Positions 1 to 64,000 of a stretch of DNA of 64,000 bases are shown here, in pieces. The stretch lies in contig JADDTR010000023.1 in the NCBI GenBank assembly GCA_015345905.1, positions 186,001 to 250,000 on the forward strand. Direction: 5' to 3'. A model generated the notes under the pieces. The model was not told the DNA's origin. It made no database searches and saw only the letters and a program-made list of their open reading frames with translations. This DNA comes from Aotearoamyces nothofagi. Taxonomy: Eukaryota > Ascomycota > Leotiomycetes > Leotiales > Tympanidaceae. Position 1 is the stretch's first letter. Every line of letters begins with the position of its first letter. The position numbers and the translations under genes were made by a program.

Positions 1-117
1 CGGGGGATTTACACTCAAGCCACCTTCCTCTGCTGCTGCTGCTGGAGGCATTTTCTTTAGAGTGGAATAAAACGATTCCTTGTATCCTGGAAGGCGTTGC
101 TGTCGCAAATGAAGAAC

Positions 118-480
118 TTAGTCCTCGTCGTCGCGCACAAGTGTAGAAGGACAGAAGTTGCTAGTTGGGAGGCCCATCAAGTTCCCTCGGGTTCCCTTGA
201 AAATGTCCGGCTGATATCCAATTAACGGATATCGCCGAAGTACCTGGTGGACTACGATGCAACAAGTTAGGCAGCCTAGCGGCTTCGTGGGCGGTGATAA
301 CTGGCCGGGGCTGATATGGCATTTACTTAATCCGTACCTGTCGCATTCTGACCGAGCCGAGCCATACACTATTTGTCTCTTGCTTGTCTTCCCGCCGTCG
401 AGTGTGTCCTGTCTCCGTTGCTTAGCTTGCTTCTCCCAATTCGCGGTTTTGTCAAGGACTGTCTCTACATCTTCTTCCAA
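118..480 (-). CDS. possible small hypothetical gene
   Basis: An open frame of 120 codons starts with a charged, coding-like stretch (acidic start, then Lys/Arg/Gln-rich). After about residue 37 the frame becomes Cys-rich and less convincing. Removing a 59-nt GT-AG segment would instead give a two-exon protein of roughly 87 residues ending at 161-163, with a more protein-like second half. I do not recognise the product. The 1-117 stretch beside it has no clear gene. It may be a real small gene read away from the LOG gene, or chance. The model is uncertain. Confidence 0.25.
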   Translation of the reverse strand: MEEDVETVLDKTANWEKQAKQRRQDTLDGGKTSKRQIVYGSARSECDRYGLSKCHISPGQLSPPTKPLGCLTCCIVVHQVLRRYPLIGYQPDIFKGTRGNLMGLPTSNFCPSTLVRDDED

Positions 481-627
481 TTAGATACCATTTGAAAACC
501 CTCCGTCGTTATAAGCTTATCGTCTCCATCTCGTCTCCGTATCTTGTGACGTTGCTGTACAAGTACTCCGCCACGTCAGTATTGAAACACGGACCAAATA
601 GAGCAAAGACTACCAATCTAGGTGCTC

Positions 628-635
628 TATATAAA
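628..635 (+). promoter_or_regulatory. TATA-like box of the LOG gene
   Basis: The sequence reads CTATATAAA about 70 bases before the ATG at 704, a plausible distance for a TATA element with a short 5' leader. This is inferred from position and motif only. Confidence 0.4.
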
Positions 636-703
636 CGTCGATACCGTCTTTGATATTTCTTTGAAAGGATCATTTCACAATTCGGTACAGCTCAACCGCA
701 ACT

Positions 704-1417
704 ATGACATCTGGTGGATCATCTCCCGCCTTGTTCGCATATGACCCGGCAGCACCTCTTCGAACTACAATCTGCGTCTTCTGTGGCTCTTCTCCAGGGA
801 AGTCTCCAGCACATGCGCAGGCTGCACGAGATCTTGCCAAAGTCTTCCACAAAAACAACATCTCGCTTTGTTATGGCGGCGGCACAGTCGGCCTTATGGG
901 CGAGCTGGCAAGAACACTCGTATCTCTCTCGGGACCCGGTAGCGTCCATGGTGTAATACCCGCCCCTTTGGTGAAGTACGAACAAGGTCCCAATAGCGTC
1001 ACGGAAAGCAGTAATGCTGGCGAAGGCGGCCTTCCTGATGTCTCGGTATATGGACGCACAACGGTTGTCAAGGATATGCACACAAGAAAACAGATGATGG
1101 CGCAAGCCGTACTTGCTGGCGGACCTGGATCTGGATTTATTGCTTTGCCGGGAGGATACGGAACCTTAGAGGAGCTCATGGAGGTTGTGACCTGGAATCA
1201 GCTTGGTATTCATGAGCGAGGAGTGGTGGTCTTAAATGTTGAAGGCTACTGGGATGGACTTCTCACCTGGATTGATAACAGCATTAAAGCTGGTTTTGTG
1301 CAAGAAGGCAACAGGGGCATTATTGTTGAAGCGAAGACGGGCGAGGAAGCCGTAGAAGCATTAAAAGAATACAAGGTTACCCAGGGCCGGTTCAAGCTGG
1401 AATGGGGGAGCCAATAG
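704..1417 (+). CDS. LOG-family protein (cytokinin riboside 5'-monophosphate phosphoribohydrolase-like)
   Basis: A single-exon protein of 237 residues with a Rossmann-like LOG fold. It opens with a CVFCGSSPG-type nucleotide-binding turn, then CYGGGTVGLMG, and later carries the family signature PGGYGTLEEL. LOG enzymes hydrolyse nucleoside 5'-monophosphates, releasing the free base and ribose 5-phosphate; in plants and some fungi this activates cytokinins. The family was once mis-annotated as lysine decarboxylase. The length is normal. The start fits the family N-terminus and lies about 70 bases after a TATA-like box. It is convergent with VPS55. The substrate in this fungus is unknown. Confidence 0.9.
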   Translation: MTSGGSSPALFAYDPAAPLRTTICVFCGSSPGKSPAHAQAARDLAKVFHKNNISLCYGGGTVGLMGELARTLVSLSGPGSVHGVIPAPLVKYEQGPNSVTESSNAGEGGLPDVSVYGRTTVVKDMHTRKQMMAQAVLAGGPGSGFIALPGGYGTLEELMEVVTWNQLGIHERGVVVLNVEGYWDGLLTWIDNSIKAGFVQEGNRGIIVEAKTGEEAVEALKEYKVTQGRFKLEWGSQ

Positions 1418-1648
1418 GTTTTGGCAAAATAAGGCTTTGGTTATTATGGCGTTCTACTTAAGTTTTTATGACTGGATTCGAGCATTTGCAAGTCGGTAGA
1501 ATTACCGCAACTCAGACATCTATCAGCATGGTGTAACATAGAGATTTCAATCAATTCCCATTCGCCATGACGCTTAAAATGACATAAATGCTATAATACA
1601 ACATGCCTCCTCTCTCAACTCTCCTTTTATCCTCCAATATTGAATGAC

Positions 1649-2228
1649 CTAAAACTCTTGCTCTTCCTGGAAGAACATGCCGAAGCTGACGATAGTGCCA
1701 TAGATGAGAAGCCCGCCGACAATGGACATGATCATGGCCGGGACAACTATGAGTTGAGAGTGTGCTAGGATAACCGGCAAGACTAAATCAAACTTGTTAG
1801 CTAGATGCTAGGAAACGCAACTATAGAAATGACGGGAGTCCAGTCCAGCGCGTTGCCCCGTCTGATCCAGCAAACCAACAAATTGGGGGGAGGAGTCAAA
1901 CACTTACCAATTCCCATGACTACGAGAAACCCAGTAGCAAACCTCCCAAAGTCGAGCACTGCATTTCCATATCCCTCAGCACCGAAATCATCCGGGTTTG
2001 CACATCGTCCGCAGACCCAGTTGGGTAGGGGTGCGAGAACGTAGGTCGCAACAACGAGGAGCGGATAGTAGACCTTCCACAAGGCACACGATAATATAAC
2101 CAACAGAAAGCCAACCGCAAGCACCTATTGGCAGTTAGAATGCTAAAACTTGCACATGAGGGCCACGACGGAGGCTGGAGCGAACGCACGAAGGAGAGAG
2201 CAATGATGGTCTTGAGACCAGCAGTCAT
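1649..2228 (-). CDS. VPS55: Vps55 endosomal sorting protein
   Basis: Three exons (2228-2190, 2124-1908, 1782-1649) join in frame to a 129-residue protein. It begins MTAGLKTIIALSF, carries ILSCALWKVYYPLLVV, PNWVCGRCANPDD and GRFATGFLVVMGI, and ends FFQEEQEF, all hallmarks of the Vps55/OB-RGRP (leptin receptor overlapping transcript) family. It has four predicted membrane spans. Vps55 forms a complex with Vps68 and helps cargo move from late endosome to vacuole. Both introns have GT-AG ends (65 and 125 nt). It is divergent from PRE5, with 366 bases between the two starts. Confidence 0.93.
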
Positions 2229-2594
2229 TCTGAATGTAGGCACCGTCGCGGATTATGGAAAGAAGCGCACTCTGTGCAATAATGCCTTGCCTTTGCGAAT
2301 TGGATAGAGAGCTCGTCGCAAAGCGTCAATCTATATGTCATGTGCCTGGTCGCCGATGATGATAGCGAGGCGGCTCGGAGCTGACGTGCGCCTGTTCTAG
2401 GCCTAACAACTGAGGCTGAGAGTTGCCCATGTCAGCCTCTAAACCCTATTAGGTGCTAGCGCAGGAAGCTCAAGATGCGTTGCCTTTAACTGCCTGGTGG
2501 ACAGTATACAAATTGCAAGACTCCTCTCACCAACGATCTCAAAACTCCCTGAAAACTTGAGATTCTCTGCAGCTGAAGCTGCTCGACCCGCAAG

Positions 2595-3514
2595 ATGTTC
2601 AGAAATAACTATGATAACGATTCGGTCACATTGTATGTACATCATCGAGGCAGAAACCGCGTCTACTTCACAGGCTAACAGCTCCAAGCTCACCTCAGGG
2701 ACGGATATTCCAGGTTGAATACGCTGGAGAAGCTGTGAAGCAAGGTTCCGTTGTTGTTGGTATAGTTAGCAAGACACACTCGGTCCTAGTAGCTCTAAAG
2801 GCACGCCCACCTCACGCCCTTAGCAACTACAACCTTCATCAACAAGCTAATACCTATTCAAAATTCTAGCGCAACGCCGAAGAACTGTCGTCGTACCAAA
2901 AGAAAATCATCGCCATTGACGAGCATTTGGGTCTGGCCTTAGCCGGCCTTGCATCTGATGCCCGTGTCCTCTCCAACTTCCTCAAATCTCAATCTCTCTC
3001 CAGCCGCCTCACGTACGGCCGAGCCCTCCCCGTCGAACGCGCAGCAGCATCCATCGGCGACCGTGCACAAACCAACACCCAACACTACGGCAAGCGACCG
3101 TACGGTGTAGGTCTCCTGGTTACCGGCGTTGACGACACTGGACCACATCTATTCGAGTTCCAACCCAGCGGCTTAACGCAGGAAATGGCCGCATGTGCGA
3201 TCGGCGCCAGAAGTCAGATGGCGAGAACGTATCTGGAGCGCAATTTAGAAAAGTTCGCGGATAGCACGAGGGAGGAGCTGGTGGCACACGGCTTGAGAGC
3301 GCTGAAGGAGAGTTTGGCGCAAGATAAAGACCTCACGGTTGAGAACACAAGCGTGGGTGTGGTTGGCGTTAGAGCGGAAGGTGCGAGTGCTATCGAAGCC
3401 TTCAAGTTATATGATGGACAGGAGGTTAAAGTATGGATTGATTTGGTAGTGGATGGTACCGAAGGGGCCGAGGCCGAGGCGCCCGCGGAAGAGAGCATGG
3501 AGGTGGACTCGTAG
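2595..3514 (+). CDS. PRE5: 20S proteasome subunit alpha-6 (Pre5/PSMA1)
   Basis: Three exons (2595-2632, 2689-2800, 2870-3514) encode 264 residues. The protein starts [10 protein letters not shown], followed by the alpha-type signature [12 protein letters not shown], then GSVVVG and a KRPYGVGLL stretch typical of alpha-6. It forms part of the outer alpha ring of the 20S core that gates substrate entry. The C-terminus is an acidic, Ala/Glu-rich tail. Intron 1 is GT-AG. Intron 2 runs from GC to AG, because the conserved VALK-RNAEEL junction requires exon 2 to end just before GCACGC. Family and frame are secure; the GC donor is inferred from conservation. Confidence 0.93.
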
Positions 3515-3817
3515 AGTTCGTATTTGTGGTATCACGAAGCATAGATGATAAAACGGCGTCTATTTGCTAGGTCTACATCATATACTCCTTCAAGAAGAAA
3601 GAAGGAAAGAAAGAAATGCCCGAGCAACGTTGAGTGCTCTCCGCGACCCCAATCCCTGACCCCCCAATCTAACCATCCCATCCCATCCCATCCCACCCCC
3701 CGATTCGAATCCATTTCTATCCCACCCCTATGCGACCCCCCCCCCGCTGTTGAACTCCCAGACGTATCATCGCGCGCCCGACCTCTCCCTGACCCCCAGA
3801 ACCGGCAGCCCCCTGCG
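3515..3817. other. convergent spacer, C-rich low complexity
   Basis: This short spacer lies between the ends of PRE5 and the PABA synthase gene. It contains runs of CCCATCCCATCCC and CCCCCCCCC and no gene. Open frames through it are chance. Confidence 0.6.
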
Positions 3818-6436
3818 CTACACCCCGAAGACCCCCAGCGTGCCGGCGAGCTTCGTCTCCATCTCCTCCCTCTCGGCGGCGGGCGTGCTCAGCACCGTGA
3901 CGGCGCCGCCGGCACCGATGCGCCAGATCTCTTCCCGGCCTCGGCCGCTGCAGCTCGCGCCAGGGCCAGCGTCAGCGTCATCGTCGCCGGCGTCGCCCAC
4001 GTCGTCGTCCCAGCTGAAGGCGCAGCGGATGGTGACGCTGAAGTCGCCGCGGCCGCCGGCGTCCATGTAGCCGACGACGCCGGAGTACAGGCTGCGGCGG
4101 GCGGGGCGGGCCTCGAGGTCGAGCAGCAGCTCGCAGGCGCGGCGCTTGGGGGCGCCGGTCATGGAGCCGGGCGGCAGGGAGGCGGCGAGGACGTCGAGGC
4201 CGGTGCGGCGCGGGGCTTGGGAGGGCAGCTGCGGCTGCGGGATGCGGCCCTGGACGACGGAGACCATCTGGAAGACCGAGGCGTGCTCCTCGACGGCCAT
4301 GAGCGCGGGCACGGCGACGTTGCCCGGCCCGCAGACGCCGTGCAGGTCGTGGCGCACGAGGTCGACGATCATGAGGTTCTCGGCCCGCTCCTTGGGGACC
4401 TGCAGCAGGGCCTCGGCGCGCGCCCGCGTCGCCACCGCCGCGCTCTTCCGGACCGTGCCCTTCATGGGCCGCAGCTCGCAGCCCCCGCCCGCGTCCCACT
4501 TGAGGAAGCGCTCGGGGCTGCTGGAGAGCAGCGTCGCGGGCGCGAGCCGGATGAACGAGGCGAAGGGCGCCGGCTGCGCCGCCCGGAGCGCCTTGTAGAG
4601 GAGCCAGGCGCTGCTGTCGAGCGTGTCGGGGGCGGCCGCCCCCTGGCCGGCGCGGGGGAGGACCACCTGTGTCTGGGCCGTGAGGCAGATCTCGTACGAG
4701 TCGCCGTTCCGGATGTGCTCTTGACAGGCGCGCACTTTGGCTTCGTAGGCCGCTTTGCCGGGTAGCTGGACACGTTTGTTGGCGGTGAGCGTCGAGAGAT
4801 TGCTTTCCGCAGCTGCCCTGGACGCGCCCCTGAGCCCAGCCGGGTGCAGGATCGATTGCAGCGTAGGGAGCATCTGATCAAGCCAGGAATCCGCGCCGCG
4901 GAGCCCGCCCTGCGAAATCTGCTGCAGGTACACCTTCTTCTCGACATGGTCCACGACGATGCTGCGTGTGATCCAGGCGAAGCACAGGTCCGGACGCTTC
5001 AGCCTCCCGCGAGAGCTCTGATGCCGCGCGATGCCGATGCCTTCGAGGCCCAGCTCGTAGGTGGTATAGCCCATGAAGCCGCCCCAGAACGGAGAATCGG
5101 CAGCGCCCTCGGAGAGGCGTCTCTCCTCGAGAAAGCCGGCCAGCAGCTGCCAGATGCCGCCGTGCGCTTTCAGGGATACGCGGACGGGTTCTTCCTGCGG
5201 GTGGCCTGCGAGCACTGCGGGAGTAGCGACGGCCGAATCGTCGCTGACGTGGTACTCGAGCTTCATAGCCTTGTCGACATCCATCCCGATGATGCTGAAG
5301 CGTCCGCGCACATCTGCAGGTCCGGCTTGCTCGACGTTGCAGTTGGTAGACTCGAGCAAGATATGGCCTTGCTGCATTCCTCGCAGTCCCTCGATAATGT
5401 CGACGACGGAAGCGTCGTCTGGTAGATCAACGGTGCGGTACGCATAATGACCGTCGACAGGGCATCCGCGAGTCCAGTTCTCGTCAGCAGTTGTCTCTGG
5501 ATCACCATGACAAGACGAGTCGCCATTAGTCACGTGCTCAACCTTAGATAGCAAGCTCCGTCGTATAGGGAGTTCTCCTCTGATCCCCGCGCCCTCGCGA
5601 TCCGGCACCCTACCCCTCCCACGGTTCCAGCGCTGCGCAGCGCCGAACCAGTTCCTCACCACCTTCGCGCTCTCGCCGTTCGTACAGATCGACTCGGGGT
5701 GATACTGCAGCCCCCAAAAGGGCTTTGCCGTGTGCGCGAGGCCTTGGAGGATCCGCCGATCCTTCGCATCTCCGCCCTCGTCGTCGCGCTCCGCCCACGC
5801 CAGGGGCTGCAAGTCCGGGCAGTGCCTCGCCGGCAGCCACTTCGCCGCATCCCATTCCCCGCGCGGTACGTCGTCCTGACCGATGCTCACACACAGCGAT
5901 TGATAGAGCGTAGCTCGCAGTTCTCCCACGCCCTCGAACAGCCACGCCGCGCCACCTTCGTCGCCGCCGCCGCGCCCCTCAGGGATATAGTTCACCTCCC
6001 TGACCATGCCGTGCTGGCCGAGCTCCAGCTTGCGCACCTCGGCCCCGAAGGCCAAGGCCAGGCTCTGGAACCCGAGACATATCCCCAGCGCCGGGACCAT
6101 ATCCTCGTCGGCCAGCTTCCAGATGCGGCGTATGAGCCCCACGTCCTTCTCGGTATTCGGGTTCCCGGGCCCCGGTCCGCAGACTACGGCATCGTAGCAT
6201 CGCAGCTCGGCGGCGAGTGCCTCGTCGCTGTCAAACCCCGGGGTGTCGATGTGGATGACTCGGACGGAGCATGCGAGCGTCGTGGTCAGCAGCGAGATGA
6301 TGTTGTTGGTGAAGCTGTCGTAGGCATCAATGAAGAGGATGCAGGGCTTTGGCCCGAGCATTTCCACGTTGCAGAGGATACCGCCTGTCCTAGACTCCGG
6401 GGTGGCATAGTATACACGTCTTCCGGGGTGTCGCAT
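3818..6436 (-). CDS. ABZ1: para-aminobenzoate synthase (fused PabA-PabB)
   Basis: An 872-residue single-exon fusion. The N-terminal class I glutamine amidotransferase domain shows CGPGPGNP, the nucleophile motif GICLGFQ (Cys near 120) and the HPES His/Glu pair. The C-terminal chorismate-binding domain shows RPMKGTVRKS (near 656), VDLVRHDL and MTGAPKRRACELL (near 757). It converts chorismate and glutamine to aminodeoxychorismate, the first step of p-aminobenzoate and folate synthesis. The 3' third is markedly GC-rich, and an acidic Asp/Gly-rich insert precedes EIWRIGAGG near the C-terminus. A second in-frame ATG at 6361 (MLGPKPC) fits the family start better than the upstream one, so the first 25 residues may be untranslated. 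Confidence 0.92.
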   Translation of the reverse strand: MRHPGRRVYYATPESRTGGILCNVEMLGPKPCILFIDAYDSFTNNIISLLTTTLACSVRVIHIDTPGFDSDEALAAELRCYDAVVCGPGPGNPNTEKDVGLIRRIWKLADEDMVPALGICLGFQSLALAFGAEVRKLELGQHGMVREVNYIPEGRGGGDEGGAAWLFEGVGELRATLYQSLCVSIGQDDVPRGEWDAAKWLPARHCPDLQPLAWAERDDEGGDAKDRRILQGLAHTAKPFWGLQYHPESICTNGESAKVVRNWFGAAQRWNRGRGRVPDREGAGIRGELPIRRSLLSKVEHVTNGDSSCHGDPETTADENWTRGCPVDGHYAYRTVDLPDDASVVDIIEGLRGMQQGHILLESTNCNVEQAGPADVRGRFSIIGMDVDKAMKLEYHVSDDSAVATPAVLAGHPQEEPVRVSLKAHGGIWQLLAGFLEERRLSEGAADSPFWGGFMGYTTYELGLEGIGIARHQSSRGRLKRPDLCFAWITRSIVVDHVEKKVYLQQISQGGLRGADSWLDQMLPTLQSILHPAGLRGASRAAAESNLSTLTANKRVQLPGKAAYEAKVRACQEHIRNGDSYEICLTAQTQVVLPRAGQGAAAPDTLDSSAWLLYKALRAAQPAPFASFIRLAPATLLSSSPERFLKWDAGGGCELRPMKGTVRKSAAVATRARAEALLQVPKERAENLMIVDLVRHDLHGVCGPGNVAVPALMAVEEHASVFQMVSVVQGRIPQPQLPSQAPRRTGLDVLAASLPPGSMTGAPKRRACELLLDLEARPARRSLYSGVVGYMDAGGRGDFSVTIRCAFSWDDDVGDAGDDDADAGPGASCSGRGREEIWRIGAGGAVTVLSTPAAEREEMETKLAGTLGVFGV

Positions 6437-6678
6437 ATCGTCTGCAGGGAGAAGAAAGTTTTAGCGCATTGGCAGAATCGCCCAGATAGGCTAGAATGCT
6501 GACAGCCTTGCGGTAAGGCTGACACATCATCTGTGATCGTAGGCACATGATCATCGGTGTACTGAGGTATTTATCACAGCTATCTAAACTATCATTGCAG
6601 CTTGACGCAAAGCAGAGTACACAGATCTGGTATCTTCGCTAACACCAATGTCAAATGCCAATGCCAGAATATAGCCAT

Positions 6679-9600
6679 CTAAACATTCTCGTCGCTATCG
6701 TCATCGTCTCGAACATCTAAGACAAGCGGCTCACGAGTATGCCATATCCTGCGTTCTTTCGCACCTAAGATGGCATCCATTAGAGCTCTAGTGTTGGCTC
6801 TCGGCCTCCCAGTAGGCGTGTCCTTTGTTGCTTCTGCTGGCGTGGTCAATAATTTGGCCTCTTCTACCGAAGCACTGATCTCGAACTCTCCTCTACATAG
6901 CGCAGTTATTCCAATTGTTACTTCTAGAGATTCCCTCCCTGGTAGCATAAGCAAAGCCTGCTGCAGTGTACCATCCCATACTATCTTTTTCGCGAGATCT
7001 AGGGACTGGTTGTGCGCGTGGTTCCGAAGTGAAGGCTGAAGCCTCAGCATAGGTATAATAGGATGCAGCATTCTGTTCGTAATGCGCGCCTTCACTTGCA
7101 GGAAGTCATCGACAATTACCGTATTTTTTGATGGCGGGCCATCTGCTTCTGCAGCGCCAGCGAGGAGCAGCTGTATCCCAACATCTTCTATTTTAACCAC
7201 TTCAATCATGTGCGGGCTCAGTCTTATTCCCCGAAGCTCTAGGTCGCCCTGTCTCTGCGGTCCTGATGTCGTCCTCCAAGTGCCTTTGAGCGTTTTCAAG
7301 ATCTCTTCCCGGTACCAGAATGCTTCTCGAGTCGCACGTTCTGCGTCTGCTGAGACTTTGCCTGTGCTGACAACAAACTGTCTTTGCCGCGACGGGTCTA
7401 GGGTTGGAATTGCAGTAAATGGATCCTGTAGAAATATGCGCTTAATTGGAAAGACAATGCGTGAAGTATTGCCTGGTAGGATTTCCTCGCCGACTGTGCG
7501 ACCACCAGCGATGTCGAGATGCACATGAAGGTGGCTTGGCCACGCGTTTCGGAGATCCAGAAGCAGAAGACAATACTCATCTGGATCTATGTAGTCGCTG
7601 TCCTGCCCTGCGTCGGTCTTGGACCACAAATGGGCCGGTAGTCCACTAGCCAGAGGAAGAATATCCATCCTGGATAGTTCTACACTAGCATTGACCGTAA
7701 CTGTGAGCGGCAGGCTAGCTTGTCGAGTGTAAACATTCTCCTGTACTTCATTCGGAGGCACACCAAGATATGCATAGTCGACCTGGACAACGCCGCTCGT
7801 CAGACCTGGTTTGCCTAGTATTTCAAAATCGAACGTAGCAGTGCCCCCTGGCCCGATGTAGGGAACTTCGTCTCCCTGCCTCTTCCATCGTAGAGCCTGC
7901 TTCCTGGAAAGAATGAGCTCATACTCGTACAGTTCAGCAGGTGAAGCGTCGCGATTGTTCAACGCTGTCTGCAGCGGTGCTTGTGTGGAATCCTGAAAAG
8001 AGAAGAGCAGCAAATCTGCTGGGGTTGTGGTAGAAATATTCTGTAGTGTGATGGAGAAGGTTTGCCTCTCCCCTTCGAGAACCATGGCGGCTGACTGGGA
8101 TAGTGTAGTCGATTTGACAACCACTATTGGCTGTTTCTCAATAACAGTCAAGGCTAACGAGGCAGGCTTCGGAACACCAGGCTCAGACAAACTGTGCCTT
8201 TGTACTGACGTTGTAGATAGTGGGCGTCCTACGCGCCTCTCCATAGCTGCCAATCCGATTGCCTTGATCTTGATTTCAGATTGAGGCGACCAAGGCTCGG
8301 CGAAGATCGGGAATCGGCGTTCCCTGCATCCACGGACTTTAACCACACATCCCTTCAGGGCGAGAGGGCCTGAAGAGGTCGGTGTCCCGGAGATGTTGAG
8401 AATTTGGGTGCGGTAGGGTCCAATGACGGTCCTCTGCACCGCCGAAGTAAACGCAGTTCCGTCAGCTTCTAACTTTATGCTTTCGATCTCCACATCAAAC
8501 TCATATGGGTTTTGTAAAGTGACTTTAAAGACAGCGCTTTCCCCAGCAACGAGAAGATGACGAAGGGTTGCAGCATCTGGTATCCTTAGAAATGGGTTGT
8601 AGATAAATGGATTCCTGTCATTCGATTCAGAGCTGCTAGCAGCGATACCGAGCTCAGTCTTCTGGTGGGGTATTGGTGTGCGAGATGGCGGCCGTGGTTC
8701 CAGTGCAATACCACGAACGAGGAACTCATCCCAGTACTCTGCTTCTAGGTCCCGCAGGCCCATCTTCCTCCCCGCGTCAATCGTCCGTGTTATATTCATT
8801 CCAAGCCGTACCTGCTCTTCTCGTGTTAGCGCAGGAGAAGCGTTCTCGCTGCGAGGTCCTGGTGCAATCCCACTTCCAGCTGTCCGTAATAAGTCTGCCG
8901 TGAATCGCAGGACGCCATGTAGGTCCGGGAGAGCCTCGGCAAGGTTGATACAAGCTTGCAAAATATTCATCTTCATCTTACGTCCGCCAAACGAGCGAGA
9001 CTTGGCATTACTCAGAATACGTGCCACGACAGCTTCGTCTGAATCATCAAAACAATCCCGGTCCGTATGTTCGCCAGATTTTGCGGCCTGTGATTCAAAG
9101 CCCACGACACCATATATACGGCCCATGAGACTGAGGAAATCGTCCATGCCGTTTTCAACATCCCCTTCACCAAGCTCGAGTGAACCTGCACCGTTGGTAC
9201 TACCATTCGCCGCAGTTAGAGCGGCCAAGCCAGCCGCAGGATGTATTCCCATCTCTGCAGCACCAACCATTCGTGCCTGGATCAGGCCGGGTATAAGAAC
9301 CGAGACTAATTCCCGCATCACCATAGCCTTCTTCCTATAATAGCCAAGGAAGCCGAGAACCGAAGCGATCCCACCCAGTATTATAGTACGGTCGATGACA
9401 GAGAGTTCTTCTATCGACGAGTATGTGGGAAAGGCGCGGAACAGAGTCGCAACGATGACTGATCTTGCGGGATGGATGTTTAGTCGTGGGGTGCCAAGGG
9501 TCGGCGGATCCCCAAAAGGGGTTCCCAAAACCACAAGCTTCAAAGCAGCATCGCTGATTTTACCCCCGGCCAGGTGCACGAAGGCTAATAATTTCGCAAA

Positions 9601-11111
9601 GCGTATTGCAGTCTCAGAAAAAGGGAGCTGTGGCAAAGATTCTCCGGGAAAGTTCGCAGCCCTCTCGTACAAGTTTAGTATCCTGTCTAGGACCTCGGGG
9701 AGTAACGTGCTAAGGTTCTGTAATGATACCAACCGGCTACGCGGAGCACTCAGTTGTTCAGGTCCCAGGGCTGACGGTGTATGATAAGGAGCTTTGTCTG
9801 TGGAATTGTAGCATATTTGTGGAATCTGGAAGTCCAGCCCTGCCCAGGCAAGCATAATCATGCTGACTATGGCATTCTCCAACGCCTTGGCATGCCAGAG
9901 ATGGTCGCTGTTAGCTCGTGCAATAGAAGCTCCTTCCACGAGTTCTCGCAGCGCGTCAGGCCAACGGCCTGCTTGCAAGTATAGAGATCCAATAGCTATG
10001 CCGATTCGCCCCTTGCCCTTGTTTCTTGACCTCTCACTGACGCTTCCCGAACCAAATCCTTGCACGGAGATTCGTTCGCGGCTATGGGCTCGGAAGCTGT
10101 CTGCCGTGGCACTGCGATTGAGAGCAGGGTTTTCGGGGCTTTTAAACTGTGACCCATCCTCCGCTGAGCTGCCCTGAGGTGTCGTGGGGCGCGATGCAGA
10201 GGTGGATCGGTATGTGTCTGAAGGCGACGAACGAAACTGCGCTGGCATTGTCATTCGAGCGTGGCTCCTATCCGCCTTGTTCGTGGGCGAGCTCGTGCGG
10301 GAATCCTGGTCAGAAGTAGAGTATTGTGAACTGCGCCGTGAAAGAGAGAGAGGACCTTCGGTGCCCCAGGAGTAGCCATTACTCTGTGTAGTCATTTGCC
10401 CCTTATTTGGCGACTCGATCACAGACATTCCTTGAAGGGACCTTGCTAATGTTGTCATCTCGGCCAGAAGCAGCGATGACACATCGCACATCAAGGTCTT
10501 GATAGTGGTAATATTAGACTCGGCAGGCGATCGGACAGCTACTAGCCCCTGTGGTAGTTTTGGAGAGGTGCTGGGATGGTCATAGTCGAATATCAAGAGT
10601 TGATGTACCAAGGCCTTTGGGTATTGGTCTCGAACGGCCTCGAGCTCCTGGTCTAGTTCACGGAGCTGTCGAAGATGCTCCTGGGTGGCGGTTCCATTGG
10701 CATGGCTGCCTTCGGTCTCCTTGTACGGTATATGCCCGAGCTCAGCGCCGTCTGCTATCGCTACAATTGCCAGCGGTTCGCGGTGCAGCTCAAACGGAGA
10801 CAGGGCAAGATGAGAGGGAGGCGGGAGAGATGTCGTGAGATCGTACACGATCATTCCTGCGGGGAAGGCGAGCGGGGAAAACATGTCTGCAGCATCGTCA
10901 GCCATGAGAGAAGGGGGGGTTTCCACCAAGGCCAGTCAAACATACTTCTGTTTGGCCGGGCATCAGGAGAGATGTCGGCCAACTGGACGACATTCTCCGG
11001 CCGCAACCTCTCGACAAAGCCCAAGAACCTGGATCGTTTTATTCGGCCGATCGGGAGGAGTAGCACGCGTACCCTCGCCGGCGCGACGGGTGAAAGAGGG
11101 TCGAATCCCAT
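6679..11111 (-). CDS. TRS120: TRAPPII subunit Trs120 (HypA-like)
   Basis: Exon 1 (11111-10946) and exon 2 (10886-6679) are joined across a 59-nt GTATGT...CAG intron, giving 1457 residues. The junction restores RPNRNMFSPLAFPAGM, which is conserved in Trs120/TRAPPC9 proteins; the N-terminus MGFDPLSPVAPARVRVLLLP is also typical. The protein is a TRAPPII component that helps activate Rab GTPases of the Ypt31/Rab11 branch at the late Golgi. A Ser-rich low-complexity insert lies at about residues 240-330, and the C-terminal half holds the Ig-like beta repeats of the family. The usual start is at 11111; an upstream in-frame ATG exists at 11141. Confidence 0.92.
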
Positions 11112-11379
11112 CCTGACATTTGGATTCCTCCGTCCTAGCAAATCGGTCTGCTAGGGAACGTTCGTTTGCCGAACATCCTGTCGTAGGCGCATGTAGATGG
11201 GGAGGTGATTGTGGCTGGGAAGTGCAGCGTGATTAGTTGGGCGCGATAACAGAAAGTCGTTCCTTATAGCTCGTGTGTCCTCGAAAGCACATACCTTGAT
11301 GATTGCGGTCGGCGACGGAACTTGCCGTGCCCGTCGGTACATAGAACAAAGTTTAATGCCCGTAGTAGCCAACGGCAAT

Positions 11380-12110
11380 ATACTAAGTAAGCCTTTCTAT
11401 TCTTAAAACCCAAGAATTATAACCCTTTTACTACTCTTTAACATCTATCTCTTTTCTAACAACTCTATCAACTCTATTATAAAATCTCTATACAATAGAC
11501 CTTACTATCTATAACAGCCAATAGTAATATACTAAATAAGACCTCTACTTCTTCTTTATCATCTATCAACCTTCTCTCTTCAATATCTTTCAATTCCAAC
11601 AATCTAATTATATCTACTATAAAATCCTTACTATTAAATCAACTCCTCCTTTATTATCTATCAATCTCCTCTCTTCAACATCTTCCAATTCCAACAATCC
11701 AATTATATCTACTATAAAATCCTTACTATTAAATCAACTCCTCCTTTATCATCTATCAACCTCCTCTCTTTAACATCTTTCAATTCCAACAATCCAATTA
11801 TCTCTATTATAAAATTCTTACTATAGAATCAACTCCCTCTTTATTATCTATCAACCTCCTCAATTCAACATCTTCCAATTCCAACAATCCAACTATCTCT
11901 ACTATAAAATCCTTTACTACTATTAAACTAGTTCTAATCTATCTAACAATCTATCTATTTCTAATTTTATAGATATTAAAATTTCTATAGGTTTTCTTCT
12001 TGAATCTTTATAGAATTTATAAGATTGTTATAGATCTTTGATAAGAGGTTTTAAGATCTGTTGATATATATACTCTCTTATTATATATATTGAAATCCAA
12101 AGACCAACAT
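11380..12110. repeat. AT-rich region with a 95-bp tandem repeat
   Basis: The sequence is strongly T/C-biased on the + strand and has no coding frame. From about 11546 to 11925 it holds four copies of a unit repeating every 95 bases (the TTTAT(C/T)ATCTATCAA core recurs at 11555, 11650, 11745 and 11840). Two shorter related segments sit near 11367 and 11515 (CAATATACTAAGTAAG-type). The edge near 12110, read on the - strand, begins TGTTGGTCTTTGG and then a TATATA-rich stretch, as some fungal LTRs do. I find no matching end or target duplication, so origin in an old LTR element is only a guess. Confidence 0.6.
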
Positions 12111-12398
12111 CAATCAATTAATAGAAGCAATATCTTAGACAACAGTAGCAAAAGCTACCTTAAGTATAATGTTATTAATACTACAGCCCTCTCTCGACAC
12201 GAGTGTCGGAATTAAGATAAGATACATTACCAGTCTTCTTTCCGGGCTATCCCATCCTATACTATAGCAGTAAGTGCAGTCTTTTATAGACCTCTAAAAA
12301 CGACAGCATGTTTATCGCTGTGTTTGGCATTGCCTCCAAAATATATCATCCATCAGCCCTCGATCCTATATTCCCTGACCTTCTCCTTCAAGTCCTCC
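12111..12398. other. spacer without a recognised gene
   Basis: About 290 bases between the AT-rich repeat and the stop of the cytochrome b561 gene. I see no gene, RNA or clear repeat. A small perfect hairpin, CGACACGAGTGTCG, lies near 12196. Confidence 0.5.
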
Positions 12399-13313
12399 TT
12401 ACTCTATCTTCTGCATTCCATCTACAGTCACCACCCTCTCCACTGTACCCCCCGCTTGCCCCATCTCCGCCTCCGCCTGCCCCACTACCGCATCGCCAAC
12501 TTTCCCCTCCCCCTTACTCCCGCTACCAAAAACCGCCAGCACAGCCAGCACAATGTACACGACCCCAATCACGCCCGCAAGGACGCCATACGCCTTCTCG
12601 CCACGGACGCTATTTTCGGCGAGTTCCAAGCCGAGACCACCATCGATGATGGCGAGGATGAGCAGGATGCGTCCGAGCCAGACGTGGGATTGGTGGAGAA
12701 CGCCGTTGGGTTTGCCGGCTTTGTGGAGCTGGTGGTGGTAGGCGCCGAGAACGGGTTGCAGGAGGAAGAGGGCGACGATGATGGTGCCGAGGATGGCGTG
12801 ACCGAGGGAGTCGTTGTAGACCTGGAGCGAGTTAGCATGGCGGGTTTGTGGTTCTTGGCTGTGCAGTTGTAGGCATGAGGTCGACGAGAGATGGCGTGAA
12901 TAGGGCAGGGAAGGCAAAGAACGCCCGCAAACAGTCACCCACGCTCTGGAAAAAAAGACTCAGAAGTATCAAACACAAAAACACACCTCGGCATGCGTAA
13001 TCGCAACCCAAACCCCCACCCCAAACCCCGCCAGCAACAACGCCAACCCCAACATCTGACAAACCACATGAATCCGAAGCAGCGTCCGCGGACTGCAGAA
13101 GCGAAACGGCAGGTTCCACGCCATGGCGCCGAGAGGGAGAACCAGCAGCACTGCCACGCCCATGACGATGCCGTGGACTTTGTCCGACATGTGCCTTTCG
13201 GCCTTGGGGTATTTGCGGGGATGATGAGGCGGCGAGTCGGTGGCGGATGCCAGGGCGAGGAGGAGGTAGGCTGTGAGTATGGATGGGATGTTTGGGCGGA
13301 TGGAGGGAGGCAT
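12399..13313 (-). CDS. cytochrome b561-domain membrane protein (possible ferric or transmembrane reductase)
   Basis: Exon 1 (13313-12987) and exon 2 (12821-12399) are joined by a 165-nt GT-AG intron in phase 0, giving 249 residues. There is an N-terminal signal peptide and about five hydrophobic spans. Conserved histidines appear as VHGIVMG, RIHVVCQ, LGHAILGT, YHHQLHK and HQSHVWLGR, the pattern of cytochrome b561 domains that ligate two hemes. No DOMON domain is present. Such proteins pass electrons across membranes, and some reduce ferric iron. It lies about 3.3 kb from FTR1, and two SreA-type motifs lie in the spacer upstream of it, which suggests but does not prove a part in iron uptake. 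Confidence 0.8.
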
Positions 13314-13325
13314 TGTGGAGGATGA

Positions 13326-13530
13326 TGGTATAGATGATGGTTTAGATGATATTCCAAAGGATGATAGTTTAGATGATATTCCAAAGGATGATAGTTTAGA
13401 TGATATTCCAAAGGATGATAGTTAAGGATAATATCCCAAAGGATGATATCCAAAAAGATGATATTCCAAAGGATGATAGTTCAGAGAATGATATCCCACA
13501 GAATGATATTCCACAGGATAATCTTCCAAG
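13326..13530. repeat. 27-bp minisatellite upstream of the cytochrome b561 gene
   Basis: Perfect and then decaying copies of a 27-base unit containing GATGATAGTTTAG and GATATTCCAAAG; ATTCCAAAG recurs at 13351, 13378 and 13405, with diverged copies on to about 13530. The unit is nine codons long, so repetitive frames stay open on both strands. It begins only 13 bases from the start codon of the cytochrome b561 gene, so it lies in its leader or promoter. Confidence 0.85.
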
Positions 13531-14112
13531 CAGCAACAGATCCCAATTGAACAGGAGCAGAACCGAGAAAACGGAGCAGATGATGATACAGGAGACGAGT
13601 GATTTCCAGCGGCCGTAGCGCACACCGAGATCGCACAGCAGGACGGAGAGGCGGGCAGGGCGATGGATGATATATCACATCTCGGCTCGAGTACAGGAGT
13701 CGGGAAGTACAGAGGGCCAGCTCGCATACCCACAGCAAGGCGTCCGTCACCCCCCAGCGCCGACCAGGACGCCGGCACCGCAAAAGCCGTGCTCCAGCCC
13801 CTATACTATACGACGCGGACCCAGCCAGAGTCGTCACCGGGGGCCTCTGCGTCCCGAGAGAGGCGGTACGGTGGTAGAGGTAGCAGATGGTAGCTAGCAG
13901 ACATGGCAGCGGATGGCATGTGAGCCAGGCCAGACCAGACCAAGGCCACCCTCCCAACCGCCGCGTATCGAGATGGAACCACCCACGACAGAAGTCGAGG
14001 CCGGTTCGAGATATCTTGGCAAGCCTGGGCGAGCGACGAGTCGGGCACGTCGTATTACATATTCCCAGCCCGAGACGGCCTTTCTCGCCCGCCCACGCCA
14101 GGAAACGAGATG

Positions 14113-14400
14113 ATCCCCGTCTCGAGTTGACGACGCCGCCCATCCCACCAGGTGCGAGCCCTACAAGACTTGACGACGCCGTCCATCCCGCCAGGTACGT
14201 ACGAGCCCTACAAGACTTGACGACGCCGTCCATCCCGCCAGGTACGTACGAGCCCTACAAGACTTGACGACGCCGTCCATCCCGCCAGGTACGAGCCCTA
14301 CTAAGACTTGACGACGGCGTCCATCCCGCCAGGTACGTACGAGCCCTACTAAGACTTGACGACGCCGTCCATCCCGCCAGGTACGAACGAGCCCTACAAG
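14113..14400. repeat. 47-bp tandem repeat
   Basis: About five to six copies of a GC-rich unit containing CTTGACGACGCCGTCCATCC and CCAGGTACGTACGAGCCC. The start of TTGACGACG falls at 14170, 14217, 14264, 14308 and 14356, so the period is mostly 47, with one copy shortened to 44 by loss of an ACGT step. A poly-A run follows at 14403. No gene is involved. Confidence 0.88.
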
Positions 14401-14451
14401 AGCAAAAAAAAAAAAAAAGCAAGGCCCCCCTCAGCACTCGCCGCCGAGCCG

Positions 14452-14460
14452 ATCAGATAA
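14452..14460 (+). promoter_or_regulatory. SreA/Sre1-type GATA site (ATCAGATAA)
   Basis: An exact match to ATCWGATAA, the site described for the iron-responsive GATA repressors SreA (Aspergillus) and Sre1 (Histoplasma); with the preceding G it also fits the ten-base (G/A)ATC(T/A)GATAA form. It lies about 1.1 kb upstream of the cytochrome b561 start. Function is inferred from motif and gene context. Confidence 0.55.
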
Positions 14461-14876
14461 GAAACCCGACCGCGACCAGGCCGGGAGCAGGGGAAGGATC
14501 GTCTGCTGGCAGCTCTGATCCCGAGGCGTGGCCCCGGCGAGGCGAGGGGACTTCGTATAAGGGATAGCTAGCTAGCGATGGGGGAGGGGGGAGACGAGGC
14601 GGAGCGCCGGGTGCTGGCCGGCCTCTCGTGTTGGTGCGGGTGCCGGTGCGGGTGGGGCGTCTGGCGGGGCGGGAGAGAGGTGATGGTGCTGGCCTGGAGT
14701 GGGAGTGGGAGTGGGTGTGGGTGTCGGGGTGGTTTGTGGTGGTGGTGATGGTGAGTGTAGACAGACAGACAGACAGACAGACATTATATTATATTATATT
14801 ATATTGTCCGCGAATGTATCCGGGGCCATGCCTCTGCCTCTGCCTCAGGTATACGCCCATCCATCACATGTCCAAC

Positions 14877-14935
14877 CCAATCCAATCCAATCCCACCCAA
14901 TCCCACCAATCCAACCCAATCCAACCCAACCCAAT
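14877..14935 (+). promoter_or_regulatory. cluster of seven CCAAT boxes
   Basis: CCAAT occurs at 14877, 14882, 14887, 14897, 14906, 14916 and 14931. CCAAT is bound by the fungal CBC complex, which recruits HapX under iron starvation. The cluster sits between two SreA-type motifs. It may also be a by-product of a simple CCCAAT/CCAAC repeat, so a regulatory role is only possible. Confidence 0.3.
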
Positions 14936-15321
14936 CCAGTCCCATCCCATCCCATCCCACCCTATACAGTACCATACTCCAAACACAAGCATCAGCAATC
15001 TATTCTTGGGGGTCCCCCCCAAACCCCCAAGGTCGCTTCGCTCTATAGCAAGAAAAAAAGAAAAAAGAAAAAGCCTATCTCGCCTCTCCTCCCCTCTCCT
15101 CTCCTCTCCTCCCCTTCCATTCCCTACAATACAATACAATATATATTCTAAAAGCACCCATAAACAACCCCCCCCTCCCCCTCCCACACCGCCGCCGCAA
15201 AAAAAAAAGAACCCCACTCCTGCTCGTGTATCGCGCCGACAACGGCTCCGGCGTCTGGTGGTCCGTCCAGGGGGGGGGGTGTGTGCAGCCATATCGACCG
15301 GCCCCCCCCTCTCGTGCCGCC

Positions 15322-15330
15322 ATCTGATAA
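15322..15330 (+). promoter_or_regulatory. SreA/Sre1-type GATA site (ATCTGATAA)
   Basis: Second exact ATCWGATAA match, in the spacer between the cytochrome b561 start and the FTR1 stop, about 2 kb from the former. The nine-base core matches; the base before it is C rather than a purine. Role inferred. Confidence 0.45.
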
Positions 15331-15857
15331 GACACCTGCCCGCATACCCGCACCCTTCTGGCCTGGGAGATATATACACACACCGAGCTAAAGAAAGAAA
15401 GAAAGAAAGAAAGCTTATCTCGCGCTGTTAGTCACCGTGCTAGTCTAGTCTAGTGTACTGTCTACTGTCTACCCACACACCGACCCACCCATACCCACAC
15501 CGACCCAACTAAAGCTTAACTCAAGCTTAACTGTAACTCGCGCGGCACCTTCCCTTCCCATCACCTCCCCTCCCCTCCCCAAGCCAGCAGGCTGAGATGC
15601 CGGGATACGAGAGACGCGTCGTACGTTTTATTCACTCCTCTCTTCCCTCCCCTCCTCTCTCCCCTCCCCCTCCCCTCCCCCTCCCCTTCCCCCTACCCAA
15701 CCCTACCCTACTATACCCCCCGGTCATCGGCCCAGCCGCAGCAGAGCGCAGCAGAGCAGAGCAGAGGAACACGTCCTACCTTTTGCCTACCTTTTGCCTG
15801 CGGTGTGCGAGCGAGAGCGAGCGAGCGAGAGAGAGAGAGAATACAGTTACTGGCTAT

Positions 15858-15929
15858 GGGAGGGTCAGGGAGGGTCAGGGAGGGTCAGGGAGGAGGGAGG
15901 TCAGGGAGGGTCAGGGAGGGTCAGGGAGG
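15858..15929 (+). repeat. GGGTCAGGGA tandem repeat with G-quadruplex potential
   Basis: About a dozen GGG runs are separated by only one to three bases (A or TCA), as in GGGAGGGTCAGGGAGGG. This is a dense intramolecular G-quadruplex motif on the + strand. Confidence 0.8.
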
Positions 15930-16632
15930 TCAGCTTTGGGAAAGCACAGACAGCACAGACAGCACAGACAGCACGAAGGGCGTACAGGAACACCATCAGT
16001 AAGTAAGTAAGTACACTGCACCGCACCGCACCGCACCTCAAGCCAGCAGAAGCCCCGTCCCGTCTCGTCCCGTCTCGTCTCGTCTCGTCTCGTCTAGTGT
16101 AGTCTAGATGACCTCGGCCTTGCCTTGCCTTGTCTTGTCTCTCATCTCTCCTCATCTCCTCATCTCTCTCTCTCTCTCTCTATCTCGCGCTTCCGTGTCG
16201 GGACTGGCCTCCCCGGCCGCTTTCGAGAATAGAGGGATAGAGGGTAGGAGAGAAAAGGGTACCTGGGGCAGTGAAGTCGTCGCTCATGATTCATCGCTCA
16301 TGATTCATCGCCGTCTACACTGTGCCTTGCTAGGCGTGCCCGCTGCTACACCAAGTATTATCGTATCGGTATTTGCATTGCTCTTGCTACTTCATTTGCA
16401 TCTAATGTGCCTATCGCTTCGTCATGTGAGCGACACCCTCTCCCTCCAATATCACATCACCCCCAAATCCCCCCTACTATCCCGTATCCCAATTCTCTGC
16501 TAGATCTTGCGGCTCTCCACCTGTTCCGTATCCCAATTCTCCACTAGATCTTGCGGCTCTCTTACCTGTCCCGTATCCCGCTTCCCGGTTACCTGCTCCT
16601 CTCCCTTTTAGACTTTGCTTCGCCGGTCCTTC

Positions 16633-17757
16633 TCATTCTCTCCCCGCCTCGGCGCCCTCGACAACCCCCGTGGCCAGGTGCGCTTGGCCCTGGCGAATGA
16701 TCTCGGCAGCATTCTCCGCCGAGACGGCCTGCTTCCGCTTCACGTAGACCTTGAGTCCGGGAACCTTGAGCATAAAGGCCACAATCGGCTTCTTCAGCGG
16801 CAGCGTTCCATGGCGCTCCTCGTAGAGCATGCACGCGACGGCGAGCATGATGGCGATCCAGTACACGTTGTACGAGATCACCGAGCCATACGTGGCCGAG
16901 TTCTGCCAGCCCAGGAGCGCCTGGAAGACATCCCACCCGTTGTCGACCTCTGGGTTGCAGCAGTTGACATGCCAGACGCTCTGCCTGATGTTGTACGACC
17001 CTGGTCCGTCGCCTGCCTCGGCGACATCGCCGCCAACCTTGACAGAGAAGGCGTGGAACTGCAAGCTCCAGACGGCCCTGGAAAACATGCCTGCCGCGAT
17101 CAGATACAGCACGCTGGTAGAGGCAATCAGGAAGATCTGGATCGACATGACGTTTCCGCCGCGGTAGATGAGGTATCCGACGAGGAGACCTGCCAGCAAG
17201 CCGGTCACGACGGGCAGCGGGAACGACGTCGCCGGGAGTCCCAGCGACACGCCGCCCACAAACACGACAGCCTCGACTCCCTCGCGGAGCGTTGTGATAA
17301 AGGGCAGGAGGAACATGACGTACCGCCTGCCAAAGGAGCCGAGCCATGACTTGGCGCTGTGGTGCTTGGACCTGTCGACCAGAGACTGTGCAATCTTGAC
17401 CTTCCACTTCTCCTTTGTCTTGTTGATGCGCAGCAGGGTCAGGCCCATGACGGTAATGATGAGGGTGGCAACGAGGTAGAAGATGCCCTCCCAGAGATCC
17501 TCAGACTTGGACCAGATATCCCTCCCCAGCCCGTAGAAGACGCCGATGAAGGCGCCGCCGATGACCAGGCAGATGGCAATGCCGGCCATGGAGCCCGCCC
17601 ACACCTGGCGCACCAGGCGCTTGTAGATCTTCTGGTCCTGGTCGGGCTGGCCCAGGCACTGCTTCAGGAAGGACAGCAGCACCGAGACGATGATGACCGC
17701 CTCGAGGCATTCTCGAAAGACGATGAAGAAGACCTGCACGGCAAACACAGACGGCAT
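16633..17757 (-). CDS. FTR1: high-affinity iron permease Ftr1
   Basis: A single-exon protein of 374 residues with seven predicted membrane helices and no cleaved signal. Both REXXE iron-binding motifs of the Ftr1/OFeT family are intact: RECLE near residue 15 and REGVE near residue 158. The extracellular loop has the family's Asp/Gly-rich segment, and the C-terminal tail is Lys/Ala/Glu-rich. In the plasma membrane Ftr1 works with a Fet3 ferroxidase: Fet3 oxidises ferrous iron and Ftr1 imports the ferric product. The FET3 gene is divergent, about 2 kb away, the usual arrangement for co-regulation. The start at MPSVFAVQVFF matches the family N-terminus. Confidence 0.95.
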   Translation of the reverse strand: MPSVFAVQVFFIVFRECLEAVIIVSVLLSFLKQCLGQPDQDQKIYKRLVRQVWAGSMAGIAICLVIGGAFIGVFYGLGRDIWSKSEDLWEGIFYLVATLIITVMGLTLLRINKTKEKWKVKIAQSLVDRSKHHSAKSWLGSFGRRYVMFLLPFITTLREGVEAVVFVGGVSLGLPATSFPLPVVTGLLAGLLVGYLIYRGGNVMSIQIFLIASTSVLYLIAAGMFSRAVWSLQFHAFSVKVGGDVAEAGDGPGSYNIRQSVWHVNCCNPEVDNGWDVFQALLGWQNSATYGSVISYNVYWIAIMLAVACMLYEERHGTLPLKKPIVAFMLKVPGLKVYVKRKQAVSAENAAEIIRQGQAHLATGVVEGAEAGRE

Positions 17758-19742
17758 GGCGCTGTCGATGGCGGTTGGTTGGAGGGGGGAGGCACGGGAA
17801 GCGCTGGCTATGTCGAGATGGCAAACATCGACGTAGGAGACAGGAGGCAGGATGGATGGAGGAGCAGAGTAGAGTAGAGCAGAGGAGAGCAGAGTAGAGC
17901 AGAGCAGAGCAGAGCAGAGGAGAGCAGAGCACGCACAAGACTAAATATTGAGAGGACCCGCGAGCAGTGGTGGCTTGACTAGGGTAGGATAGGTAGGTTA
18001 GGCTGATTAGGTAGATTAGGTAGGCAGGTAGGCAGGCAGGCACTGTACTATACTATACTTACTAGACCACACTGTATACTGTACTGCCTAGGCAAGGTAG
18101 GACCGCAGGCCTTTGCTGCCCTGCCTGCCTCTTGCTGCCCTGTCCTGCCCTGCACTGGCCTGGCTTGGCTTGGCCTGTCACCCCAGCCTCTTGCGCCCAT
18201 GCTGGCTGGCTGGCTGGTGACAGCTGCCCGGCATAGAGGTACAGCAGTCCCCAGGGCAACACGGCCAGCAGGGAAAGTAGACACTGCACCGCACCGCACT
18301 GCACTGCACCTAGCTCGCAGCCTGGAATACGCTACAGACGCTATCGACGCTACCGTAATAGCCACCGGAGCCACCGTAGCCACTACTACTCCGGACAGCC
18401 ACTACTGTGCAGCCGGCTAGAGAGCCCACCCCACCATGCCAGCAGGCCCCCCCCCCAGACAAGACACGACACGATACGATGACTGCCGGCCATGAGCTGT
18501 GTGCGAGAGCAGACCCGACACTTAGCTGAAAGCTTGGTAGGCACTGTGGGCGCCGTGGGCACCGTGGGTGTGCCTGGATGTCCCCTACACATGCCCTATG
18601 CATCCCTAGACGTGCCTAACAGACACCCTGTACATCCCTATACATCCCTAACAAACACCCTACACGCGCACCCTCCACAGCGACCCTCGTACCCACCACC
18701 CGTATCCTACAGTGGCTCTCTCTGTCTGTCTGTATTGTACCTCCGCTGGCCCTGACAGCACCGTACAGGCCCGCCCGCCTGCACAGCGAGCGTCCGCCCC
18801 GGCCAGCCAGCCCACGCCCTGGGTTCGGGGTTCGCAGTCCGGGCGTCGCGCCGTGAGCTGCCTAGTGCGCGGCAGGTCTTGCTGCGCGCAGCTCTTCAGC
18901 AGTCCGGGATCGTCCAGCAGCTATGCTCTGCTGCCCTGCCCTGCCCTGCCCTGCCCTGCCCTGCTCCTCACCGCCCTGCTGCTTGCCCTTGCCGCTCCTG
19001 CCTGGGGTTTGTATGTTATCTGATCATCCGATAGTCCCACAGCCCACGGCCCCACCGCGAATCCACAATCCGATAATCACCGCTGGTAGGGGTTGGGGGT
19101 CGGCCGCGCGAAACCCTAAACTGTATATTCTCGCCGTGGGCGCTGGACGCTGGGCGCTGGATGGATGCTGCGCGCTGCTGGCGCCGTGGCGTCCTGTCCT
19201 GTCTGCCACCGTGTGCTGGCTGGCTGGCTGGCTGGATGGGGATGGAGTTCGGGGGATGCAGAGTAACATGGACCGCCCGACCCTCTTTTCCCTCTTCTCC
19301 CTCCCCCGTGCGCGCGCTGTCTGCCTTGGGCTGGCTCTGGCCTTGCAAAGCCCTGCCTCTGACTCCGGCTCCGGCTCTGCTCTGCTCTCTGCTCTCTGCT
19401 CTCTGCTCTGCTCTGCTCTGCGCGCACCGCCCGCTTCGTACAGTAGTGTAGTACGGCGGAGATGGCTGGTGCGTGTTGAAGCCGAGGGGAACAAGCTTCT
19501 TGGCCTTCTCCTCTGATCGATCTTGAACTTAATCCATTCGTTCGTTCATATATTCATATACATCTATATATATATGTACATAACTTCCTCACCTGGCCCT
19601 CCAGCACCGCCACCATCCAGCAGTCCCCAGACGAGGCCAGATTCCAGAGCCAGGCCTGCCAGAGGCGTTGATCGGAGAGTTTGCGTATATTTCCCACCGC
19701 CTGCCGCCTTCGTCTGGTCGGAAGCATACTGCCTCGTCAGAG
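17758..19742. promoter_or_regulatory. divergent FTR1-FET3 intergenic region with microsatellites
   Basis: About 2 kb between the start codons of FTR1 and FET3, with no credible gene. It holds AGAGC/AGCAG repeats (17860-17935), (TGCC)n and GGCT runs, a CTGCCCTGCC array (18925-18965), GGCTGGCT runs and an ATATATAT tract near 19568. One SreA-type site lies at 19016-19024. As the shared upstream region of a divergent iron-uptake pair it should carry their promoters. The repeats may be recent and unrelated to control. Confidence 0.65.
19016..19024 (-). promoter_or_regulatory. SreA/Sre1-type GATA site in the FTR1-FET3 promoter
   Basis: TTATCTGAT on the + strand is ATCAGATAA on the - strand; with the next base it gives GATCAGATAA, the full ten-base Sre1 form. 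It lies about 0.7 kb before the FET3 ATG and 1.26 kb before the FTR1 ATG. This is where an iron-sufficiency repressor would be expected to act; binding is inferred. Confidence 0.6.
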
Positions 19743-21629
19743 ATGGCCATCGTGGATCGGGCTGCCCTCTGGGCCGCGTCGCTGCTGCTGCTCTTCGGCT
19801 GGTGCTCAGCAAAGACCGTCACCTACGATTTCAACGTCACCTGGGTGACGGGCAACCCCGACGGCGAGACGGACAGGAAGGTCGTTGGCATCAATGGCCA
19901 GTGGCCTCTGCCGGTGATCGAGGTTGACAAGGGCGACCAGCTGGTGGTCAACATGCACAATGGGCTCGGCGACAAAGCTGCCTCGATTCACTTCCACGGC
20001 ATGTTCCAGAACGGCACCAACGAGATGGACGGCCCTTCGATGGTGACGCAGTGCCCCATTCCTCCTGGCTCCGACTTCACCTACAACTTCACCGTCAACC
20101 AGAATGGGACGTACTGGTACCACTGCCACACCGACTACTGCTACCCAGATGGCTATCGCCAGGCCTTTATCGTCCACGACAGCGACGCCTACTTCAACGA
20201 CCTCTACGAGGAGGAGCTGGTCGTGACGATAAGTGACTGGTACCACAAATTGGTCGAGGGCATCGCTCCAGACTTTCTGTCTCTCTACAACCCCACTGGC
20301 GCCGAGCCCATCCCGAATGCTTTTCTACTCAACGATACCCAGAGCTCAAGCATTGCTGTCAAGCCCAATACGACATATCTAATGAGGCTCATCAACGTTG
20401 GCTCATTTGTATCCCAGTACTTTTATATCGAAGACCACACCTTCCAGATCGTCGAGATCGACGGCGTATACACGGAGCCTACAGAAGCCGACATGCTCTA
20501 TCTCGCGGTTGCTCAGCGGTACTCGATTCTCATTACAACCAAGAACGAGACGGACAAGAATTATGCCATTGTAACCGTTGCCGACTCGGAGCTGCTCGAT
20601 GATATCCCGTCTGACCTGCAGCTCAACAATACCAACTGGCTGGAATACAATGCAGGCGAGCCACATCCCGAAGCCAATATCACCGTAGACACGGCCTCGG
20701 ATCTCGACCCGTTCGACGACTTCACTCTCGTCCCATATGACCAGATGGAGCTGCTGCCGGAGCCGGATTATGAAATCAGCGTTACTGTCATCATGAATGA
20801 CTTGGACGACGGGAAAGGCTACGCATTTTTTGACAACATCACTTATACCGCGCCCAAGGTGCCTACCTTGTTTTCCGTCCTCTCCAGTGGGAATCTCAGC
20901 ACCAATCCCGAAGTCTACGGCGAGTTCACGCATCCCTTTGTTCTCAACCACAACGACGTTATCCAGGTGGTTGTCAACAACGGCGACACGGGCTCTCACC
21001 CCTTCCATCTACACGGGCACAACTTCCAGGTCATCAACCGATCCCCGGCTTACGGACCAACCTTCTACGACTATGCAGACGGCGACCCAGTGGCATACGA
21101 TCCGAACAACCACACCGATTTCCCTTCCATCCCTGCCCGGAGAGACACGCTCATCCTACCCCCACAAGGCTACTTTGTCATCCGCTTTGTGGCTGACAAC
21201 CCTGGCGTGTGGATCTTCCACTGCCACATCGACTGGCATCTAGCGCAAGGCCTCGGCATGCTCTTTATCGAGGCTCCAACCCAGATGCAGGAACGCATGT
21301 CCGTCCCGCAGCAGCACTACGACGTCTGCTCGGCCGCCGGGATCCCGACCGAGGGCAACGCCGCGGCCAACAAGGAGGACTACCTGGACCTGACTGGCCA
21401 GAACAGGCAGGTCGCCTTCCTCCCCGGCGGTTTCACGCCTCGCGGTATCGTCGCGCTGGTGTTCTCGTGCGCGTGCGCCTTTCTGGGTATCGCTTTCATC
21501 GTCGTGTATGGCCTCAGCGACCTCAAGTTCCGCGACGAGAGCAAGATAGCTGTCGGGACAGTCATTCCTGCACCGAAGGACACGGTCGAAATGAGCCAGA
21601 TGCCTGTGGAAGAGGGATATCGGGACTAG
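19743..21629 (+). CDS. FET3: Fet3-type multicopper ferroxidase
   Basis: 628 residues from the ATG at 19743, chosen because it begins a clear signal peptide (LLLLFGWCSA). Three cupredoxin domains follow. Copper ligands are in place: HFHG (83-85), HCH (127-129), HPFHLHGH (from 419) and HCHIDWH (from 493). A single C-terminal membrane span (about residues 560-585) and a short cytosolic tail anchor it with the active site outside. It oxidises ferrous iron using oxygen and hands the product to Ftr1. An oddity is that the second copper motif reads WYHCHTDYC where relatives I recall have WYHSHTDGQ, adding two cysteines four residues apart. An upstream in-frame ATG at 19668 is unlikely to be used. 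Confidence 0.93.
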   Translation: MAIVDRAALWAASLLLLFGWCSAKTVTYDFNVTWVTGNPDGETDRKVVGINGQWPLPVIEVDKGDQLVVNMHNGLGDKAASIHFHGMFQNGTNEMDGPSMVTQCPIPPGSDFTYNFTVNQNGTYWYHCHTDYCYPDGYRQAFIVHDSDAYFNDLYEEELVVTISDWYHKLVEGIAPDFLSLYNPTGAEPIPNAFLLNDTQSSSIAVKPNTTYLMRLINVGSFVSQYFYIEDHTFQIVEIDGVYTEPTEADMLYLAVAQRYSILITTKNETDKNYAIVTVADSELLDDIPSDLQLNNTNWLEYNAGEPHPEANITVDTASDLDPFDDFTLVPYDQMELLPEPDYEISVTVIMNDLDDGKGYAFFDNITYTAPKVPTLFSVLSSGNLSTNPEVYGEFTHPFVLNHNDVIQVVVNNGDTGSHPFHLHGHNFQVINRSPAYGPTFYDYADGDPVAYDPNNHTDFPSIPARRDTLILPPQGYFVIRFVADNPGVWIFHCHIDWHLAQGLGMLFIEAPTQMQERMSVPQQHYDVCSAAGIPTEGNAAANKEDYLDLTGQNRQVAFLPGGFTPRGIVALVFSCACAFLGIAFIVVYGLSDLKFRDESKIAVGTVIPAPKDTVEMSQMPVEEGYRD

Positions 21630-22742
21630 TATTGTTGTATCATCGCATTCTTCTTGTTTTGCCTTTTCTCTTTGCCTGTATAATGAGGAATAACTGGCGG
21701 AAGGGAGACTCGAGAGCACTGGAAGAGTCCCGAAACTCTTCTTCTGCCCCCCCCCCCCCCTCTTTTTCTTCTTGTTCAAACTTGCCCACTAGCCGCTCCT
21801 ATTCAGAGCTCCTGCAGCTCTCTCTCTCTCTTCTGTGCTCGAGAACATTTGTAGTCTCATAGGTAGATAGCTAGCTAGCTAAGACGGCCCTCTGGATGAT
21901 CCTGCTTGCTTGTTTGCTTGGACCGGACCGGACCGGACAGGGGAGGGGAGAAGGGAGGAGGGAGCGAGTGGGCTGTTTTGTCTGTTAGGAAGAAAATGGA
22001 AATGAATATGAATATAGAATCGCGTCTTGACTCTACTGAAGATAATGAAGACACTAAAGACACTACTATCAAAGTCCGTGACTAGAATGGAACAGGACCG
22101 ACTACCTTTTTTTTTTCTTTCTTCCCTCGTCATGCTCTGCAAGCGATGCTTCGTCTCAAGTACTTGATGATCGAGACCTGTATCTCAGCCATGTATATAT
22201 GTATATATATATAGAGAGAGAGAGAGAGAAGAGGGGAGAGGTGGCAAGCAAGATATGTATGTGCGCTGGGTACGGGGTCGTTCATCCATTCTCTAGCTCA
22301 TCAACTCATCCACTCATCCACTCATCAACTCATCAACTCAGGGGGAGGGGGTTATCAAATAACCACATCACGGAGTGCTAGGATCCAAATCAAAGTAAGC
22401 ACGGGACCACCTCTCTTCCCATTTCCATTTCCATTTCCTGCACTGCAGCGCGTATCCGCCAATAGCAGCGCGCACGCCGCGACATGACTTCCCCCCCCAA
22501 CGTCTGCTCTCTCTGTGGAGCGCTTATTGGCGCCGTCCTGCGCGTGTCCCCGGGACGCGTTTTCGGGGAGCACGAGCCCGGGAAGTGAGTGAGTGAGTGG
22601 AAACATCGCCGGCAGGTTCTGGACCCCGTTGCGCTGCGTGCTCTCGTCGGTCGGCTCGCTGGGGCTGCAAGTTGGGGGCTGTGGGTGGGTGGGATGAGTC
22701 GCGTTGGTTGGTGAGTGATGGGCGTCTTCTTCGGGAGCTGTG
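21630..22742. other. spacer with low-complexity tracts
   Basis: No gene is recognised downstream of FET3. It contains a poly-C run near 21750, a TCTCTC tract near 21820, GACCG repeats near 21920, a poly-T run near 22108, TATATA followed by GAGAGA near 22200-22230, and CTCATCAACTCATC repeats near 22300. The FET3 3' UTR probably occupies its first part. Confidence 0.6.
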
Positions 22743-24068
22743 TTACGGGCCCGAGTTGCTGGAGTCAGCTTCGGACATGTATTCCTGGTTTTCCGAGTCT
22801 TCTTCGGAGTCGTGTTCCTGATTTTCTAAATCTTCTGGCAATGTAGAATATATCGCTGCCTCTGTGTATTGACGCTTCGCATGAGGGGGATACAGCGGTT
22901 GTGATGAGCGAGATACGCGGCGCTTGTTTGGAGAGGGAGATAGGGACCTCAAAATCGCGGTGGATAGCTCCAGCTGACGCGGTGATATATCATCACTGTG
23001 TCCTACCCTAAGCAGGTCTACCGGGTTGATAGTAGCCGGTTCGGCGGCGAATTCGATGCTTGGTGCTGTGAGAACGCCAACCAAGGCCTGCCGTAGGACT
23101 GGCAGTTCTACTGTGGAGGCCGTGCTTGAGTCACTACTTGACTCTGAAGGAGAACCGGCTTCTTCTTCTTCAGGAGTCGTATTCCACGAGAAGTTCGCGG
23201 CCAGGTACATGGCGACAGAATTCATCTGTAAGGACCGCTCTAGTGCCTCGTCCGAAACAAACGAGGATGTAAAGTCGGCGTCGAAGTCGGCGTCGAGGTC
23301 GGACAGAGGAAGAGCAGGTGGAGAGCTACAAGGGGTCTGAAGGGGGAGTTGGATGCAAGAGTATTCACGCCGGGTCTCCATTGTGACCCAGAACCGGAAC
23401 GACTTGCCATTTATCAGGAGGGTATTCTCATCAGACATTGGGTCGAAGACGATCATCGCAGCGTGCATCGCAAGGAAGCTCGTTCAGAGGACTAGCTTAT
23501 TCCAACAGTCCGAGTAGTTTTTGTAGATCTGCATTTCGGTCCAGAAGGTACCAGTGGAGCCATCATGAGCGACAAGTGGGATCGGTACATTCGCAAAGCC
23601 AAGGCAATCGGTGATGGCCACGCCCTCAGGGTATGGCTGTATTGGTATACTCTGGAAGTGTTGGTCCCACACGTCGTAGGTCATCGTACAACACGTAGAA
23701 CCTGTATCGATGATAATCTCCATGAAGCCGTCACTTCCAGTGGCCATATCCGCTCTCGCGCACGTGAAGTTTTCAAAGAACTTACCAGGATCCCAGTTAC
23801 CTATAGTAGGGCAATACGTTGCTGGCGGCGATATACAAAAAACAGTATCATCATCGTAGAGGCGTTGAAACCGCTCCCTTCGAGATAGCTTCATCCATTC
23901 CTTGAAGAAAGGTAGCTGCCAGCTAGAAATGCATTGGTTGAGTTTCTCAAGCGCAAAGTCCACTGAACATATTTCTTCTTTTCCCTCGGGGAAAGTGGAG
24001 AGGAGCTGCTCAAAGTAGTAGGCCAGTTCTGGACGATTTATTCCGACTGCTTGTAAATTTGTGTCCAT
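22743..24068 (-). pseudogene. retropepsin-like reading-frame region, possible retroelement-derived fossil
   Basis: The - strand holds coding-like sequence with an aspartic-protease active-site motif, IIDTGST, in the context expected of a retropepsin-like domain, with a Leu-Gly-rich flap-like stretch further on. After it comes an acidic, Ser-rich tail of more than 200 codons ending near 22743. I see no reverse transcriptase, integrase or terminal repeats nearby. The recognised part looks broken, with about one interruption. It may be a gene captured from an LTR element or a fungal retropepsin-like gene; age unknown. Confidence 0.45.
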
Positions 24069-24149
24069 GACCTTCGGGACTTTGCCAGGAATCGTAGCTA
24101 AGAGGGTAAGTTGTGCTTCTTATGAGATGCTTGTTCAAAACCATAGACA

Positions 24150-25050
24150 ATACCGTGCTTTGAATAATTGGCCTAGAACTTCTAGTAGATACAAAACCGA
24201 CAGAGCCGATGCGATTGTAGGAGGTCCCTTGAGAAGTTGGCATTGTGAATAAGGTTTATCGCTATGCTATGGAAGCTCTTGCTGTCCAGAAGCTACTGGG
24301 AATCTTTGTCGACGGAGAAAGAACGACCATACAACCCGCGCTGGTCTTGCACCTGGAGTGTAAGGATAAGCTGTTCCATATACAATGTTTTTCTTGCTTG
24401 CTATGTACAACAGCCTGCAGATTTAATTAGGAAATGGCCATACTATTTGAATGAACCAGAGAGTTGAATAACTCAACGGCCGATTTCGGATGCAACTCAC
24501 CAGCAAGATCAAAGTATATACTCGACTTGGCGAGCTATCTTATCTCCTTTCTTTATCGAGTCCATTATGTAAAACAATAGCAGACGTAACACGCTCGAGA
24601 GTCAGAGGCAAGGCACCACCAGCATACGACATGATGAATTTGATATCTGGGCAACGCGCGACGGTTCCTGGAATAACCAGATTTACTATGAACAATCTTA
24701 CAAGCAGTTAGATGGATGAAAATTGCTGTCTTGCGTTCGTTCAACTGTCAAAGACCTTTATCGAGGGATGCATCGCCCAGGTATACGCAATTAGCGTTTT
24801 ACAACATGCAGAACCCGACAACATCAAGCTGGTCGATGGCATAGTCGATCTCTTCGAGCGATTCTTGAGCCTCGAGCAAGGGTAGTGCAGCAAAGAAGCT
24901 GAATCAATCAGGATACTTGTCACAGATGTCGGAAAGAGCAAATTTTGTCTTGCGTGTGGTTTCCTTTGCCAGTGCTGCATCTCCCTGTTCCAAGTACGTG
25001 CTTGGTGCCATGGTATACTCTTTCATACAGGGTAGTCTGTATTAAATGCA
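24150..25050 (-). pseudogene. decayed ACMSD-type amidohydrolase gene
   Basis: Fragments of an amidohydrolase_2 (ACMSD / resorcylate decarboxylase-like) protein can be read on the - strand in order. They are TYLEQGDAALAKETTRKTKF, FSFFAALPLLEAQESLEEID with YAIDQLDVVG, LNERKTAIFIH, CPDIKFIMSYAGGALPLTLE with RVTSAIV, and after a probable intron KNIVYGTAYPYTPG. These match the family's core strands and the C-terminal (G)TDYPYTP motif; here the expected Asp is Ala. At least three in-frame stops interrupt it (two TGA and one TAA near 24780-24910), of the C-to-T or G-to-A kind. The N-terminal metal-binding motif is not recognisable. A frame change appears near the C-terminus. This is a dead gene. Confidence 0.7.
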
Positions 25051-25493
25051 TCTGAACACACCTGTACCGATGTCGTTTAAACAGCGTTGACGGAAGATGC
25101 GGAAGATGTATCAGCCGAGTCTCCGTGAGAAACTCCGACTTCACGCCGTTTTTATTTGCTGCAGAGGCAACAACCGGGGGATAATTATCTGCTTCTATAG
25201 AGGTGGTAAGTTGGCTAGGGTCCAATTGGTGATATTTATGCGAGTTGTTGTAAGAGGAGGTCTTGATGTTGTTATGCCAAATGAAAAGTCGCAGCTGTTG
25301 GTTATATTCCGACAGCATCGCCCACATTGACTTTTTCGTGCAGTTTTCTTAGCAGTCAACCAAACAACATGCTTACAGATGGAGATGTCTTCTCGAATAT
25401 TCTATTTGATCTTGAAAGAGAATCGAGGATTTGGTTTTATCTTCGTTTTGCTCTATAACCAGCTTTTTAGCATCTCTATACTCCCTTCCTCAC

Positions 25494-26171
25494 TCACTTC
25501 TCCAAACCTCTCACCTCCGCAGATCTTTTTATCCAAGGTGACGGATCCAAATACACATCAAGCCTCTTCGCCTTCCCCCTCTCCTCTCCCTCAGTCACCA
25601 TACCAAGAACACCAAACGCCGGGATCTCGATCTTGATCTTGTCAGGATCGTTGGCAGCTTGGTAGATTACGTTGCATGAGAAATATATTTCGTTTCCTCG
25701 GGCATCTATTTGGTGGCTCCTTTAGCTACAGCTCCTGTGGCTGGAGGGCAGAGATGAGGAGAAATGAAAAAGATAGGAGGAAAGTATGCTAGAAACGTAC
25801 GGGAAGAGATCAAAGTATGTTTCATACTCTCAAGCAACTTGAACGACGACTCGAAAGACTATTCATGTCTACGTTAGCGAGGTATTTATTAGTGTGTTTG
25901 GAGCAGGGTAGATCCGTACCTTGATAATATTATCAATACCCTTGATCTCGTCTGAATTTCCGGATCGAGAAACAGCATCTTTGGAATATATTTCAGACAC
26001 GCGAGATGTATCGAGCGAGTCCAAAATTTCATAAAACTAGAGCACATTATATTAGCCTACATACAATTTTGTTGTCTCTTCAGCATGTGAAAGGAGTTGA
26101 GAACTGTCTGGTAGACATACTTTGCGTACGAAAGCTAGAGCGTTCTTATCAGAGATTGAAGGGGCACTCAT
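25494..26171 (-). pseudogene. SnoaL/NTF2-like gene, probably decayed
   Basis: Starts MSAPSISDKNALAFVRKVCL and, across small GT-AG introns, continues FYEILDSLDTSRVSEIYSKD and SFESSFKLLESMKH, then IDARGNEIYFSCNVIYQAAN and IEIPAFGVLGMVTE, ending VYLDPSPWIKRSAEVRGLEK and TGA. The last part is typical of fungal SnoaL-like polyketide cyclase/NTF2-fold proteins ('RLDVYLDPSP'). No choice of splice sites I tried keeps one frame through the ATGAVAKGATK / IDARGNE segment, which suggests a small indel. It lies head-to-tail with the dead ACMSD-type gene, so the two may be remains of one catabolic or secondary-metabolite locus. Confidence 0.55.
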
Positions 26172-26256
26172 GGCTGCAACGAACGAGATGTTAGAGTTGT
26201 ATAGAAAAGACGCGGGTTTATTTTGAATTTTATACTTCGAAGAGGAAGAGTTATTT

Positions 26257-26385
26257 GTCAGTAATATATCTATAGTAATCACGACATATGAGTGCTTTGT
26301 CAGTAATATATCTATAGTAATCACGCTATGAGTGCTTTGTCAGTAATATATCTATAACTGGCAATCGCGCTACATGAGTGCTGAT
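26257..26385. repeat. about 42-bp tandem repeat, three copies
   Basis: GTCAGTAATATATCTATAGT recurs at 26257, 26299 and 26339 with intervening ATCACG...ATGAGTGCTTT; the third copy is diverged. The array lies about 90 bases upstream of the SnoaL-like start codon. Confidence 0.8.
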
Positions 26386-27337
26386 AAATCAAGTTGCAAA
26401 TAGGGTCCACTGTCTATAAGTACTTGCAAGCATTCTCTTGAGTCGCAAGTATCTAAGATGCACCACCCCACTCTGTAGGGTACAGTATTGTTTTGACTCT
26501 ACTCCGTCGAGTAGGGTGGAGTGGAGTCGTGGAGACGGTGAAGTCACGTTGAGTTTGCACCAGCGAATCGCTATCCAATGGGATCACCAAGTTTCCTCGG
26601 TAGCTAGTTAAGTGTTGTTAACATTTAGCACACGTGACCTTCGGGTAGCGCTAGTGGGAGCATAAGGACAGCGCTAGACTTCTACAGAGTTAGGCATAAA
26701 TCACACTCTATTTCGCAACAAGTATTGACGATAGGGAGCCTCACAAATGATCGCAGCTAGAAATTAAGCTTTCATGTCGATAGCCCCCTCACACAATAAC
26801 TCCGTGAAAAAAGGGACCGCAAAGTGATGAGAATTTTCCGCTCGCCATAAAAGATTCATATATCAATCAACGACTATCTGGCAGGAATGTGTAGGAAGTC
26901 GCCATGATTTCGGCCCCCAAGTTATGGCCGGTCGGGCGGGTCGCGCCAATCCCCGGAGTGGCTTTTCAATCGAAGCCCTCGTACCGTAAGCCTACAGTAA
27001 CACGGAGGTGCATCCTTTGTTTTCAGCACTCGACCCCGCCTTTTGCTAGATTGAATCTCATCCACAGATGCTGTTTGATAATGATCGTATAATGCAGGGC
27101 GTCATAGATTGGTCTCCAAACCTCCCAGTCTACGCAAGATAGCTGTTTCCAGTGCGCGGCTTGGACTTCCGTATAAGAAGACTCCATCCCTCTTCCTAAG
27201 TCGAGTCCAGCCCATTATCTTGAATATCCTGTCTCCATCATCTTTGACTACACAGCAACACAAGCCTAATTTCTCTCGGCCATTTGAGTTTCTATCCCTA
27301 ACAGCAAGAAGGCCCTCTTTTCTAGAACACAAATATC
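26386..27337. other. spacer upstream of the cupin gene
   Basis: No gene is recognised. A short inverted motif built from ACTCTACTCC/GAGTAGGGTGGAGT lies near 26497-26525. The last part is presumably the cupin promoter. Confidence 0.5.
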
Positions 27338-28051
27338 ATGGCATCACAGTTCAAGCGCTCTATCACTGCTCATCAAGAGGCTCTGGTTGATTCTAACGGC
27401 GCAAGATTGACACGTTTTGCTATCCCAGCCGCTGGCACCTCTATGCTTCAGACCCAGACATTCCCTAACCCATCACAATTCAAAGACGTACCCCACGATG
27501 AGTACTCCTTGAGCCCTCCATACCACTGGCATTGGCACCAGGACGAGCATTTCGAGATCAAACAAGGGTATGCAACTTCACCAAACTATCCTGTGTATCT
27601 GATCTGGCAGTTTCAAGCTACTAAACAAGCCCACAGCCGATTCATTTTCACTCTCGAAGGCAAGGAAGCTACACACGACTTAAGCTCCGGCCCCATCACC
27701 ATTCCCGCTCGTGCTAGACACACATTTCATGCAGATCCTACATCAGCTGAGCCATGCGTGGTCCAGATCTCGGCCGACGGCACGAGTGGAATGGACGAGA
27801 AGTTCTTTAGGAATATATTCAGCTATCTTGACGATTGTCGGAAACAGGGCGTTCCACCTCGTCTTCCGCAGCTTCTGCTGTTTCTACATTCATCGGAAAC
27901 AAGTCTGGCATTCCCGGGACCGGCGGTGCTGATGAGATGGCTGAGCTGGACATTGGGCTTGGTGGTTGGGAGGTGGATTGGTGGGTATTTGCTGGGGATG
28001 AAGGATTGTTATGAGGAGTATTTTGACGAGGAGAAGGTTAAGAGGGCATGA
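27338..28051 (+). CDS. cupin-fold protein with C-terminal hydrophobic segment
   Basis: The open frame is 237 codons. Conserved RmlC-like cupin motifs are present: PPYHWHWHQDEHFEI, with metal-ligand type His residues near 63-67 and Glu near 70, and RFIFTLEGKE. Between KQG and RFIFTLEG lies a 69-nt segment (27568-27636) with GTATGC at its start, TACTAAAC branch-like sequence and CCACAG at its end. Removing it joins KQGRFIFTLEG exactly as in relatives I recall, giving a 214-residue protein. Because the intron is a multiple of three and stop-free, an unspliced reading also stays open. A hydrophobic stretch near the C-terminus may be a membrane anchor. Substrate unknown. Confidence 0.75.
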   Translation: MASQFKRSITAHQEALVDSNGARLTRFAIPAAGTSMLQTQTFPNPSQFKDVPHDEYSLSPPYHWHWHQDEHFEIKQGYATSPNYPVYLIWQFQATKQAHSRFIFTLEGKEATHDLSSGPITIPARARHTFHADPTSAEPCVVQISADGTSGMDEKFFRNIFSYLDDCRKQGVPPRLPQLLLFLHSSETSLAFPGPAVLMRWLSWTLGLVVGRWIGGYLLGMKDCYEEYFDEEKVKRA

Positions 28052-29250
28052 CGGATGTGACAAAGCTTCAAATTTGATTGCAAAATGCTTAAGTGTATCA
28101 ACAACCCAGTCTCTTCAGCCTTGTGACTGGAGTAGCTTTGGCACCTCTTCCCGTCATCCTAGGTCGCAGATATTGGACCAACCCTGCACCTGCATTCAGG
28201 CCGATCTTTAAGACCAAGGTAGTTGAACTAAATAATTACAGGGACAGTATTCTTCCTATTTACCTTATTCTTTAAGGACATGGAGTAAAACTTCCCATAT
28301 ACCCTCTTCTAAACCGATCACGTCTGATAACCTGTATAAAACAGCTCTATCTATTCTGCTTTAGGTATTTGAAGCAAAAGCTATGTATATAATGCCAGTA
28401 ACAGCTCAAGATGACCTAAAAGGTTCCATCGTGTATAAGCTCAGGTTTCGCATTGATTCTTTTGGAGGTCGGGCATTATCGATTCTTCACCTAAAGGTAC
28501 GCGTGATTCGCAAACCCTGCAATCATTATGCCTATAAAATGCCGTATTATAGAAGAAGGGCAAAAAATACGAGTGCCCAAAGCCACGGACTCCGAGTAAA
28601 ACCATACACAAGCAGTGGAAACAGCAGGCGGTGTAGTTTTGCAGCGCCACATCACATATACGCAGTAGCAGAAAAGTTGGGGATTCTATACACTCCGGAG
28701 GCACAAACCTATCACAGCTTTGGGCCTCATCGCCGACCTGTTGCGCCCGAGGGGAAATTTTTGCGCTATAAGGCCTTGGCTTTTAATCTCACTATCCCAA
28801 TCACACGGCCTGGTGCAAAGGGTGAAACAGTTGACGCCCATGCTATCTGTTTCCCAAGCAGGTTCGGCCACAGATCACGACAGCGAGGTGTCGCAATGGC
28901 ACATGCATACGTCAAACAGGGGAAAGCGGCGGCTAAACTGCCTGTTTTGGTTGTCCTTCGATGTTGAAGAATTGCTGCAGAACGATAAGGAGGTGCGGGC
29001 TTGTTCTGTAACCAAGGTAGCGGGCAGCGGGCAATCGTCACAGCTAGCAGTTCATCACGAGTCAAGTTAGCGTGACCCCCAGAATCTACAGCATCGGCAC
29101 CGGGAGATTTGCGTATTAAATGCCGGCGATGGCCCACATTTAGTATCCGATATTGCGGTTGATAATAACGGTCTCTTCTGTTTTCTCTTCTTGACTTTTA
29201 GCAAGTGCAGCTCGATCGAATGCTTCGTAACGTCTCCTTTTGTCCAAAGA
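28052..29250. other. spacer without a recognised gene
   Basis: About 1.2 kb. The longest open frame (28383-28967, +) has a low-likelihood translation with no motif and is not counted as a gene. No RNA gene or repeat was seen. Confidence 0.45.
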
Positions 29251-31009
29251 ATGCGGATTGCCTGCTTGCAGTTCTCTCCGGTCGTCGGTGACGTTGAGAA
29301 TAATCTACTGAGAGCAGAGCAGATCCTAAGCAGAGCCAATCCGCAGGATATAGATCTGTTGGTGTTACCAGAGTTGGCGTTTACTGGTATATATACTCTC
29401 ACTTTGGTTATGTAGAGTCGGGAAGGTACAAGAGACGGAGGTGCAGTCGCTCTGCATTGCTGCTCTCTACTGTTGCTGCTTCAAGCTCTAGGCCTTCAAG
29501 CTCACGCGTGTATTTTGTTTCTGTCTTCATGGAAACGGTTTTTGAATTGAAATATTAGCTGACTATATCAGGTTATAATTTCAAGTCTCTGAAGCATATA
29601 CTCCCTTACCTTGAGCCCACGACTTCAGGCATCAGCTCATTATGGGCTCGCACCATCGCCCTTAAATACAATTGCAATGTCACAGTTGGGTATCCAGAGA
29701 AGGTAGATGTGGCTCCAAAATGGCCGGCGTAAGTCATATTATCTGCTTTCTGTGATAAGTACTGATGTTCGAGGCGTGAAGAGATCTTGAATATTATAAT
29801 TCGGCTATCACTGTTAACAGAGATGGAGAAACAATTGCTAATTATAGAAAGACACATTTGTATTATACAGATGAGACTTGGGCTCTAGAGGGAGCTGGAG
29901 GCTTCTGTGACGGAGTCATAGCAGACATGGACGGTAGGAAGGTCGCTATGGGAATATGTAAGTAGATTTCATCTTTTGGGCAAAGGTTATATGACATCTA
30001 ATTTTAAATTTACTGACTTTTAAATTTAGGCATGGACCTCAAGTAAGCGCTTTTCAGACCTGAAGCAGCCCTTTATTAACAACTTTATAGTCCCTACAAG
30101 TTTGAGGCGCCGTGGAGCTTGTGTGAATTTGCGAACCATATCCTCTACCAAGAGGCAAACCTCGTCATTATCTCCATGGCATGGCTCACTCGCGAAGATG
30201 CCGGGTCTTTCAGCAGGTTTCCACATGAACCCGACATGGAGACACTTTCATATTGGCTATCGAGACTTGAGCCTCTGATCCGGCAAGATGATGATGAAGA
30301 GATTGTTGTGGTCTTCGCGAATCGTACTGGTGTTGAAGATGAGGCTGTCTATGCAGGTACAAGTGCAGTACTCGGCATTCAACTTGGAGAGGTCAAAGTG
30401 TACGGCATTCTAGGTCGAGGCGAACGTGAGCTACTTGTTGTCGATACCGTTGAAAATCCGAAAACAAAACTTGTCTGTGAGCCAAGCTCGGCCATCTCCA
30501 ACGAAAGTGTAGAGAGTCAATATTCCGCAGACACTCAATCTACAACTCCTGAAACAGATCCGTTCCTCACAAGCACTGATGGCCCGTTATTAGAGATCGT
30601 TCCTGCGGCACCTGTCGAGCCTGAGTCTACACATGCCTCCTATGATCCCGAATCTGTGAAACCTGAAGATTCTTACGAGCTGCTGAGTTCAAGTATTGAC
30701 CCAAAAGACGCTGCTACGCCGCCGCCTGCAGTACTTAGTCGCCAAAGGCCATCATCTTCGAAATCGCCTAATGAAAGTCGAAAAAGGCAGTGCGCGGATG
30801 AAAGATCAAAGCCGTCTGTCCGTGCCGACTACAACGGCCAAGAGCAGCGAGAGATCGCAGCGCTACCAATCATAGGACCGCGTGCAGACGGATTTCCTCA
30901 TTCAGCCTCGGAAGCGACTGATGATGAAGATTGGGCCAGAAGTCGTGGACTGGGCCCATCAGAGAAGCGTTCTAGTCTGTCTCCGAGACCGCAAAGTACT
31001 GTATGGTGA
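29251..31009 (+). CDS. NTA1: protein N-terminal amidase Nta1
   Basis: Five exons (29251-29386, 29572-29728, 29821-29957, 30030-30042, 30091-31009) join in frame to 453 residues. It is a nitrilase-superfamily enzyme with the catalytic Glu in LPELAF (E41), Lys in NYRKTHLYYTDE (K108) and Cys in MGICMDLNPYKFEAPW (C144). Nta1 deamidates N-terminal Asn and Gln of proteins, feeding them into the Arg/N-degron pathway. Exon 4 is a 13-base microexon that carries most of the Cys codon and the following Met-Asp-Leu. The last 170 residues are a Ser/Pro/Glu-rich tail of low conservation. All introns are GT-AG. Confidence 0.9.
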
Positions 31010-32110
31010 TGCATCGTTGTACATGTGTACCGATTGCTATTTTGTATTATTTTTTCATTTGATTTTCAGCGGGGAGTCTGAGGGTAGTAGGCGCAGGTCA
31101 GTCGCGGTCATCAAAGTGGATGATATTCCTTGATACATCTGTAATATCAATTGAATCTTGGCTCTTAACTTCTCTCCAAATGAATGTGTGATTTCTTGAA
31201 GTTTGTCATACTCTGGTTCTTCTAACTTACTGCGGAGCTGATGCTAAGGTCATGGTCTAAAGCATTCGTTAAAATGTATCCTAATATAAGATCTTCGTTC
31301 TTCAGCATGTCAATGTCGCGATGGAAGATAAACGATATAACCAACATTATATTCTTGGACGCGACTTCTACAGTACTTGTATCCGCACAGTGACTAGGGG
31401 TACTGCTCAGCAGCCCGCTCCGCCGTCAATCACGTCAGTACAAAATAAACCCAACTCATAATCTTGACATGCCGAGGCGTCGCATTTACTCAGCTTTCAG
31501 GGGAACGTCAGTTGCTGTCCAACAGGAACAAGCTATACGGCTCCTACGTACCGCTGTGTTACAGTAGAAGAAGTGTGACACTCACCACGAACCAACACTG
31601 AACCAACACCGGCCCCAGAGCTACCTGAGGTATCATGTCCATTTGACCGGCAAAGCGACACTCAAGGATGATTTGATCGCCACTGTGCAGGACCGAACTT
31701 CCTCAATCGCCTATCAAGCGCCCGCACAGTCACCTGGCATGCGATCTTGGTGCATCAGATCCCTGAATTGTGACTCCGGCGCAGGGTACCTCGCATGGAT
31801 GCGCCATGTGTACGAGTTCAGGGCAAGAATGCTCGTCGATAGGCTCGTCGGCCTCGCATTTACCGGTGAGCCGTTACTTTGTGGAGAATCAAGTCACTCA
31901 AGTACCCTCACATGGCGAGTGCTGTTGGTGTTGCGCATGCAACGGCAACTCATTTACCGGGCGATATAATATACGGCACCGTCTTTTGTAGGCTTCAATC
32001 ATCTGGATTGAAGGGTTAGGCCTCGAACATGTTCTCGTAGCTGTCACCATAAGCCCTTATCGCATCTCTCTACGGAATAAAGCGGCCAACTTCGGTGCTC
32101 GACTAGAACT
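31010..32110. other. spacer without a recognised gene
   Basis: About 1.1 kb between NTA1 and the first cysteine-rich membrane protein gene. A 108-codon open frame at 31643-31969 shows no motif and is not called. Confidence 0.45.
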
Positions 32111-33431
32111 ATGCGACCATCTCTACCTTTCTTCCTCTGCAGTGCTTTTGCATCATCGAGTAGAGCTCTACTCGTCGCACCAGATTCAACGTGCGCTGTA
32201 TCGTGTGGTAATGTCCTGCAGAGCACGAGTGGCAGTGAACTTACCTGCAGTGATGGAGATTACTCAGCCACAGCCGGACAGACTTTCGAGAAATGTATAG
32301 GATGTGAGATTAGCAGCACATATGTTGACCCTAAGACGAATCAGACAGACTTACAATGGCTTCTTTGTAAGTGGCCAGCTCAGAATACGCTGAGATCAGT
32401 CTTGTTAATTGGACTTTACTAATCTCATGTTGTCCTAGATAACCTTCGATACGCAGCATCGTGGTGTATATTTGGATACCCAAATAATACAAACTTGGGA
32501 AATAGTCCATGCCTTACCAGCTCTGCCTGCGAACCATTCCAAGGAGCTTTTGAAGAAGGTTCTCTGGCAGTGAATTCAAGCGATGAATACGAGTATTGCT
32601 CATCATGGAATGACGCTTACCTTTCACCATGTACGACTTGTCTACAACAGTTAGGAGACGAATATTATTTGACCAACTGTAAGATCTTTAACGGATAGAA
32701 GATAACCATAGCTAATGTGCTGTCTAGTCCTCATTGCTCTCAGCGCTGGTTGCCAGCAAAAACCCGCTTCAGGCTCCACCCTCTCTCTCTCGGGCTCGCT
32801 CTTCTCTACCACTACTGTTGACATCACCGCAGCATCCGGAGTCGCATCTGGTACGTGGACTCCAAAAGGTGGAATGACTCTTGGAAGTAAGATTGGCATC
32901 GCTATCGGCAGCTTCGTTTTCATCCTAACCCTCGTCGGCGTCTTAATTATATGGCGTGGCAAACGTAGGCGACGTGCCATATTAGCCAAGTTCGCCTCTA
33001 CATATCGTGGAAAATACCCCGGTGATAATAGGCCTCGTTTCCAAGACAACAGTCCACAGAGCGACAGTAACAAAGCCTTCATGAGCCAGCAATGGCCAGG
33101 GACAGACGACAGCCCGCAAAGCACGACTGGATGGAACGGCGAGAAAGCATATTTCTCGCCTTATTCCAGTCTGCATTCAAGTCCGATGAGTCCCGATGAG
33201 ACCACAAGTCGTTCGCATGAGTGGCCAGTGCCAGGTGGAATTGGGATTGGCGGTCATTGCGCAGGTGAGCAGGATATGATTGAGATGAGCCAATTACGAG
33301 AAGTAGAGCAGCAGAGATGGGAGGAAGAGGCTGGGCAAGCTGGGTTTACGACTGTGTCACCTACGCCGATCATTAGGAAGCCAACCCATGCTAGAGAACT
33401 GCGGCCAGAGGGAATGGGAGCCGCGGTATAA
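32111..33431 (+). CDS. secreted Cys-rich single-pass membrane protein, fungal 'LPXTG-domain' family, copy A
   Basis: Three exons (32111-32366, 32439-32678, 32728-33431) give 399 residues. A signal peptide is followed by a Cys-rich ectodomain: CAVSCGN, CSDGDYSATAGQTFEKCIGC, then YNLRYAASWCIFGYPNN, PCLTSSACEPF, YCSSW and CTTCLQQL, and FLIALSAGCQQKPASG. Next are a Ser/Thr-rich stalk, one membrane span (GIAIGSFVFILTLVGVLIIW), a basic RGKRRRR stop-transfer and a cytosolic tail. The tail carries FSPYSSLHSSPMSPDE, an IEMSQLREVE stretch and GFTTVSPTPIIRKP. Both introns are in phase 1. Fungal databases often label this family 'LPXTG-domain-containing'; it is not a sortase substrate by evidence here. 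Function unknown; two paralogs lie within 8 kb. Confidence 0.85.
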
Positions 33432-35253
33432 GATGCAGAGACCAGCATGAAGTTATGTGATTTAGAGCGGCAGCTATTCCCAGTGTCGTTCGAGGCGTTT
33501 ATCTGCCATTTAGAATTTCTAGCATTTGCCGTATTTACAGCGCAGGCGGTGGAGCATAGGCCCATGCATGAGCATTCATTCCAATCACAGTTCCGAACTC
33601 GACTACAGTACGCAGTGATAGCGGCAGTCTCCCACGGGTTCAGCACGTGATATCCAGCCAGCACAAGCATGCCAAGCCAACACGGCACAGAGGCCGTTAT
33701 CGTGGCCTCCATTCTCAAGACGGAAGGAGACTTGGGGGCGCCAAAACAAATGTCGCCATCCATCTGCCATCTGCCATCTGCGCGCCTCTCAGCAATTACG
33801 AGTACAATCCCGACAGGTCGGCACAGGCGCCTAATCTCGGCCGCTGATAGGCTACCCATCCTCCGCCCCGCACTCCTCCATCCGACGTCTCCTTTCGACT
33901 CCAACAACATGAAGGAAGCAGTACGACGAGGCCAAAGCTGTAAGACAACTCCACAACAGCGTGGCGGGGCATCGGATTGCCCACACTCATTGCCGGTAAT
34001 GCGGGAACTCATCCCGACGAGATTGGGATCTATTGGCTGGCAAGCATGCCGATGGGCGAGGACGCGGTTTGCCGATGCGGCAAAGTGCATGCACAGGACA
34101 GGACAGATCCCGACGTCCTGGATAGGTTAACTGAAGCGGCGCGTACGAGGCGAGCTTCTGGTTGAGAGGGCCGCATGGCTGGACACGGCAGCCAATGGTA
34201 AGATTCGATAGGACTGCGGCTTTTGTTTGGCTTTTGGCCTCGAGGAAAAGAGTTCCGCAGGCTTCTGTACAACCACACGGCACGGCAGATGGTTTGGCCA
34301 TGTATGGTACTCGAAGGAGCGTGATAGAGAGGTCGGCTTCTGGGATATAGATGAGGGTGTGCGGAGGTGTGCAGCTGTGGGCAGAGGTGTGCTACGTAGG
34401 TAAAGAAGCAGTAAGTTGAAGCAGGCAGAAGCAGGCAGAAGCAGACATATAACTATGAATCCTTCACATAGCTCTTCGTACCGTAAGTGCTTCTCGCCCT
34501 GCTTTATCGCCGCATCCTCCTTACACTCCACCAAGTGAGAGCCCGGCCAAGCCGGCAGCTTCTCTCTCTCTGTTTCCCCATCTCCCGCTCTCCCCGGCCG
34601 CAAGCAGGCCATCAGATCTGTGCTATCTGCGCCGCCGGCAGAGGCATACAAGGTATGCTGTGCATTTGCATTTCGAAATCATCCGTGCTGTGAAATGTCA
34701 TGCTTCCGGGGCTAAGGAGTGGAGGGGTGGCTCTCTAGTCTTTACCCGATTCGGCCGTTTTCTTTTCCAACATTATATTGCTGCTCATGTCGGGTGATGA
34801 CAAACATTCACATTCTCATAATGCTTCGGCATGCACTGGGGAATATTATGGAGCCTGGTTGGAGTCATTGCTCTCTTTTCTGCTGTTATTTCTTCCTTGT
34901 GTCGTTGCTTTTGTCGTCTTTTTTCTGACAATAGACAGACGGACGGACGGATATGTAGGCAGGCGAGTAGGCCTATCATGTGTATTATACCTCGCTGTTC
35001 GTCGACTTCGATCAGATACTCTCTATCTGATATCCAGAGCTACTCTGCCAGGTCTTGCATCTATCCAGTTACCTCAACCCTATCTATCTATCTATCTATC
35101 CATTGATCTATGCTTGGAAAAAGAACAGCAGCAACAACAACAACAACAACCGCCCGGATCTAGACCGGCATCAAATTCCAATCTTAAGTTCCAGCGAGAT
35201 AAAATAGATCTTTGGATATTACCATTTACAACTTCATATATACATATGTGAAG
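33432..35253. other. spacer without a recognised gene
   Basis: About 1.8 kb. Simple repeats appear near its end: CTATCTATCTATC near 35085 and CAACAACAACAA near 35130. Open frames across it have no recognisable motif. Confidence 0.5.
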
Positions 35254-36120
35254 ATGCTCTCCTGCTGCCTTCCACGCAGATCCAAAACCGTCGAGTCGAA
35301 TTTCGATCCGCGCTTCGGCGCCGCCGACATCTCATCTCCAAACCCCGGCGCATACACCAACCTCACGAAACCCGATCCTCTGCTCCTCGTCCCGATCCCC
35401 CTTCCCACGCACGCATCTCGCCCTCAGCTCTCCGCCGACGCCCAAACCCACCATCCGCAAACCAACACACCAGCTACGCCCCAGCAAGCATCGCCCTCCA
35501 GTCTGAGATCCAGCTCAACGTCCGCCTCGAGTCCGGTGTATCGCGATGGAGAAAAGCGGCCGCGACAGGTATCGAGCCTGACGCAGTTCTCGACTGGTTC
35601 TGAGCACGACGCTGCGATTGGTCTGGGCATGACTCCTGCTTCTGCTCCTGCTGCTGTGCCCGCACCGCAGCCGCGGGCGCCACCAAGCAACAAACGCTTC
35701 TCATCGCTCCGCATGGCACCCATCGCCGTCCACAAAGCCTACATCCCGGACTTCAGAAACTCGCTCAGCGCACACACATCCGGCTCCGCATCCGCATCCG
35801 CATCACCATCAACAGATCTGACAACGCCAACGACCAACGGCACGCTAGCGTCGAAAACCAAACCCAAAACCGACCTGCTCTGGAACGAGAATAAGCCTTC
35901 GATGATGGTTCTGCCTACTGTCGCGCCTACTACTGGTAAAGAGCGTCTAGATGAGGTTACGAGGGATGGACTCGTCGCTGACGCGAAGGCGAGGATCAAG
36001 CAGCGCTTTTCGCGACACTTGACGCGCCTCGAGCCCGTGCAGAGGTGGCCGAAGAGGGTCGATGAGCAAGTGAGTCCAGATAGTGTGGCGAGTATAGAGC
36101 AGTGGCCTGGTGCTATGTGA
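35254..36120 (+). CDS. hypothetical Ser/Pro-rich fungal protein
   Basis: 288 residues from the ATG at 35254, where AAGATG is followed by MLSCCLPRRSK, a Cys pair at positions 4-5 that could be palmitoylated. The middle is disordered, rich in Ser, Pro, Thr and Ala (SGSASASASP), and the end is basic then acidic (ADAKARIKQRFSRHLTRLEP). No catalytic domain is seen. The even codon use and clean single exon support a real gene. I do not recognise it. It is convergent with the next gene. Confidence 0.65.
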   Translation: MLSCCLPRRSKTVESNFDPRFGAADISSPNPGAYTNLTKPDPLLLVPIPLPTHASRPQLSADAQTHHPQTNTPATPQQASPSSLRSSSTSASSPVYRDGEKRPRQVSSLTQFSTGSEHDAAIGLGMTPASAPAAVPAPQPRAPPSNKRFSSLRMAPIAVHKAYIPDFRNSLSAHTSGSASASASPSTDLTTPTTNGTLASKTKPKTDLLWNENKPSMMVLPTVAPTTGKERLDEVTRDGLVADAKARIKQRFSRHLTRLEPVQRWPKRVDEQVSPDSVASIEQWPGAM

Positions 36121-36639
36121 TCGATCGTCTTTACTTCTGCTTCTAGTTATTTATTTTTATTTCTTGCTCGAGAGTTGAGATTGAATTATGGGAGATATTT
36201 CTAGGGGTTTTCGGAGGTGGTTATTTGCTGCTTTGTTCGCCTTGGGAGGGAGGTTGGATTGGGGTTGGAGGATTAGATTTTTTTTTGGGATAGGAGGATG
36301 GGAGGATGGCAAGACAGCATCCTTGGTACCGATCGAGATATGATCTCTATCAAAGATATCCGGGGCTGCATCTTATTCTGGATATTATTATTCCTTAGTT
36401 CGAACTTTTACTTCTCCAAGTATATTTCAAACTATTCGCCCTCCCACCCATATTCAGTAATACCTCGTCCACTGATTCAGGGATAACTCAGTTACTTATA
36501 CAGGCTAAAGTGAAACGACGCTAACATATTCCGCTGCTAACACGACATACGAAAATCCTATAACTGCTTCCAAGAAGTGCCCATTTGATAATCACCTTCT
36601 CCTATCCTCCCATCCATATCCCAGCATCCCAAGCCTGTC
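36121..36639. other. convergent spacer
   Basis: About 520 bases between two gene ends. It has a poly-T run near 36280 and nothing else of note. Confidence 0.5.
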
Positions 36640-38025
36640 TCATTCCCCAACCCATTGCCTACTACCACTCTTCGAGGCCTCCGGGACCTTGATGATCGGC
36701 GCAACCGTAAAGCCTCTACTTGCTGCTTCCTGCATCCAGTCATGCTCCTGCTGCATCTCCTCCCGATTCTGCCGCCCCAACTCCCTATCGTGCAGCTCGA
36801 TTGCCTCGGACGTCTCTCCCCTATCTGGCTGATAATGCCAATCCCACGACTGTTTCATATTCAACACATCCCTGGCACTAACTGGGCTTGAATATTTGCT
36901 CGAGTACGGCGAGAAATTGTGCTTTTCACCCTCTCCTGCGTAACCTGTGTCGGGGCTGTTGTCTTGAGTTCCGGGGTATGGTGTCCATTTGGTGTTTATT
37001 GGAGGGCCTAAAGGAGCTTTTGCTCCAAAACCAGTGCATTCTTCTCGTCTTTGCGCGAGTTCCGCGAGACGTGCTTTACGCCGTCGCTTTCCGCACCAGA
37101 CGGCGCAAAAGCCAGATAGGCTAAGGAGAGCAACAAGAGTGGCGACGCAGATACCAACCATGGTGCCGAGGGAGAGTGGACCGACATGTTGAGCAGATAT
37201 GGCAGCGGTGGCGGTGGAGCTAGGAGTCGTGATTGTAATGGGGCTTTGGGAAAAGATAGAGCCGGATATTGAGAGAAGGGAGCCGACAGTAGGTTGTTGA
37301 CGACATCCTGCAATAAGAGCCGTGAAGACTTGATAATATGTTAGTGATATCAAGCAGCCAGCGCTTGAAAGGACCATACAATTAGATATGAGGAAATCTG
37401 TGCCGAGTTGCTCCAAACAGCTCGTACATTTTGTTTCAAATTTTGTGTTAAAACCTGAGCAGTAGGCATATGAACTCGCACCTGGCGATAAATTCTCATA
37501 TGAAATACTGCTCTGATATAGACCGCATGCTGTATTGGTGATACATGGCTTTGTTGGTGTCAATTAAAGTCTGGTGGTCGCGATTGGGTGACTTACTGTA
37601 TCTTGGGTCATCGAGTTGTTTGGATATCCCCACAAGCAAACACTCATTGTATAGCGGAGGTTATCTGCAATCCAGGACGCTGTCAGCTTAGACTTCTAAT
37701 AATATAGCGTAAATAATGAATCTGTAAGGAGGTCTTCGTAAAGGATGAATTATAGATACTAACATAACAGCCATTGAAGATCCGTGTCCCCGCTTCCAGG
37801 ATCTACTGCAGTGCTATTCACTTGGCAGTTGGCACAAGCCTCGAAGATCTGACCAGAAGCGGTATTCGCAAAATCTGCATCTTGACATACGATTTCGGTG
37901 GGAAGTGTTGTTGAGACATTACCACACACAGAGGCACATTGCTGGTCGGGCACAGCTCGAAGGGCCTGGCTCAGAGAGGTAGAGAGGATGAGCCAAATTA
38001 TTAATGCGGAAGTTAGAAGATTCAT
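36640..38025 (-). CDS. secreted Cys-rich single-pass membrane protein, fungal 'LPXTG-domain' family, copy B
   Basis: Four exons (38025-37764, 37664-37597, 37548-37380, 37328-36640) join in frame to 395 residues. The start at 38025 gives a good signal peptide (MNLLTSALIIWLIL); an upstream in-frame ATG is at 38079. The ectodomain follows the family plan: CASVCGN, CQDADF, FEACANCQ, YNLRYTMSVCLWGYPNN, PCITNTACGLY, YCSGF, CTSCLEQLG and FFTALIAGCRQQPTVGS. A span (VGICVATLVALLSLSGFCAVW), GKRRRKARL and a cytosolic tail with FSPYSSKYSSPVSARD, SEAIELHDRELG and GFTVAPIIKVP follow. First and last introns sit at the same places and phase as in copy A; the 48-nt middle intron is extra. Function unknown. 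Confidence 0.85.
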
Positions 38026-39072
38026 ACTAAATATTGTTGTCGAAACAAAAAGTATGATGAATGGTAACGATTGTATCAATATACAGCGACGGAATAATGC
38101 TTCACACCAAGAAAATAAGTAGCCAACTCAGAACGACTCTAAAAGACACAAACCAGAACAAACTCCGAAAACCGACATTGGAGCATTCCAACGACGATAT
38201 ATAATCGCCCATCACTACAGTAATGGTGAGATGTGATCCCTCTCTCCGCACTTGGCTGCAATAATGTAGTGTTATCACAATTAATACTGAAGTTCGGATA
38301 TTCGGGTGCCTTGCCTCGCAGACCAATTCGAGCGGCCATCAACAATATTTCTGCAGGGTCGATGTCCGATTGTCACATTACAAGGCTGCTAATTCGACCG
38401 CCGATCAACTACCGACAGGTCTGTGGATGGGATGGTTTATGTCGTAGTGCATAATGTGATAGTGATTCGATAATTGCTTGGCTGATTTTGAAGTATCTCT
38501 ACTAGGATCGACTGTGCTACGATTGCTATCGACTTGATACGGGAGTAATAGCTCAGGTTGCTTCGTTTTGTCGCTGTCGCAGCATAGTTGTCGCATGATC
38601 TCCGGCGCCAATAAGGGATAATATCTCTTTGCAAGTTGGTGGTTACTGTCACATCAATTATAAATGTTGCGACATATCATATATGACCACCCTCCTTTTA
38701 CCAGCGCCCCGTCAGTAGAAAATATATCTTGATATAAAGCGACATAGATCAATTCAACCAAGTCATGTCTTCGGCAACTAGTGTCTTGCGATTTCGAAAT
38801 TCGTAGTTGTACCTGGTAGGCACTTCATTAGAATCGCAATCCCTCTTTAATGGAAAGGTGGCAACGAACATTGTAACGACCCAGATCTGATAGGCTATTG
38901 ACAATATAGTAGTAGCTGGATCCTTGAACTGCGATAGCTGGACGCATTGGAGGGTTGCATCGACATGCATCCTGGATATTTGGGTGATCCTCGAATCATT
39001 TCGACGTCTCTTGAATCCCTGATATGTATCGCAGACGGCAGCTAACGTATTGATTGTTATCATATCGTCTTC
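38026..39072. other. spacer without a recognised gene
   Basis: A 104-codon frame on the - strand (38749-39063) has no motif I know, and I do not call it. The rest has no gene. Confidence 0.4.
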
Positions 39073-39484
39073 GCTTCAGCGTTCAGATAGAGTTGTCTCC
39101 GAAGACAAATATGGCTGCATGGCGCGATATTCTTCTTCCATGTATCAAGCCATCATCTTATGAGTACCGTCTTTATCCATGCCTAGCCCTATGCTATTGG
39201 TTGGCGAGGACCTAAGATGCTGGCCAGGCATATGAGCAGAGTGCTTTGGAAAGACGTGCTTTTTACTATCTGCTTCGTTATACGGTTGTGGAGCCCTAGG
39301 ATGTTGGCCATTTGGTAATGCGTACTGTTGCCCACTACCTGCAAGTTGCTCATTGTAGTAGTCGCTAGTGGTCTACCCCTGTTGAGGTTGTCTAGAAGAT
39401 GGCTTCCATTCGTTTAACTTCGTGCTGGCCAGCTTGGAGTCTGCATATCCATTTCCATGAGAGCCATCGTAAGCGCCGTACCGT
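39073..39484 (-). pseudogene. decayed cytosolic tail of copy C
   Basis: In the frame shifted from the copy C stop, the translation is coding-like: KHDERYGAYDGSHGNGYADS, KLASTKLNEWKPSSRQPQQG, then DYYNEQLAGSGQQYALPNGQ and SIGLGMDKDGTHKMMA, ending YLSSETTLSER. Two stops (TAG after QQG, TGA after MMA) interrupt it; both fit C-to-T or G-to-A change from Gln and Trp codons. One small indel near 39490-39500 would explain the frame change. The alternative is an unrecognised intron, but I see no good splice sites there. Confidence 0.6.
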
Positions 39485-40394
39485 TCATCGTGTTTGCTTT
39501 AGTTTTGCTGCTCGGTTCTTCCGATACTTGACTAAGCAGAATGCCAACAATCCAATGGCAATCAAGACAGCACCGGTGACTATACCGACCAAGGCACCAG
39601 TTGTCAACCCGGTAGAGTCCTTGACTGATGCGGTAGTTGAAGTGCCGTTAGAGACAGATGATATCGTAATCCACGTTGTATTAAACAGGCTCCCTTCGAG
39701 TCCAAGGATCTGACCTGGCTTTGGTTGTTGTATGCATGCGGCCTGGAGAGCGAGGAGAACTGAGAAAGAGTTAGTGATAGGTTCCAACCAAAACCTTATA
39801 TACATACAGTTTCCCAAGTAAGTCTGATCAGTGCTAGAATGAAGACATTGGCGACAGGGAGTCAAACTATCAAGAGGAAACGTCCCATTCGCCCCACCAA
39901 CGCAGTATGAAAACTCTGTCTCATTGGCAGGGTTCAAGTTGCCAGACTCCATCGCCTGCTCAAGTGGAGCACATGCGTAGTCGATGTTACATGGGCTAGA
40001 TATCGTCTTAGAGGCGTTTGGAAATCCATATAAACACATGGCAAATGTCGCTCGAATATTGTCTATTTGCATGAGATTAGAGGAGACGCAAGTATTGAAA
40101 CATATGAGAACACCTACATAAGAAAGCCGCTTGATCGTTGGATGGCCCATTGACTGAAGTGCTAGTTTGCAAGCAAGTGACACATTCTCTAAACTTCTCG
40201 CCAGCTTCTGTGCTATTGTAGTCGCTATCGCTACATGTCAGATCTGAGTAATCGGTGGTAAACGACGTCTGGTCCGAAATGTTATAGGCTGGATTGTCGA
40301 TGCAGACTGATGCACAGGCCGAGTTTGGTGTTGCTTGCAGTGCCAAACACGGCGGCAGGGCTGCCAGTGTAAAAAGACATGTTAGTTTCATCAT
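39485..40394 (-). CDS. secreted Cys-rich single-pass membrane protein, fungal 'LPXTG-domain' family, copy C (tail truncated)
   Basis: Three exons (40394-40118, 40062-39808, 39759-39485) encode 268 residues. A signal peptide leads to CASVCID, CSDSDYNSTEAGEKFRECVT, YNIRATFAMCLYGFPN, PCNIDYACAPLEQAME, YCVGG, CRQCLH and LLALQAACIQQPKPGQ, then a Thr/Ser stalk and a membrane span (GIVTGAVLIAIGLLAFCLVK). The frame stops 14 codons after the span. Immediately downstream another frame reads as a natural His/Gln/Pro-rich cytosolic tail down to about 39073, with two in-frame stops. Copy C therefore seems to have lost a tail of about 135 residues. Intron places and phases equal those of copy A. Confidence 0.8.
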
Positions 40395-41703
40395 AATCGG
40401 GCCTGTAGGCCTGGAAAGTGGAAGCAGTAAAGGAATAACTGGATCTGGAGATGATTTTGCTTCGACAGAACTTCATGGGAGTTGCCAATAAACGCGGGAA
40501 AGCGGCAATGATATAATCATCAGCCGTCAGCCATCAACCATAGCACCGCAACCAAAATGTGAAGCCGAGTAATAAGATGTGTTCATAAATAGATTCTGAC
40601 ACGACGGCAGCGATCTACATGTCTGCGGCCATTCACCAGGGCGGTAAGATATAGAGTTCCGCGGCAGAACGACCATACAGTCCGTCCAGTTGGCCATACT
40701 CATCAAAGGAAGCGGGTTAGCATAGATTGCACGGCCAATAGAGGTGGCCGTAGTTTTGAAGGAAGGGGAATGATGAGGAAGCAGGCGTGGCAGACAAGTT
40801 GCGAGAAGATAACCTGGCCCTCGAAGCGCTCAGCTATAATAAACGCGGCATGTGATTGGCTGTACTGCGGCCCTCGACGGCGAGCCGCAAGCGCCGACGT
40901 TGCTGGCTGGCTGGTGACGGCTGTATAAACGCTCTGTGCCACTCTCACCCGGGACTGCCCTGCATGATTGATCCCTTCGTGAAGATAGATCCATGGCTAA
41001 CAAGTTCTTTTCCACCCCAAATCATACCTGCTGTCCATACCTGAAACATTTATTTCTAGGTATCCCTAGATGCCATCAATACCGACGCCATCATAGCCGC
41101 CGTTTCCTGCCCCGGCGTATCAGCCTGCTGGCTGGAGACCCGCCAGTGCGTTTGCTAACTTAGGTTGGCACTGGCTGCTACAGCAGATAGGCACGATAGG
41201 GAAGGCTTGCGGGGATCTGCGGGACTTCTGCGGTTCTAGCATCAGCGAAAGACCGATAGCCGCGAAGGGAGCGTGGCATGCGGCGGAGGACTTTCCCTTG
41301 CCCGTCTGAAACATCACAGCTTCTTTCACACACAGTGGCAATGGGATGGAGCTGTAGAACTGACTGGCGAATTATCTCATTTGATTCTGCCTATATTGTC
41401 TGCATGAAATGGCGTCTTGGCGCACTGGGGGATTGATACAGTGGGTGGCCAGAAGTATTCGACCTGGTACATGCGGCCGGTCAAAGCGTACGGTCTGAGT
41501 ATACAGTATATAGTTATAGTTATTGTTGCAATTATATATAAAGTTGTATACTGCGGTGTTTTGTATTGATGGTTGCTTGCTTGTATATGCTTGCTTAAGG
41601 CTTGAGTTTACAGGTTGGTAGGAATACCACTTAAGGTAGCTCCTGCTACTATTGCCTAAGGCATTGCTCTACTGACTGACCAGTACTGGACGCATTAATG
41701 TTG
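40395..41703. other. spacer without a recognised gene
   Basis: About 1.3 kb with no convincing gene. There is a TATAGTTATAG / TTATATATAA tract near 41510-41545. Confidence 0.5.
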
Positions 41704-43615
41704 GTGAGCAACAGGTGTTCTTGATTGGTCTTAGTCAGTCTTTTCAGACTATTTGCCGTGATGCTGTCAGAGGCGACTATGATCATCCATTCTTCCAGGT
41801 GGACTCGAATCCGGACAGACGACTTTGTGCTAGTTTGATGAACAAGCACTTCGAATTTGCCGAGAATCTGAGGAACTATAGAGCTACATGGAGGATTGTA
41901 GAAGAAAAAGAACAAGATGGCGATGAAACTTGTAGAACACGCGAGGAAGCAATCAAACAGACTTGTGAGTATCTAAGACGCAGTCGTGGCCGAGAAGTAT
42001 GTGTTGATCAAACTGCCTGCTCCAATTGCTTTATTTCGAACTTACCAACTATTTATAGCTACCTGGCCTTCCTAATCCCCTTCTCGTCGGCGAACTTTTT
42101 CGTGAGTATAGTCGCCCATGGGAGTCTCTTGCCCGAAGGCACATCAAGAATGTTTGGGATACCACCAACAGATTCCTTGAACTAATACTGAGCTACCTAA
42201 CGGACAGTAATGTAAGCGAAAAGATTACTCAATACTGGCTCCAAGGTATAATGCAAGAGAAGCTAGACGCAGCTTATAGAAAGTTGAACGAACTTCTCGA
42301 AGTCTACAAAGACCATCCTATAACTACTAACCATTACTTCATGGACAACAGGAAGAAAATACAACAGAAGCTTACAAAGAAAGAGGTCGATGAGAGATTG
42401 AAAGCAGAAGTTATACACCCTAACCAGGCTCTGACGATCACTGATATATCCCGCATCATGTCAAACTTGAGCTTTAATGGCGACCCAGATATGGATATAG
42501 TTGCAGCTGAAGATGCTTTTGACAATATGAACGCATATTACAAGGTAGATTTTCCCCTTTGCAATATAGGGACGTCCTAATCCTTCCAGGTTGCAATGAA
42601 ACTGTTCATGGACAACGTGCCAACCCTGGCTATCCAATCAGCTATTGTTCGACATATTCCTGGAGTCTTGTGCCCGTCAGTTGTCATTGACATGCGACCA
42701 GAACTTGTAACAAAGCTCGCTGAGGAATCCGAAGAAAAAGTCCAAGATCGAAAAGAACTACTAGGCAAACTAGCAACACTAGAGGCCGGAGCTCGCATAT
42801 GCAACCAGTATGCGATGAGGCCCCGATCATGTAAGGCATCCCAAGTGTTCCTATGCTATTGGCATAGCTAAATATATCTAGTATTAACTGCCGATGTGGG
42901 AAAACCTGCTTCCAGGAAGACCGAGTTAAGCAACCCGGAAGAGACACATAACATTTCAAATCAAGGTCAGTAAAGAACCCAAAAAACTCTATAGCAATCA
43001 ATATTTGAAGGCTTCTCTTACAAGGGCTAACAAACATATAATGCCGCAGACCCTACATCTCCGCATAGGGTTGTCAATGCCTTTTCCAGTCCCAGCGCCT
43101 TTTAGACAACCCAATCTGCTCCGAAAGCGAGCGAATCTGCAACCGTTTCATCGATCACTGTACAATCTACTCCTTTCCCCAATAAAGCCTCGTTTCCAGT
43201 AACCTCGAGCAACACCGCAACATCGGGGCAGTCACTTGGATCTCAGTCTACAACTAGGTTTGGTAAATCGTTAGAACCCAGTGCTGAGTATGCAATCCTT
43301 TTGGCCATTATCAGGTTTATTAAGTTTCTGCTGATACTCTCAAGGAAGTCCACGAAGAGCTAGTATTGAACCTGAAGATCCGTCGTCAATAATCACGTAT
43401 AACACGATGTTCCAATCCGTCAGGGTCCACGTACCTGAGACTGGACAATATAATAATGTGCATGTCATCACTGCAATGAAAAAGTTTCAGGGAATTTCAT
43501 TTGAGGTGAGTCTTCTACACTGTTATTGTATAATCAGTACAAAACTGATGATTTTTAGGAGCTCCGGTTTATTTACTATGAACAAGGGCTTAGGGAATCT
43601 AGTAGGGGTACCATA
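41704..43615 (+). pseudogene. 5'-truncated dynamin-like gene (stalk, GED and C-terminal tail)
   Basis: The remaining part reads across GT-AG introns. It begins FLIGLSQSFQTICRDAVRGD and DHPFF, then LLVGELFREYSRPWESLARR, KNVWDTTNRFLELILSYLTD, YFMDNRKKIQQKLTKKEVDE and VAAEDAFDNMNAYYK-VAMKLFMDNVP. These are the dynamin stalk and GTPase effector domain of fungal dynamin/Mx-like proteins. A Ser/Thr-rich tail with an in-frame TAG (near 43108) follows, then ITAMKKFQGISFEELRFIYY, an end motif that I recall from fungal dynamins. The N-terminal GTPase domain (GxxxxGKS, DxPG) is absent; recognisable sequence begins at about 41704. It is probably a dead remnant, though most of the stalk/GED exons remain open. 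Confidence 0.7.
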
Positions 43616-43753
43616 AAAGAAAAATAAGAAAGTCTTCGTTATCGTAGTTTTATACCGATCCACTGTCTGGCCAATTTCAGATAGATGTATCAGGTATCAT
43701 TAGCAAATATTGTATTATTTCATTGGTATACTTCCTCAGCACATCCCGAATAA

Positions 43754-44728
43754 TCACGTCGTAACCAAGGTCCCCTCGATTCCCAAACCCCTTTCAAACA
43801 TACACCTCCCATTCGGACAATTAGCATGAAACACAATAGCTTCTCCATCGCTGGTCGGTGATGCACTTCCAGGCGACGTCAAACCATAATCCCCCGTTGT
43901 CAGCAATGGCAATTTACTCTTCGTATAAGGTCCCCCCACACTCTCCGCCGTGGCATAAGAGATATCATATGCCGGGTCAAGATAGCATTGACTCGAGAAA
44001 AACAGAATATACGTCGCATCCGCCGTTCTGATGATGCTTGGTGCCTCGACGAGCGGTCCATCTGCGGCGTCACGATCTAGGATCTGAGTAGGGGATCCTA
44101 GCGGAGTCACGCCATCGGGTTCCATCGCTTGTAGCATTATGGGTGTAGGCACGATTGGCTCCACGGTGTTAAGGCAAGCACCGCCGTGGCCGATGCTATT
44201 CCCGTCGACTTTGTAGACAACATAATAGGTCCCGTCAGAATCAACAAATCCGGACGGATCAATTGCGCCTCCTTCAGTGAGAGGACATGCCAGAGGCGTA
44301 TCAGATGGAGTATACGGGCCTATAATCGTCTTCGAAGTTGCTGTTCCGACACAGTGATGGGCCTTTTGAATAGCATGCTCTGCTGCGTAATACAGAACAT
44401 AGCTCCCGTCAGCAACTCTCAGCACGTCAGGTGCCCAGATCTCGTTCCCGTCAGACCAGCTGCCAACTTCTGAAAGTGCGTCGTTAGGAGATACGGTCCA
44501 GGGACCTTGGATATCAGGTGCGGAAGCTATTTGGACGTGTATGGAACCGCTGCTTGTGCCAAATGCGTACCATGTCCCATCTGTGTCTTGTATGATTGCA
44601 GGATCAGGGAAGTTGGAAGCGATGGCTGAGTTTTGGTGCCCTCTTTTGCATCTTGATTCTAGCGGCCAAGCAATCACAGAGCATACTGCGAGTAATACTA
44701 TAGCCGTAATGAACTTTGGTCGACACAT
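43754..44728 (-). CDS. secreted glycoside hydrolase family 43-like enzyme
   Basis: 324 residues in one exon with an N-terminal signal peptide (ITAIVLLAVCSVIA). The five-bladed beta-propeller GH43 acid residues are visible: Asp in NFPDPAI (near 42) as base, Asp in GGAIDPSGFVD (near 157) as pKa modulator and Glu in LVEAPSII (near 228) as acid. Blade motifs include DGTWYAFGT, EIWAPDVLR and DGTYYVVYK. GH43 enzymes act on arabinan, arabinoxylan or galactan side chains in plant cell walls; the exact substrate cannot be read here. Length is normal and the gene looks intact. Confidence 0.9.
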   Translation of the reverse strand: MCRPKFITAIVLLAVCSVIAWPLESRCKRGHQNSAIASNFPDPAIIQDTDGTWYAFGTSSGSIHVQIASAPDIQGPWTVSPNDALSEVGSWSDGNEIWAPDVLRVADGSYVLYYAAEHAIQKAHHCVGTATSKTIIGPYTPSDTPLACPLTEGGAIDPSGFVDSDGTYYVVYKVDGNSIGHGGACLNTVEPIVPTPIMLQAMEPDGVTPLGSPTQILDRDAADGPLVEAPSIIRTADATYILFFSSQCYLDPAYDISYATAESVGGPYTKSKLPLLTTGDYGLTSPGSASPTSDGEAIVFHANCPNGRCMFERGLGIEGTLVTT

Positions 44729-45821
44729 AACGTATGAGACTCGGTGCCTTTCAACTTCTTCCTAAACTAGGCAGGTATCAATACAAAAGATTTTGTAACG
44801 CTGCTGTAAAATATCACCAACAGAGAGGAGCTGCACCGCAAAATATATGGCTGAAACACACTTCTGGCGCTCTCTGTCACTTATAGTAAGAGATCCCACA
44901 GTTAGGTTCCTAAATACTTTATACTTTACCAATCCCCGGGGTCCCCGTGTCGTTCCTGCCCGAGAAACACCTCACACAAGGCATCATCATGGCGCCGCGA
45001 GGGAGTGCCACAACTCAAGGAATACCAAGACTTGCTATTTTGCCAACAAGTCTATATCGGGCGGTGCCGATTATATCAGACTTAGGACCTGGCATGATCT
45101 AGCGTGACTGATTGGAGACCTCGCAATGCCACAGCCTCACAGTCGCGTCAGCTTAGCCAACTGTGCAATCTTATCAGCCGGTCTGGCCCAGGATGAAACA
45201 CTGCCACGCAGCTGAGATACTTGGAGGATAGTTTCGTGTGGTAAGCTTATCGGATCGCAATATCTCGTATCCGTAAATCGGCCTGGAAGGATTGATTGGT
45301 AGGGCCTTGGCGAGTCGTGGACTTGTTGTTTTAGACCCACGTGCTGTACAGTACATACATGTCGGCCTGAGATTTGCAAAACCGATAGCCTTCATGATCA
45401 AAATTGATAATGTGCGCGAATTGTGTGGCAAGAGATCCGGGGTGCAAGGGAAATAAAAACTGTGGTTGTATGAGTCTCGAATACACTTTAAAGAGAAATG
45501 GAGATGAGAGGTGAAGAGCCAGTTATCTACGTCGGTCATGAGGGCGACGAATGTGACGCTTTCAAGTCGCAAAATCTTCTAGGAAAACGGTTATACCTAC
45601 TACCGTGGACGGAATCACAACAGCATAACGATAATCACCACAAATTTCATAATCAAGACGGAAGCATTAGGTACAAGCGAATTATCCTAACTCCATTTTT
45701 GTGCCGTCGAGAGAGAATCCTGTATGATACAGTAGCCAACGCCTGTGAAACGTATGCAAACCAGCGACCATATATGATTTGAAAATCTGACCCGAGACAC
45801 CATACACACGCGTATCTGGAC
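44729..45821. other. spacer without a recognised gene
   Basis: About 1.1 kb between the GH43 start and the CBF5 stop. No gene or repeat was seen. Confidence 0.5.
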
Positions 45822-47423
45822 CTAATCACTGTCATCACTGTCGACAACCTTCTTTCCTTCCTTTTTCGCCTTCTTCTCCTTCTTCTCCTTCTTCTTTCGC
45901 TTACGCTCTGCCTTCTCCTCCGATGTCTCGCCATCGTGACGCTTTCGCTTTTTTGACCCGTCAACGTCATCGTTGCTGATCATTGATACATCGGCCTCAA
46001 CTACAGCTGCAGCTGGGGTAGCTACGGTTTCCGATACAGCTGTGATTTCTGCGACAGGCTCTGAGCCCTCTAGAGGAGCATTGAAGTCCTTGTACTCAGT
46101 GTTCCACTTGGCAGGGGTAGCCTCGTTTGGTCGACCATATTTGTCAAGTTTGCCATCCGCTTTCATCTTCTTCTTCTCAAGGGCAACTGGTCCAAGTCCC
46201 CATCTTCTTGGGTAGAGGTCACGCTCCATAATGCAGCGCTTAACCTTGGCTACGACACCGTGGTCGCAGGTTGATAGCTCAACTGTGGACATTTGAGCAA
46301 TACCAAGGGCAATAGCTTCACCCTTGGTGGTCATCAGAACAACCTCCTCGTGAACCTCAATACCGGCCTCTGATATATAGTTAGTTTTTACTCCCAAAAT
46401 AACCCATCGAGGACTTACCGTATCTAAGCAGACCAGGGATCATCAATTTTGCACCGTAGCAGACGGCGTTAACAGCACTGTCCTTTACGACTATCCGCTT
46501 ATATGTAGTGAGGAGCGTCTCAAGAGGCTCAATCACTCTTCGAAGATACGACTCGTCACGAGTGTTGTCTTGCATCCACTGAGCATCTAGGACATCGTGC
46601 AATGTCACCATGTTGCCGGTCTCGCCCATGGCACCACTTCGTACTCGTCTCAGCTCTTGCATGTGTGCTCCTACACCCAACAACAGCCCTAAATGCACAC
46701 ATAGCGTACGAATATAGGTTCCTGCCTCACAGCTAACCCAGAACACACCCAGATGTCTGTCGTTATCAAACTCATACAGTTTGCTTTCATGGATTGTTCG
46801 AATACGCAATTGTCTCTTGACGGCAGAGATAAGAGGGGGTCGTTGGAAGAGAGCGCCAGTCAGAGTCTCCAGAGCACGCGCAAGTTGCGCCTCGCCACCT
46901 GGAAGCTTGTCGTGCAATCTAATGACGCACACATACTCTTTTCCGGCGCCTTGTTGGGACTTGACGAGTCTCGTGGCGCGATCGATACAGACGATGAGAC
47001 ATCCAGTGACCTTAGGATCCAAAGTACCACTGTGACCTGTCTTCTCAACCCTGCAAAACGTTAACGCACTTTCAACTTATAAAGAGAATATGAATCCCTA
47101 CCTCAGCATTCGCTTGACCCATGCGACGACTTCGTGACTGGAAGGGTTCGAGGGTTTGTCAAGATTTATGACACCTGAACTAATATATGACTTGAGATCA
47201 CGCTTGAGGGGCGTGCAGCCATTTGGGATCGGCGTAAAGTGTCCAGTGCGGACAAGCACTGGTAAATGAGTCAGTCACAAGGTGTAGTGCTCGGTGTAGG
47301 GTTGTACTCACATTTACTGTAGTTCTTAAGCAGTAACGGCCATGTGCTGGTGTCGACCGCTGGAGTAACAGCTTCAGGCTTGATGCTGTAATCCACCTCT
47401 TTTTTCGATACAACCAATGCCAT
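45822..47423 (-). CDS. CBF5: H/ACA snoRNP pseudouridine synthase Cbf5 (dyskerin)
   Basis: Four exons (47423-47312, 47258-47102, 47050-46419, 46369-45822) give 482 residues. It starts [19 protein letters not shown] and has the dyskerin N-terminal segment, the TruB catalytic motif [12 protein letters not shown] (Asp near 101), [13 protein letters not shown] and a PUA domain ([11 protein letters not shown]). The end is a Lys/Glu-rich tail of KKEKK type and an acidic DSDDSD. Cbf5 is the catalytic protein of H/ACA snoRNPs that pseudouridylate rRNA in the nucleolus. All introns are GT-AG and exon joins reproduce conserved sequence. Confidence 0.95.
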
Positions 47424-47967
47424 CTTTATGATTGACAATTGTTGTGGCTTTTAGGTTTTTCCTTGCTGCTTGTCGAGTATGCAGCTGGGGGACAATTTTG
47501 CGCGAACTCGAAATTCTGAAGCTCTGCTCTAAGTTCGGCTCAAAATTTCGTTGTGGGTTGGAGCTAACTTTTTTCTCAGTCACGTGATACATACACGAAA
47601 GCGGATTACCGCGCTTAAGGGCAAATTCTAAATGGGTCCCTTGTAATTAGACGATGGCCTGCTTTGGGTCAGATATCCCTACAATTTCATAGTTAATACG
47701 CAATATTACCTATATATTGCCTCAAGGTCCATAATTCACGTCAGATTTTAGTCGAAAAAGTGCCATTTTTTAGGCACGATATTGAATCTTTGGCTACCTC
47801 GAGCATTTTATAAGCTCATCTACTGACTGGTATACAATAACTATCGGTCATCCGCCGACTGGTATACAATGAAATTAAACTCTCCCTAATGCATATCACC
47901 GAACGCCAATTCCTTGTGCAGCAGATATCCCCAGTTTCGATGTACCAACTCCGGACAATGCATTATA
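47424..47967. other. spacer between CBF5 and SAC3
   Basis: About 540 bases holding the CBF5 promoter and the SAC3 3' end. A short direct repeat, ACTGGTATACAAT, occurs near 47825 and 47858. No gene. Confidence 0.5.
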
Positions 47968-50900
47968 TCAAGATACACTGCGTGACAGTGATTCCTTCTC
48001 TATTTCTGCTCTGAACCACTCTGCGCCCTCGTCCATTTGCTCCCTTATTCGCTTAGCCTTTGCGAACAATTCTTCATCATCATCGTCTAATGTTCTTTTT
48101 TTATTTTGACGTCTTGGGTTCTCTTGAGCCATGATCTCCTTCGCTTTTGCCTTCAGGGCTTCAATGTCAGCCTCCCGCTCGCCGCTCGTTTTCGGAACAT
48201 CCACATCCTTTGTTACTAGTTTAGCCGGTACGCTGCGCGGAAGAAGCTCCCGAAGGGGCCGCTTGGGGGTTGTTGTCTTGGTAATTCCATCAAAGGATGT
48301 TTTTCTATGCAGCAGATGTACAGCAGCGGTATTGGCCAAAGGTGTTCCATCAGGAAGAGTTGTGATTCCTCTTGCTTTAAGGCGAAAATAGTCAGTCTTA
48401 ACCCCATTCGGTTGCCGACGACGTTCCATTTCCGGGCTATAATTAGGGATCAGATGGATGCGAGAACCACCAGCTGCGAATTCTATTGGCGTAATTCGGC
48501 GAGCTGTTGTATCTGACTGACCTCGACGGTGTGCGGACACGTGTGTTGTCTTTCTTGGCGGTGCAGGCGAAGGGGCTTGAGCTTTGGGTAGGTTTTTGAG
48601 GGCCTTCTCTCTCATTCCTTTGCTGTTTGCACGTACAATACTCCTAATAGCCGCATCCGGCTGATGAACTCCATCAAGGATACCTGAAGACGCAAGTTTA
48701 TGCTCTAAGCTCTTCCGCTTTGATGCTCCTCTAGAAGCTTTGAAATCCTGAACGATATCATTTGACTGTGCTAGCTTTGATTCTCTGAGGCTTTCTGCCA
48801 TCTGGCGCCGAGCTTCGCGGGCTTCCCTGCCCCTTTTCTTCATCCATATACGATGAGCATTTTGCCGCCACATATGACCGTACTTCGTTGCCAAAGAGCG
48901 ATACCGGAATCGTATTACTGCTTCCAGCGTTTCTCTTTCTTCTTCTTCTATGACTCGCTTGTTCTCCTCGTCATTATATTGTTCGACCGCTGAGGTGAGG
49001 ATTGAATGTACATAGCATTCTGTAAACTGGTCAAGTAGCCCTCCTTCACCCAGAGCAATCCAGTTAGCAAATATTGGCAATGGTGACGGCGGAGGAGCAG
49101 TTGTATTGACGCCGGAACGAGTGGTGACTGGCGATACATGGCCTTGTGCAGGTGTGCTAGACGCTGTTGAAATGTTGCTCTCTGCTTGCTGAGTTTTTTG
49201 TCTAACCTCTGGAAGCTGGAATTCCGACTGTATCGGGGCAACAGGAGCTTCTGCACTTGATGTTGGAAAGCTGAGAGCGGTGGTTGGTGCTGGGAAGTTC
49301 GAAGATAATGAATTGGTGATATGACTATTTTCCGGTAAAGCTAGCTGAGGATTGAGTATGTTTGTCGTACTGGTATTGCTTGAATCGTCAACTCTAGGGG
49401 GGAACAGAGATGTCGTGTCCGAAGGATGTGGTGCGTTAAAAACTTCCTTGTTCTGGGTTTGGTCAAGGAACGAGAAAATACTCTTATTTTCTGCGGGCCT
49501 CGGCTTATTTTCCAACACAGACGTGGCCCCAAGGGTGTTATGGGTCTGTTGGACATGATCGATGGAGGAGAAGGTGCTTCCACTGTCGGCTGATTTAGTG
49601 TTATCTGCGAGCACAGATAGAGTTGCAAGACTGTTGTTAGTCTGTTGATCCTGACCGAGGAACGAGAAGACTGTTCCATTGTCTGCTGGTTTCGGGTTTT
49701 CTGAAAACACAGATGGAACACTAGCGGTGTTCTGGGCCGCTTGGCTCTGGCCAAGGAAGGAGAAGACGCTTGAATTATCTGTAGGTTTCGATTTGTCGGC
49801 AAACAATGGAGTAGCTACCGCAGCTGTCTTTGGGTTTAATGACTTATGTTCGAGGCGGGTGAATAGCGATGAGCTAGAATTCAACGGCGGAGCGATTGGC
49901 TTCCGTTTAGAACTCGACGACAGTGACAGCACATTATCATCGCCAGAGTCAGAGTCTTCTGCCATCGATGAATTTCCGGGCTGTGGCGCGATAGGTGGAA
50001 TAGTTGTATTCTGCTGAAAACGTGAATTGTCTATTAGAAGATCATCATTCAGCGGAAGACTAGAGTGGTCTAGTTCAGGAGAAGCCTGCACAGTTTCGCG
50101 CAAGTGATCCTGTGGTTTGCGGGAGTCGGGTATGAATAGTGGCGCATCGTCATCGTCTTCTCCTTGTTGGTAGTGATCCTTCTTCTCATTCCCATCTTGC
50201 ACTTCATCATAAACCGTCTGATGAATGACGTCTGGTAAGCTGTAGGTCCCTCGTTTTCGTTCAACAAGGTTGTATGAGTGAGATTGCTTCAACTGAGGGA
50301 ATGGATCTATCATTAACTCTTCTGACACAAAGGATAGACACTCTTCCCCATCTACTTCCTCAAAGTTGAGGCCATAGGCTTCGCCAAAAGGAATAATTTC
50401 TTGCTCGTCATCAAAACGAAGGTACATGTTCAGTTTTTGGAGAGTCCAATCCTTCGTCTGATCACGTTGCTTGCGGTATGATATTAGGATCGTCTTGAGC
50501 GCTGCTTTTCTGACTCTATTGAAATGGATTTCGGCGAAGCAAGCCATGGTATATGACACCTGGTTATCCTCGACAATTGAAAAGAAGCGGTTGTAAGCAT
50601 TTTGTGCAATGTCGGCCTGCGAATGGGGTTTGAGAGGGCCATGTGTATCCCAGATGTTATGCAATGTCTCGACAAGGCTCACAGCGGTTCCAATGTCCTC
50701 CGATTCTCCCCAGAATTCCCAACCCCAGTCCTGGACAGCTTCCAATATAGCTGTATTATGGACGTTGAAGAGAATGTAGTAAGCACGAAACTCAGCCTCG
50801 TTCTCGCAGTGAATGTTTTGAGCGTTACAGTCCTCGTAGGCGTGAATCAGTGACAATAGTGCCTTTCCAAGTTGCTCAACCTCCTGCTGCTCTGAGAAGT

Positions 50901-52287
50901 CCTCGGCAACCACATCAGAACGAGACATCTGGTGCAATGCCATGACATGGAATCTGGTTATACGTTCCAGGCAGTAGACCTGGTCTAGCAGCTCTCTCGA
51001 GTTCATCGACGATTGTTGGAAAACGAAGTCACGACGTATCGCACGAGTGCGATCCCAGAGAAAGCCATGAATTGCCGGCAGTTCATTGTCTCCCAAAACG
51101 ATGTCAATTAAATAGTCGAGCGTCCGTCTCAAAGCAGCTGGAGATCGCACATCCGCTGGTAGAGGAGCATCCTGACCCGCGGCTGAGCGTGCTAGAGCTT
51201 TTACCATCTTCCGCAGTGATGGCCAAAGCATGCTACCATCAGGAGCAAGTTCCTTTTCTGGTCCTTGGACGTCATGTTCCATAATTCTGGTGATTTTCTC
51301 AAATTCAGGGCACATGCCTTCGCACGTACCCTTGAAATCTATTGCTTCGCTGAGCTTTTTTGGCTTATCAGGGTCGTCGAGGTAGCCAGTCCGAATCAAG
51401 CAGGCCCGGACCTTTGCCCTATATGCTTTTGTGGTTTGCCAGAAAGCTTCCACGACAGCTTTCTGCTTTGGATCTCCCGGATTCGGGGTAGGCCATAAAG
51501 GATCAACGATTCCATTTTTCTGTAAGACTCTGTCGATTTCTGTAGCAAGCTCCTCTTTCATTCCTACGCTATTATTCGCCGTTGAAGCTCTCGGTTGTGC
51601 TGAAAATGTTGGCTTCTGTGGGTGCCTTTGTGTACTCTGAAAGTTTTGCAAATTTGAGGGCAAGGCAAATGGAGAAGATCCTGATGAAGTGCCAAATATG
51701 CTCGATGTCTGCGTAACTGTCTTGGATAGTGCGCCAAGAGGTGCTGAGTCCTTCGGTTGCGAGGGGGTACCGAAGGGTTTAGAATTAGAGATGGCAAATG
51801 GGTTTTTGTACGTGCCACCAGCACCTGGGCCTGAAGTTGCTGGTGCAAAAGGGTTTGATGATGCTAATGAAGCTTTGGGTTCTGAGGGTGGTTCTGCGAA
51901 TCGAACCTGCTTGCTTGTCTGGCCTCGGCCAGTGCCTCGTGCGCCTCTTGAATTGGCCGCACCTTTATCCTGGCCTCTTTGCTCTCTTTTGGCGGCATTC
52001 TCGAGACGCTCCTGCTCGAAAGGATTCGGAGGTGTTGACTTCGATTCGGAATCTGTATATTTATTTAAGCTTTTGTTGTTCACACGGTATTGGGTATGGC
52101 TAGGAAGATATTGCTCATTTTGCCTCTCTTCTCTCTTCAACCGTTTCTTGGATTTTGACTTTGGGGCATTTGATGACTTACTGGAGGAGCTAGTCGCTCC
52201 TCTCCCGCGTCCTCTCGATGATGATGAGCCTCTTGAACTGGTCGAGGCGTTGCGCGCCCCGCGATTAGAACTGCCTTTGCGCAGCAT
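47968..52287 (-). CDS. SAC3: nuclear mRNA export factor Sac3 (GANP family)
   Basis: 1439 residues in one exon. The N-terminus is Ser/Arg/Gly-rich and basic. The SAC3/GANP domain begins around residue 317 with GTCEGMCPEFEKITRIMEHD and runs to about 620. Between about residues 822 and 955 are four similar segments of roughly 38 residues, each ending FSFLGQ or a variant, resembling FG-type nucleoporin sequence. The C-terminal part has the charged helix that binds Sus1/Cdc31 in the yeast protein. Sac3 scaffolds TREX-2, which links transcribed genes and mRNPs to the nuclear pore. It is somewhat longer than yeast Sac3 (1301). Confidence 0.92.
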   Translation of the reverse strand: MLRKGSSNRGARNASTSSRGSSSSRGRGRGATSSSSKSSNAPKSKSKKRLKREERQNEQYLPSHTQYRVNNKSLNKYTDSESKSTPPNPFEQERLENAAKREQRGQDKGAANSRGARGTGRGQTSKQVRFAEPPSEPKASLASSNPFAPATSGPGAGGTYKNPFAISNSKPFGTPSQPKDSAPLGALSKTVTQTSSIFGTSSGSSPFALPSNLQNFQSTQRHPQKPTFSAQPRASTANNSVGMKEELATEIDRVLQKNGIVDPLWPTPNPGDPKQKAVVEAFWQTTKAYRAKVRACLIRTGYLDDPDKPKKLSEAIDFKGTCEGMCPEFEKITRIMEHDVQGPEKELAPDGSMLWPSLRKMVKALARSAAGQDAPLPADVRSPAALRRTLDYLIDIVLGDNELPAIHGFLWDRTRAIRRDFVFQQSSMNSRELLDQVYCLERITRFHVMALHQMSRSDVVAEDFSEQQEVEQLGKALLSLIHAYEDCNAQNIHCENEAEFRAYYILFNVHNTAILEAVQDWGWEFWGESEDIGTAVSLVETLHNIWDTHGPLKPHSQADIAQNAYNRFFSIVEDNQVSYTMACFAEIHFNRVRKAALKTILISYRKQRDQTKDWTLQKLNMYLRFDDEQEIIPFGEAYGLNFEEVDGEECLSFVSEELMIDPFPQLKQSHSYNLVERKRGTYSLPDVIHQTVYDEVQDGNEKKDHYQQGEDDDDAPLFIPDSRKPQDHLRETVQASPELDHSSLPLNDDLLIDNSRFQQNTTIPPIAPQPGNSSMAEDSDSGDDNVLSLSSSSKRKPIAPPLNSSSSLFTRLEHKSLNPKTAAVATPLFADKSKPTDNSSVFSFLGQSQAAQNTASVPSVFSENPKPADNGTVFSFLGQDQQTNNSLATLSVLADNTKSADSGSTFSSIDHVQQTHNTLGATSVLENKPRPAENKSIFSFLDQTQNKEVFNAPHPSDTTSLFPPRVDDSSNTSTTNILNPQLALPENSHITNSLSSNFPAPTTALSFPTSSAEAPVAPIQSEFQLPEVRQKTQQAESNISTASSTPAQGHVSPVTTRSGVNTTAPPPSPLPIFANWIALGEGGLLDQFTECYVHSILTSAVEQYNDEENKRVIEEEERETLEAVIRFRYRSLATKYGHMWRQNAHRIWMKKRGREAREARRQMAESLRESKLAQSNDIVQDFKASRGASKRKSLEHKLASSGILDGVHQPDAAIRSIVRANSKGMREKALKNLPKAQAPSPAPPRKTTHVSAHRRGQSDTTARRITPIEFAAGGSRIHLIPNYSPEMERRRQPNGVKTDYFRLKARGITTLPDGTPLANTAAVHLLHRKTSFDGITKTTTPKRPLRELLPRSVPAKLVTKDVDVPKTSGEREADIEALKAKAKEIMAQENPRRQNKKRTLDDDDEELFAKAKRIREQMDEGAEWFRAEIEKESLSRSVS

Positions 52288-52904
52288 TGTTCTCGGTGCA
52301 GTTCATGTGGGACTGATTTTTCTGAGGTTCATCATCACGAGAGCACGAAGAAATAGGAGAGGGGTGCTATAAATATGGCCATTAATAATTGCGTAGCAAG
52401 CTTAATAGCTTTCTATTGTTCTGTTATTGTGACGATTTAGCGATTGTAGCTAGGTATTCACGAAATACCTAGACATTAAGGTAGTACACCGCCTTGGTCA
52501 CATGACACTTCAATAATTATATTAGCCTTAGGAACCAATTACACTAGTACTTGACTTGTAGCCAAAGATTCTTCAACTCCCTACGCCATCAAGCACTTCA
52601 TATCAACTGTGTTTATTCCTACAGTTTGTGGTAATTCTAGTCAGGAAAGTCAGCAGTGTGAGATTATGATTCAGGAAGCACGGAAGATGATATATTTATT
52701 CAAATAGCCCAAGGGATCAGTTTATCATTAAAATGCTGCGTGTTACAGTAAAGCGATATCTCTTCTTCGAAGATTCAAATTGTATGGAAGCTGAAGTTTT
52801 TATCCATCGTCAAACTAGTAAACCCCTACGCCAGATTGTACCACCCATTTTCATGCGGCATGCCCCTATACGCCGAGTGTTTATGCAACAATCTAACTGA
52901 AGAC
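52288..52904. other. spacer between SAC3 start and LTV1 end
   Basis: About 620 bases, AT-rich, with no gene recognised. It should contain the SAC3 promoter and the LTV1 3' UTR. Confidence 0.5.
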
Positions 52905-54191
52905 TTATGCCTTTTCAGGCTTAACCCTTGCCGGCCCAAGCTGCCTTCGCACTTCATCTAATTGTTCCAGTCCGCTCTGATACTTTCCCTTCTTGACATG
53001 CTTCTTACCACTCATGGTATAGTTGCCAAGGAAGTCATCCATAATGCTGTCAAAGTCACCTCGAGTCGGTCCTGTTACACTCGAAGCAGTGGAAGAAGCT
53101 GCTGAGATAGAGGCCATATCATCCATGTCCTCATTGTATCTTTCCTCAAGCTTCTCAAATCGTGCATCCAGATCTGTGAGTCCTTCGGTTCTGAAAAGGG
53201 ATGAAGAGGTCATTGAGTAACCCGATTCACTCGTGAGGGCTCCTTTCCGCTTCTTTCGTCGTCCTCCATTAGTAGTAGTTGTCATGAGTGACGACTGCAA
53301 ATCCGATTGTGTTGGCGCAGCGAATTTAACCTTGGCTTTCTGATCCTTCTTGAATTTGCTGAAATCTGCCATCCAGGCTCCATCTCCGTGATCCTCGCGA
53401 TCGTCATCTTCAATTGTAGGCGTAGGTACAGGAGCATCTTTGTATTCCTTCGTAGGTTTAGCTGTAGTGTCTGATTCCCAACCTCCATCCTCTTCATCCC
53501 AAGCTGCCTGGTCAAATTCGTCTTCCTCAACCTCCTCACCATCTTTAGCAAGCTCCCCGAAAATATCGTCGTCATCATCTACGTATGCCTCGTCCTCCAA
53601 GGCCTCAAGAACTTCTCGTAAACGAGGGTCCATATCCGGCTGAAAGCCAGCTAAATCATCTGGTATTTCTTGCTGTGCCTGGTATGTTACCCTTCGGAGG
53701 TTCTTGGAAGGTAATATCTCTTCATCCAACTGTACGCCGCGATTGTCTTCGAGACTTGAATTCCTTAACGCATCCTCCAACGTTTGTTTTGCTTTCCCTT
53801 TCACTTTCTCCTTCACTACGGGCGCCTCAACAAAATAGGCATCCCCAGAGCCGGATCCAATATCACGCATATGTTGCATGTAGTCGTACTCTGTATCATC
53901 ATAGTAGATGCCATGATTGGCAGCCTCGCCCTCATTGTCTCGGATCTGGTAGGCATCGGACCCGAGCTCAGAAACAAGGTCGTCTAGTTTCTTAACCTTA
54001 TTCGCATTCAAGACGGCCGTCGGGTTCAACACCATAGAGGATGCGGAGGCATCGTGGATGAGGGGATCATTTTGCGGTCGGTGGACGAGTGTGAAGTGAC
54101 TAGCTGATTTTTTGTCACTGTAAATCAAAGGTCAGTGAGAGCACGCAGAGGGCAATCCTAGAGTCACATACATCCATTTCTTGCGTGCCAT
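52905..54191 (-). CDS. LTV1: 40S ribosome biogenesis factor Ltv1
   Basis: Exon 1 (54191-54172, 20 bases) and exon 2 (54117-52905) join across a 54-nt GTATGT...CAG intron to 410 residues. The join gives [20 protein letters not shown], the conserved Ltv1 N-terminus. Other family features are [23 protein letters not shown], the long acidic middle and the end segment [18 protein letters not shown]. Ltv1 helps assemble and export pre-40S particles and is released after phosphorylation. It is divergent from LSG1 with 254 bases between starts. Confidence 0.93.
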
Positions 54192-54445
54192 ACTGCAATA
54201 CTTCCAAGTTTGCCTAGGTGTTTATTTTCGAGTCAATAGGCTGAGAGGTAGTGATAAATCATCGAAGGCGGAGAAATCTTGTGCTTAATGAAAAATGACG
54301 CGCGATAAGAATTTTTGCCCCTCTTATCAAGATCCCACGCCAACCGAACATGCTGTAAGCAAATCTTCCTCGACATTTAGGAATATTTTGAGAGGCCAAC
54401 ACCTTCGCACAGTAAGGAAATCCTCTAAATAAAACAATCGCCACG
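54192..54445. promoter_or_regulatory. shared divergent promoter of LTV1 and LSG1
   Basis: The 254 bases between two start codons must hold both promoters. Sequence includes TGAAAAATGACG and GAATTTTTGCC, loosely like the RRPE element (A/T-rich TGAAAAATTT) of ribosome-biogenesis genes, and GCGCGATAAG. The motif match is weak; the shared promoter follows from geometry. Confidence 0.5.
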
Positions 54446-56493
54446 ATGGTAGCAAAGTCGAAAAATGCTGTCGGTCTAGGTAACAGTTTGATGAACGATC
54501 GTTTTGGCAAAGGCAAAGGATCAGACCGAAAGAAAGTCACATCACAGGGAATTCATAGAATCAACCATGCGACCGGGGAGACCGTATGATCTACCAGACC
54601 AATTTCAGATATATATGTACTAATAGCTCATAGTATGTTACCAATGAGCACAAGGAGGCCAGCTGGGTAAAGATGCGCTCCGTCACCGAACAAGCGGCTC
54701 TCGACGAATTTCTTTCCACTGCAGAGCTAGCTGGAACAGATTTCACGGCAGAGAAAATGAACAATGTCAAGATCATTCACACAGATCAAAAGAATCCATA
54801 TCTATTGTCGGCTGCAGAGGAGAGAGCGGCGGTTGGGAAACAAAAGGCACATGTTGATCGTTTGACTGTACCGCGAAGACCAAAATGGGACTCGACTACA
54901 ACAGCCGAAGAGCTTGATCGCATGGAAAGAGACAGTCTTTTAGAGTGGCGAAGAGGACTGGCAGAGCTTCAAGAGCACAATGATCTGCTTATGACACCCT
55001 TCGAGCGAAATCTGGAGGTCTGGAGACAATTATGGCGAGTGATTGAAAGATCAGATTTAGTGGTACAGATTGTTGATGCGCGAAACCCGCTACTATTTCG
55101 ATCAGAGGATTTGGAGAAATACGTCAAGCACGTTGATTCTAGAAAGGAGAATTTACTCTTAGTTAACAAGGCTGATATGCTAACACGAGAGCAACGCCGT
55201 GCTTGGGCGGATTATTTCGAGGAGGCGAAGATTGTATATAAGTTCTTCTCCGCGAGTTTAGCTAAGGAGTTGAACGATGCAAGGGATCTAGAAGAATCCG
55301 ATGATGAGGAGACAGATGATGACGTGGATGAGAAGAAGGGACTGGCAGAGGCTGCAAATAAGATGAATTTGCAGGACTCAAGACGTGAAACAGAGGATTC
55401 GGAAGAGGATGATGGCGACGAGTACGAAGATTCTGAGGAAGAAAGCACCCGTATCTTGACAGTGGATGAGCTAGAGGCTCTCTTCCTACAACATGCACCA
55501 GAAAACCTAGGTAAGATAATCATCCCTCCACCATGATCTTAACTGACGTACCCAGATTCCGATTCTGAAAATCCACGGAAGACACAAATTGGTCTTGTGG
55601 GATATCCCAATGTCGGAAAGTCTTCTACTATCAATGCTTTGATTGGTTCAAAGAAGGTGTCGGTTTCTTCAACACCCGGAAAGACGAAACATTTCCAGAC
55701 CATCCATTTGAGCGAGAAGGTGCTTCTTTGTGATTGTCCTGGTCTTGTTTTTCCGAACTTTGCAACTAGCAAAGCAGAGCTCGTGTGTAATGGTATCCTA
55801 CCCATTGATCAGTTGAGGGAATTTACCGGTCCATCTGGTCTCGTCGCGAAGCGAATCCCTCAAGCTTTCTTGGAAGCGCTTTACGGAGTAAAAATCATCA
55901 CCAGACCTTTGGAGGAGGGTGGCACCGGTATCCCTACGGCGGAGGAGTTGCTGATGGCCTATGCAAAGGCAAGAGGTTTCACAAGAACCGGTCAGGGTCA
56001 GCCAGATGAATCCAGAGCAGCAAGATACATCCTTAAAGACTACGTCAAGGGCAAGCTCCTGTTTTGTCAACCACCACCTGGTGATATCGACCCTTTCGAT
56101 TTCAACCGTGAGCTATATGATGAAGGTCATCTTCCTGAGAAGAGACGAAATGCGTTGGCGGCCATGGACTTTACCATGGATGATACGGCATCAATTGCGG
56201 AGACAGATATATCAGGTTACGAGCAAGGACCAAAATCAACAAAACTAGATGGTGCATTCTTCGGACAAGGTCAAGGCAACTCTGCTCATTTGAGGATGCC
56301 CTTTAGCCATAAGTACACCGAGCAAGGAACTGCTTCTGGAAAGCAGTTAAGTGGACGAAAGCAGAGGACAATGTTGGCTTTGGAGAAGGATGTTGATCCC
56401 AAAGATGTCAAGATGTTGACCAGCAAGAAGCATTTCAAACAGGGAACTAAAGGTAGGGGAAAGCGGAGAGCGGATTACTTCACCACAGACTGA
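54446..56493 (+). CDS. LSG1: 60S export GTPase Lsg1
   Basis: Three exons (54446-54583, 54634-55510, 55556-56493) give 650 residues. It starts MVAKSKNAVGLGNSLMNDRF. The GTPase is circularly permuted as in the Lsg1/YlqF family: NKAD (G4) comes before GYPNVGKSS (G1) and DCPGLVFP (G3). An acidic Asp/Glu insert lies between G4 and G1, and the C-terminus is basic. Lsg1 acts in the cytoplasm to release Nmd3 from pre-60S subunits. Introns are GT-AG with CTAAT/CTGAC-like branch sites. Confidence 0.94.
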
Positions 56494-57240
56494 GCATTCC
56501 ATTTGCACTGGGTATTATGTTTCCGGGGTTTGGACGGGCAACGCTTTACTTGCATGGCTATTCATGTCACGGCATGGGTGCATCTGGTTGGCGTTTGAAT
56601 AAAATGGCATTCGTATTACTGTACAGAATTGAATCTATGGACCTCTGTTTTGCCTCGGCATAGATGGGTAGTTCTCAATTGCTTGTGATGTGAGACCATT
56701 ATAATTGTTTTAAGGCGATAAATCGAATGATGTTTGACCAATTTGGTTTGTAATTGTCTTGTTAGTTTGTTGTGGCGACCAGGGGGGTGGGCCGAAATCC
56801 AGTGGTGGAAGGGAAGATGTCAAAAGCACTCGTTGTAGGTTCAATTAACATAATTAAGCTCCATATATTTATAGGATATTCATATGATCTAGTTATGGTC
56901 CACTCAACTATCAACTGAACAAAATTAAATAGTTATAAGATTTTTGACCTTAGGGGTGACCAATCGGATTTTCAACCGTTCTTTGGGAGCAATGAGCGCA
57001 AGGTTGAAGGCAATCAATGCCGAGGTGCTCGGCGCCCCACATATTCCCCGGCCGAAGCGTGTGCGGGGATTTCCTCCAAACTACCTGGGCATGGCACCAA
57101 AAGCACCTAGACGGCCTCGGCGGCAGCAGCCCCCCGGATCACATACAGAATTAATCTCACATATAATGAATCGTTAATTTCCAACAGAACGCTATGGTTT
57201 CCATGACTCCTTAAACCTTTATTATATGCTCAGATTCACA
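56494..57240. other. spacer between LSG1 and the acyl-CoA dehydrogenase gene
   Basis: About 750 bases. A 77-codon open frame at 56944-57177 is basic and Pro-rich without motif and is not called. No RNA or repeat was seen. Confidence 0.5.
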
Positions 57241-58989
57241 ATGTCGGCCGATATTCCCATAATTGTTTGTTCTTTCGTATCTCTCAGAGTACCGCCGAAT
57301 TACTAACAGCAAGAACATCAGGCTGCTGGCAGGGTCAGTGAACGTGCAAGGTTAACTCTAGATAGCGTTGTTCGATTTGTCAATGAAGACTGTATTCCGT
57401 GAGCTTAGACTCTGTTTTCGTGTTAGATGTATACTGACATGGCGTAGTGCGGATCCAGGTAGGTTCTCGTCGACCTATTCCACAGCCCATAAATGAATCA
57501 GAAGCACATCTCAAATGAATTATTATTTTCGAATTTTTTCTGCTATATCTGTGTACATCTGCTTATATCTTGAAGTGTTCCACGCACAAGTTAGTGGCGG
57601 GCCAGAACGATGGGAACACTACCCTTCTATAATCGAGGATCTCAAGGCGAAGGCGAAGAGATTGGGATTATGGAACATGTTCCTCCCAAAGGGGCAATAC
57701 AAGGAGAGTCCAGGATTTACAAATCTCGAATATGGCCTTATGGCTGAGCATCTTGGAAAGTCAAGGGTTGCTTCGGAGGCTGTGAACTGCGCCGCTCCAG
57801 ACACCGGCAACATGGAGGTGTTGGCCAAATACGGAAATGAAGTGCAAAAGAGGAAGTGGCTCCAGCCTCTATTAGATGGCAAGATCAGATCAGCCTTCCT
57901 AATGACCGAGCCACAAGTCGCATCTTCAGATGCAACAAATATTGAGTTGATCATTGAAAGGGAGGGAGGTGAATGGGTTCTGAATGGCCGGGTTAGTGAT
58001 AAGAAACGCTCTAACTATGTCTCTTACTAATGCTGGAGTAGAAATGGTGGAGCAGTGGAGCTGGTGATCCTCGATGCAAGATTTACATTGTCATGGGGAA
58101 GAGTGATCCAGAGAACAAGAATATTTATAGCCAGCAATCAGTCATTCTAGTACCAGCTGAAACCAAGGGCATCACTATCCGTCGGATGCTCTCTGTTTAC
58201 GGTTATGATGATGCTCCCCATGGGCATGGTCAGATTTCTTTTGATAATGTACGAGTACCACTCGAGAACATCGTGCTTGGTGAGGGTCGAGGGTTCGAGA
58301 TTATTCAGGGGCGTCTCGGCCCTGGTCGGATTCATCACGCCATGAGAACTATCGGAGCTGTAAGCAGATAATTCTTTCTTTAACTTATCGTAGAGGAGAA
58401 CAGGTTCCAGTCACATATCAGTAAGAGGTTATTTTTTCTTATTACGAAGATTCTAACAGAAATTCAGGCTGAAAAGGCTCTTGATTGGATGCTGATGCGT
58501 ATTAACGATCCTAAAAAGACGCCTTTCGGCAAGCAATTGAAGGAGCACGGCGTTATTTTAGAGTGGGTTGCAAAGTCACGCATCGAAATCGATGCTGCTC
58601 GCTTGATTGTCCTGAACGCTGCTATCAAAATTGATGACTTTGGGGCGAAGGGTGCATTGAAAGAGATCGCCGAAGCAAAGGTTTTGATTCCTACTATGGC
58701 TTTAACGGTTATCGATCGAGCTGTGCAATCGTTTGGAGGCGCAGGCGTCTCTCAGGATACACCACTTGCCAACATGTGGGCAATGATTCGAACTCTCAGA
58801 ATTGCTGATGGACCTGATGAAGTCCACCTCCAGCAAATGGGAAAGAACGAGAACAAGAGGGGCGAAGCGGTTACTGCTCTACTTATGAAGCAAAAAGAAG
58901 AAACAGAGAGGCTCTTTGCGCAATATAACGTTAAGCATCAGGAGCTTGGGTCAAGCCTAAGTACCCGGTATATTAAGAGTCAGCTTTGA
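57241..58989 (+). CDS. acyl-CoA dehydrogenase
   Basis: Six exons (57241-57264, 57322-57398, 57448-57458, 57576-57991, 58042-58359, 58468-58989) join in frame to 455 residues. Motifs of the FAD-dependent family are [71 protein letters not shown] and [10 protein letters not shown]. It oxidises acyl-CoA at C2-C3; the fungal branch resembles ACAD10/11, found in peroxisomes or mitochondria. Exon 3 is only 11 bases (CCT-GCG-GAT-CCA-G context). The first exon and start are the least certain part: the join uses a TTACTAAC branch site, but no strong targeting signal is seen. Confidence 0.88.
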
Positions 58990-59716
58990 TAAATAAATAA
59001 GCAATAGTTAATCATTCTATACATTGCGAGTTTTGTTTTCAGTTCAATCAGGGTATTATGGTTTCTAATTGGCAAGAAAGAGATAGAACCATTTTAGGCG
59101 TTTTGAATATAGTGCACATGTAGAGAAAAGAGCTCCTATCCATCATCGGCGGCAAAATTTTCTCTGATAATAACTTTCTTGTCGATATTTTGGGAATGTC
59201 TCAGAAATGCATGCATCCCGGTACTTGTTCCACCCGGTAACAGCATGTGTTCATGGTATAGCACCTCTGAAATGTGAATAATGTCCTTTGCCAGGCCAAC
59301 ATAGCCAATGAGTCAGAATTGACACGGCAGTTGTCATGAGTCGCTATAACCATGACAGATCAGCAGGGCGAACGAATAAAACATAACTAAAAAATTGGGT
59401 CGTCTTTCTCGGGCCTGGGACTGCTCATATCGCTATCGACGTTCTATCAAAATGTGGTTGTCGTGTCAACGGATCCAGTGCTTACATCAAGCGATTGCCT
59501 CTGTCGGCAAGAATTCCTGCATCTCAACTACGAAACCTCAAGACAATCCACATCCACTCTACAGCTTTTGGACGAATCTGTAAAGATTACTCCGGCGTTA
59601 CAATAAGCTTCGCAGAATTCAGAATATCAAGTCAGCCTCTGTCACCTCTTTGGGAGACCTACAAGTCTTTGTGAACCATCAACTGCAACGAACACAGTTG
59701 ACACGTCCTATTCAAG
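58990..59716. other. spacer without a recognised gene
   Basis: About 730 bases between the acyl-CoA dehydrogenase stop and the Spo12-like start. Nothing recognised. Confidence 0.5.
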
Positions 59717-60160
59717 ATGTCATCCAACGTTCTCGCCGACAGAGATATCAATGCCGCTGCTCAGCAGCAAGCTCCTGCCGAGAAGACTGAGGTTAAGAGC
59801 ATGGAGTATCATCGTCAGATGTTACAGTCGAAGCTTGATAGCGAACAGTATGTTTTATCCGGTCCAAATATAGGGTGATATCTTGCTAACACACTATCTA
59901 GAGGTAATCAGACCTATATCTCTCCAAGTGACACCATCATGTCTCCATGTACAGCCAAGTTGAGTGCCTATCGGAGCAAGCACGTCATGAAGTAAGCTTC
60001 ATTAATGTATTAACTAATACGAGCTATTACTAATTTAAAAATCAGGGCCAAGCCAAAGTCGCTCTTTGCAAAGACATCTAGCAAGAATATCGAATCCTCT
60101 AGCATGTTTGGCGAGATGAACCGTGACGTTACCGACGAGAAGAAACTCGGTGAACAGTAA
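59717..60160 (+). CDS. Spo12-like protein
   Basis: Three exons (59717-59847, 59902-59991, 60046-60160) give 111 residues. The core SPSDTIMSPCTAKLSAYRSK followed by AKPKSLF matches the short conserved Spo12 motif (MSPC..KL......K.KP.SLF). In yeast Spo12 acts in the FEAR network that releases Cdc14 for mitotic exit. The N-terminus MSSNVLADRDINAAAQQQ is disordered. Introns are GT-AG, 54 bases each. Family assignment rests on one short motif. Confidence 0.7.
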
Positions 60161-60500
60161 ATGTGAGAGGCATTGGCGGTGTACGAGTACGAGAATTGCA
60201 CGAGCATTCACAAAAACATTGAGCGAACATGACATTGTAACCACTCTCATTACCGGCAAACCTTTCTTTCTTTTCAGACAAACTTTCATGGGACGACTTG
60301 CATGGAATATCTGTTCATCGATTCTGGGCATTTTGTTGAGCCGTACCTCGACTTGGAGTCGAACATTGGGTACATTGGAGGAGTTAATGGCATTCTTAGG
60401 ATTTATACAAGTGGACACTGGCAATGAAACACATGATAGACCCTTGTATCATAGTGGATCGCCTAAACTGATTGCAATGATGGATATAAGCTCCCATTGA
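60161..60500. other. convergent spacer
   Basis: About 340 bases between the Spo12-like stop and the RBG1 stop. It contains no gene. Confidence 0.5.
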
Positions 60501-61876
60501 TTATGCTCGCCAATTACTGACTATGCTGACAACATCTTCATCTGCTACCATATGGCCCAAGCCTACTCTTTGTGGTATATGCTTTGCACTTGCGCCCCAA
60601 ACCAAGGCATACTTGAACGTATCCTTCAACGTCCTGTGAATCTGATCACACACATCCTCGATTGTGCTCTTACTCCTCACTATAAGAGCCTCACTAAAGT
60701 CAGGGTCGATACCCTGCCGCTTTGTGTAGATCCTAATTAACCTCAACTCCTCCCAACACCTCTCAACAACGTCTTGAATGCCCAGATCAAGCTCGCAACT
60801 CATGACTACTGTCTGGGGTTCCCGAGCTAGCGTGTCTAAAAAGTCTAACGAGACCGAGTCGATCTTATTGTAGACGTATAGACACTTGATATATTTCCTG
60901 TGGTCTTTCATGATGACGTCAATGAAGTCGTCCACTGTCACATTCTCATCGCGGACGAGGACTTCGCAGTTTAGCATCTTGTAATCCCGGAGGATGTTGT
61001 AGACCATCTTCTCGTCTATGTATTTGGGTGGGTTTGCGAACGTGATTTTCATCCCGCCAGCCTTTTTAGGCTTTAAATATATATTTCTAGATCTTGTCAG
61101 CGTCATAATAATGAGTAACTTGAAGAGAAAAGGCTTACGGGGGCTCTCGGTTCAGTCTTATGCCAACAGCTTCTAACTCAGCTTCCAATAATTGCCTCTG
61201 TTCATGCTTCTTCGTCGCATCCAAGATCATGAGAATGAGGTCACTAGTCTTGGCAGCTGAAATGACCTGTCTTCCACGACCCTTTCCCTCGGAAGCGCCT
61301 TCAATAATACCAGGCAAATCGAGTATCTGTATCTCCGCTCCTCCGTACTCCAAGACACCGGGAATTGCTGTCAACGTTGTGAAGGAATATGCCGCAACTT
61401 CTGACTTTGTCTTGGTGATCTTTGAGAGGAAGGTCGATTTGCCCACGGAGGGGAAACCAACGAGAGCTATCCGTGCATCACCGCTCTTGCTAACGTCGAA
61501 CCCGGCTCCTCCAGCACCGCCTGCTCCTGGACCAGGCTCTAGAAGTTGCGCTCTATACCGAGCAAGCTTCCTACGTGATTTTTAGCACCAATCTCTATTC
61601 AACACGGGGAATCTTAACTAACCCTTTTAATAAACCCAAATGATATTCTAGATGACGTTAACAACATGAAACTAAGTAAGTCAGATGCTTCCCATACCTG
61701 TGGCCTTATTCTCTACGCAATCTGTTAGCATACAATTCAAGCAGTAGATGTAGAGCCCTTACTTTGCGTCTTTCTCATCTCCTCCTCAATACTGCAGCGA
61801 AAGTCAGCGGGGTACTTAATTATTGAGCAATACTCGGGACACGTGACTCTTTGATCTTATCTGTGATGTTCACCAT
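60501..61876 (-). CDS. RBG1: DRG-family GTPase Rbg1
   Basis: Six exons (61876-61848, 61791-61763, 61712-61698, 61647-61623, 61570-61139, 61086-60501) give 371 residues. Joins restore [20 protein letters not shown] and [16 protein letters not shown], the conserved DRG N-terminus. The GTPase shows G1 GFPSVGKST (near 70), DLPGIIEGA (G3) and YNKID (G4), then the S5D2L-like insert and a C-terminal TGS domain (GADEDVV-like end). Rbg1 binds Tma46 and translating ribosomes. Four very short 5' exons (29, 29, 15 and 25 bases) are unusual; all have GT-AG introns. Confidence 0.93.
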
Positions 61877-62187
61877 CTTTGCAACCTCTGGCTAAAAGCC
61901 GTAACCCGAAAACAAGATGTCTTAAACTCCTTCTATGGCAGGTTTGTGCTATATGGACAGGTTTGGACGTCATGAAGTCTAGAAACTGCACTTTGGCGGT
62001 GTAAGGTGGCAGTGGCAAAATGACCTAATTGGGAATAGCTGGGTATGGTATTATTCAACTTTATCAATTCGCGATCTTCAAGCTCTCTATTCTACAACTT
62101 CTTTTCCGACGAACACGACAAGGCTCACAGAATTTGCCCAAACTTCAACTACAAAGCGGAAGACCTTTTCCAAGGAGATTTTCCACA
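61877..62187. promoter_or_regulatory. divergent intergenic region of RBG1 and CWC2
   Basis: About 310 bases between two start codons. Both promoters must lie here. No motif stands out. An upstream in-frame ATG for CWC2 at 62029 would add 53 residues unlike the family. Confidence 0.45.
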
Positions 62188-63411
62188 ATGGCTGATGTCG
62201 CGCCCGCACAATCGCCCACCGTGGACTCTTTAAATACGGAGACTTCAGACCCATCTACCTCCCTCGCCACGACCTCCCAAGGAGTCTCTGCGCCTGTAGA
62301 ACGTAAAGTTAAGAAGATAATTCGCAAGAAGAGGCGTCCAGCGCGTCCGCAAGTGGATGCATCTACAATAACTTCAGAACCCCCACCCCAAACTGGTACC
62401 ATCTTCAACATCTGGTACAACAAATGGTCTGGCGGCGACCGTGAAGACAAATACCTTTCCAAAACTGCGGCTGCAGGCCGCTGCAATGTCGCCAAGGACA
62501 GCGGCTACACGAAAGCCGACTCAGTGGCCGGATCCTTCTTCTGCCTCTTCTTTGCCCATGGCACATGTCCCAAAGGCCATGAGTGCCAGTACCTTCATCG
62601 CCTCCCAGGAATACATGATATGTTCAACCCCAACATCGATGTCTTTGGCCGCGATAAGCACAGCGACTACCGCGATGATATGGGTGGTGTGGGTAGTTTT
62701 ATGCGCCAAAACCGGACTATTTACGTCGGACGTATCCATGTCACCGATGACATCGAAGAGGTCGTAGCACGGCATTTTGCAGAGTGGGGCCAGATAGAGC
62801 GTGTCCGCGTCTTAAACACACGTGGTGTAGCATTCATCACATACTCGAACGAGTCCAATGCCCAATTCGCAAAAGAAGCAATGGCGCATCAATCCCTCGA
62901 TCACTCTGAGATCCTTAACGTGCGCTGGGCAACGGCCGATCCAAACCCTATGGCACAAGCAAGAGAGGTGCGCAAAATTGAAGAACAAGCCGCAGAAGCA
63001 GTCCGCAGGGCCCTCCCAGCGGAGTTTGTGGCCGAGATTGAAGGCAGAGACCCGGAAGCACGCAAACGGAAGAAGATTGAAGGCAGTTTTGGACTCGAGG
63101 GCTATGAGGCGCCTGATGATGTCTATTTCGCCCGCGGACGGAATGCAGTCAATCCTTTAGGGAGACAGGGCTTGGGCTTGGAGGAGGAGCAGAGGCTGTT
63201 GATCGAGAACGCCGAATACTATGAAAATGGCCACGAAGCGCCTGCGCAGGAAGCACCAGTGCAGGAAGAGGAGAAATCGGGCATCTTCTCGAGCAGCACG
63301 CTAGCAGCGCTACAGAGTGCAAAGGGGGCATTCGCGAATAAACCAGCGAAGCCGGCAAGTTCGGGGCCGTTGGTTGCGTATGGGAGTGATAGTGATAGTG
63401 ATGACGAGTGA
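62188..63411 (+). CDS. CWC2: pre-mRNA splicing factor Cwc2
   Basis: 407 residues from the ATG at 62188 (MADVAPAQS), one exon. A Torus-like segment (TGTIFNIWYNKWSGGDREDK) leads into the CCCH zinc finger SFFCLFFAHGTCPKGHECQY followed by LH, then an RRM with RTIYVGRIHV and GVAFITY. The C-terminus is low-complexity and ends in acidic DSDSDDE. Cwc2 (RBM22 in animals) is part of the NineTeen complex and binds U6 snRNA near the spliceosome active site. Length is normal for filamentous fungi. Confidence 0.93.
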   Translation: MADVAPAQSPTVDSLNTETSDPSTSLATTSQGVSAPVERKVKKIIRKKRRPARPQVDASTITSEPPPQTGTIFNIWYNKWSGGDREDKYLSKTAAAGRCNVAKDSGYTKADSVAGSFFCLFFAHGTCPKGHECQYLHRLPGIHDMFNPNIDVFGRDKHSDYRDDMGGVGSFMRQNRTIYVGRIHVTDDIEEVVARHFAEWGQIERVRVLNTRGVAFITYSNESNAQFAKEAMAHQSLDHSEILNVRWATADPNPMAQAREVRKIEEQAAEAVRRALPAEFVAEIEGRDPEARKRKKIEGSFGLEGYEAPDDVYFARGRNAVNPLGRQGLGLEEEQRLLIENAEYYENGHEAPAQEAPVQEEEKSGIFSSSTLAALQSAKGAFANKPAKPASSGPLVAYGSDSDSDDE

Positions 63412-64000
63412 GTCCGGGTCGGTCATGTAGCATAGTGGGAGTTTATGGCGTTGAAAAGGGATACGGTTAGCATGAATCGGATTTGCATAGGTCTCTAGCC
63501 GGTAGAGATCAAGATCTTCATATAGCGTAGAAGCAGGAGCGGAGTTGTAGGATGTATATAGGGATTCGAACGCCTATAAACTCGCTTGCTCTATTTACTT
63601 TATTCATGCATCACGAGAAAGTAGCTTATGATTTCACAGTTCCATTGCTGTAATTATAGAAATCTAATAGGACTCGAGACGAAATGACATGCATCTTCAT
63701 CTTCATTTCATCAATAACGTGTGTCCATATTAATCGTGCCCCTCATAGGAGACAAAACCGACGGCAGAACGAAGAGAAGGGAGACGCCAAACCAAATCGT
63801 GTCCAGGCTAGCTAAACGAAACGTTCCAATAGAGACGCCAGCCGTTTAATGCAACTCCAAGCCCGCCTGCTTTATGTAATAACGCCTATGAAGCAAGTAT
63901 CGACTCAGTGTAGAGTACGCCGTGCCACTATGGATGACAGATAATTGGTATACCCCGGCTATGCTGTGAATTGACGTAGGAAATATGGACTGTGTAAAAG
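63412..64000. other. right-edge spacer
   Basis: About 590 bases after CWC2 to the window end. No gene or RNA was recognised; the first part is probably the CWC2 3' UTR. Confidence 0.45.

What the first reader, a model, noticed from the sequence alone, without database searches (positions are those of the whole stretch)
32111..40394. Local family of three Cys-rich membrane proteins of unknown function
Copies A (+), B (-) and C (-) share a signal peptide, the same ordered Cys motifs (CxxVC, C.D.DY/F, FxxCxxC, YN(L/I)R, C.(F/Y/W)G(Y/F)P, PC.....C, YC, C..CL, AGC.QQ), a Ser/Thr stalk and one membrane span. They also share two phase-1 intron positions, so they arose by local duplication. From memory this fold is labelled 'LPXTG-domain-containing' in fungal databases without a function. 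Two copies keep long cytosolic tails, which suggests a sensor or wall-to-cytosol link rather than a simple wall protein.
Basis: partly seen in the sequence, partly recalled or inferred. Interest (0 to 1): 0.75.

Follow-up and report, generated by a model that had tools for sequence, protein, structure and literature searches.

The report
Three related fungal cell-surface membrane proteins
A fungal chromosome carries three old duplicates of a gene for a cysteine-rich cell-surface protein with one membrane span; two share a conserved inner tail that suggests signalling, one ends just inside the membrane, and the domain libraries searched here do not name them.

Summary
The window (a fungus; no genome held) encodes three paralogues at 32111-33431 (+), 36640-38025 (-) and 39485-40394 (-). 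Spliced, they are 399, 395 and 268 aa, 34-39% identical (BLASTP E 6e-77 to 8e-41). All share 12 cysteines, a Ser/Thr stalk, one membrane span and a basic stop-transfer patch. Both phase-1 introns sit at the same alignment columns; B has a third, phase-0 intron. Pfam, NCBIfam and PDB-sequence searches give nothing above cut-off; there is no LPxTG motif. The duplication is ancient: synonymous sites are saturated or nearly so. The tails of A and B match by themselves (34%, E 1e-5). C stops 14 residues past its span; the DNA beyond looks coding-like in another frame with one more stop, so C is probably truncated. Best reading: Wsc-like wall-to-cytosol surface sensors with a 12-Cys ectodomain that no searched library names, C being tail-less. 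The ectodomain may be an internal duplication of a 6-Cys exon module: cysteine spacing and introns hint at it, sequence scores do not. Function is inferred.

The parts
32111..33431 (+). Copy A, 3 exons, 399 aa: hydrophobic N-terminus (signal peptide by eye), 12-Cys ectodomain (Cys 28-174), Ser/Thr stalk (17 of 46 residues), membrane span about 221-239, tail about 160 aa
32367..32438 (+). A intron 1, phase 1, 72 bases, 9 residues before Cys 6
32679..32727 (+). A intron 2, phase 1, 49 bases, 8 residues before Cys 12
36640..38025 (-). Copy B, 4 exons, 395 aa: same plan, tail about 154 aa similar to that of A
37549..37596 (-). B-only phase-0 intron, 48 bases; unspliced it would put a stop in frame
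39485..40394 (-). Copy C, 3 exons, 268 aa: 12-Cys ectodomain, stalk, membrane span, only 14 residues after the span
39150..39484 (-). Stretch downstream of C's stop that looks coding-like in a different frame, with one stop in 111 codons: probable remains of a lost cytosolic tail
   Evidence: codon score 0.121; of 126 intergenic frames 1 scores as high, 11 have at most one stop, 0 have both

Best explanation
Three ancient paralogues of a fungal type I plasma-membrane protein. Shown from sequence: a hydrophobic N-terminus fit for a signal peptide; a 12-Cys ectodomain; a Ser/Thr-rich stalk; one span followed by a strongly basic stop-transfer patch; related cytosolic tails in A and B; no such tail in C. 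Inferred: the ectodomain sits in the wall (or meets partner cells or a host) on an O-mannosylated stalk and binds or is tethered to wall material. Stretch or clustering is passed through the span to the tail, whose shared GKRRR+A juxtamembrane, FSPYSS..SSP.S (Ser-Pro sites) and C-terminal PII..P motifs recruit a kinase or exchange factor, in the manner of Wsc/Mid2 sensors. C keeps the outside and the span but not the tail, so it would compete with, tune or simply anchor rather than signal.
For: Domain order by hydropathy and composition in 3 of 3 copies, long tail in 2 of 3. 12 of 12 Cys conserved at 34-39% overall identity. A and B tails alone match at 34% (52 of 155), E 1e-5 in a one-to-one comparison, so tail sequence outlived saturation of synonymous sites. 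Net charge +6 in the first 12 tail residues in 3 of 3. The same plan (Cys-rich head, Ser/Thr rod, one span, signalling tail) is described for Wsc sensors in passages of PMC2885430 and PMC9148135. C's downstream stretch looks coding-like in another frame.
Against: No expression, localisation, ligand or partner data. No WSC or Mid2 model among the Pfam matches of 3 of 3 copies listed to E 10, though HMMER's filters drop most matches above about 0.1. The Pfam matches that are listed are all below cut-off (best: Podoplanin for C, E 0.0016, 19.2 bits against 30, on stalk and span). No fungal collection could be searched for relatives. The stalk is short (46-49 residues, about one third Ser+Thr). 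The tail A-B match is modest. The signal peptide rests on hydropathy alone. C's broken tail could in part be an assembly error, and 1 of 126 intergenic frames scores as high.
Confidence: 0.5

Rival explanations
1. Structural or adhesive wall-membrane linkers without signalling: the ectodomain attaches the membrane to the wall or to another surface and the tail only holds cortical proteins or steers trafficking.
For: Short stalk, one span and basic patch suit an anchor; C, if it works, works without a tail.
Against: A/B tails share specific Ser-Pro motifs after long divergence.
Confidence: 0.25
2. Glycan or ligand receptors, analogous to plant double-DUF26 proteins: two 6-Cys lobes form one binding head; A and B transduce, C is a decoy.
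For: Two halves with matching Cys order and a C-x(10-16)-C-x2-C core. In A, spacing as similar in 68 of 20000 random placements, and introns at near-equal places. DUF26 domains have six Cys, a C-8X-C-2X-C core, assemble as tandems and resemble fungal lectins (passages of PMC6368629).
Against: No DUF26 model among the Pfam matches. The two halves show no sequence similarity above shuffles (99 of 200 and 53 of 200). Exon-only models, poor, list helices only, unlike DUF26.
Confidence: 0.15
3. Host- or competitor-facing surface proteins (effector-like or immune-decoy) under rapid turnover.
For: Cys-rich surface proteins in a small local cluster, with one probably truncated copy and low similarity among copies.
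Against: Shared tails of A and B and strict Cys conservation point to constraint; lifestyle of the fungus is unknown.
Confidence: 0.1

Closest known systems
Wsc-type cell-wall integrity sensors (Wsc1, WscA)
   Same: Type I plan: Cys-rich head, Ser/Thr-rich stalk, one span, cytosolic tail (PMC2885430, PMC9148135 passages)
   Different: 12 Cys in place of the eight numbered in the Wsc1 mutants; no WSC model among Pfam matches; no tail comparison with Wsc was run
Mid2/Mtl1 sensors
   Same: One span, Ser/Thr stalk, N-glycosylation sequons, tail
   Different: [quoted passage not shown] no Mid2 model among Pfam matches
Fungal genes labelled 'LPXTG domain-containing' (for example GME10862 of Colletotrichum graminicola, PMC10779208 passage)
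   Different: Homology to A-C not tested; A-C have no LPxTG motif, and fungi lack sortase (recalled)
Plant DUF26 (Gnk2) tandem ectodomains of CRKs and PDLPs
   Same: Two 6-Cys modules with a C-x(n)-C-x2-C core before one span (PMC6368629 passages; the span is recalled)
   Different: No Pfam match; DUF26 has helices on a beta-sheet and C-8X-C-2X-C, here x10 to x16

Membership tests
Wsc sensors | WSC domain at the N-terminus | tested here: not met
   Pfam scan of 3 of 3 proteins, listed to E 10 (filters drop most above about 0.1), shows no WSC model
Wsc sensors | Ser/Thr stalk, one span, cytosolic tail | tested here: met
   A and B meet all; C lacks the long tail
Wsc sensors | Tail activates Rom2/Rho1 and the wall-integrity MAP kinase | not testable with these tools
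   needs experiment
Mid2-type sensors | Mid2 domain, no Cys-rich head | tested here: not met
   12-Cys head; no Mid2 model among Pfam matches
CFEM proteins | CFEM domain with eight Cys (recalled) | tested here: not met
   no CFEM model among Pfam matches of 3 of 3; 12 Cys
DUF26/Gnk2 tandems | C-8X-C-2X-C core and Pfam match | tested here: not met
   15 and 10 residues in place of 8 in A (positions); no such model among Pfam matches
LPXTG wall-anchored proteins | LPxTG motif before the span | tested here: not met
   0 of 3 proteins hold LPxTG
One paralogous family A-B-C | Common descent: aligned Cys and intron positions | tested here: met
   12 of 12 Cys and 2 of 2 phase-1 introns at the same places; E 8e-41 or better
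Internal duplication of a 6-Cys module | Detectable similarity of the two halves | tested here: inconclusive
   Sequence: 99 of 200 and 53 of 200 column shuffles as good, and with Cys columns held 134 of 200 and 69 of 200; hhalign E 0.041 over 12 columns, probability 1.3%. Spacing, copy A only: 68 of 20000 random placements and 4 of 120 permutations as similar; intron placement 3 of 462 positions; all post hoc

The most novel reading that the evidence does not exclude
An undescribed fungal receptor class whose head is a pair of exon-duplicated 6-Cys modules (the two phase-1 introns mark the repeat), with signalling members (A, B) and a natural tail-less member (C) that could act as a decoy or brake on the same ligand.
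Probability: 0.2. Interest if true: 0.65.

Novelty: new variant of a known kind. Interest (0 to 1): 0.38.

Why it matters
Described fungal surface sensors of wall and surroundings fall into few families (Wsc, Mid2 and signalling mucins are those named in the passages read). A Cys-rich family with a conserved tail that no Pfam model named here is a candidate for another one, and the tail-less copy offers a natural comparison of head against tail function.

Tried and rejected
Members of known domain families: Pfam listed to E 10, NCBIfam to E 1 (a prokaryote-oriented library, so weak evidence) and PDB sequences to E 10 gave nothing above cut-off. Sub-threshold matches taken as chance: Pfam DUF5993, EphA2_TM and DUF6085 (A), Antimicrobial11 (B), Podoplanin and TAP_C (C); PDB RNF25 and sodium/calcium exchanger chains, E 0.097-1.3.

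Relatives elsewhere: viral contigs (21 pattern matches, 0 confirmed) and genome contigs (47 pattern matches, 0 confirmed). Fungal genomes are not held, so this says little about fungi.

Internal repeat by sequence: not supported. I first thought the halves clearly homologous; the shuffles do not show it, so only the layout argument is kept.

Fold: models of exon 1 (A, B, C) and exon 2 (A, C, pieces of B) have mean pLDDT 50.1 and 49.5, too poor for a fold search, so none was run.

dN/dS: not usable. NG86 dS is undefined in 5 of 7 comparisons and 2.6-3.5 in the other 2; YN00 failed in 7 of 7.

C's lost tail: my first control (108 frames) used overlapping windows, some of which ran into the tested stretch. 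It was repeated with 126 frames from non-overlapping windows elsewhere: 1 frame scores as high, none also has at most one stop. The claim is kept as probable only.

Iron link through the FTR1/FET3-like genes: the 3 ATCWGATAA sites lie at 14.4-19.0 kb, none near A-C (9 of 100 shuffles have as many).

Intron retention: introns B3 and C2 stay open if kept. Both have CTAAC near the 3' end, so splicing is assumed.

Papers: 8 of 10 searches used (listings only, capped). Passages were read in 7 papers: PMC6368629, PMC10779208, PMC2885430, PMC11596484, PMC9148135, PMC6062891, PMC6286046. Of those that mention LPXTG, only PMC10779208 concerns a fungal gene so labelled; PMC11596484 concerns a predicted domain in an apoptosis inhibitor, PMC6062891 a Bacillus hit for a nematode gene, PMC6286046 a thrips transcript. 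The other papers listed for LPXTG were not opened.

Full report
What was checked. The window behaves as fungal genomic DNA: short GT..AG introns and eukaryotic housekeeping genes (proteasome subunit, Cbf5-type pseudouridine synthase). That it is a filamentous ascomycete is my judgement; no genome is held. Gene models were built for the three copies from the sequence. A runs from 32111 to 33431 on the + strand in three exons. B runs from 38025 down to 36640 in four exons. C runs from 40394 down to 39485 in three exons. The proteins are 399, 395 and 268 residues long.

Is it real. BLASTP gives A-B 39% identity over 390 columns (E 6e-77), A-C 37% over 245 (8e-44) and B-C 34% over 257 (8e-41). All 12 ectodomain cysteines align in all three. 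Both phase-1 introns interrupt the same residues: the Tyr of L[Y]N(L/I)R and the Phe after Asn in (T/S/G)N[F]. All seven introns have GT..AG ends and a match to a permissive branch motif starting 15-22 bases from the 3' end; five of seven would introduce a stop if retained. B's extra intron is phase 0 and is one of those five. tblastn of the three proteins against the window finds no fourth copy (best other place E 0.06).

Anatomy. Hydropathy gives a hydrophobic N-terminus and one later span in each copy; no signal-peptide predictor was available. The stalk between the last ectodomain Cys and the span is about one third Ser+Thr (17 of 46, 17 of 47, 16 of 49). The first 12 residues after the span carry net +6 in 3 of 3. 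N-glycosylation sequons before the span number 3, 4 and 7. There is no LPxTG motif in any copy.

Age. blastn among the three loci with some flank finds only short matches for A-B (12-23 bases, E 0.19-0.65) and none for A-C and B-C. NG86 synonymous distances are undefined by saturation for A-B and A-C and 2.6-3.5 for B-C, with dN 0.52-0.82. The family is therefore ancient, and 'local duplication' can only mean that the copies have stayed or come together.

Tails. The tails of A and B alone match at 34% (52 of 155 columns), E 1e-5 in a one-to-one comparison, with GKRRR+A..LA, PGT.D.SP, GEK..FSPYSS..SSP.S, GFT and PII..P in common. Because synonymous sites are saturated, this is evidence of constraint on the tail. 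C stops 14 residues after the span. The 335 bases beyond, taken alone, score 0.121 in a frame other than C's own, with one stop in 111 codons. Of 126 frames from non-overlapping intergenic windows (mean -0.020, sd 0.052, largest 0.124), 1 scores as high, 11 have at most one stop and none has both. An earlier control used overlapping windows, some of them running into the tested stretch, and is superseded. The three genes themselves score only 0.03-0.06, so the measure is weak. The simplest reading is that C once had a longer tail, apparently unlike that of A and B (by eye), and lost it by a frame break and a stop.

Internal structure of the head. The 12 Cys fall into two sets of six with a similar order of short and long spacings (4, 14, 16, 3, 30 and 6, 23, 11, 3, 21 in A). 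For A, 68 of 20000 random placements and 4 of 120 permutations are as similar, and the second intron falls in the phase and, within one codon, the place that the first predicts (3 of 462 positions; about 4% after allowing six reference Cys). These tests were made after seeing the pattern. Direct comparison of the halves gives nothing: 99 of 200 and 53 of 200 column shuffles score as well at two gap settings, 134 and 69 of 200 when the Cys columns are held, and hhalign gives E 0.041 over 12 columns with probability 1.3%. Exon-only structure models are too poor to decide (pLDDT 50.1 and 49.5; helices only). The internal duplication remains a hypothesis.

What it is not. Pfam (3 of 3 proteins, listed to E 10 but with most matches above 0.1 filtered out), NCBIfam and PDB sequences offer no family above cut-off. 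The strongest sub-threshold match, Podoplanin for C (E 0.0016, 19.2 bits against a cut-off of 30), lies on the stalk and span. Scans of viral and prokaryotic contigs confirmed no relative. No fungal collection could be searched.

Comparison with the known. The plan is that of Wsc sensors: passages of PMC2885430 and PMC9148135 describe a Cys-rich head, an O-mannosylated Ser/Thr rod that acts as a spring, one span and a tail that signals, with clustering through the head. A-C share the plan but not the domain, so they may work like Wsc without being Wsc proteins. A passage of PMC10779208 says of a Colletotrichum gene labelled 'LPXTG domain-containing' that such proteins have not been reported in fungal pathogens.

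Verdict. A genuine, old, clustered family of single-span surface proteins with a head that no searched library names. A sensor-like role is the best guess (0.5). Interest is moderate, because every functional step is inferred.

Noticed in passing
16636-17880 (-) and 19710-21626 (+): Divergent FTR1 iron permease and multicopper oxidase (FET3-like) genes (Pfam). Of the three ATCWGATAA sites of the window, 19016 lies between the two gene starts and 14452 and 15322 lie downstream of FTR1 (9 of 100 shuffles have three or more). Such sites bind iron-regulatory GATA factors (recalled).
   Followed up: partly
22743-24119 (-): Two long open stretches in one frame separated by a single TGA, with a DTGST and a TSFLAMHAA stretch that recall retropepsin-like proteases (from memory); no Pfam match to E 1. 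Either a broken or a spliced orphan.
   Followed up: partly
35254-36120 (+): One open frame of 288 aa between A and B, rich in Ser/Thr/Pro, starting MLSCCLPRR (possible S-acylation site, by eye); no Pfam match above cut-off. Could be a membrane-associated partner, untested.
   Followed up: partly
37329-37379 (-) and 39760-39807 (-): The last intron of B and of C is a multiple of three without a stop, so retention would insert 17 or 16 residues with two or one extra Cys a few residues before the last Cys; the matching intron of A is not.
   Followed up: partly
29233-31006 (+): Probable carbon-nitrogen hydrolase gene upstream of A (PF00795 on window 29233-29412, E 3.3e-6), NTA1-like from memory; the last long frame 30080-31006 has no Pfam match.
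   Followed up: no
43757-44761 (-): GH43 glycoside hydrolase beyond C (E 3.3e-30).
   Followed up: no
11547-11919 and 14127-14401: Tandem arrays of 95-base units (3.9 copies) and 47-base units (6 copies).
   Followed up: no
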